Shown here piece by piece: positions 1-36,791 of a stretch of DNA of 36,791 bases. The stretch is from positions 1-36,791 of IMG/VR virus record IMGVR_UViG_3300021425_000087; one strand, given 5' to 3'. Below the pieces are notes generated by a model. That model did no database searches. It was not told the DNA's origin and saw nothing but the letters and a program-made list of their open reading frames with translations. How positions within the stretch are numbered: position 1 is the first letter of the stretch; the number at the start of each line of letters is the position of its first letter. Both the position numbers and the translations under genes were made by a program. The stretch is from a virus.

Positions 1-54
1 TATTGGTCTGAAGAATTATACAATCGAATTGTTAAAGGGATAGGAACCCCTTAA
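1..54 (+). CDS. 3' end of an unidentified upstream gene (partial)
   Basis: The first reading frame is open from base 1 and ends with TAA at 52-54, giving a 17-residue tail that ends in VKGIGTP. It runs in the same direction as all other genes here. Frame 2 also closes early (TAG at 41-43), so the choice of frame is not certain. Too little is visible to name the product. In T4 the gene before 25 is uvsY, but nothing in these 17 residues confirms that. Confidence 0.4.
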   Translation, partial: YWSEELYNRIVKGIGTP

Positions 55-88
55 AAAGTTCTGTTCAACCCCATAAAGGAGAAAACAG

Positions 89-271
89 ATGGCAAATTCA
101 CCCGTAGATAAGGGTCGGGAGTTTATTGAGTCTGGGATGACTCTAATAACCGATCCAGCGAGCGACAAGTACCTCAAGCAGGCAAAGTACCAGATTCCCA
201 AAGATCGTCTCTCAAGACCTTGTGGAGGTGCTGGAGGGTTTGACGATTATGTAGAAAGATGGCATGAATGA
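89..271 (+). CDS. Small hypothetical phage protein, 60 residues
   Basis: This short gene has a strong ribosome binding site, AAAGGAG at 75-81, seven bases before the ATG, which is the main reason to believe it. The product is hydrophilic with no membrane segment. It has an N-terminal half rich in charged residues (DKGREFIESG) and a C-terminal CGGAGG turn followed by DDYVERWHE. I do not recognise the family. It lies 34 bases after the preceding stop, and its own stop abuts the late promoter in front of gp25. It is therefore probably expressed with the upstream gene, not with the baseplate unit. No function is claimed. Confidence 0.6.
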   Translation: MANSPVDKGREFIESGMTLITDPASDKYLKQAKYQIPKDRLSRPCGGAGGFDDYVERWHE

Positions 272-273
272 GG

Positions 274-281
274 CATAAATA
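274..281 (+). promoter_or_regulatory. T4-type late promoter octamer before gp25
   Basis: CATAAATA matches the T4 late consensus TATAAATA at seven of eight positions. It sits just after the stop of the small gene and about 19 bases before the gp25 ATG. By T4 rules transcription would start about 6 bases downstream of the octamer, giving a leader of only about 13 bases with no clear Shine-Dalgarno. It would drive the gp25-gp6-gp7 unit. Confidence 0.6.
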
Positions 282-299
282 GTCAATAAAGCTGCCTAC

Positions 300-692
300 A
301 TGCCTGAATTCCAAACATTTAAGGATTTCAACCTCAGTTTTAAACCACACCCTGTAACTGAGGATTTGATGGTGGTAAAAGACGCTGCAGATATTAAACA
401 ATCAATTAAAAGTCTTTTGTTGACACGAAAGGGTGAAAGATTGTTTAACAGTGATATTGGAACAAATTTAACTGACTTACTCTTTGAAGTTGCTGATTTT
501 GCCACAGCATCATTAATTCGTGATGAAATTATTGTAGTACTTTCCAATTACGAAAGGCGAATCAATATATTAAAGCTTGATGTTGATGTTAATTTTGATG
601 ACAATGGTTATGATATTCAATTGACATATGAGTATGTCGGTCGTGATGATTTACCAACTACAGTAGAATTTTTCCTAGAGAGTGCTAGATAA
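300..692 (+). CDS. 25: Baseplate wedge subunit gp25 (TssE-like)
   Basis: At 130 residues it has the usual length of T4-like gp25, the baseplate protein that sits at the sheath end of the inner wedge and nucleates sheath assembly; TssE is its type VI secretion relative. Visible family features are the helical N-terminal half (DIKQSIKSLLLTRKGERLF, residues 31-49), the SDIGTNLTDLLFE segment (51-63), and an alternating beta-strand C-terminus. The normally conserved EPR motif reads E85-R86-R87, so proline is replaced. The gene order 25-6-7-8 supports the call. The ATG at 300 follows a late promoter at 274-281, with only a weak ribosome site. gp6 starts two bases after its stop, so the two genes are probably translationally coupled. 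Confidence 0.92.
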   Translation: MPEFQTFKDFNLSFKPHPVTEDLMVVKDAADIKQSIKSLLLTRKGERLFNSDIGTNLTDLLFEVADFATASLIRDEIIVVLSNYERRINILKLDVDVNFDDNGYDIQLTYEYVGRDDLPTTVEFFLESAR

Positions 693-694
693 CC

Positions 695-2491
695 ATGCCT
701 TCATACGTACAAGTCTCTAATTTAGACTTTCAAGACATCAAAATTGCTCTCAAGGAGTATTTGAGAGCACAATCGGACTTCACTTCGTATGATTTTGAAG
801 GATCAGCGATGAATGTTCTGCTGGACGTTCTTGCTTATAATACTTACTACACAGCGTTTAACGCTAACATGGTAGTGAATGAGTTGTTTCTTGACTCTGC
901 TACCCTTCGTGATAACGTTGTAGCACTTGCTAAACAGTTAGGGTACAAACCCAAGTCAAAAACTGCTCCTAAGGCAAAAATTACCTTTCAGGTAGATTAT
1001 CCCCAAAGTGCTCCCGAAACCGCCGTGCTAAGGAAGGGAACGGGGTTTACGACAGTATTTGATGACACTCTCTATACATATGTTGCTGTAGAAGATCAAA
1101 CAGCACCTGTAGAGAATGGAACGGCATATTTTAATGATATTGAGATCTACGAGGGTACATTAATTACAAACACATTTATTGTATCATCAGCAACTCCACA
1201 GAGATATATTTTACAGAATAATGGTGTTGATATTGATTCGATTCGAGTAAGGGTTTACAACAGCAATCAATCAACAGCTTTTTCTTGGTATGAGTATGCC
1301 GACAACATTTTAAATGTAGATCCCACCTCCAAAGCATTCTTTCTAGAAGAAATTGAAGATGAACGCTACGAATTATTCTTTGGTGATGGTGTTCTTGGTA
1401 GAAAGTTACAAGACAATGAAAAAATTGAGGTAACTTATCTTGTCACTAACGGTGAAGACACCAATGGTGCTAGGAATTTTACTTATAATGGTGTTTTACA
1501 AGATTTATTTGGTGGCACTGGATACCCCACTCTTGTTTCTATTACCAGCACAGAGCCTTCAAATGGTGGTGCTGGAATTGAAAGCATTTCTAAAATTAAA
1601 TTTAATGCCCCTAAGTTCTTTGCTACTCAGGACAGAGCGGTAACTGCTTCTGACTATGGCGCTATTATCAGAAACTTGTATCCTGCTATTTCTGACATCA
1701 TTACATTTGGTGGAGAAGAAGATGAACCGCCAGAGTATGGTAAAGTAAAAATTGTAGTTAAACCAGAGAACTCTGCTACTTTATCTACAACAACCAAGAA
1801 AGATTTGACAGCAAAACTTAAGAAGTACATGGTTGCTTCTGTAACACCAGAAATTATCGACCCATCTATTCTTTATGTTGAGGTTACCAGTCAAATTTAT
1901 TACTCACTGACAAAAACTACCCAAAGACCCGAGCAAATTAGAGCAAAGGTTGTTACATCTGTGGAAAACTATTTGAAACAGGCAGAAGTGGAGCAGTTTA
2001 ATGGCAAGTTTAGATATAGTAAATTTGTATCAACAATTGACAATGCTGATATCAGTATTAGTTCTAATACCACTAGTATCACATTGAGAAAAGATTTTAT
2101 CCCACAAATCAATTCAACTTCATATTATGAGTTGTGTTATCAGAACGTTTTTGACAAAGATTGTGAAGGATCAACCGTTGCTTCAACTGGATTTAAAGTA
2201 TCCGAGTTCCCAACGTACACAGTGTATTTTGAGGATAGGGATGGCGTAATCGTCCTATATAGAATAGACAATTTGACAGGTGAAAAGATTACACTCAACG
2301 ACTCTTTGGGTACAGTAGATTATGAAAAGGGTGAAATTAAGTTATACGATTTAACTATCGTTCAAGGTAGTTTTGGTGACAATAAGATTGAAGTTCGTGT
2401 AAGACCCAAAAACTTAGATATTGTTGCTTTGAGAGAAGTGTATCTAGATGTTGATTTGACTAAGAGCAAGTTCACGGCATACCCAGAGTAA
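695..2491 (+). CDS. 6: Baseplate wedge subunit gp6 (baseplate J-like)
   Basis: This 598-residue protein (T4 gp6 has about 660) forms the continuous inner ring of the baseplate and, as a dimer with gp7, the core of each wedge. The N-terminal region has the family signature: a helix with EYLRAQSDF (21-29), then DFEGSAMNVLLDVLAYNT (33-50) and the following helices to about residue 95. A baseplate-J-like segment appears at about 314-342 (R-AVTASDYGAIIRNLYP followed by ITFGGEE). The C-terminal third is predicted beta-rich. It starts two bases after the gp25 stop, with GAGAG upstream, and is followed four bases later by gp7. No late promoter precedes it, so it depends on the gp25 promoter. Confidence 0.92.
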   Translation: MPSYVQVSNLDFQDIKIALKEYLRAQSDFTSYDFEGSAMNVLLDVLAYNTYYTAFNANMVVNELFLDSATLRDNVVALAKQLGYKPKSKTAPKAKITFQVDYPQSAPETAVLRKGTGFTTVFDDTLYTYVAVEDQTAPVENGTAYFNDIEIYEGTLITNTFIVSSATPQRYILQNNGVDIDSIRVRVYNSNQSTAFSWYEYADNILNVDPTSKAFFLEEIEDERYELFFGDGVLGRKLQDNEKIEVTYLVTNGEDTNGARNFTYNGVLQDLFGGTGYPTLVSITSTEPSNGGAGIESISKIKFNAPKFFATQDRAVTASDYGAIIRNLYPAISDIITFGGEEDEPPEYGKVKIVVKPENSATLSTTTKKDLTAKLKKYMVASVTPEIIDPSILYVEVTSQIYYSLTKTTQRPEQIRAKVVTSVENYLKQAEVEQFNGKFRYSKFVSTIDNADISISSNTTSITLRKDFIPQINSTSYYELCYQNVFDKDCEGSTVASTGFKVSEFPTYTVYFEDRDGVIVLYRIDNLTGEKITLNDSLGTVDYEKGEIKLYDLTIVQGSFGDNKIEVRVRPKNLDIVALREVYLDVDLTKSKFTAYPE

Positions 2492-2495
2492 TTAG

Positions 2496-5400
2496 ATGGC
2501 TCCTAAGAAGAGAAGATTATCATCCCTAGTTGAGTCACAACTCCCAGGGTTTATCCAATACGAGTATGAAAATTTCTCTAAGTTCGTAGAAAAATACTAC
2601 GAGCAACAGGAATCTGTTGGTCAGCCGATTGATATTATTTCTAATCTTGGTAAGTATAGAGACATTGATACTTACGAAAAGCACCTTCTTCAGCAATCAT
2701 CTACTCTTGTAAGTAATATTGCTGCCGACTCTACTACATTTGAAATAGCAGATGCCACATCATTCCCAGAAGAAAATGGTTATATTAAAATTGGTGACGA
2801 AATTTTATTCTATCAATCCAGAACTGGAAATGTCCTAGAAGAGGTTTCCAGAGGTGTTAGTGGTAATACTACCCTAGGAGACCTATATCATTCATCTACG
2901 TTTGTTACAACGGCAGCCGCTCCTCACTATCAAAGTGATGTTGTATATAACGTAAGTAATCTATTTTTGTATGCTCTTGTAAAAGAGTTTGAAAAAACTT
3001 ATCTTTCTTCATTTCCAGAAGCGTACCTCAAGGATGAAGTAGATAAAAGAATTCTTATTAAGAATATCACCAAGTTCTATAAGAGCAAAGGTACTGATAG
3101 GTCTGTTAAATTTATTTTTAACTCTATTATCAATAAAGACCCTAATGATATTCCTGTAGTTGTCAGTCCAAAAGAATCTACTTTAAAGGCTTCTACATCT
3201 GATTGGTCTCAAGATTATTATCTTTCTGTAAAAATTGTTAATGGTGATGCCGAAGATTTAATCGGTCAAGTTATTACCCAAAATTTAGACCCTTTCAATT
3301 CTAACATTACTTTTGCTTCAGGTGTTGTTGACAACGTAACTTATGTCGGTAACGACGAGTTTGACGGATACTACAAAGTTATTCTAGAGAAATCATCTGT
3401 AAATGGCGAATTTGCTGTTGCTGGAAGAACCAAGACATTAGTTGGATTAACTGCCCAAGCAACTACGGATGACAGAATTACTGTAAAGTCAACGATGGGA
3501 TTCCCCAAAAGTGGAAAACTATTGATTGGTGACGAAGTAATCATCTACAAGGACAAGACAGTAAATCAATTTATCATTAGTGAAAGAATTGGACCAATCC
3601 GTAATCATAGTGCTGATAAAAATGTATACACATACGTTGACATCACTAGTTCCGATGTACGATTAATTTCTCTTGGAATGGTTTACAATTTGTCTCCAGT
3701 TGTTTCTGCTCCTTATTCTGTTGCTGGAGAGCGAGTTCAAATTTCAAAACCTGGATTCGAAACTTTAGATCCAATTATCTATGATTTAGAGAATAAGAAA
3801 AATAGGTGGTTGGTAAACACCACTGGTTCTTTTGCTAGTGTCAAAACAGCTACTCAGAATTTCACATCTGATGTATCTGCCGTTTTTGAAGATGAGCAGT
3901 ATTACTACGTTGCTTCTTCATCACTTCCATCACAAGATGTTTTAACAAATACAACATATTCCGAAGTATTATCTGACCAGAAAAATTTAAAAATCATCAG
4001 AAAGAGACCATCAACTACTACTGAGGTATATAAAACTACCAATAGAGATGTTGGCGTGTTTATCGATGGTGTTCCTGCTATTGGTTATAAAGATACTGAG
4101 TTTCTGAAGTATGGAGAAATTGTATCAACAACAGTAACTAATAAAGGCAACTCATATGCTGCTGCTCCCTTTGTTCTTATTAACGAAAGAACTAATTTAG
4201 CAAGATGTACGTTATCTGGATCTACCGTAGATCAAATTGAAATTTTAACAAATCAAGTATTTGAAGAAGATCCTACGATTAGAATTACGTCTGGCGAAGG
4301 AGCTGTCTTGAAAGCGGTGGTGACAAAAGGTGTCATTACTAGTATGGATGTTATTGATCCAGGTAGATATTATTCATCACCACCTAATATCAGAATTGTT
4401 GATAATCTAGGAAAGGGCGCTTTTGCCGAATATGAAGCAATTTTAACCCCAGATGGAAAACTTGATGGAGCTCGTAAAATTAGTGGCGGTAGATTTTACA
4501 CTTCTGGACAAGTTAATGTAGTAGTAGAAGCAGTTGGGAGAAATGCTTCTGGAGTATGTGAGATCAAGAAGTGGGTCTATGATAGATACAACAGATATAA
4601 GAATAATCTAGATTCAAACAACGGTACTATTCTACCAAACTACAATCCTGGAAAGGGATTTGGATATGCTTATCTTGCCAACCCAGATAAGCTAAGAGAA
4701 AGAGCATACAGCAGTCCTTTAGAATATAGTCAGAATAAAGCGAATGCTACTAAAAAGCACTCACCAATTTTAGGTTTTGCCTATGATGGCAACCCCATTT
4801 ATGGTCCATATGGTTACAGTGTTCCTACTAATAGTGCTTCTGCCGTACAAAGATTGAGTACAGGATATAGAATCAATGGCAGTAGACCAAATGGTCCTGA
4901 TACTGGAAGATATCCACTAGGAACTTTTATTGACGATTATAAGTGGACTCCTAGCATTAATTCTGGTAAGACCGAACTGGATCAAAATAATGGAAGATAT
5001 TGTGTAACACCAGAATATCCAAACGGAACATATGCTTATTTTATCACTATCGATGATAATGAGGTTCCACAGTTTCCATATATTCTTGGAGAAAATTTCT
5101 ATTCACTACCAGTAGATTCTAACTACAATTCTAACATTTCACAAGATGATATTCCTTTCGGCGTAAAATCTTTGAGAACCACAACATCAGAACAAAATGG
5201 TGGAGCATTCTTTGGTTCTATCAAAGATGTCAAGAGTGGTAATATATCTTCTGCTTACATTGAAACTACTAGGGACTACTTCTCTCCTGGAGGAGATGTA
5301 TACATTAACAATGATGGTACTGGTGGATTTGGTGCCGTAGTTAAAGTAGATGAAGTTACTGGTAAGACCGTTCAATCGATTGAATCCCAAGAAACCAAAG

Positions 5401-8400
5401 CAGTTAAAATCAGCACAGTTCAACCAGCATACTTCTTTGAAGGAGATGAGATTATTCAGGTTGATTCTCAAGGAAATAGTTTTGTTGGTGGTGAAGTCAT
5501 TGGTGATGTTATTAACGAAAATACTTTCGTTTTAAGAAATGTCTCTGGAGCTAGTAATTTTAAGATTGAGTCGGGTTCAACAATTCAATCAGAAACTTTA
5601 GTTCAAAGAGTAGTATTAGATATTGATGCCAGTTTTACCATTGGATCTACTATTAGATTAACTAATGATGATGATGAAGATGTAGCAACTGGTTTAATTT
5701 TAGAAACTACAACCAGACAAAATTCTCTCACTATTAAGGTTGACAACACCAATGAACCTTTTTATGCCACTGGCGACTACTATTTACGTAGTTCTACGTT
5801 AAGTGACACAAATAGAGCAGAAGTTATTTCTGTAAATTCGTTGAGTAGTGGTTTAGAACCATTTGAAATTGATGATAATATTGCTATTGTTCAAACTGAT
5901 GGTGATCATAATCTAGGAATTAATGACAAGGTTAACGTCATTGTTATTCCAAATGATGCTACTACCACCACAACATATTATGTCAGAAAAAGATTATATC
6001 AAAGAGCAACAGTTCTTGCTCCATCACACAGTTCTGTTATAGAGGATAAAGGTCTTGGCAGTTTTGACATTTTAAATAGTGGTTTAGAATACACATCAAA
6101 TACGTATGAAGATGTAGAACTTATTTTTCAAGATTCGAATTTAGCACGTGCCAATATTGGTAAGCTAGGAGATTCTGGAAATGCTAGAGCTACAGTAGTT
6201 GTTTCTAGTCCTGGTGGATTGGGAACTGGCACAGTATCATCTATTATTATTACTGATAAAGGATCTGGATACAGAACTGGTGATATTCTTACTATTAGAG
6301 ATAGTGATCTTGGCAGAGTTTCTAATCCAGTAACAACTCAAAGATTTACTTTACAAGTAGATCATGTTGGTTTTGCTTCTTCGAACACAACTCTATACCT
6401 TTCGAATGTAAATAACCTTTCACAAGAAGATTTAATTAAGATTGGTCCAGAAACTCTCAAGATTACTAGAGTCGATACTCAAACAAAGACAGTTACCGTC
6501 GAAAGAGGGCAAGAAGGTACTGTACCTACAAATCACTACGATAGAGCATCCGTATCTTTAGTTAATTCCTACTATAGATTTGATGATAACTTCCGTCCTT
6601 TTGGAGATGGAATTACCAAACCTTATCTATTAGATTACGACCAAGATACACAAGAAATTTTTGTTGGGTATGACTATAATGTAGCAAATCCACAGAAAAT
6701 TGCTCAAAGCACTAGCTTCTTTGACAATAGTGTTCCCAGAAAACTTGTACAAATGAGATCTGTACAAGATGCTGCTTATAATTTAGAGTTTTCGACAGAT
6801 AATACAAACTTTGAAGTAAACCCCATTATTAATATTCAAAAGTATTACAGATATACCTTTGATGTTTCACATGTGTCTATGGCAGACACGTATCTGGATT
6901 TTTCTGCTAGTGCTAACTATAATATCTTCACAGAAGAAAAAGAAGTTAGTAATATTTCTCCAGGAAGTGCTGGATCTTTTGTTAGTATTAAATTAGGATT
7001 TGGTCCAGCCATTTCTAATAATAACTTCCAAAATCAGCAACCAATTAACTATCAAAATTATTTTTACTTTATCAAAGTTTCTCCTAATGTAGATACAAAT
7101 AATTCGTATTTGAGAATTATCAATGATCCATTAACATCTATAAACACTGTAAATTATGTCACTCCCAATAAATTTGTTTATTCTATGGCAGAAATTCCTG
7201 CCTACGATGGATCTGGAGATATTTCATATACAACTACATCTAGAGAAGCAATTGGTGGATTGACCAAAATTAAAATCGTAAACACAGGCGAAAATTACAA
7301 TCTCTTACCAACAGTTAAAGGTATTTCACTATCTTCCGAATTTGAAGCAGATGTTGAACCATTTTATGATGAGATCAATCAAGTTATAACTGGATTTAAC
7401 ATTATTGATGGCGGCAGTAATTATTCAAAACCTGTAGCGGTAGTCACTGATGGTGATGGATCTGGATATGTATATGAATGTGATACTAGATCTGGTAAAT
7501 TAACCTCAGTTAGAATCGTAAAAAAAGGTCAAGGATTTACATACAAACCATCTGTAAGAATTATTGAATCGGACATTAAAGTTTACTTAGAATCCAATAA
7601 TATTGGATTGCCGAAGAATATTCAAATCAGCAATCCAGGTAGAGGATTCAATGCTGATGAATCTTTATTGAGCACTTATAAGTCACCAACTACATTTGTA
7701 CTGAGAAATATTTCCGACAAGTTCTTCTTTGGTGAAAAAATTATACAAGATTCTACTGGCGCTACTGCTATTGTATCCGAGAATGGATATAGAGAAGGAA
7801 GTAATTTATTAAAAGTAAATTCTTTGAGTGGCGTATTTAAGAACGGCGAAGAAATCAAGAGTGCTATCGGTTCTAGAACAGCAACTCTATACGCTCAACT
7901 CTCTACAGAATTTGATCCAGAAATTAAATCATACGTTGATAATTTTGGTTTCTATACATCAGATAGAGGTAAACTAAGCAACAATAACCAAAGATTACAA
8001 GATTCTTACTTCTATCAAGATTACTCGTATGTTTTAAAATCTAAAACATCCATTGAAGTATGGAGAGATCTGATTAAAGAAACGACCCACCCAGCTGGAT
8101 TCCAGTTGTTTGGTGAGATGGTTATTGATAGTAAGGCAGAAGCACCAATGCCTACTTCACAACCTACTTTAAATTATGTTAGTGTAATTGAGTTACCTAC
8201 GGTACAGATAACATCCCTGTCATCCTCTAGAGTAATCACAGTAATTCAAGAGAAGTTTGAAAACACTATTATTGAAGATGGTGTTGGATCTGTTTCTGTA
8301 GATACTTTTGACACCACAGAAACTAACACTTATAATGTGTCATTAACACCAGCATTTGATGGTAGATTTGATCCCAATACTGGACAAGTCATTGGTACTA

Positions 8401-11400
8401 AGACATTTACCATGGTTGACAAGGTATCTGGAAATGCTTTAACACTGTCTAGAAATGAACAGCTATTTGTCACATTAGATAGTGTTATTCAAGAACCAGG
8501 AGTTTCTTATACCATTAACGGTTCTTCAATTACATTTGCTCAAGCACCTTTTGGTGATAGAGTAATTGAAGGTCAAGATGTTTATGCTGTTAAGTTTTTT
8601 GGTAGAGCAATTAAATTTAAGAACCCAACCTTAAACACTAGGTATTTTAGAAAACTTCAAAACATTGCTGATCAGTTTGATGGAGTACAATTCGAATTTG
8701 ATCTTTATTGGGAAGATGGTTCTATTGTAAAGACCGATCCCAATGAAAATCTCATTGTAGCATTAAATGGTGTTGTTCAAAAAGCAAGAGGGAATGAAAC
8801 TGAACCATTTGGAAACTCATATTCTATTATTAGAGATGAAGATGTAAGTGTAGCTGATAAGATTAGGTTCTCCAAACCACCAATTGACAATGAAGATCTT
8901 TATGGTCCTCCAGAAGAATTGCCAGAGGAACTTAAAGCATATGAAAAATGTTTTATCTATAGCATTGGTAGCTATCAGCGTCTAAAAATTAATTCAAGGC
9001 TTTATGAGTATAGATTTGGCGGTCCTTATCTAATTCAAGATGAAATTACTAATGAGATTAGAAAGGTCGATGACTCTTCATATGCTTTGGTATTCATCGA
9101 TGGCGTTTTACAGCAAGAAGGAAAGTCCTATCAAATTGTAGGACCAAATATTACTTTTACAGAACCACTTAAGTCGTATGAAGACGCTACTGGTCTTAGA
9201 GTCACTCAGGATGTAAATATCATTCTGATGTATGGTAGAGATGTTCCAAGAACTCTCACTTTCTACGAATTTGAACCCAATGCTTTCAACAATGTTTTAA
9301 GAGTAACTTTGTCTGGAACAGGCGTTTCTCAAAATCTACTTGATGAATACGACATTAAAGAATCAAACCAGCGAGTATATTTTACCCAAGGTTCTACTCT
9401 AGTTGGCAAGATTGCTAGTTATTCAGTTCAAAGTGCCGATGAAATTATCATCAACTTTGTTAATCCATTAAACGTCAAGTTAGATTCTGATACTCCTCTC
9501 ACACTTAATGATCTAGATCATTTTGGCATGGGGAATTATTACTCTACCGATATTCCAGGAACTTATACTGTAAGTTATGAGTATAAAAAGGATGAAGATG
9601 GTGATCGAGTTCTAGAAAGATATGTACCTCAATGGTTGTATGGATTAGTAGCTGGCAATAGAGCATGGAATAACAGAAATTCTATGTTTGCTAACTTGAT
9701 TCCTGGTGATAAAATTTTAATCGATGGAGAATCTAAGTACCGTACTGTAACTGCTACGCCAGATACAGCTAAGGCGATGAACTATAGAGATGGAGATTTA
9801 GTTCAGACCGCCATTTATGCTAAGGCAAACGTAACCGATTACAACGGAGACACTCAAGGTGTTGGTTTAAGTTTGACCGCTAATATTAGTGGTGGTGCTG
9901 TTCAAACCTTAAATGTTGCTGATGTTGAGTGGAACCAACGTGACCTACAACTTTACTTTGAGCAAGATATTCTTCTACAACCCACTGCTTACGAATATTA
10001 CACCACTCCAGAAGTTCACTTCATTCCTGTAGATGGAAATGGTGGTGGTGCTAAGGCAGAAGTTATTGCTTATGGTGGTCAGATTCTTGATGTTGTATTA
10101 ACTGAAGGTGGTAGTGGTTACACACAACCACCAAAAGTAGTTGTAGCAAGGCGTTTCAAGAGAATCAAAGAAAATGCTCGTAAAGTTGATACTTTAATTA
10201 AACTTGGAGTACAAAGTGTTAAAGGAGTAGGATCTCCAATTAGTTCTGTATCTGAGGTTATTCTTTTTGGTGATGGAGATACCAACGCTATCTTCTCTTT
10301 GGTTACTTTTGGTGGATCATCTGGATCTGTTGTTTCCACTGCCGATCAAATTACTACAAATATTCAAACTTTACCTGGGGAAGAACGTCAGGTAAGAATG
10401 ACTGATGAAAAGTTCCCAACAGAAGCAAGGGTACAGTCACCAGTACCATATATTCCACAAATAACAGATCACAATGTTGATAGAGTTATTACTCAGGTTG
10501 TTGGTGGTGTAGTTGGGTTTGAGATTGATACTTCTATCAATACGATTGAAGTAGAAGAGTTAACAGCAATCATCCAGATTCCAGCAAGAAAAGCATTCGT
10601 TCCAAAAGGACTACCTTCTCTTAATGGTTACGGAACATTCTTGGATGCTCCATTGGCACAGGTTATCAACGCTCCTGACAACTACAGAGAGATTGTATAT
10701 GTAGCAAATACTAGTAGATTCCCAGATACTCCAAGTAGATTACGTATTGGTAGAGAACTTCTATTCTATAGAGAGAAACAAGAAGATAGATTCCTTGGAG
10801 TTAGCAGGGGTTGGTTAGGTACACCAGCTGATGTTCATAATGCTGGTGATCTAGTTCTTCATGAACCAGAATTTGTTACTCTACTTTCTGGTGGTGTCAC
10901 TGAGATTTACACCGAAGTTAGTGTTTCTTCCGCCTCTACTGCTAGAAGAGAATCTAAGTTTACTATTCAATCTATCAGTGATGTTCAGGTTGTTGAGTCA
11001 AGCATACATGAAATTGAAAATGAATTCCAGATTGAAGTTGATCAATTTGAACCAGATGTAATTAAACAGATTACAATTATTCCACCAACATCATATAATA
11101 TTGTTACTGAGGTACATTCTACTACATCTAGAATTTCTTTTGCCTCAGCTACTCCAAGAGATATTGCTGGATTTATCAGTACTGAAGTTGTTACGATCGA
11201 AGAAACATCTCTTCAATTAACACAAGAAGATAAGATTCTAATTGAACCTAAGTCAACTATTACTTCGGTTACAATTGGTAGCGTTGCTTCTACTGCTGCT
11301 TCTACTTCACAGGTAGTAACTGTTTCGAATGAACCAACACTAGTAACAAATCAAGTACAGGTTGAAACTATTAGTTCTATTAACAGTGTCACTACAACTA

Positions 11401-12236
11401 TTATTGAAGATTTACATTCTACAGTGTATACTCTTGGTTCTATAATCAACACATTTACTTCATTTGATGCTAGTGCTATCAAGATTGCTGAAATCAACAT
11501 TGAAACCGAACCTCACGTTGTTCGTCATATCACAGAAATTACATCAACTGTTTCCGATGTTGATACATTTGTAACTACGTTTAGTTTAATTGTTGGTTCT
11601 AGAGCAGATGGTGTTGGTGGATCTGCTATTCAAGTTCCATATAAATTTGCCACTGTTGATTTCATTATCGAAGAATATGTATTAGAAACATATATCAAAT
11701 TGAGATCTGGAACTAATTTTACTTTGGCAAATCCATACAATGAAGTAATCTTTAGAGACGGGTCAACCTTCCTGGTAGAAAACGGAGATCAAAATGTTCC
11801 AACAGGATTTGAAGATTATACTCTTGGCAACGTTGGATTAACATTAGGATCTTTTGAAAATAATGCCTTAGTCGATTCTGGAATTAGTTCTGGTTTGACT
11901 TTAAGTGACTTAGATACAATCTATCCAACATTGACTATACGTGACTTCGAGTTTAGACAAGATTCTGCTCTTATTGGTAATGGAGATAGATTTAACCTTG
12001 GTATTCCATCTTATCAACAACCTGTTGCTATTAGTTCTTCTTCTGGAACTATTGGTGGTAGTATTGTTGTACAAAGTACAGAATACTTTGCTGATGAGGG
12101 ATACTTATTTACAAGTAGCGGAAATGTTATTCAATATACTTCCAAGAGCACCACTACATTTAATGGATGTACACTATTCCGCGGAGCAAATTCTATTGCC
12201 GCTGGTGATAACCTGATTCCGTTCTCAATCGTATAA
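2496..12236 (+). CDS. 7: Giant baseplate wedge protein gp7 homologue with large insertions (3,246 residues)
   Basis: It occupies the gp7 position between gp6 and gp8 and resembles the C-terminal half of T4 gp7 as I recall it. An N-terminal FxxFVEKYY helix (about 28-35) is followed by KFYKSKG (193-199) and VKFIFNSIIN, then EDLIGQVI (253-260) and DNVTYVG. Much later come VWRDLIKET and H1865-P-A-G-F, matching the HPVGF region of T4 gp7. T4 gp7 is about 1,030 residues; here the core segments are separated by about 1,500 residues and followed by about 1,370 more. Inserted material includes five IGDE-type beta modules, many GxGY repeats, a YHYH-like domain (about 755-865), three or more GVxQ beta modules (1989-2250) and a Thr/Ser/Val-rich stretch (about 2800-3040). 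gp7 initiates wedge assembly by binding gp10 and gp8. The frame is intact throughout. The ATG lies four bases after the gp6 stop. Confidence 0.82.
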   Translation: MAPKKRRLSSLVESQLPGFIQYEYENFSKFVEKYYEQQESVGQPIDIISNLGKYRDIDTYEKHLLQQSSTLVSNIAADSTTFEIADATSFPEENGYIKIGDEILFYQSRTGNVLEEVSRGVSGNTTLGDLYHSSTFVTTAAAPHYQSDVVYNVSNLFLYALVKEFEKTYLSSFPEAYLKDEVDKRILIKNITKFYKSKGTDRSVKFIFNSIINKDPNDIPVVVSPKESTLKASTSDWSQDYYLSVKIVNGDAEDLIGQVITQNLDPFNSNITFASGVVDNVTYVGNDEFDGYYKVILEKSSVNGEFAVAGRTKTLVGLTAQATTDDRITVKSTMGFPKSGKLLIGDEVIIYKDKTVNQFIISERIGPIRNHSADKNVYTYVDITSSDVRLISLGMVYNLSPVVSAPYSVAGERVQISKPGFETLDPIIYDLENKKNRWLVNTTGSFASVKTATQNFTSDVSAVFEDEQYYYVASSSLPSQDVLTNTTYSEVLSDQKNLKIIRKRPSTTTEVYKTTNRDVGVFIDGVPAIGYKDTEFLKYGEIVSTTVTNKGNSYAAAPFVLINERTNLARCTLSGSTVDQIEILTNQVFEEDPTIRITSGEGAVLKAVVTKGVITSMDVIDPGRYYSSPPNIRIVDNLGKGAFAEYEAILTPDGKLDGARKISGGRFYTSGQVNVVVEAVGRNASGVCEIKKWVYDRYNRYKNNLDSNNGTILPNYNPGKGFGYAYLANPDKLRERAYSSPLEYSQNKANATKKHSPILGFAYDGNPIYGPYGYSVPTNSASAVQRLSTGYRINGSRPNGPDTGRYPLGTFIDDYKWTPSINSGKTELDQNNGRYCVTPEYPNGTYAYFITIDDNEVPQFPYILGENFYSLPVDSNYNSNISQDDIPFGVKSLRTTTSEQNGGAFFGSIKDVKSGNISSAYIETTRDYFSPGGDVYINNDGTGGFGAVVKVDEVTGKTVQSIESQETKAVKISTVQPAYFFEGDEIIQVDSQGNSFVGGEVIGDVINENTFVLRNVSGASNFKIESGSTIQSETLVQRVVLDIDASFTIGSTIRLTNDDDEDVATGLILETTTRQNSLTIKVDNTNEPFYATGDYYLRSSTLSDTNRAEVISVNSLSSGLEPFEIDDNIAIVQTDGDHNLGINDKVNVIVIPNDATTTTTYYVRKRLYQRATVLAPSHSSVIEDKGLGSFDILNSGLEYTSNTYEDVELIFQDSNLARANIGKLGDSGNARATVVVSSPGGLGTGTVSSIIITDKGSGYRTGDILTIRDSDLGRVSNPVTTQRFTLQVDHVGFASSNTTLYLSNVNNLSQEDLIKIGPETLKITRVDTQTKTVTVERGQEGTVPTNHYDRASVSLVNSYYRFDDNFRPFGDGITKPYLLDYDQDTQEIFVGYDYNVANPQKIAQSTSFFDNSVPRKLVQMRSVQDAAYNLEFSTDNTNFEVNPIINIQKYYRYTFDVSHVSMADTYLDFSASANYNIFTEEKEVSNISPGSAGSFVSIKLGFGPAISNNNFQNQQPINYQNYFYFIKVSPNVDTNNSYLRIINDPLTSINTVNYVTPNKFVYSMAEIPAYDGSGDISYTTTSREAIGGLTKIKIVNTGENYNLLPTVKGISLSSEFEADVEPFYDEINQVITGFNIIDGGSNYSKPVAVVTDGDGSGYVYECDTRSGKLTSVRIVKKGQGFTYKPSVRIIESDIKVYLESNNIGLPKNIQISNPGRGFNADESLLSTYKSPTTFVLRNISDKFFFGEKIIQDSTGATAIVSENGYREGSNLLKVNSLSGVFKNGEEIKSAIGSRTATLYAQLSTEFDPEIKSYVDNFGFYTSDRGKLSNNNQRLQDSYFYQDYSYVLKSKTSIEVWRDLIKETTHPAGFQLFGEMVIDSKAEAPMPTSQPTLNYVSVIELPTVQITSLSSSRVITVIQEKFENTIIEDGVGSVSVDTFDTTETNTYNVSLTPAFDGRFDPNTGQVIGTKTFTMVDKVSGNALTLSRNEQLFVTLDSVIQEPGVSYTINGSSITFAQAPFGDRVIEGQDVYAVKFFGRAIKFKNPTLNTRYFRKLQNIADQFDGVQFEFDLYWEDGSIVKTDPNENLIVALNGVVQKARGNETEPFGNSYSIIRDEDVSVADKIRFSKPPIDNEDLYGPPEELPEELKAYEKCFIYSIGSYQRLKINSRLYEYRFGGPYLIQDEITNEIRKVDDSSYALVFIDGVLQQEGKSYQIVGPNITFTEPLKSYEDATGLRVTQDVNIILMYGRDVPRTLTFYEFEPNAFNNVLRVTLSGTGVSQNLLDEYDIKESNQRVYFTQGSTLVGKIASYSVQSADEIIINFVNPLNVKLDSDTPLTLNDLDHFGMGNYYSTDIPGTYTVSYEYKKDEDGDRVLERYVPQWLYGLVAGNRAWNNRNSMFANLIPGDKILIDGESKYRTVTATPDTAKAMNYRDGDLVQTAIYAKANVTDYNGDTQGVGLSLTANISGGAVQTLNVADVEWNQRDLQLYFEQDILLQPTAYEYYTTPEVHFIPVDGNGGGAKAEVIAYGGQILDVVLTEGGSGYTQPPKVVVARRFKRIKENARKVDTLIKLGVQSVKGVGSPISSVSEVILFGDGDTNAIFSLVTFGGSSGSVVSTADQITTNIQTLPGEERQVRMTDEKFPTEARVQSPVPYIPQITDHNVDRVITQVVGGVVGFEIDTSINTIEVEELTAIIQIPARKAFVPKGLPSLNGYGTFLDAPLAQVINAPDNYREIVYVANTSRFPDTPSRLRIGRELLFYREKQEDRFLGVSRGWLGTPADVHNAGDLVLHEPEFVTLLSGGVTEIYTEVSVSSASTARRESKFTIQSISDVQVVESSIHEIENEFQIEVDQFEPDVIKQITIIPPTSYNIVTEVHSTTSRISFASATPRDIAGFISTEVVTIEETSLQLTQEDKILIEPKSTITSVTIGSVASTAASTSQVVTVSNEPTLVTNQVQVETISSINSVTTTIIEDLHSTVYTLGSIINTFTSFDASAIKIAEINIETEPHVVRHITEITSTVSDVDTFVTTFSLIVGSRADGVGGSAIQVPYKFATVDFIIEEYVLETYIKLRSGTNFTLANPYNEVIFRDGSTFLVENGDQNVPTGFEDYTLGNVGLTLGSFENNALVDSGISSGLTLSDLDTIYPTLTIRDFEFRQDSALIGNGDRFNLGIPSYQQPVAISSSSGTIGGSIVVQSTEYFADEGYLFTSSGNVIQYTSKSTTTFNGCTLFRGANSIAAGDNLIPFSIV
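2736..3620 (+). repeat. IGDE-type beta module in gp7, first two copies
   Basis: Residues about 81-128 and 326-375 of gp7 share a pattern of a Phe-Pro turn, a GxLxIGDExIxY strand pair, and an F-x-x-x-x-R-G ending. Examples are KIGDEILFY and LIGDEVIIY. Three more distant copies lie at about 6388-6556 (DLIKIGPETL), 10687-10857 (LRIGRELLFY, ending RGWLGTPADVH) and 12057-12224 (more degenerate). The pattern is common in phage tail and baseplate proteins. The first copy lies inside the conserved gp7 core, so it is itself an insertion. Confidence 0.6.
4758..5090 (+). other. YHYH-like domain within gp7
   Basis: Residues about 755-865 of the gp7 homologue carry GFAYDGNPIYGPYGY (760-774), the hallmark of the YHYH domain family. 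Downstream lie a GTFIDDYKWT segment, NNGRYCVTPEYPNG, and FPYILGE. The family's Y-H-Y-H position reads Y846-A-Y-F849, so both histidines are missing and any metal-linked role is doubtful. The domain is probably structural here. It sits in the middle of the large insertion that separates the two halves of the gp7 core. Confidence 0.65.
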
Positions 12237-12245
12237 ATATAAATA
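12232..12245 (+). promoter_or_regulatory. Two overlapping late promoter octamers before gp8
   Basis: Two perfect TATAAATA octamers overlap by two bases, at 12232-12239 and 12238-12245. The stop codon of gp7 (TAA, 12234-12236) is inside the first. They are six bases apart and would give two start sites half a helical turn apart, with leaders of roughly 34 and 40 bases. The gp8 ribosome site GAGAGAG follows at 12271-12277. Confidence 0.75.
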
Positions 12246-12284
12246 AATCAGACAAAACGTTCACACCCCCGAGAGAGTTTATCA

Positions 12285-14153
12285 ATGGCTGCTATCATCT
12301 CAGATAAGTTTAGAATTTTTAATGCTTCCCAGTTTCTAGAATCACTGAGTGAAGCAGAAGATACGAAGATGTATTTCTTCGTAGGTCGTCCCCAGCGTTG
12401 GGATGCTTACCTTGAAATCTTCAGTGCTAATGCCACAGCATTCGTTCCTGGTAACGAGGTATATGTTGGTGGTACTTATGGCACTGCCACTTTTAAAGCA
12501 GAAGTTAGAGAAGTATACGAAAATTCACTTCTCCTATTCCAAATTGGTCCAACCACAAACGCTACTCCTGGAGTAGGTGCTCAACTCAAGGGATGGAATG
12601 GAACTGCTGATACTGGCGCTCAAGCATTGACTGGTGTTTATCGTTACGCCACAGAGGACGTTCCCCCTGTACCTCTAGACAACCAGGCAGAAAAGTATGA
12701 TATCTATGATGATATCATTGCTGCTAAGCGTATTACCACCGATTTCGCCCGTAGCGTAATCCGTCGTTTCAACTGGGACATCTCTGCTAACCCAGTATTC
12801 GACATGTGGAAGCCCGACTACTCCACAACGCCTGGTTCTGGTGGTCAGATCGGTAAGGCAGCTGCTACTGGCGCTACGAACATTGCCGACGCCAAGTACT
12901 ATCTAATCAATTCTCAGTATGAGGTATTTAAGTGCCTCTACAATGGTCAAAATCCTGCCAACACAAGCGGTCAAGTTGCTACCAACGAACCCAAGACCAC
13001 TCCTTCTGCTGGTCAAGGTTCTTATGATGCTGCCACTGGCAAATTCACCGAAGATGCTTCTGCTCCTGGTGGATATATCTGGAAGTATATGTACACCATC
13101 CCAACTGATGATGTATTACGCTTCTTATCTACTGACTTTATGCCAATCGTTCTTCCAACGAACCAGTCACGTATCGATACTGAAGCAATCTCTACTGCTG
13201 CTCCTAACTCCATCGATGTTGTTCTAATTGAAGACGCTGGAACTAATCTTCCTAATGGTACTCATTATGCTCCTATTCTTGGAGATGGTACTGGCGGTGT
13301 TGCCGAAATCGTAGTTGCTGGTGGTATTGTTACTGATGTCACCGTTACTGCTGGTGGTAGTGGATATACCTACGCTTCTATCGCTCTAGAAACTGGTCTT
13401 CTAAATGGCGATCCTGCTTGGACTGGTGCTGCTTATGGTCTCTACACTTCAAGTGCTTTCTCTGCTCCTGTCACCGTAGGTGCCACAGCGACTGGTGCTC
13501 TTGAAGTCATTCTACCTCCTCAAGGTGGCCACGGTTCGAACTTCGAAGAAGAGCTCAATGCCAAGCGTGTTATGACGAACATCCGTCTAACTTATGCTGA
13601 AGGATCTGGCGACTTCCCTGTTGATAACGACTTCCGTCGTATCGGTATTATCAAGGATCCATATGCTTTCGGTACTACAACCGTCGCTTCTACCAGCACA
13701 CTAAATGGTGTATATGCTGCTAGAATTGAGAACGCTACTGCTGACTATCAGGTTGATGAAACAATCCGTCAAGCAGCTGCTGCTGGTGGTTTTGCTTACG
13801 GCACCGTAGTTTCTTGGGAACTAGATGCTGGTAATGCTGGTCCTGGTGGATCTGGTGTCCTCAAGTGGATCCAGTCACCTTCACTTCACACCGATGCTGG
13901 TGTCGTAAGAGCTTTCGAAGCATCAGCTAACAATATTGAGGGTCTTTCTTCACTTGCTGCTGGTGACGTTATCACCACTGCTGATGATCCTGTAGCAGCG
14001 AACGCGACTCTAGGTGGCGTTACGTTCTCGAATGGTCTTGCTACCCCAGAGATCGAAAACAACTCTGGTGAGATCATCTATGTTGAGAACCGTCGTCTCA
14101 TCACACGTGCTGCTGACCAGATCGAAGATATCAAACTCGTTATCGAGTTCTGA
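12285..14153 (+). CDS. 8: Baseplate wedge subunit gp8
   Basis: At 622 residues it is nearly twice T4 gp8 (about 334), which binds gp7 and gp6 as a dimer in each wedge. Visible T4-like landmarks are DKFRIFNASQF near the N-terminus, FFVGRPQRWD (31-40), GGYIWKYMYTIP before the centre, FRRIGIIKDP in the last third, and the C-terminal SGEIIYVENR with AADQIEDIKLVIEF, which matches the T4 C-terminus as I recall it. A segment at about residues 305-410 holds a GGSGY beta repeat and has no counterpart in T4 gp8. Arginine is mostly CGT here, unlike the AGA-rich neighbours. Two overlapping late promoters and a GAGAGAG ribosome site lie just upstream, so it is probably expressed as its own late unit. Confidence 0.92.
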   Translation: MAAIISDKFRIFNASQFLESLSEAEDTKMYFFVGRPQRWDAYLEIFSANATAFVPGNEVYVGGTYGTATFKAEVREVYENSLLLFQIGPTTNATPGVGAQLKGWNGTADTGAQALTGVYRYATEDVPPVPLDNQAEKYDIYDDIIAAKRITTDFARSVIRRFNWDISANPVFDMWKPDYSTTPGSGGQIGKAAATGATNIADAKYYLINSQYEVFKCLYNGQNPANTSGQVATNEPKTTPSAGQGSYDAATGKFTEDASAPGGYIWKYMYTIPTDDVLRFLSTDFMPIVLPTNQSRIDTEAISTAAPNSIDVVLIEDAGTNLPNGTHYAPILGDGTGGVAEIVVAGGIVTDVTVTAGGSGYTYASIALETGLLNGDPAWTGAAYGLYTSSAFSAPVTVGATATGALEVILPPQGGHGSNFEEELNAKRVMTNIRLTYAEGSGDFPVDNDFRRIGIIKDPYAFGTTTVASTSTLNGVYAARIENATADYQVDETIRQAAAAGGFAYGTVVSWELDAGNAGPGGSGVLKWIQSPSLHTDAGVVRAFEASANNIEGLSSLAAGDVITTADDPVAANATLGGVTFSNGLATPEIENNSGEIIYVENRRLITRAADQIEDIKLVIEF

Positions 14154-14161
14154 TTTGGTTT

Positions 14162-14210
14162 TTACTCCGCTAAATACTTCAACGATAATGTAGAGTATTT
14201 GGCGGAGTAA
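14162..14210 (+). promoter_or_regulatory. 17-bp hairpin sequestering the ribosome site of the 2,690-residue gene
   Basis: The arms 14162-14178 and 14194-14210 pair over 17 bases with one G-U wobble (T14171 with G14201); T14179-G14193 can extend it by a second wobble. The loop is about 13-15 bases. The 3' arm contains GGCGGAG (14201-14207), the only Shine-Dalgarno for the ATG at 14212. The 5' arm contains the late octamer at 14169-14176. There is no T-run after the stem, so it is not an ordinary intrinsic terminator. In read-through RNA the ribosome site would be paired; in RNA started at the embedded promoter the 5' arm would be missing. Confidence 0.8.
14169..14176 (+). promoter_or_regulatory. 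Late promoter octamer inside the hairpin's 5' arm
   Basis: GCTAAATA matches the T4 late octamer at six of eight positions and is the same form as the octamer before the giant fibre gene (27883-27890). By T4 spacing the start site would be near 14182, in the hairpin loop. The RNA would then have a leader of about 30 bases with an exposed GGAG. It would drive the DUF4815-type gene and the 66-residue gene. Confidence 0.6.
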
Positions 14211-14211
14211 C

Positions 14212-17200
14212 ATGCCACAGAAGACTAATCTTAATGTAGCACCATATTATGATGATTTTGATGCTGACAAGAACTTTTATAAAGTTCTATTCAGACCTGG
14301 ATACTCGATCCAGACTAGGGAGTTAACATCTCTACAATCGATCCTCCAGAATCAAATTGAGAGTTACGGTAAGTTCTTGTTCAAACAAGGACAGCAAGTA
14401 ATTCCTGGTGAGGTTGGTTTAAATACCAAACTTGACTTTGTTAAATTGTCTTCTGTATCGGAGGTTGCTGTCAATGAAGGTGGACAAATTGTCTACAAAA
14501 AGTATGACATTAAACAACTAGTTAATACTGACCTTAGGGGAATCAATTCGGGGGTTGTCGGTAAGGTCGTATCAGCAGAATATGGGTCTGACGTAGAAGC
14601 TGATACATTGTTTGTCAAGTATACAACTAGTGGTGACGCTAATAACGAATCTACTTTTAGACAAGGTGAAACACTTGAAGTTATCGGTGGCATCAATACT
14701 CCATTACTCGTAGTTGGTACTGATGGTAGTGTTCTACCAACCAGTATTAACGTAACCGATCCTGTCTCTGGAAATGTTAACTCGTTTAGCAGTCCAGCGA
14801 TGGGATTTGCTACTGCGGTTGAAGTTCAGGAAGGTATTTACTTTGTAAATGGTTTCTTTGTCAAGAATCAAAAACAACTTCTTATTATTAATAAGTATTA
14901 TGACAAAGCTTCTGCTAAGGTAGGATTTACAATTAACGAAGATATTGTAACTCCAGAAGAAGATGCCTCTTTGTATGACAATGCTAGGGGTTTCTCTAAC
15001 GCTTCTGCTCCTGGTGCTCATCGACTTAGTATTGATTTAACTTTAACTAAGTTTGATTATGGAGCAAATACAGATAAGAATTTTATTCAACTTCTCCAGA
15101 TCAAGAATGGTACGGTAGAGAAACAGGTAAAGGCAGCAGATTACTCTCTACTAGAAGAAACACTGGCAAGAAGAACATATGATGAATCAGGTGACTATGT
15201 TGTAGATGATTTTGATTATTCTATTAGAGAATACTACCAAAAAGGATTTAATAACGGCGTATATGCTCTCAGCGAAGAAACTGGTCTAGTTAATGGATAC
15301 AGTGAAGTAGAAGCCGCTGATAGAATGGTTCTTACTGTAAGTTCTGGTAAGGCATATGTCAAGGGTTATGAAATTGTTAATAAAGAGTCGAAACCACTAG
15401 AAGTAGAGAAAGGAAGAGATACTCTCACTAGAGATAACGTCACGTTAAAGAGTCGTGGACTTCCAGAATTTAACATTACTAATGTATATGGTTCTGTACC
15501 TTTAAACAATGTCGGAGATACTATTACAGGATATCCCACAGTAACTCTAAATTCAACATTTACCGATGGTACAATTGGATTCTCTGGTTTAGAGGCATCT
15601 TCATATTACAAGAAAACTGTTAATAGAAGATCTCAACAACTTGGTATCAACACTGGTATTAAAACTATTTGGGTTGAAATTTCTGGAGCAATTCCATCTA
15701 ATACTGATGGTATCCCCAGCACCTTATGGTTTGTTACCACAAGAGGATCTGGAACTGTTGTTGGAAAATCTGTTGATGTGATTGCTAAATCATTAGTAAC
15801 TAGAGAAGATATTGCGGCAGCAACGACATTTGCCGAACTTACTGTTATTGGTGACAAGGCAATCTTAGATGAGTTCTTGCTTGAGTATGATACAGGTTTT
15901 GAAAATGTTTTTGAAAAATACCTATATCAAACCGAATCTGCTATGCAGTCCGAGACAGGACCTTGGGGCGTAATCAAGGACTATAATCGTAGTATTACTC
16001 CAGTAATTGGATTAGCAAAACCCAAGAACTTTAGGCTCATTAATAGGGCATTAGGATTTAATCCAGATACAGATATTATTCTGTCTAGAGGTAGATCTGG
16101 AACCCAAACTCCTTATGACGCTACATTTGGATTCAGTTATTTTAATCCAACATTCTTCACAAAACTAACGTTAGATAGAAACATAGCAGATGGCACCTTT
16201 ACAAAAGGTAAGTACATCTACGGAAAAGAAAGTAAAGCATATGCTGTCATCGAAAATGACACCACAGAAAACTTCTCTGGAAATAACACGCTATTCGTAA
16301 CTACTTTATTTGGACAGTTTATTCCTGGCGAAACTATTATTGATGAAGCAAATAACACTATTAAGATTGCTAAGAACAACACTCTGTCACACTTTGTTGT
16401 CACCAAACGAGGTGCTAATTATGATGGTTCTGAGAACATGTTCATCAATGGTGCTGAGTACGATCAATCCAAGATTGATCTATCATACACATCAGATGGA
16501 ACATCAATTGTATCTGCTGTAATTTTAGATCAAAAAGTTCGTAATATCGAGTATTTCTCTCCACCTACAGTTACATTAACTGGAGATGCTGATAACAATA
16601 CTCCTGCTATCATTGTTCCTGTATTGTTTAGAGATGCTGTCCTCACATACACCCCTCAAAATGTAAAGTCATTTGCTTCGGTATACAATAATTACACCTT
16701 CACAGCAGACATTGATGTATCATCCTCATCTTATGCCACATACACTCAAATTAGTGACTTTAGTTTCTTTGGAACCCAAGGAGGAAAATATCTTGAGTGT
16801 AATGGATTTGGTGCTAACTTAACTGGATTAATCCAGGGAGACATTATTCAGTTTACTGATGCCAACAACAACGTAATTAGAACAGTTGTACAATACGTTA
16901 CCGAACCTTCTGGTATTGATAAGTCAAGAATTTATCTCGATTATTCTCTACCAGCTGATGTTGTAAACGCCACTATTATTAAATTACGTCCAAGAATTGC
17001 TAACTCTTCATCCTCATTGGTATTCCCAACAGGAAGCAAGCAGGTTGCTTCTTTGGTTAGTGACACCAGTGATACTAAGTTTAAGTATTACATTAGAAAA
17101 GATTTTGTAACTGAACTTTCTTCTGCTGGCGGACTACTAACCTTTACTGCTCAATTGCCAGTTGGTACACAAAAGTTTGTTGGATTTACTGAAGAGAACT

Positions 17201-20200
17201 TTGTCATTACTGTACTAGATAAAGGATCTTCTACGGTTGTTGAAAATGGCGACATTGTTTATATTGATCCAAGATATGTCACTATTACAGATTCTCAAGT
17301 AACTGCCAGCACCGTTACGGCTGGTGCTTTAGCAATCGAGGGACTACCACAGAATTACTTTGGAACTATCCTTGATGGTAACTATCCAACTCTCAAGTTG
17401 ACAGCTACTGTACAAATTGACAGAGCACGTCCTAGATTAAAGACGGTAGTTAGAGACAAGAGAGTTGTTGTTGTTTCAAGTGGAGACCGTGTAATTCCTA
17501 TCAGGGGACAAGATTACGATTCAGATATTATTGAAACGTTCTCATATTCTGATGTATTTAAACTAAAGTATATTTACGAAGGAACTGTAACTAATCCACC
17601 ATCAGTAGATAGATCTGGCAATTTGATCAGTGGAACTGATGTTACATATAAGTTTAGTTTTGATAATGGTCAACGTGACACTTATTACGATGTTTCTAGA
17701 ATTATTCTAAAACCTGGATTTGACGCTCCTACAGGTCAGTTGGTTATTGCTTTCGATTACTTCAACCATTCTGCTGGAGATTTCTCCACCGTCGATTCTT
17801 ATGTACACGAAGCTGGTGTTACAGCGGAAGAAATTCCTTTGTTTAACTCGGAAGCAAATGGTTTGGTAGCACTTAGAGATTGTATTGACTTTAGACCAAA
17901 AGTAGACAATAATACTACAATTACTGGTTTCCAAGATAATTCAATCGTTTCTCTATTCGATTCTACCGATTATATCAGTTTCACTGGAAATGGTGGTATT
18001 CCTTCTGCCACTCCTGCTCCAGATACAAATCTGATCTTCACCATGTCATTTAGCGAGAAACAGTATCTTGATCGTATTGATGGATTGTTCCTCACCAAAC
18101 AAGGAGATTTTGTCGTCAAGAAGGGCAACTCTTCTCTCAATCCATCCAAACCAGAACCAATTGATGATGCCATTTCTCTTTGCTATCTTCACATTCCCGC
18201 TTACACAAACAGCAGCAAAGATGTAAGAGTTATCCCTGTTGATAACAAGCGTTATACTATGAAGGACATCGGTAAGCTAGAGAAGCGTATCGAACGTCTT
18301 GAGTACTACACCACTCTAAGCATTCTAGAGCAGCAAACACAGAACATGCAGATCAAGGATGACCTTGGTCTAGAAAAATTCAAGAGTGGATTCCTTGTAG
18401 ATAACTTTGAAGCACATAGAGTCGGAAATCTTAAATCTGTTGATTATAAGTGTGCTATTGACACCCAGCAATCTGTACTTAGACCACAATCTAAAGAAGA
18501 TAGTTTAACTCTTAGAGAAATCAACACCAGAGATGACCAGAGACAAGTTGCTGGTTACACTATTAAGAATGGAGTTATTTCTCTGCCATACACTGAAGTA
18601 GAAGTTTTAGGTAATAAGAATGCTACCAAAACTATCAATCCAAATCCATTTGTTGTTATTCAATATGTTGGCGAGTCAGTAATTACTCCACAACAGGATT
18701 CTTGGTATGATCAGTCAGTTGCTCCTCTTGTTTCCGACTCAAACACTAAACTAAATTCAATCTACTTAGCAAAAGAAGAATCTCTTGCTGACGCTTATTC
18801 TAGTATCTACAATTCATTTATTGTAAACTGGTGTGGTACTGATCAGGCATTCTTGCCAATCGAATCTCTAGCAAATGTCAATAGTGAAGATTTACAATCT
18901 TCTGTACAGAGTGCCAGTGTTGCTAGTTCCTCTAATACCAGTCCACAAAACAATGAGATTGGAAAGGGTCAATCTTCAAGACAGGTTGGCAACAAAAAAG
19001 TTGCTACTTCCGTATCGTTCTTTGCTAGATCAATTCCAATCAAATTTGTCGTCAATCGCTTAAAACCCAATACTAGAGTATACGTCTTCATGGAAGGTCG
19101 TGATATTAATGGATGGGTAGTTCCCGATACTAGATTTACTGGTATTGCTGGAAACTCTTTAACTTCATTTGGATCTGAACTTGTAACAGATTCTAATGGT
19201 AATCTTAGTGGTATTATTGTAGTTCCAGCAGGTCTAAAACCAACTCCAAATACTAGATGGACTGGCAATGTTGATACAGTTTCATACAGTGAAGGTTCTG
19301 AGGAAGTCAGATTTACAACTGGTATTAAAACCATCAGATTTACATCAAGTGATCAAGATGGAGACAAAGCAGCTGCTGATACATATGCTGAGGTTCAGTT
19401 CTATGCTACTGGAGCTCTTCCAAGCAACCCCCCAAGCATTACATCTACACAAGCAGCATTCTTCAAATCAAATGAGGGTGTACAATTAGTTGATAGTAAT
19501 ACTGATAATCCAATCAAACCAAATCCTCTTGCTCAAACATTCAAAGTTGAGAATTTCCCACTTGGTATGATGACAACTGGTGTAGATCTCTTCTTCCAGA
19601 AAAAGAGTTCTTCCGTTCCTCTAAGAGCATATTTGACAGATGTCGTTTCAGGTAAACCAGGAAAGAATATTATCCCTGGCACACAAGTATCTCTAAATCC
19701 AGAAACATACTTGAGAGTGTATGTAACGGGCGAGAAAGAGACGGTAACTATCGGCAAGGGGGAATATGTATCTGGATCCAGTTCTAATGCTTCTGGACCC
19801 ATTTTGAAGGTACTAGACGCTAATAACGTAGAGGTTGGCGATGAGTCAAGCACAACATTTGAGTTGAATAAAGAGCAGGTTTATACCTTGGTTCTCAGCA
19901 ATCACAATGGAACATCATTTGTTCCAAACGAGGCGCTATCAATTCCTTCTATTGTTAGTTACAATGCTAAGAATAATACTACTTTAGGAATTTTCATTGC
20001 TAAAGATTCTGGTAAGGTCACAAGATTAAAAGTTCTCGACACTGGCGACAATTACGAAACCGCTTCTCTAACAATTGAAAGTCCACAACTTCCAGGTGGT
20101 TCTTCTGCCACCGCTAGCGTTGGTGTTTCAGACGGTAAAGTTTATAATGCCGAAATTTCTCTATCTGGTCGTGGTTACACTGAAGCTCCATCAGTTGTTA

Positions 20201-22284
20201 TCAAAGGTGTAGGAACTGGTGCTGCTGGCGCTATCATTCAATCATTCATTGAAATTGATACACCTGCTGTTAGCATGGGTATTGCTACAGATTTTGAAGG
20301 TGATATCGAATCTACTACACCAACTAACTTTAAGTTTAAGCACCCAGTTTATCTACAGAACAATACCGAATATGCTTTGGTTGTAGAGACCGATTCTTTA
20401 GATTATGCTCTCTGGGCATCTAAGTTAGGAGAAATTGAAATTGCTACTAGCAATGTAGTTACTACACAACCTTTACTTGGTTCTGTTTATAAGTCACAAA
20501 ATACAGATAACTGGACAGAAGATTTGTTTGAAGATTTGAAATTTGTTTTATATCGTGCTGAGTTTGATATTGCTACTGAAGCAAATGTAGAACTTACTAA
20601 CGATTCTCTGGGTTATGAATTACTGAACATTTCTCCTTTTGAAACTAGCGTTAGATCTCCATCCAATGCCACATCACCTCTCTTCAAAAACAATAATTCT
20701 ATTATTAAAGTAAATCATAGAAACAATGGATTTGAAGATAGTGGCAATTCATATGTATTCTTTGCTAACACACAAGATGTTGGAGGTGTTTCCAGTGCTA
20801 CTTTGAATGGAAGATTGTTTAAGGTTTCTAACGCTGGTTTAGATTTTTATAACATTGTTTCTCCAAACCCAGCTGGTTCTAGCGTACTTGGTGGTGGAGA
20901 TAAGGTTATTGCTTCTTTCAATAGAAAGTATGAAAGGCTTTATGCTCAGATTCCTCACCTAGAATTAGAAGGAACTAAGATCGATACATTTGTTTCAACA
21001 ACTAACATCATTCCAACTGATGCCAGTGTAACAAATTACGATTCATATTCTGTAACCGACTATGAACAAACTTTCTTAAACGAAGAGCATTTCTTCATTA
21101 ACCAGAAAATTGTTGCCTCGGACATCAACTCTATTACCAATGGCATTAAAGATAGCCTTAAGTACAAGTTGAGGCTCAAGTCAACAAACGCTGCTGTTTC
21201 TCCGATCATTGATCTTAGAACTGCTTCTGTCAAGACAGCAACAAACCGTGTAGAAAATGCTACTGGTTATGAAAATCGTTATGGTAAGAGAAATCAAATT
21301 CTATCGTTCTTGCCACTATTTGATATGAACATTGCTGCTGCTGATACTAACGCTGATCAGTTTGTAGCAGGAACTGTTATTATTGGTCAAAACTCTAAAG
21401 CAGAAGGATATGTCGTATCATACGAAAATGGAACTGCTCGTGTAAGATTGAGAACACAAACAGAATTCCAATCAAGTGAGTCATTGACATTAATTAATAG
21501 CTCGGGTGTAACTGTTGGAGATATTAGTTTACAAGTTGGAAACATTTCTAGGATCTCATTTGATTTCAGTGTTGGATCTAACTTAATTGCTTATTATCCT
21601 TTTGATACTGACGTAGATTACAACAATAAGATCAATGGCAAAATTGTTCTGTGGGATCCAGAAGAAAATATTCTTGTGGTTGAGAATGCTTTTGCTCCTA
21701 TTAATAATAACTACATTGCCAGCAACACAGAAGATACTCCTTTTGTAAGATTAGCATCTTCAACCAGTCAGCAACCAGACATTTTTAGAAAAGGTGATGT
21801 TGTTAAAACTACTGCTGGTACAGAAGCATTCCTAGAGATTGCTACAATGACATTTGATACTGGTATTGATTATGTACCAGAAACAGATTCTTCAAATAGT
21901 TCTTCTATTGCCAAATACGTTACTAAGGAAGTTTCTATTAACAATCCTGGCAGTTCTATTACAGTTAAAACTACAGTTAACGTTCCTGATATTGAAAACA
22001 TTAAAGTATACTATAAAATTAAAGAAGCTTCGAGTTCTATTAACTTCGAAGATACTAATTGGGTTCCTTTTAATGTCAATGGCAATCCAGATTTTGATAT
22101 TATTGCTACCCCAACAAATTCAATTTCTGGTCAATTTGAAAAACAAGAAGATTATCAAGAACTAACTTATAGTGCTTCAGATCTTCCAGATTTCAGTTCA
22201 TTTGCTGTAAAGATTGTTATGAGATCTGAGAACCCAGCATATGTACCCAAAGTACAAGATCTACGAGCAGTTGCTTCATACTAA
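14212..22284 (+). CDS. Giant DUF4815-type virion structural protein (2,690 residues)
   Basis: The N-terminus carries the DUF4815 signature PYYDDFDADKNF (11-22), LFRPGYSIQTREL (26-38) and LQNQIESYGKFLFKQG (45-60). A central segment, YTMKDIGKLEKRIERLEYY (about 1348-1366), is a predicted coiled coil typical of cyanophage versions. It is followed by GFLVDNFEAH and a KPNTRVYVFMEG strand motif. The C-terminal third has LAQTFKV (1773-1779), DLFFQKK, FKFKHPVYL (about 2040) and SQNTDNWTEDLFEDLKF (about 2095). Two GxGY-type repeats (about 1942 and 1984) lie in a segment that looks inserted between the FFQKK and HPVYL blocks. By position it replaces T4 gp9 or gp10 in the outer baseplate or fibre attachment; that role is inference. 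The ribosome site GGAG lies four bases before the ATG, buried in a hairpin. The stop overlaps the next start (TAATG). Confidence 0.8.
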   Translation: MPQKTNLNVAPYYDDFDADKNFYKVLFRPGYSIQTRELTSLQSILQNQIESYGKFLFKQGQQVIPGEVGLNTKLDFVKLSSVSEVAVNEGGQIVYKKYDIKQLVNTDLRGINSGVVGKVVSAEYGSDVEADTLFVKYTTSGDANNESTFRQGETLEVIGGINTPLLVVGTDGSVLPTSINVTDPVSGNVNSFSSPAMGFATAVEVQEGIYFVNGFFVKNQKQLLIINKYYDKASAKVGFTINEDIVTPEEDASLYDNARGFSNASAPGAHRLSIDLTLTKFDYGANTDKNFIQLLQIKNGTVEKQVKAADYSLLEETLARRTYDESGDYVVDDFDYSIREYYQKGFNNGVYALSEETGLVNGYSEVEAADRMVLTVSSGKAYVKGYEIVNKESKPLEVEKGRDTLTRDNVTLKSRGLPEFNITNVYGSVPLNNVGDTITGYPTVTLNSTFTDGTIGFSGLEASSYYKKTVNRRSQQLGINTGIKTIWVEISGAIPSNTDGIPSTLWFVTTRGSGTVVGKSVDVIAKSLVTREDIAAATTFAELTVIGDKAILDEFLLEYDTGFENVFEKYLYQTESAMQSETGPWGVIKDYNRSITPVIGLAKPKNFRLINRALGFNPDTDIILSRGRSGTQTPYDATFGFSYFNPTFFTKLTLDRNIADGTFTKGKYIYGKESKAYAVIENDTTENFSGNNTLFVTTLFGQFIPGETIIDEANNTIKIAKNNTLSHFVVTKRGANYDGSENMFINGAEYDQSKIDLSYTSDGTSIVSAVILDQKVRNIEYFSPPTVTLTGDADNNTPAIIVPVLFRDAVLTYTPQNVKSFASVYNNYTFTADIDVSSSSYATYTQISDFSFFGTQGGKYLECNGFGANLTGLIQGDIIQFTDANNNVIRTVVQYVTEPSGIDKSRIYLDYSLPADVVNATIIKLRPRIANSSSSLVFPTGSKQVASLVSDTSDTKFKYYIRKDFVTELSSAGGLLTFTAQLPVGTQKFVGFTEENFVITVLDKGSSTVVENGDIVYIDPRYVTITDSQVTASTVTAGALAIEGLPQNYFGTILDGNYPTLKLTATVQIDRARPRLKTVVRDKRVVVVSSGDRVIPIRGQDYDSDIIETFSYSDVFKLKYIYEGTVTNPPSVDRSGNLISGTDVTYKFSFDNGQRDTYYDVSRIILKPGFDAPTGQLVIAFDYFNHSAGDFSTVDSYVHEAGVTAEEIPLFNSEANGLVALRDCIDFRPKVDNNTTITGFQDNSIVSLFDSTDYISFTGNGGIPSATPAPDTNLIFTMSFSEKQYLDRIDGLFLTKQGDFVVKKGNSSLNPSKPEPIDDAISLCYLHIPAYTNSSKDVRVIPVDNKRYTMKDIGKLEKRIERLEYYTTLSILEQQTQNMQIKDDLGLEKFKSGFLVDNFEAHRVGNLKSVDYKCAIDTQQSVLRPQSKEDSLTLREINTRDDQRQVAGYTIKNGVISLPYTEVEVLGNKNATKTINPNPFVVIQYVGESVITPQQDSWYDQSVAPLVSDSNTKLNSIYLAKEESLADAYSSIYNSFIVNWCGTDQAFLPIESLANVNSEDLQSSVQSASVASSSNTSPQNNEIGKGQSSRQVGNKKVATSVSFFARSIPIKFVVNRLKPNTRVYVFMEGRDINGWVVPDTRFTGIAGNSLTSFGSELVTDSNGNLSGIIVVPAGLKPTPNTRWTGNVDTVSYSEGSEEVRFTTGIKTIRFTSSDQDGDKAAADTYAEVQFYATGALPSNPPSITSTQAAFFKSNEGVQLVDSNTDNPIKPNPLAQTFKVENFPLGMMTTGVDLFFQKKSSSVPLRAYLTDVVSGKPGKNIIPGTQVSLNPETYLRVYVTGEKETVTIGKGEYVSGSSSNASGPILKVLDANNVEVGDESSTTFELNKEQVYTLVLSNHNGTSFVPNEALSIPSIVSYNAKNNTTLGIFIAKDSGKVTRLKVLDTGDNYETASLTIESPQLPGGSSATASVGVSDGKVYNAEISLSGRGYTEAPSVVIKGVGTGAAGAIIQSFIEIDTPAVSMGIATDFEGDIESTTPTNFKFKHPVYLQNNTEYALVVETDSLDYALWASKLGEIEIATSNVVTTQPLLGSVYKSQNTDNWTEDLFEDLKFVLYRAEFDIATEANVELTNDSLGYELLNISPFETSVRSPSNATSPLFKNNNSIIKVNHRNNGFEDSGNSYVFFANTQDVGGVSSATLNGRLFKVSNAGLDFYNIVSPNPAGSSVLGGGDKVIASFNRKYERLYAQIPHLELEGTKIDTFVSTTNIIPTDASVTNYDSYSVTDYEQTFLNEEHFFINQKIVASDINSITNGIKDSLKYKLRLKSTNAAVSPIIDLRTASVKTATNRVENATGYENRYGKRNQILSFLPLFDMNIAAADTNADQFVAGTVIIGQNSKAEGYVVSYENGTARVRLRTQTEFQSSESLTLINSSGVTVGDISLQVGNISRISFDFSVGSNLIAYYPFDTDVDYNNKINGKIVLWDPEENILVVENAFAPINNNYIASNTEDTPFVRLASSTSQQPDIFRKGDVVKTTAGTEAFLEIATMTFDTGIDYVPETDSSNSSSIAKYVTKEVSINNPGSSITVKTTVNVPDIENIKVYYKIKEASSSINFEDTNWVPFNVNGNPDFDIIATPTNSISGQFEKQEDYQELTYSASDLPDFSSFAVKIVMRSENPAYVPKVQDLRAVASY

Positions 22285-22484
22285 TGAAATATCTAAAAGT
22301 CGAAGGTCACGACAATTTGGTTCGTGACCTCAATACGGGAGCTATTATCAACACTGATAAACCTTCACGTAACAACCTTTCTCACACAATGACCAATGCT
22401 CTTCATGACATAAATACTTTGAAGGAAGAACTATCTGAAATCAAACTACTTCTTAGAGAGATCGTAAGAAATGCCAGCAATTAA
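22284..22484 (+). CDS. Small coiled-coil protein of T4-like cyanophages, 66 residues
   Basis: The ATG overlaps the preceding stop (TAATG at 22282-22286), the usual sign of translational coupling. The N-terminus MKYLKVEGHDNLVRD, with TGAIINTDK after it, is a pattern I recall from small cyanophage proteins of unknown function. The C-terminal half, INTLKEELSEIKLLLREIV, has leucine and isoleucine spacing typical of a short coiled coil. It may be a small assembly or connector factor for the neighbouring fibre proteins, but that is inference only. Its last 14 bases overlap the start of the 1,629-residue gene, and it contains that gene's late promoter octamer. Confidence 0.82.
   Translation: MKYLKVEGHDNLVRDLNTGAIINTDKPSRNNLSHTMTNALHDINTLKEELSEIKLLLREIVRNASN
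22409..22416 (+). promoter_or_regulatory. Late promoter octamer inside the 66-residue gene
   Basis: CATAAATA, identical to the octamer before gp25, lies 54 bases before the ATG at 22471. By T4 spacing the start would be near 22422, giving a leader of about 49 bases with GAGAG at 22457-22461 as a possible ribosome site. It would drive the 1,629-residue adhesin and the 171-residue gene. It is within a coding sequence, so chance occurrence is possible. Confidence 0.5.
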
Positions 22485-25400
22485 CGTCGCCAGAACAGAT
22501 ACCTTTGAGGTTCAAAGGCAAAAGATCAACCAGATTGGAGATATCTTATCAAACATTTCCGCTGGTGGAAGTGATCTACAAACTGGTAATTTGAAGTTAG
22601 GTGACGGTACTAGAACTGCCCCATCATTAGGATTTATCAATGAAAGCACTTTGGGAATTTATAGACCCAGTGTTAACACTATTGGATTTGTTTCGGCATC
22701 TAAAAAAACTTTTGATATTTCTTCAGATGGACTTTATAGTTACAAAGATATTGTTGTAAGAAAAAACCTATTAACTACCGAAGGAATATCTATTCTTTCA
22801 TCTGGTCAAAATTATGATCCAGGACAATATAATGGAGTCGCAGTAACTGGAGGAACTGGAACAGATGCTCTCGCTAATATTGAAGTTGCTTCTTTTACTG
22901 GATCAATTACCAATTCAGGAGAAAATTATTCACCAGGAACATATACACTAGTTCCAATTTCAGGCGGATCTGGTACTGGAACAACAGCATCTTTTGTTGT
23001 AAATCCATTGAGTGTATCAATTACTAATGCTGGATCTAATTATGCTCCTGGTACTTATCCAAATGTATCTTTAGTAAATATTTCTTCTTCTGGATCTGGA
23101 GGAATAGCAACAATAGTTGTTGATGATGCCTCTACTCCTTCTGAATTGCCAGGATCTATTACAGCACCTGGCAGCGGATACACAGTTCCTGAGACGGAAT
23201 TAACAAATATTCCAGTTATAAATGATCCAACCCAAACATTTTTAATTACAACAATAGCAAATCCAGGAACTCCCCCTCCAAACGATGTTTATGTTGTAAA
23301 CGGAACAACACAATTAACTTTAAATTTACTAAGTTCAAATACTTATAGATTTGATTTATCAGATTCTACTGTTACTGGTCATCCATTAGTATTCACAAAT
23401 ACAGATGGATCTCCATTGAATTTTTATGATTATGCTACAGTGACAAAAGGAACTCCAGGATCTCCAGGAGCTTTTGTCGATTTGATTATAAAACCATCTG
23501 CTTCTGGTTCTATTTCATATGCCTGTAGTGTTCATTCTGGAATGGGGGGAACCATTAACATTTCTTCAGGTGCTGTTGGTGTTTATGGATCTGGAGCTAC
23601 TGCTAACGTAACTATTGGTGGTGGTGGCACAGTTACTGGTTTTACTTTGGTCACAATCGGTCAAGGTTATAATGCTTCCGATATTGTTAGTTTTGATGCT
23701 AGTGATGTTGGTGGTACTGGATCTGGATTTGAATATACGTTATCCACACCACAATATAACGGATCTGTCATTTCAATTTCTATAGAGAACTCGGGTCAAA
23801 ATTATTCTATTAATGATACATTTACTGTAAATTCTTCCGATCTCAATGGTTATGGATCTGGATTAGTTTTAACTTCTACTACGTCGCCTGGTCAAATTTC
23901 AGATTTTGAGTTTGATGTGAAGGGTACTGGATATTCTGTAAATGACAACTTGTCGCTTCCTGGTCAAATAACAGGAATTACCGCTACATTATATGGTACA
24001 GTATTTTTCCCAACAGTATCTTTAGATAGTGCTTCTTCAACTGTCACACTTTCAGATACTGGAAATATTTCCGAAGGAATGTCTGTAGTTGGTGATGGAA
24101 CTGGAACTGGGCAAGTTTCTGAAGGAACCACTGTATTATCAGTCGATAGTTCCACACAAATAACACTTTCGGCAACACCCGCCGCCACTGGAACTACTGG
24201 AATTACATTTTCTTCATCTCAATCTCCATATAATCAAATAACTCCATCTTCTTTAGATGGTATTGTACAGGGATCTACGGTACAAGTTTCTTCTGGATCT
24301 GGATCTTTACTAGATGGAACTACTGTATCTTCTGTAGATTACAATTCAAATATTATTTCTCTCTCTAGCGATCCAGATCTTCCTGGCGATGTTACTTTAA
24401 CTTTTACTCCACCATTCGGATTAGGAACTACTCCTTTTGAATTTAATGTAGAAGCTTTAGGATCTGTAGATACGATATCTATTACCGTTGGAGGAAACGG
24501 ATATAGTTTAGGAGATATATTAAGTGTAAATTCAATTGATTTGATCAATCCGATTGAATATGTTGTCACGAACAAAAGCATTTTAAAAATTACTTTTACA
24601 GGCACAATTTCTTCTACAACATTTTCAGTTGGAGATACTTTAAATTATGATGATGGTGGAGATGCTCCTCCAGAATATGAAATTTATCAAGTTGTTACAT
24701 CTGGAGGTAATTTAGATTACCTTATTGTTGAAAACGTTTTATTATTGACTTCTGGGAATCAAGTAACAAGAAATGGTTTAGGAGGTACTCAATATACAGT
24801 TGATACTGTAGAAGCTTCAGATAAGTATTTTATTGATACTGGATCTGGTCCAGAATTAACTCCAGATTTAACACTGCTTGTAGGAAATTCTTATAATTTC
24901 GATCTTTCTGATAATAGTAATCAAGGAAGATCATTTGCTTTTTCAAAACATCCAGGTGGAATTTGGGGAAACAGCTATATTCAAAATGTTAGTACAACGT
25001 TAGATACAAATAGCAATCAAATAACTGTTGCTTCTACAACAAATATTTTAGAAGGAATGGATGTAGAAGTTTCTGTTGGTCCTGGCGATTTGGTATCAGG
25101 AACAACTGTAGTTAGTGTTGATAGCTCTACACAATTAACGCTGTCTTCTCCAGCTCTTACATCTGGACTGGCTACATTAACTTTTAGAGGAACAGAATAC
25201 ACGGAAGGAATTACAAGAGAATCAAATTCTTTATTAGTAAAAGTTTTAGAAGGCACCCCAACTTTATATTATTATTCATCTGCTGCAGATGTAGATAGAT
25301 CTAATGAAGGAGGAGATCCTGGTGATGAAGCTTCTGTTACTATTGATTCAAATAATCCTAAGGTATTTGGAAGTGGATTATCTTTCTCGGTTTCAGAACT

Positions 25401-27360
25401 TTCAAGTGACGATGTAATTGTATCAAATATTCAAGATGAAGAATTTTTCGCTAAAAATCTTTCAGGAACTGCTGCTACATTTGGCGAAGTAGAAATTGAA
25501 TCTACGCTTACCGCTCCAACTATTTCTGGCAATACAGCATCATTTTCTTCTATTACATCTCAGGATACATTAACATTAAGTGCCCCCACAAGCATTAATT
25601 TAAATTCTGATGTAAATATATCTACCAATCTTCAAATTTCTTCAGATAGTGGTGATGTATTAACAGCGGGAGAATTAAAAACACTAGATTCTTTAAATGT
25701 AAATGATATTTTAAATATTACTGATAATACTATTTCTACAACTGTTGGATATGATTTAATTTTTGACACTCCAATTAATCAAGTTCCAAAATTTGACGCT
25801 ACTACTGCTTTACAAATTCCTGCTGGAAATGAAGCTAGCAAACCATCAACATCATATAATGGATACATTAGATTTAACACAGATACCAATCAATATGAAG
25901 GATTTAGTGAATCATCTGGCGCTTGGTCTTCTCTTGGTGGTGTAAGAGATCTAGATGGTAATACTACCATTCTTGCCGAACAAACTGTAGGTGCTAATGA
26001 CAATACTCTATGGTTTATTAATGATAATGTTAACACAGTAAGATTCTCTAAAACACATCAAGAGTTTGTAAATGCCAAGAAAATTAGATCTGTCAATACA
26101 TCAGCTCCCAGTTATGTTTCTTGGACTGCTAACACTCCTTATGGTCCAGGAGAGAATGTTGATGTTGGAGATTATGTAAGATATAAAACATTTGTTTTTG
26201 AAGTGATTGCTGCTGGTACTACGGCTGGTTCTGGAAGTGAACCAATAGATACGAGTGGTAATAATTTTACAAATGGTACTACTACGCTAAAGTACATTAC
26301 TTCATCAGCATCAACATTACTATTTGAAGAAATTTCTAACTTGAGAATTGGCGAGGGTGTTCCTCTAACATTTGATAATGATCTAAGAATTACTAAGAAT
26401 ACTATCGCTACTGATGTAAGTGATATTACTATTAGACCATATGATGAAAAGAAAGTAATTATTAATGCTACATCATCTTTAGTTATTCCTGTTGGTGATA
26501 ACAATCAAAAGGGATCACCAAGTAGAGGATCGATCCGTTACAATACGACAGATAGTCAATTTGAAGGATTTAATGGAGCTCAATGGGGTGGACTTGGTGG
26601 CGTAAAAGACGTTGACCAAGATACCAAGATCGAAGCAGAAACTGGTCCTGGTAATGATGAGGATATTCTATATTTCTTTAATGCTGGAGATAATACCTTA
26701 AGATTAACAACTACTCAGTTAGAATTTGGTACGGTTGATACTATTGTTTCTTCCGACACAGACACTTTAAACATCAATGCTGCTACAATCACGTTCGATT
26801 CGTTAGCAACGACGATTGATAATACTGATTCTACAATTTCATTTATCACCACATCTAAAGATAATTTAGATTTTGGTCTTTCTACAGGTATCAATAATGA
26901 CCACTTGTTGAGATTAAAAGATACTGGAGAGGTTGTCTTTAACTTAGGATTCGGAACTGGAACTCCTGATAATCTAACTCTACTAAATGATGATCTAACT
27001 AATTTTGAGTTAAAGCACACGAGAGTTAGCACTTCCAAAATTCCTCTTGTAAGAGGCACACTAAATTCTGGCAACTCTACAATTTATTCTACGGCAACAG
27101 AATCTTCTGCTAAGGTTTGTCTTACAGCACATAATACCACAACGGGTGATAAGGAATTAGTTGAATATTATGTTATTGATGATGGTACAGACGTTTACTT
27201 TACTGACTACAATAATGTAAAAACTGGTAGCGAGTTAGTATCTACAGTGTTTGATATTGACCCCTCAAATAATGTTAGAATTACGTTTACTTTGAATACT
27301 GGATTGACGGTCGGTGATAACGTTACCGTCACTCTAATCAAGACCGTCACCAAGAGGTAA
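22471..27360 (+). CDS. Baseplate or tail-fibre adhesin with cupredoxin-like and GxGY modules (1,629 residues)
   Basis: The N-terminus (ARTDTFEVQRQKINQIGD, then GNLKLGDGTRTAPSLGF) resembles a short attachment segment in many cyanophage fibre proteins and recalls the KIN motif at the start of T4 gp9 and gp10. Residues about 108-265 are tandem GxNYxPGTY-type beta repeats. A cupredoxin-like domain follows (about 272-366; H304, C352, H355, M358), then more GxGY repeats and two GMxVxG modules (about 513-650). A second, degenerate cupredoxin-like copy (about 787-955) is interrupted by another GMxV module. Two copies of a fibre module with GxIRFNTDxxQYEGF-type motifs occupy about 1107-1195 and 1330-1417. 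The C-terminus is a predicted beta domain. By position it is a T4 gp10, gp11 or gp12 replacement in the outer baseplate or a side fibre; the role is inferred. It overlaps the preceding gene by 14 bases. Confidence 0.75.
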   Translation: MPAINVARTDTFEVQRQKINQIGDILSNISAGGSDLQTGNLKLGDGTRTAPSLGFINESTLGIYRPSVNTIGFVSASKKTFDISSDGLYSYKDIVVRKNLLTTEGISILSSGQNYDPGQYNGVAVTGGTGTDALANIEVASFTGSITNSGENYSPGTYTLVPISGGSGTGTTASFVVNPLSVSITNAGSNYAPGTYPNVSLVNISSSGSGGIATIVVDDASTPSELPGSITAPGSGYTVPETELTNIPVINDPTQTFLITTIANPGTPPPNDVYVVNGTTQLTLNLLSSNTYRFDLSDSTVTGHPLVFTNTDGSPLNFYDYATVTKGTPGSPGAFVDLIIKPSASGSISYACSVHSGMGGTINISSGAVGVYGSGATANVTIGGGGTVTGFTLVTIGQGYNASDIVSFDASDVGGTGSGFEYTLSTPQYNGSVISISIENSGQNYSINDTFTVNSSDLNGYGSGLVLTSTTSPGQISDFEFDVKGTGYSVNDNLSLPGQITGITATLYGTVFFPTVSLDSASSTVTLSDTGNISEGMSVVGDGTGTGQVSEGTTVLSVDSSTQITLSATPAATGTTGITFSSSQSPYNQITPSSLDGIVQGSTVQVSSGSGSLLDGTTVSSVDYNSNIISLSSDPDLPGDVTLTFTPPFGLGTTPFEFNVEALGSVDTISITVGGNGYSLGDILSVNSIDLINPIEYVVTNKSILKITFTGTISSTTFSVGDTLNYDDGGDAPPEYEIYQVVTSGGNLDYLIVENVLLLTSGNQVTRNGLGGTQYTVDTVEASDKYFIDTGSGPELTPDLTLLVGNSYNFDLSDNSNQGRSFAFSKHPGGIWGNSYIQNVSTTLDTNSNQITVASTTNILEGMDVEVSVGPGDLVSGTTVVSVDSSTQLTLSSPALTSGLATLTFRGTEYTEGITRESNSLLVKVLEGTPTLYYYSSAADVDRSNEGGDPGDEASVTIDSNNPKVFGSGLSFSVSELSSDDVIVSNIQDEEFFAKNLSGTAATFGEVEIESTLTAPTISGNTASFSSITSQDTLTLSAPTSINLNSDVNISTNLQISSDSGDVLTAGELKTLDSLNVNDILNITDNTISTTVGYDLIFDTPINQVPKFDATTALQIPAGNEASKPSTSYNGYIRFNTDTNQYEGFSESSGAWSSLGGVRDLDGNTTILAEQTVGANDNTLWFINDNVNTVRFSKTHQEFVNAKKIRSVNTSAPSYVSWTANTPYGPGENVDVGDYVRYKTFVFEVIAAGTTAGSGSEPIDTSGNNFTNGTTTLKYITSSASTLLFEEISNLRIGEGVPLTFDNDLRITKNTIATDVSDITIRPYDEKKVIINATSSLVIPVGDNNQKGSPSRGSIRYNTTDSQFEGFNGAQWGGLGGVKDVDQDTKIEAETGPGNDEDILYFFNAGDNTLRLTTTQLEFGTVDTIVSSDTDTLNINAATITFDSLATTIDNTDSTISFITTSKDNLDFGLSTGINNDHLLRLKDTGEVVFNLGFGTGTPDNLTLLNDDLTNFELKHTRVSTSKIPLVRGTLNSGNSTIYSTATESSAKVCLTAHNTTTGDKELVEYYVIDDGTDVYFTDYNNVKTGSELVSTVFDIDPSNNVRITFTLNTGLTVGDNVTVTLIKTVTKR
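23284..23570 (+). other. Cupredoxin-like domain with candidate type-1 copper ligands
   Basis: Residues about 272-366 of the adhesin show the cupredoxin-type order: an N-terminal strand (TYRFDLSD), a GHPLVF turn with H304, and a C-terminal strand-loop YACSVHSGMGGTI with C352, H355 and M358. The spacing C-x2-H-x2-M is tighter than plastocyanin's C-x2-H-x4-M. Similar CxxHSGMGG loops occur in other marine phage structural proteins as I recall. Whether copper binds is unknown; the fold alone may be what is conserved. Confidence 0.6.
24832..25335 (+). repeat. Degenerate second cupredoxin-like copy, interrupted
   Basis: Residues about 787-955 of the adhesin repeat the layout of the first cupredoxin-like domain: LTLLVGNSYNFDLSD, then FAFSKHPGG (H827), then PTLYYYSSAADVD (930-942). 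Aligned with the first copy, the copper-ligand Cys becomes S936 and the following His becomes A939. Between the two halves lies a GMDVEVSVG-type module (about 834-907), one of three related modules in the protein. The copy looks structurally kept but unable to form the copper site. Confidence 0.5.
25789..26721 (+). repeat. Two copies of a fibre module in the adhesin
   Basis: Residues about 1107-1195 and 1330-1417 are clearly related: LQIPAGN / LVIPVGD, GYIRFNTDTNQYEGF / GSIRYNTTDSQFEGF, WSSLGGVRDLDGNT / WGGLGGVKDVDQDT, then DNTLWFIND / DEDILYFFN. About 135 unrelated residues separate them. The motif set is common in T4-like tail fibre proteins of cyanophages, where it probably forms a trimeric beta shaft. 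Confidence 0.7.
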
Positions 27361-27365
27361 TTTAA

Positions 27366-27881
27366 ATGGCACAGCAGTTAAAAACATTTGATTCTTTGGG
27401 GGGATTCTCAGTAGAGAATACCACTCTAATTACAGACACAAAAGATCTTACTAATGTTAATACTTTAGAAGTAAAGAACTCTGTGTTTGGAGATGCTACT
27501 TCTACTTCATATATTTTGAGAGGAAATACGACAGCAGTTCTTGCTTTAGATAACGTTGGTACTCAAATTACTTTACCATCAAGCACCATCAACTTTATCA
27601 CAGCTCATATTGTGGGAGTCAATGATACTGGTGCTGGTCATTTATCTCAGAAAATCGAATCTGTGGTTTCAGTAGCATCTAATGGTGCTGTACAAGAATT
27701 ATCTAATTTAATTACTATTATCAAAGATAGTGTTCCTGCTGGAGAAACATGGACTGTAGGGTTATTTGACACAGGTGCTGCTAATCGATTTAGTTATTCG
27801 GTAAGCAAATCTGGAGGTGCTCCAGCACAGACAGTTAAGTGGTTAGGATATGTTCAAGTTGTCAGTATTGATTGGACTTGA
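27366..27881 (+). CDS. Small virion structural protein, fibre-associated (171 residues)
   Basis: The N-terminus (TFDSLGGFSV, then NVNTLEVKNSVF) matches a short segment I recall from cyanophage virion proteins next to fibre genes. The rest is a compact beta domain with NFITAHIVGVN, LSQKIESVVSV and KDSVPAGETWTVGLFD, ending VQVVSIDWT. It has no signal peptide or membrane segment. It starts five bases after the adhesin stop, with AGAGG (27352-27356) as ribosome site, so the pair is almost certainly co-expressed. It may be a trimeric connector or tip protein for the neighbouring fibre; that is inference. The next late promoter starts two bases after its stop. Confidence 0.8.
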   Translation: MAQQLKTFDSLGGFSVENTTLITDTKDLTNVNTLEVKNSVFGDATSTSYILRGNTTAVLALDNVGTQITLPSSTINFITAHIVGVNDTGAGHLSQKIESVVSVASNGAVQELSNLITIIKDSVPAGETWTVGLFDTGAANRFSYSVSKSGGAPAQTVKWLGYVQVVSIDWT

Positions 27882-27882
27882 T

Positions 27883-27890
27883 GCTAAATA
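27883..27890 (+). promoter_or_regulatory. Late promoter octamer before the giant fibre gene
   Basis: GCTAAATA begins two bases after the TGA of the 171-residue gene and 48 bases before the ATG at 27931. It is the same variant as at 14169-14176 and gives a predicted leader of about 35 bases. Unlike at 14169, no strong inverted repeat covers the ribosome site here. That site is weak (AAAGG at 27914-27918, 12 bases from the ATG). Confidence 0.65.
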
Positions 27891-27930
27891 GATAAGAGAA
27901 TAAAACCATCGGCAAAGGCTGGGCAGTAAC

Positions 27931-30900
27931 ATGAGTTTTCAGTTTAATTCTGACAGAGAACAAATTAGAGGCGTTGACTCTACAATTATTGGATCTGGTT
28001 CTGTACGTATCAGATCTGGTTCTGGAATTGAAGAGCGAGAAATTTTCCAGGCAAAAGTCGATGCTACATCTGGTCTACCCAGAGTTGGTATTAATAGAAC
28101 TGGAAGACGTGTTGATTCTATCAGTGTACTTACCGAAGGTTCTGGTTATAGTTCTCAACCATCTGTAAATATTGATCCACCAACTTTGCCAGGCGGTATC
28201 CAAGCAATTGCTTCTGCTTCAACAGATAATTTTGGTAGAATCACTGGTATTCAGATTGATAACCCTGGTGACGGTTATGAATTTCCTCCACAAATAACAA
28301 TTGAAGGTGGTGGTGGTCAAGGTGGCACTGCCCAGGCATTCCTTGATACAATTGATTTCGAACTTGACGTTAATGGTGCCATTAGAACATCAACGTCTAT
28401 TATTTCGGATACAGCAAACATTCTCAACCTAGACATCAATAATCTGGTAACACCAGATTTGAAAGTTCGTGGACCCGATCTTAAGACATGGGCAAACGGA
28501 TCGGGAACTAGATTCCCACTCAATGTTGAAGTCAATAAAGATGCTTATTACTTCGAAGGTAATAACATCTATCAGATGTTGAATAGTGGTGTTACAGATA
28601 TTTTGCCACCATTCCATACAGATGGTGTTGAACTAAATGGTGAAGTACAAGTTAAACATATTGGTTTTAGAGTAGATTCTCCTGCTCTTCCTTTCTATGG
28701 AGAAACTGGAGAATCTGGTCTTTTCCCACGTTCTATTACTCCACTGCTTGGTGATAGATCTACTAAGATTGCTACAACAGAATACGTCCTCAACCTAGCA
28801 ACAAACGACGTTGGTGGTCGTATCTATGTTTCGGAACAGATTGGTAATGATAACAATGATGGTCGTTCACCAGTTAACCCTGTTAGAACAATTAAGAGAG
28901 CATGTCAGTTAGCATGGGAAACTCCTGGTGTTAAAGAATCTATCATCATTGCTGGTGGTAATTATATCGAAGATAACCCAATTTCAATTCCACCAGATGC
29001 TTCTATTGTAGGCGATAACCTTCGTCTGGTTATTATCAGACCAGCTAATACGGGTAAGCACATCTTCAAGTTTGGCGATAAGAACTATGTTATTGGCGTA
29101 ACATATCAAGACCAAGTTAACTCTTCTGGTGCTTCGGTTGGCACCTGGGACTTTGCTATGGTCTTTGATGACAAGCAAAGGATTACTTACGATATTGCTG
29201 CCAACGGAGATTTCGGAATTGAATTCCCTGTAGGTCATCAGTTCTTTGGTAACGAATCATTCCAAGCAAACTTTAGTTCTAACCTCACTGGTTTAGATCA
29301 GTTATCAGCAGGCATTGAAATTTTTGGTGTTAACTCTGGTGGTGTTGGTGTTATTGGTGAAGTTATATTCGACGAAACTGATCCAGCAGCTGATGATACT
29401 TACGAAACTGGTCAGTTAAAAAATATTGTAAGAACTTCTGGTAACACGTTTAATAACTCAGAATCATTCTTCTATGGTGGCACAGGAACAACTAAATGGA
29501 AGCCACAGACGGACTACGATCTTGGAGACATTGTTTGGACTAATGCTGTTCTTGGAGACCAATCTCTAACTGGTTATGTTTACACAGTAACTCAAGCTGG
29601 TACTTCTAGCACAACTAACCCCGACCATGGTGCTGGTGCTGCTCTTAACGGAACCGTAGAATTTACATTCTTACGTGGAGTTTATATCTTTACTGGTTCC
29701 CAAGTATCATCAACTACTCCAGAAGGTGAAGTTGTATTTACTAGTAAAGAGTATGAAACTGGTGATGAGTTACCAATTCAATTAGTTGATTTTAGCTTAC
29801 AAGGCACATTTAATGATGGTTTCCAAAGTGAAATTTACGGTAGTTCCGAAGATTTAGGTGGTATTGTTTTCTACACAAACCAGTTAGATGGTGCTGCTAA
29901 TATTCACGACTTTAAAGAAGGTGAAGAGATTGAAATTACTGGAATGCCAACGGTATCTCCAGATTTAAGTTTCTTAAACGGTAAGCACAGAATTTATAAA
30001 GTCATCGAAGATGCTGATGGTCGTTCTAGAAGATTTGTACTTCCCAAAAAAGTACCTGACTCGATTATATCAGACGATCCACTAAATAATCCTTGGGATC
30101 CTGCTACTGCTGCCGCTACTCCAAGTGTAAGGACTTTCTCAAAGTCCGTCACAATGACGCTATTGAACACACCAAACAAGTTCCCTGTCGCTACACCAGT
30201 AGCAAGAAGATATCAGGATGCTTGTTCACAGATCAGAAACAACATCGACTTCATTGCTGATGAAGTTGTCAGAAAGATTAATGATCAGTTCAAGCAAGAG
30301 TACTTCTTTGCTTATGATATTGGTGCAGGTGGCGGATTTGATTTTAAAATTTACCTCGGCACTTCAAGATTTGCTCACACATACGTCAGTGGTGGTACAG
30401 TAACCGCTGGTGGTAATACTTACAATGTAACGAATTTTGTATACGACTACAACGTTACTGGTACAGCAACAATCACTATTGATTCTGCTCCAGCTTTTGC
30501 TGAGGATGACACTATTCTTCTTGCCGATCTCACTGTATCTTGTATCATTGATGGTGTAGTAACCCAAAAGGTATATCCAAGTTTTAATATCCCTGTAAGC
30601 GACGCTAAGTGTCGTAGAGACGTTGGTCACTTCCTCAATGCTCTTATCCAGGACTTAGAATTTGGTAGCAACTACAATACTATCAATGCTGCCAGAAGAT
30701 ATTTCTCTGCTGGTCAAATTGAATATATTGATTATGAAATTATTCAAACCGTAAGAGCTATTGAGTATGCCAGGGAGTTGGCAATTTATGCCATGAGAAA
30801 GTGGCGTACTGGAACAGGACTTGCTGGCGAACCAGTATATGTTCCTCAGTATTCTACGATTGATCTCTATATTGACCCAACTGTTATTGATGACGTAGCA

Positions 30901-33900
30901 GCAACTGCTTGTGCTAACGTAGCATCTGCTATCAACACTTTGTCATATCTGTTTGTTGATATTATTGCTAATAATTCTTCTGGTACATATCTTGATGCTG
31001 CTTACTTAATTTCAAGAAACAGAAATCACATTGCCGATGAAGCATATGAACTAACTAAGGTACAATACCCATCATTAAGTCTTGCTAATATTGACGAACG
31101 TAAGTGCCGTAGAGATATTAATTACATTCTGTCTGGCGTACTTAGAGACCTTGTTCTTGGTGGAAATACTGGTGCCGTAACTGCTGCCGAAGAATACTAT
31201 ACAGGAACTGCTTTAACTGGAGTTCCTGTTGGAGAACTTGGTGCTACAAGATACGCCTTCAGAAAAGTAAGAGATTTGTCTATCCAGGCAATGAGAAACT
31301 GGAAGACAGCGGCGGGCAATGCTGTTACTCCAAGCTACACTATTATTCCACAGTTCACTGATAATACAATTTTAGTTGATGCTAATGGCACACCCACAGC
31401 ACAACTAACTCCAACAGATGCTACTTACGATCCCGCCACTGGTGATTTTGTAATGACATTTGCCAGTGCTCATGGAGTAACTACAAATGAATCTATTCGA
31501 TTAGAGATCGAATCGTTCGTGTTCACATGTAGCATGGACAACAACAGAACTGAGCACTATTTGCCAGAATCTGATCAACCAGCAGCTACACAACTGCTAC
31601 CAATTACTGCTGTAACTACTAATACGATTACAGTTAATGTAGGTGCCTCTGGTGCTAACCAGACATTTGATCCAACCGATGCTACTTATGATCCTGCTAC
31701 TGGTGATTTTGTCATCACCATCGAAGGTCATGGTCTTTCTACTGGAGAAGGTATCGTTCTTAGCGACAATAGCTTTACCTTCACATGTGATATGGATGGT
31801 AATGATGCTCAGAAAACTTATCCTCGTCCAGACATCGATCCTTTTGCTGGAAGATCTCTCAAGATCACTGGAACCACAGAAGACACCATTACAGTTAATG
31901 TAGGTGCTTCTGGTCCTAACAAGTATTTCACGCCGACTGCTGCTACATACGATCCTACTACAGGTGACATGACCGTCACTGTAGGTCAGCATGGTCTTGG
32001 TGTTGGACGTGGGGTTGTTCTTGAGGACAACTCATTCACGTTTACTTGCCTGACCGATCCTAATGATCCTAAAACATATCCACGTCCTGGTCAGGATCCA
32101 TTTGCTGGTAAGTCAATTGCTATCACATCTGTTGGCAATACAACTCACACGCCATCCAGTGCTGCTTACGATCCAGGAGCAGGTACGCTAACCATCACTC
32201 TTAATAGTCATGGATTCAGTCAGGGTGATTACATCAAGATTGATGACAATGCTATCACCTTCACATGTGATTTAGATGGCAATGCTACACAGCATACATA
32301 TCCACGCTCTTATGAGTATGCCAGCGGTAGATGGTTTGCTATTGATGTAGTTGATACTAACACCATTAGAATCAGTGGTCTGCCAATTCCAAGAGATCAA
32401 TCTACTCATACATTCGTATCGTTCGCTGCTAATGCTTTACAGCGTCAAGATGGCACATTTACTATTAATGTAGGTTCTTCTTCTGATACCTCAGCACATA
32501 CGTTCGTAAGTGCTACTGCTAATGCTATTAAGCACGAACCACAGACGACTCACACATTCGTAAGTGCTGCTGCTGGAGCAGTACAACATCTTCCACAATC
32601 AACTCACACATTCAAGAGAACTATCGGAACAAATCCAGTTGCTGCTTATCCTTCTGGTGGTAGTGCTCCCTGTGCTAACGTCGAAGCTACTCTAACCACT
32701 TCATTCGGATTAATTGATGGAATTTTAGAATTTGCTGCTGATTCTTCAAGTCAAACAGCAATTCAACCTGGATCAACTACAAAAACAACTGGAACTCTTT
32801 ATACTGGTGACAATGTAATTTCATATCCAAACAATGTTCTTAGAGATTCGGAAGGAAATTATGTAACCATTCGTGCTGTAGCCGACGATTTTCCTATTAT
32901 TTCAGCATCTCCTTATACTCAGAATGCTTCTATTATTTCTAAGGCTGGTGGTAGTGGTGCTCTGATTGATGGATCTAAAGTTAAGAGTCCAAACTGTCCT
33001 TTCCCAGGTCTTACCGATGGTAAGGCAACTTACCCAAATCAGGGTAAGTCAATGGTTGCTTCGGCATTCACAATTGTTTCCGAAAGAAATGGTACTGGAT
33101 ATAAGATTATTGAAGATGGTTATGTACAGTTGGTTTCTGTATTCTGTATCTTCACGGTTGATGGTATTCTTGCTGAATCTGGTGGTTATGCTTCGGTTAC
33201 TAACTCTGCTTCAAACTTCGGTACATTTGCTCTAAGAGCAACTGGATATAGAAAAGAAGCATATTCATTTGATGCTGGATTTGATTCTGATAATGGTTAT
33301 ATAAGAGCACGTATTGATTCTGTCACAACAGCAGTTAACGGACTCACAGAACTAACGATTGAAAATTTGGGAAGAGCACCACTTGAGCACTATATTGTTA
33401 AGATTGATGGATATGAAACTAGAGATCCCGATCTTGAGTACTTTATTAATGATGTTGTACTTATTAACGACGGTGTTCCATATACAGCTCGCGTTACTGT
33501 AACTGATGGTACAGGTGGAAATGAAATTGATCTTAATGATTCTACTACAGGACTACCAGTAGTACCATCTGTTCTCACAGGAAAGAACATTGCTTTACAT
33601 AGACCATCTATTGTTAACTCTTCATCTCACACATTTGAATTTGTTGGTTCTGGAACTACATACGAAGCTCTGCCAGAAAACGGTGGTATCAAGAGAGGTA
33701 ATCAAGAACAAGTATCTGAAAACTACGGTAGAGTTTATGCTTCAGGTACTGACGAACTTGGCGACTTTAAGGTTGGTGACTTCGTTATCATCGAGAACAG
33801 AACTGGTAACATTCAGTTTAAAGGAACGGTTTCGATCTCAGAAGTTGACTTCTTGAAACTGAGTGGTGGAGACGTTACAATTACTGGTTTCAGTAAGTTA

Positions 33901-36791
33901 AACACTCTCGGTGGAGATGATGCTAACGATCAAACTCTACCAACTCAGAAAGCTGTTAGGGACTTTGTTGTTAATAACCTTGGTCAGTATATCGGTAAAG
34001 GATTTACAACAAACAGAGTTCCAAGAAACCTCGTAGAACTGAATGATCAGGGTCTGATTTCAGAATCACAGCTACCAACTACAAGTCCAATTGAAGTTTA
34101 TAGTGTAGCAAACGAAACTGAGCAGTTGGCACTCGAAGGTGTTAGAGCTGGTGATATTGCTGTAGTAGATGGAGAAGCATTCATTCTTAACACTGATAGC
34201 GATTCACTATTCTTAGGTATTGCTGTAGATACTTCTTTACAATTCACAGTTAATGATATCTTTACTGGTAGCATCACTGGTGGTAAGATTCAACTTACAG
34301 AATATAGACCAGGCGTAATTAAGAATATTATTATTCCAGAAGGTGGCGGTGGTTCTGGTTATTCTACTTCAAACCCACCAACAGTTGTAATTACGGACGA
34401 TGGAGTTGGAACTGGTCATATTCCAGCTGTAGCACAAGCAGTCGTTGCTGGTGGAGAAGTTGTTGCTATTAACTTGGTTCTGTCTAACAGTGTGGTTGGT
34501 GGTCAAGGATACATCGGCGTTCCTACCATTTCATTTACAAATACTAGTGGTGGTGCTGGAGCACAAGCAACGGCAGAAATTGAATCCAGATTGTATGGTG
34601 ACATTGTAAACAGCATTAAGATTGGTCCAAACGACTTTATTCAATCAAGCGATGTTCCTTCAGAAACTGTAGATGTTATTAGAGTTGTCAATACCTCAGC
34701 AAGCAATCCTGACAACTGGGTATCTCTCAATACTGGAACAATTTCTGCCGATGCTATTGTTGACGGTCCTATTCCAACTGATATTCTCGCCAACAATTCA
34801 GAATCAGCAAACTCAGATAGTTTCCTTTCTGGAGATCAATCTTACAAAAAGGTTGTAAAATCATTCCGTAATATCGAAACAAGATATTTCTTAAGAACAG
34901 CGACTGCCTCTGCTTCTGATACAATTTTATTCGAAGTTAATTCTGAGAATAATACTGACGCTTTAATTGTTGGTCATAGTTTAGCAACTGCTACTGGTAT
35001 CCAACCAGGAACAACAATTGATCAGATATCATCGGTTACTGTGGGTACTACAAACTATGTTAGAATTACTCTAAGTGACGGATTGACATCAGAAATTCCA
35101 GCTGGCACTATTATCCAATTTAACAGACCAGAATCTCCTGTTCGTGTAACATCTCTATTAAGAACTATTGGTGCTGTAGATAAAGTTTTGATTATTAATG
35201 GAGGAACTGGATTTGCTAGTGATGACAACGGTAATAAAGTATTCGGTAATATTGAAGTAACTGGAGGATCTGGAGGAACTGGGTTAAGATTAGATATTAC
35301 TGTTGTTGGTGGAGTTGTTACTAACGTAGCAATTGCTAATCCTGGAACTGGATTTGATGGTGACTTCACGATTGATACTCCATCGGAAATTGGAACAGGT
35401 GGTGCTGGATTAATTCTTCAAGCTAAAGTTCAACAAGAACCAAAACTAGAAGGTGATATCACAATTGATGTTGCCAGAGCAACAGCAGATACATTATCTG
35501 GTGACGATTATGGCACGGTTGGTGTTGCCAGATTTAATAAATCTCAATTTATTATAGGTGATAATGGATCTATAACACTTGATACTGGTACTCAATCTGG
35601 TCTTGATGCCGACCTTCTCGATGGTTTCCAAGGTTCAGATTATAGAAATGCCAGTAAGATTGCTTCTGGTGTTTTGGGTAGACCATATCTTGAAGGAACA
35701 TATGATATCACTATCACTAAAGAATCTGGTAGTACAGCATCACTGACAGCAAAAACTGGCAGTTTAAACGACGATGAAACTCCAGGTGAAATCGATGCTG
35801 GTGGTTCTCTTGTTGTAAGAAGAAATGATACTGACAACTTATTAGATCCAGCAACAAAACCAAACCCAGCTGGTCAAGGAACTGTCAGTACAGCAGGTGA
35901 TTATCACGTAGTCCTATCAATTAGAGGTGGCGGTGTTGACAATACCAACCAGTTTGGTGGCGTAACACAACTTGCCTTCACTGATGGCAATAACATGTAT
36001 ATTAGAGGTAGTAGCGGATCCGTTGCTTCCGACCAAAGCTGGAGCACCTGGGGTAAAGTATGGTCTTCACAGAATGACTACACCACAGATCCAGCAAATA
36101 CTGCCACTGAAGCTGGACCAAATGCTTATCGTCTAAGAAATAGAACGGGTCTTTGGTATCAGAATGCTAACTCATTTACTTTTGGCGATCTCAGTGATAG
36201 AAGGTTGCCTTCATACTTCACCCAAAAAGATATCAATACTAGATTAAGAATCCTTGAGGATACTGGAACTGGTAAGAGATATGACATTTACATCCAAGAA
36301 GTAACAGCATCTGTTATTAATGCTTTTGATAACTCACCATTTACCGATACTCCACGTGACGTAAAACTACTCACTGCTAGCGGAGATGACCCTGGTGTAC
36401 TTAGAGTTAATAACATTACTGTTTATAATATCCAAGGCGAAGAAGTTGATACTTCAAATTTAAATAATATTAATGATTACTCTGCTCTGTACGCTATCGT
36501 AACTGGTACGATGAGTGCTGGTGGTAATTTTATCTTTACCGATGCTCAAGGTAATTCATTCCCAGCAGAATTCTTGGGTGATGATACCGTACAAATTAGA
36601 TTCCACGATTATTCACTATCGGACTATGATGGCAATAATGATGGAATGCCAGATGGCAACGTAGAGGCAATTCGTCTTGAGAGTATTGGTGGCGAATCCT
36701 TCCTAATTATGGGAAGAGAAGATGGTCAGCAAGGAAGTAATACTACCCCACAAATCTGGTTTAGATCTTCTGCTACTGTACCTACTGATAC
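27931..36791 (+). CDS. Giant tail-fibre-like protein, 3' truncated by the window (at least 2,953 residues)
   Basis: The frame opens with ATGAGTTTTCAG at 27931 and has no stop to the window edge. Domains in order: GxGY beta repeats (about 60-136); a TKIATTEYV fibre motif (about 277); a beta-helix-like entry with IYVSEQIGNDNNDGRSP (298-314); a mixed region with helical repeats carrying CRRD at C894 and C1059; four tandem 73-87-residue modules with FTC motifs (about 1163-1490); short HTFVS repeats; a KVGDFVIIENRTGNI segment (about 1947); LNDQGLISESQLP (about 2036); four more GxGY-type repeats (2134-2475); DADLLDGFQGSDYR (about 2560); and a WSTWGKVWSS shaft motif (about 2705). These are long tail fibre signatures, so it probably contributes to host contact. 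The ATG follows a late promoter by 40 bases. Confidence 0.8.
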   Translation, partial: MSFQFNSDREQIRGVDSTIIGSGSVRIRSGSGIEEREIFQAKVDATSGLPRVGINRTGRRVDSISVLTEGSGYSSQPSVNIDPPTLPGGIQAIASASTDNFGRITGIQIDNPGDGYEFPPQITIEGGGGQGGTAQAFLDTIDFELDVNGAIRTSTSIISDTANILNLDINNLVTPDLKVRGPDLKTWANGSGTRFPLNVEVNKDAYYFEGNNIYQMLNSGVTDILPPFHTDGVELNGEVQVKHIGFRVDSPALPFYGETGESGLFPRSITPLLGDRSTKIATTEYVLNLATNDVGGRIYVSEQIGNDNNDGRSPVNPVRTIKRACQLAWETPGVKESIIIAGGNYIEDNPISIPPDASIVGDNLRLVIIRPANTGKHIFKFGDKNYVIGVTYQDQVNSSGASVGTWDFAMVFDDKQRITYDIAANGDFGIEFPVGHQFFGNESFQANFSSNLTGLDQLSAGIEIFGVNSGGVGVIGEVIFDETDPAADDTYETGQLKNIVRTSGNTFNNSESFFYGGTGTTKWKPQTDYDLGDIVWTNAVLGDQSLTGYVYTVTQAGTSSTTNPDHGAGAALNGTVEFTFLRGVYIFTGSQVSSTTPEGEVVFTSKEYETGDELPIQLVDFSLQGTFNDGFQSEIYGSSEDLGGIVFYTNQLDGAANIHDFKEGEEIEITGMPTVSPDLSFLNGKHRIYKVIEDADGRSRRFVLPKKVPDSIISDDPLNNPWDPATAAATPSVRTFSKSVTMTLLNTPNKFPVATPVARRYQDACSQIRNNIDFIADEVVRKINDQFKQEYFFAYDIGAGGGFDFKIYLGTSRFAHTYVSGGTVTAGGNTYNVTNFVYDYNVTGTATITIDSAPAFAEDDTILLADLTVSCIIDGVVTQKVYPSFNIPVSDAKCRRDVGHFLNALIQDLEFGSNYNTINAARRYFSAGQIEYIDYEIIQTVRAIEYARELAIYAMRKWRTGTGLAGEPVYVPQYSTIDLYIDPTVIDDVAATACANVASAINTLSYLFVDIIANNSSGTYLDAAYLISRNRNHIADEAYELTKVQYPSLSLANIDERKCRRDINYILSGVLRDLVLGGNTGAVTAAEEYYTGTALTGVPVGELGATRYAFRKVRDLSIQAMRNWKTAAGNAVTPSYTIIPQFTDNTILVDANGTPTAQLTPTDATYDPATGDFVMTFASAHGVTTNESIRLEIESFVFTCSMDNNRTEHYLPESDQPAATQLLPITAVTTNTITVNVGASGANQTFDPTDATYDPATGDFVITIEGHGLSTGEGIVLSDNSFTFTCDMDGNDAQKTYPRPDIDPFAGRSLKITGTTEDTITVNVGASGPNKYFTPTAATYDPTTGDMTVTVGQHGLGVGRGVVLEDNSFTFTCLTDPNDPKTYPRPGQDPFAGKSIAITSVGNTTHTPSSAAYDPGAGTLTITLNSHGFSQGDYIKIDDNAITFTCDLDGNATQHTYPRSYEYASGRWFAIDVVDTNTIRISGLPIPRDQSTHTFVSFAANALQRQDGTFTINVGSSSDTSAHTFVSATANAIKHEPQTTHTFVSAAAGAVQHLPQSTHTFKRTIGTNPVAAYPSGGSAPCANVEATLTTSFGLIDGILEFAADSSSQTAIQPGSTTKTTGTLYTGDNVISYPNNVLRDSEGNYVTIRAVADDFPIISASPYTQNASIISKAGGSGALIDGSKVKSPNCPFPGLTDGKATYPNQGKSMVASAFTIVSERNGTGYKIIEDGYVQLVSVFCIFTVDGILAESGGYASVTNSASNFGTFALRATGYRKEAYSFDAGFDSDNGYIRARIDSVTTAVNGLTELTIENLGRAPLEHYIVKIDGYETRDPDLEYFINDVVLINDGVPYTARVTVTDGTGGNEIDLNDSTTGLPVVPSVLTGKNIALHRPSIVNSSSHTFEFVGSGTTYEALPENGGIKRGNQEQVSENYGRVYASGTDELGDFKVGDFVIIENRTGNIQFKGTVSISEVDFLKLSGGDVTITGFSKLNTLGGDDANDQTLPTQKAVRDFVVNNLGQYIGKGFTTNRVPRNLVELNDQGLISESQLPTTSPIEVYSVANETEQLALEGVRAGDIAVVDGEAFILNTDSDSLFLGIAVDTSLQFTVNDIFTGSITGGKIQLTEYRPGVIKNIIIPEGGGGSGYSTSNPPTVVITDDGVGTGHIPAVAQAVVAGGEVVAINLVLSNSVVGGQGYIGVPTISFTNTSGGAGAQATAEIESRLYGDIVNSIKIGPNDFIQSSDVPSETVDVIRVVNTSASNPDNWVSLNTGTISADAIVDGPIPTDILANNSESANSDSFLSGDQSYKKVVKSFRNIETRYFLRTATASASDTILFEVNSENNTDALIVGHSLATATGIQPGTTIDQISSVTVGTTNYVRITLSDGLTSEIPAGTIIQFNRPESPVRVTSLLRTIGAVDKVLIINGGTGFASDDNGNKVFGNIEVTGGSGGTGLRLDITVVGGVVTNVAIANPGTGFDGDFTIDTPSEIGTGGAGLILQAKVQQEPKLEGDITIDVARATADTLSGDDYGTVGVARFNKSQFIIGDNGSITLDTGTQSGLDADLLDGFQGSDYRNASKIASGVLGRPYLEGTYDITITKESGSTASLTAKTGSLNDDETPGEIDAGGSLVVRRNDTDNLLDPATKPNPAGQGTVSTAGDYHVVLSIRGGGVDNTNQFGGVTQLAFTDGNNMYIRGSSGSVASDQSWSTWGKVWSSQNDYTTDPANTATEAGPNAYRLRNRTGLWYQNANSFTFGDLSDRRLPSYFTQKDINTRLRILEDTGTGKRYDIYIQEVTASVINAFDNSPFTDTPRDVKLLTASGDDPGVLRVNNITVYNIQGEEVDTSNLNNINDYSALYAIVTGTMSAGGNFIFTDAQGNSFPAEFLGDDTVQIRFHDYSLSDYDGNNDGMPDGNVEAIRLESIGGESFLIMGREDGQQGSNTTPQIWFRSSATVPTD
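30601..31310 (+). repeat. Helical CRRD repeats in the giant fibre
   Basis: Two segments 165 residues apart share DxxCRRDxxxxLxxxxxDLxxG, then an alanine- and tyrosine-rich helix, then an A-I-x-A-M-R-x-W ending (AIYAMRKW and SIQAMRNW). The conserved cysteines are C894 and C1059. Related segments before each (RRYQDACSQIRNNIDFIADEVV; SRNRNHIADEAYEL) suggest a helical hairpin unit. I recall similar units in fibre proteins of marine cyanophages. They break up an otherwise beta-rich protein. Confidence 0.6.
31417..32400 (+). repeat. Four tandem 73-87-residue cysteine-bearing modules
   Basis: Modules begin at the tyrosine-aspartate of TYDPATGD-type motifs, with the aspartate codon at 31429, 31690, 31951 and 32170, so the periods are 87, 87 and 73 residues. 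Each has an alternating strand (FVITIEGHGL and equivalents), an FTC motif with one cysteine, and most have a YPRP-type loop and a TITVNVGASG ending. Short HTFVS units follow, with histidines at 32407, 32497, 32551 and 32605 (spacing 30, 18 and 18 residues). Confidence 0.75.

Follow-up and report, generated by a model that had tools for sequence, protein, structure and literature searches.

A predicted hairpin over the ribosome-binding site of a giant cyanophage tail-cluster gene, with a late-promoter motif in its 5′ arm

In phage T4, a hairpin block cuts lysozyme synthesis from gene e 100-fold, and the 5′ strand of the blocking structure contains late promoters (PMC3014915). Read-through RNAs of T4 soc, gene 49 and I-TevI and of Aeromonas phage Aeh1 mobE likewise have a helix that inhibits translation by covering its start (PMC3014915), and the junction described here has the same arrangement by prediction. 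Cyanophages possess gp55 and a late motif, NATAAATA (PMC2984593), and the promoter core CTAAATA with position −12 at C is known in another T4-like phage (PMC1524935). In the literature searched, we found neither a comparable hairpin element in cyanophages nor cyanophage start-site data.

The gp8–giant gene junction

The window (the whole stretch of DNA analysed, 36.8 kb) is a tail cluster from a T4-like phage of marine cyanobacteria (Kyanoviridae); among named phages, those closest to it are Synechococcus phages of the same family. Its relevant features are:

300-692, gp53-like gene
695-2491, gp6 gene
2496-12236, giant YHYH protein gene of 3,246 codons in the gp7 position
12232-12245, plus strand, two overlapping late octamers, TATAAATA, with exact matches at 12232 and 12238, upstream of gp8
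12285-14153, plus strand, gp8 baseplate wedge gene (Pfam Phage-Gp8, phrog_438)
14162-14179, plus strand, 5′ arm of the hairpin (near-perfect inverted repeat at 14162-14178; 14179 adds a U.G pair in the fold)
14169-14176, plus strand, late octamer GCTAAATA within the 5′ arm, with the core CTAAATA at 14170-14176
14182 (plus or minus 1-2 nt), plus strand, predicted late transcription start, placed from the octamer −12 position in T4-like phages
14193-14210, plus strand, 3′ arm of the hairpin (inverted repeat at 14194-14210, and fold)
14201-14207, plus strand, Shine-Dalgarno GGCGGAG (GGAG at 14204-14207), predicted to be fully paired in read-through RNA
14212-22284, plus strand, giant gene of 2,690 codons (Pfam DUF4815, phrog_358, a family of unknown function)

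Only 58 bases separate gp8 from the giant gene; the gp8 stop codon TGA occupies 14151-14153 and the stem begins 8 nt later. The sequence-only reading had called the giant gene a baseplate gene, a label drawn from its position and not established, as DUF4815/phrog_358 has no known function. Homologues in isolates are annotated as structural protein or 'virulence associated protein', and further structural genes lie 3′ of the giant gene in the window. Several genes neighbouring the one at 2496-12236 exceed 1,600 codons.

The core CTAAATA occurs only three times in the window, twice upstream of genes. Taking −12 at the C places +1 at 14182, beyond the end of the 5′ arm, which agrees with the start near 14182 suggested earlier. 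An exact octamer match is also found at 274, ahead of the gp53-like gene, and the octamers at 12232 and 12238 are a predicted source of RNA reading through from gp8. The number of sigma-70 promoters near the hairpin was not above chance.

The gp53-like gene was itself considered as a second switch. Here the late octamer, CATAAATA, is near a start region that pairs with upstream RNA (274-300 of the window), and three relatives (L417, L419 and L424) have a clean 8-bp hairpin, TAGAGATA...TATCTCTA-ATG, at this gene with the octamer in the 5′ arm. The case is suggestive in these relatives; in the window, 410 of 1000 shuffles were as good, and the candidate was dropped.

The hairpin and the predicted cost of opening the start site

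The arms at 14162-14178 (TTACTCCGCTAAATACT) and 14194-14210 (AGTATTTGGCGGAGTAA) are 17 nt long and 94% complementary, with one G.U pair and a 15-nt loop, and the predicted fold extends the stem to 18 continuous bp through the U.G pair 14179-14193. No other non-overlapping close-armed inverted repeat in the window is as strong. The RNA fold of 14140-14240 has an energy of −34.5 kcal/mol (z −5.88), and none of 200 shuffles was as good. The near-perfect 17-bp stem noticed earlier is thus borne out, and the Shine-Dalgarno and the late octamer do lie in the 3′ and 5′ arms, respectively. GGCGGAG is 4 nt 5′ of the ATG at 14212, and the AUG sits just outside the stem.

Other identities for the element were discarded. 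It is not an intrinsic terminator: the stem is followed by CATGCC with no U run, and no terminator was called on either strand. Nor is it a mobile or dispersed repeat, as a pattern search of 10 genomes found none with more than a single copy and every copy at the giant gene; the 200-kb relative has one copy. Rfam 15 had no matches in the window at gathering score, and no terminator-like site was found on the plus strand between the end of gp8 and the hairpin.

We expressed the consequence of the fold as an opening cost: the predicted free energy for unfolding positions −14 to +3, calculated both for the long RNA and for the RNA that begins at 14182. For the giant gene, the predicted cost is 24.6 kcal/mol in read-through RNA and 7.2 kcal/mol in the RNA from 14182. 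Shuffling the upstream part 1000 times with dinucleotides kept gave a mean of 8.8 (sd 2.0, maximum 20.6), and no shuffle reached 24.6; four other octamer-bearing genes of the window were at chance level. In the nearest near-complete relative (200 kb, L011/G001), the long/short difference for the giant gene, 18.1, is the extreme of 33 promoter-start pairs, for which the next-highest value is 6.6 and the median 1.0. This folding contrast, the genome-wide comparison and the conservation among relatives lend good support to the proposed logic of a blocked long RNA and an accessible short one.

At the S-RSM4 junction, where a terminator is present, the giant-gene difference is only 3.8. The top differences in that genome (FM207411) belong to two minus-strand octamers. 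One, at 96885 (13.9 kcal/mol), precedes a hypothetical ORF of 63 aa; the other, at 29449 (8.8 kcal/mol), precedes a tail-fibre-like gene that comes after a tRNA-Gly gene, whose fold may add to the difference.

Conservation of the arms and apparent exchange with terminators

Protein scans together with ten isolates yielded 140 distinct junctions. A matching hairpin precedes the giant gene in many contigs and in isolates including S-RSM4, S-H9-1 and ACG-2014e. An exact-pattern scan of the viral collection also found matches mostly upstream of the giant gene; the remainder, inside unrelated sequence, look like chance. Terminator-less lineages close to the window have identical arms. In a set of 17 close variants, the two arms hardly change, with variation at the loop tip and just outside the stem, while only 5% of the third codon positions of the giant gene are invariant. 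This difference points to selection on both arms, including the ACTCCG that lies outside the promoter.

More distant junctions retain parts of the design. Some relatives have a 5′ arm of ACTTCGC or AACTCGC against GCGGAGT, and in L037 and L305 the Shine-Dalgarno side reads GGGGTAAAA with a 5′ arm of TTTTACCC or TTTTACTC, a paired change. Predicted sequestration is weak in several terminator-less relatives (L024, L034, L304, L305, L336 group). The S-PM2/Syn1 clade has the octamer and an open start site, S-CAM1 and S-CAM3 are without the octamer, and some relatives have neither octamer nor hairpin. As judged from these sequences, deeper clades are without the blocking element. In the last 60 bases before the giant gene of Syn1 (L087), the octamer belongs to another hairpin, CCTAACCTCCTAAATAAGGTTAGG, which leaves the start site free; in S-PM2 (L086), an outer stem, GTTCTGA/TCAGAAC, takes in the gp8 stop codon and also leaves the start uncovered.

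The sole wobble of the stem core, 14171-14201, falls on the T of the octamer and is kept in 63 of 63 aligned variants. A Watson-Crick pair at this position would make the minus strand read CTAAATA and so create a late promoter in antisense orientation. Avoidance of such a promoter may account for the kept wobble, although the G is also within the Shine-Dalgarno region.

Covariation of the arms in relatives had been proposed as a check. A signal is real, but it is modest and partly confounded with relatedness. Over the full alignment, covariation is weak, with six pairs showing double changes and 23 of 500 shuffles equally high, and indels close to the loop make these counts, taken from MAFFT alignment A1, less sharp. 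When arms were swapped among terminator-less rows, native pairs (−17.5) were more stable than swapped ones (−15.5), and none of 1000 swaps was as stable; in terminator rows, native pairs were no more stable than swapped. As proof of co-evolution, the arm-swap result is weakened by control coding windows from the same rows, 2 of 30 of which were as extreme, so that relatedness alone can suffice. We regard co-evolution of the arms in terminator-less lineages as suggestive from the alignments; terminator-bearing lineages have a weaker hairpin and no sign of it.

In other relatives, among them S-RSM4, S-H9-1, S-WAM2 and Sf-CH1b, an intrinsic terminator follows gp8 and immediately precedes the promoter. 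The automatic terminator calls in L015, L020 and L146, part of a first, pattern-biased set, were spurious, and a stricter detector was then used. The median opening cost is 14.7 (6.7-26.4) in 48 terminator-less rows and 8.9 (6.8-13.6) in 39 terminator rows, a contrast with p 1.4e-7 by a statistic that ignores relatedness. On the gene tree, the terminator state changes at least 12 times; ready-made cassettes may recombine, making its origins fewer than its changes. When 13 kcal/mol is taken as the cut-off, the direction is as expected in 5.5 of 8 independent pairs and opposite in none (median p 0.03), and this sign test depends on the cut-off, with median p of 0.03, 0.125 and 1. The exchange of terminators at the identical place fits insulation, and terminator and strong hairpin look like alternative insulators against gp8 read-through. 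A more tentative extension, which we think possible but would not yet favour, is that two interchangeable insulators have been repeatedly switched at one junction, leaving the giant virion protein to be expressed solely from its own promoter. The purpose would then be to insulate dosage within a late operon, not to separate early from late.

Proposed function and comparison with known systems

The hairpin is probably best explained as a translational insulator that acts in cis and contains a late promoter. RNA reading through from gp8 would carry both arms, and the 18-bp stem would hide the Shine-Dalgarno of the giant gene and make translation poor. A late sigma factor of the gp55 type would initiate at the octamer in the 5′ arm, and the short late RNA, starting near 14182 and lacking the 5′ arm, would expose the ribosome site. 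Synthesis of the giant protein would then depend on its own late promoter alone, independently of transcription of the upstream tail operon, and relatives would reach equal insulation by an intrinsic terminator just before the promoter, with a weaker hairpin. Cyanobacterial ribosomes may rely less on Shine-Dalgarno pairing, which weighs against the translation block. The footing of this explanation is the sequence, the predicted folds, the conservation and the terminator association, from which we infer promoter use, start site, translation block and purpose.

As to purpose, the idea that the gene is kept silent until late transcription peaks did not fare well, because the upstream gp53-like, gp6, gp7-like and gp8 genes have their own late octamers. 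Since such octamers are present at 274 and at 12232 and 12238, the read-through RNA is probably for the most part late as well, though early transcripts may also enter the cluster. A role in insulation or dosage control therefore seems likelier.

Three other accounts of the hairpin deserve consideration. It might mainly set RNA ends, either as a site of RNase III-type processing or by stabilising the 3′ end of gp8 mRNA, the hiding of the ribosome site being a side effect. Eighteen continuous bp only 8 nt past the gp8 stop would suit such a role, and where the hairpin is missing, a terminator is often found in its place and would likewise define the end of gp8 mRNA. However, an end-forming hairpin could sit anywhere in the gap, whereas this arm pairs with exactly the Shine-Dalgarno, and in L037 and L305 its partner changes along with the Shine-Dalgarno; moreover, with no U-run after the stem the hairpin itself is no terminator. 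We consider this account rather unlikely.

It is less likely still that the conserved arms are DNA or transcription signals (an extended promoter, an inverted promoter or a protein site) and the RNA hairpin is incidental. The octamer and the bases downstream of it are under transcriptional constraint anyway, and the 3′ arm read in reverse gives CCAAATA, close to the late core. Yet this reverse core is always without the T (the U.G pair being kept in 63 of 63), and hence makes no antisense late promoter, and the outer 5′ arm ACTCCG is dispensable for a promoter, terminator-bearing relatives having CTCTA there. Just as improbable is a real but non-blocking hairpin that ribosomes finishing gp8 melt or re-initiate past, in a coupled translation of read-through RNA: the gp8 stop is close to the stem, and in the L266/L273 group it abuts a weaker stem, but in the window a terminating ribosome reaches only the base of the 18-bp stem, and the AUG is 58 nt past the stop.

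For the translational insulator, the likeness to T4 e, soc and 49 that the sequence-only reading had drawn is apt (PMC3014915). In gene e, as in the window, the ribosome site is in the 3′ arm and the late octamer in the 5′ arm, and the long RNA is blocked while the late RNA is free (PMC3014915), a behaviour that is predicted here. The window has, by prediction, the Shine-Dalgarno in a stable helix, the octamer in the 5′ arm with the start beyond it, and an open late RNA; read-through should also reach the gene, as the plus-strand sequence contains no terminator-like site before the hairpin. The differences are equally clear. T4 applies the block to early long RNAs and to a lysis gene, whereas in the window late promoters precede the upstream genes and the gene under control is a giant of structural type; soc, gene 49, I-TevI and Aeh1 mobE likewise concern other genes and purposes (splicing, endonuclease control). 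Unlike in gene e, the hairpin appears to be exchanged for a terminator in cyanophage relatives. S-RSM4-like junctions have the junction, the gene and the octamer in common with the window, but there read-through is halted at transcription, the hairpin is weaker and the arms show no co-evolution. A classic T4 control layout would extend to a giant gene of structural type, in a virus group that ranks among the most abundant in the ocean, and the terminator/hairpin exchange among close relatives would offer a natural experiment on how virion-protein dosage is set in late operons. By this comparison, the hairpin would work like those of T4 e, soc, 49 and I-TevI, an element of a known kind in a new place.
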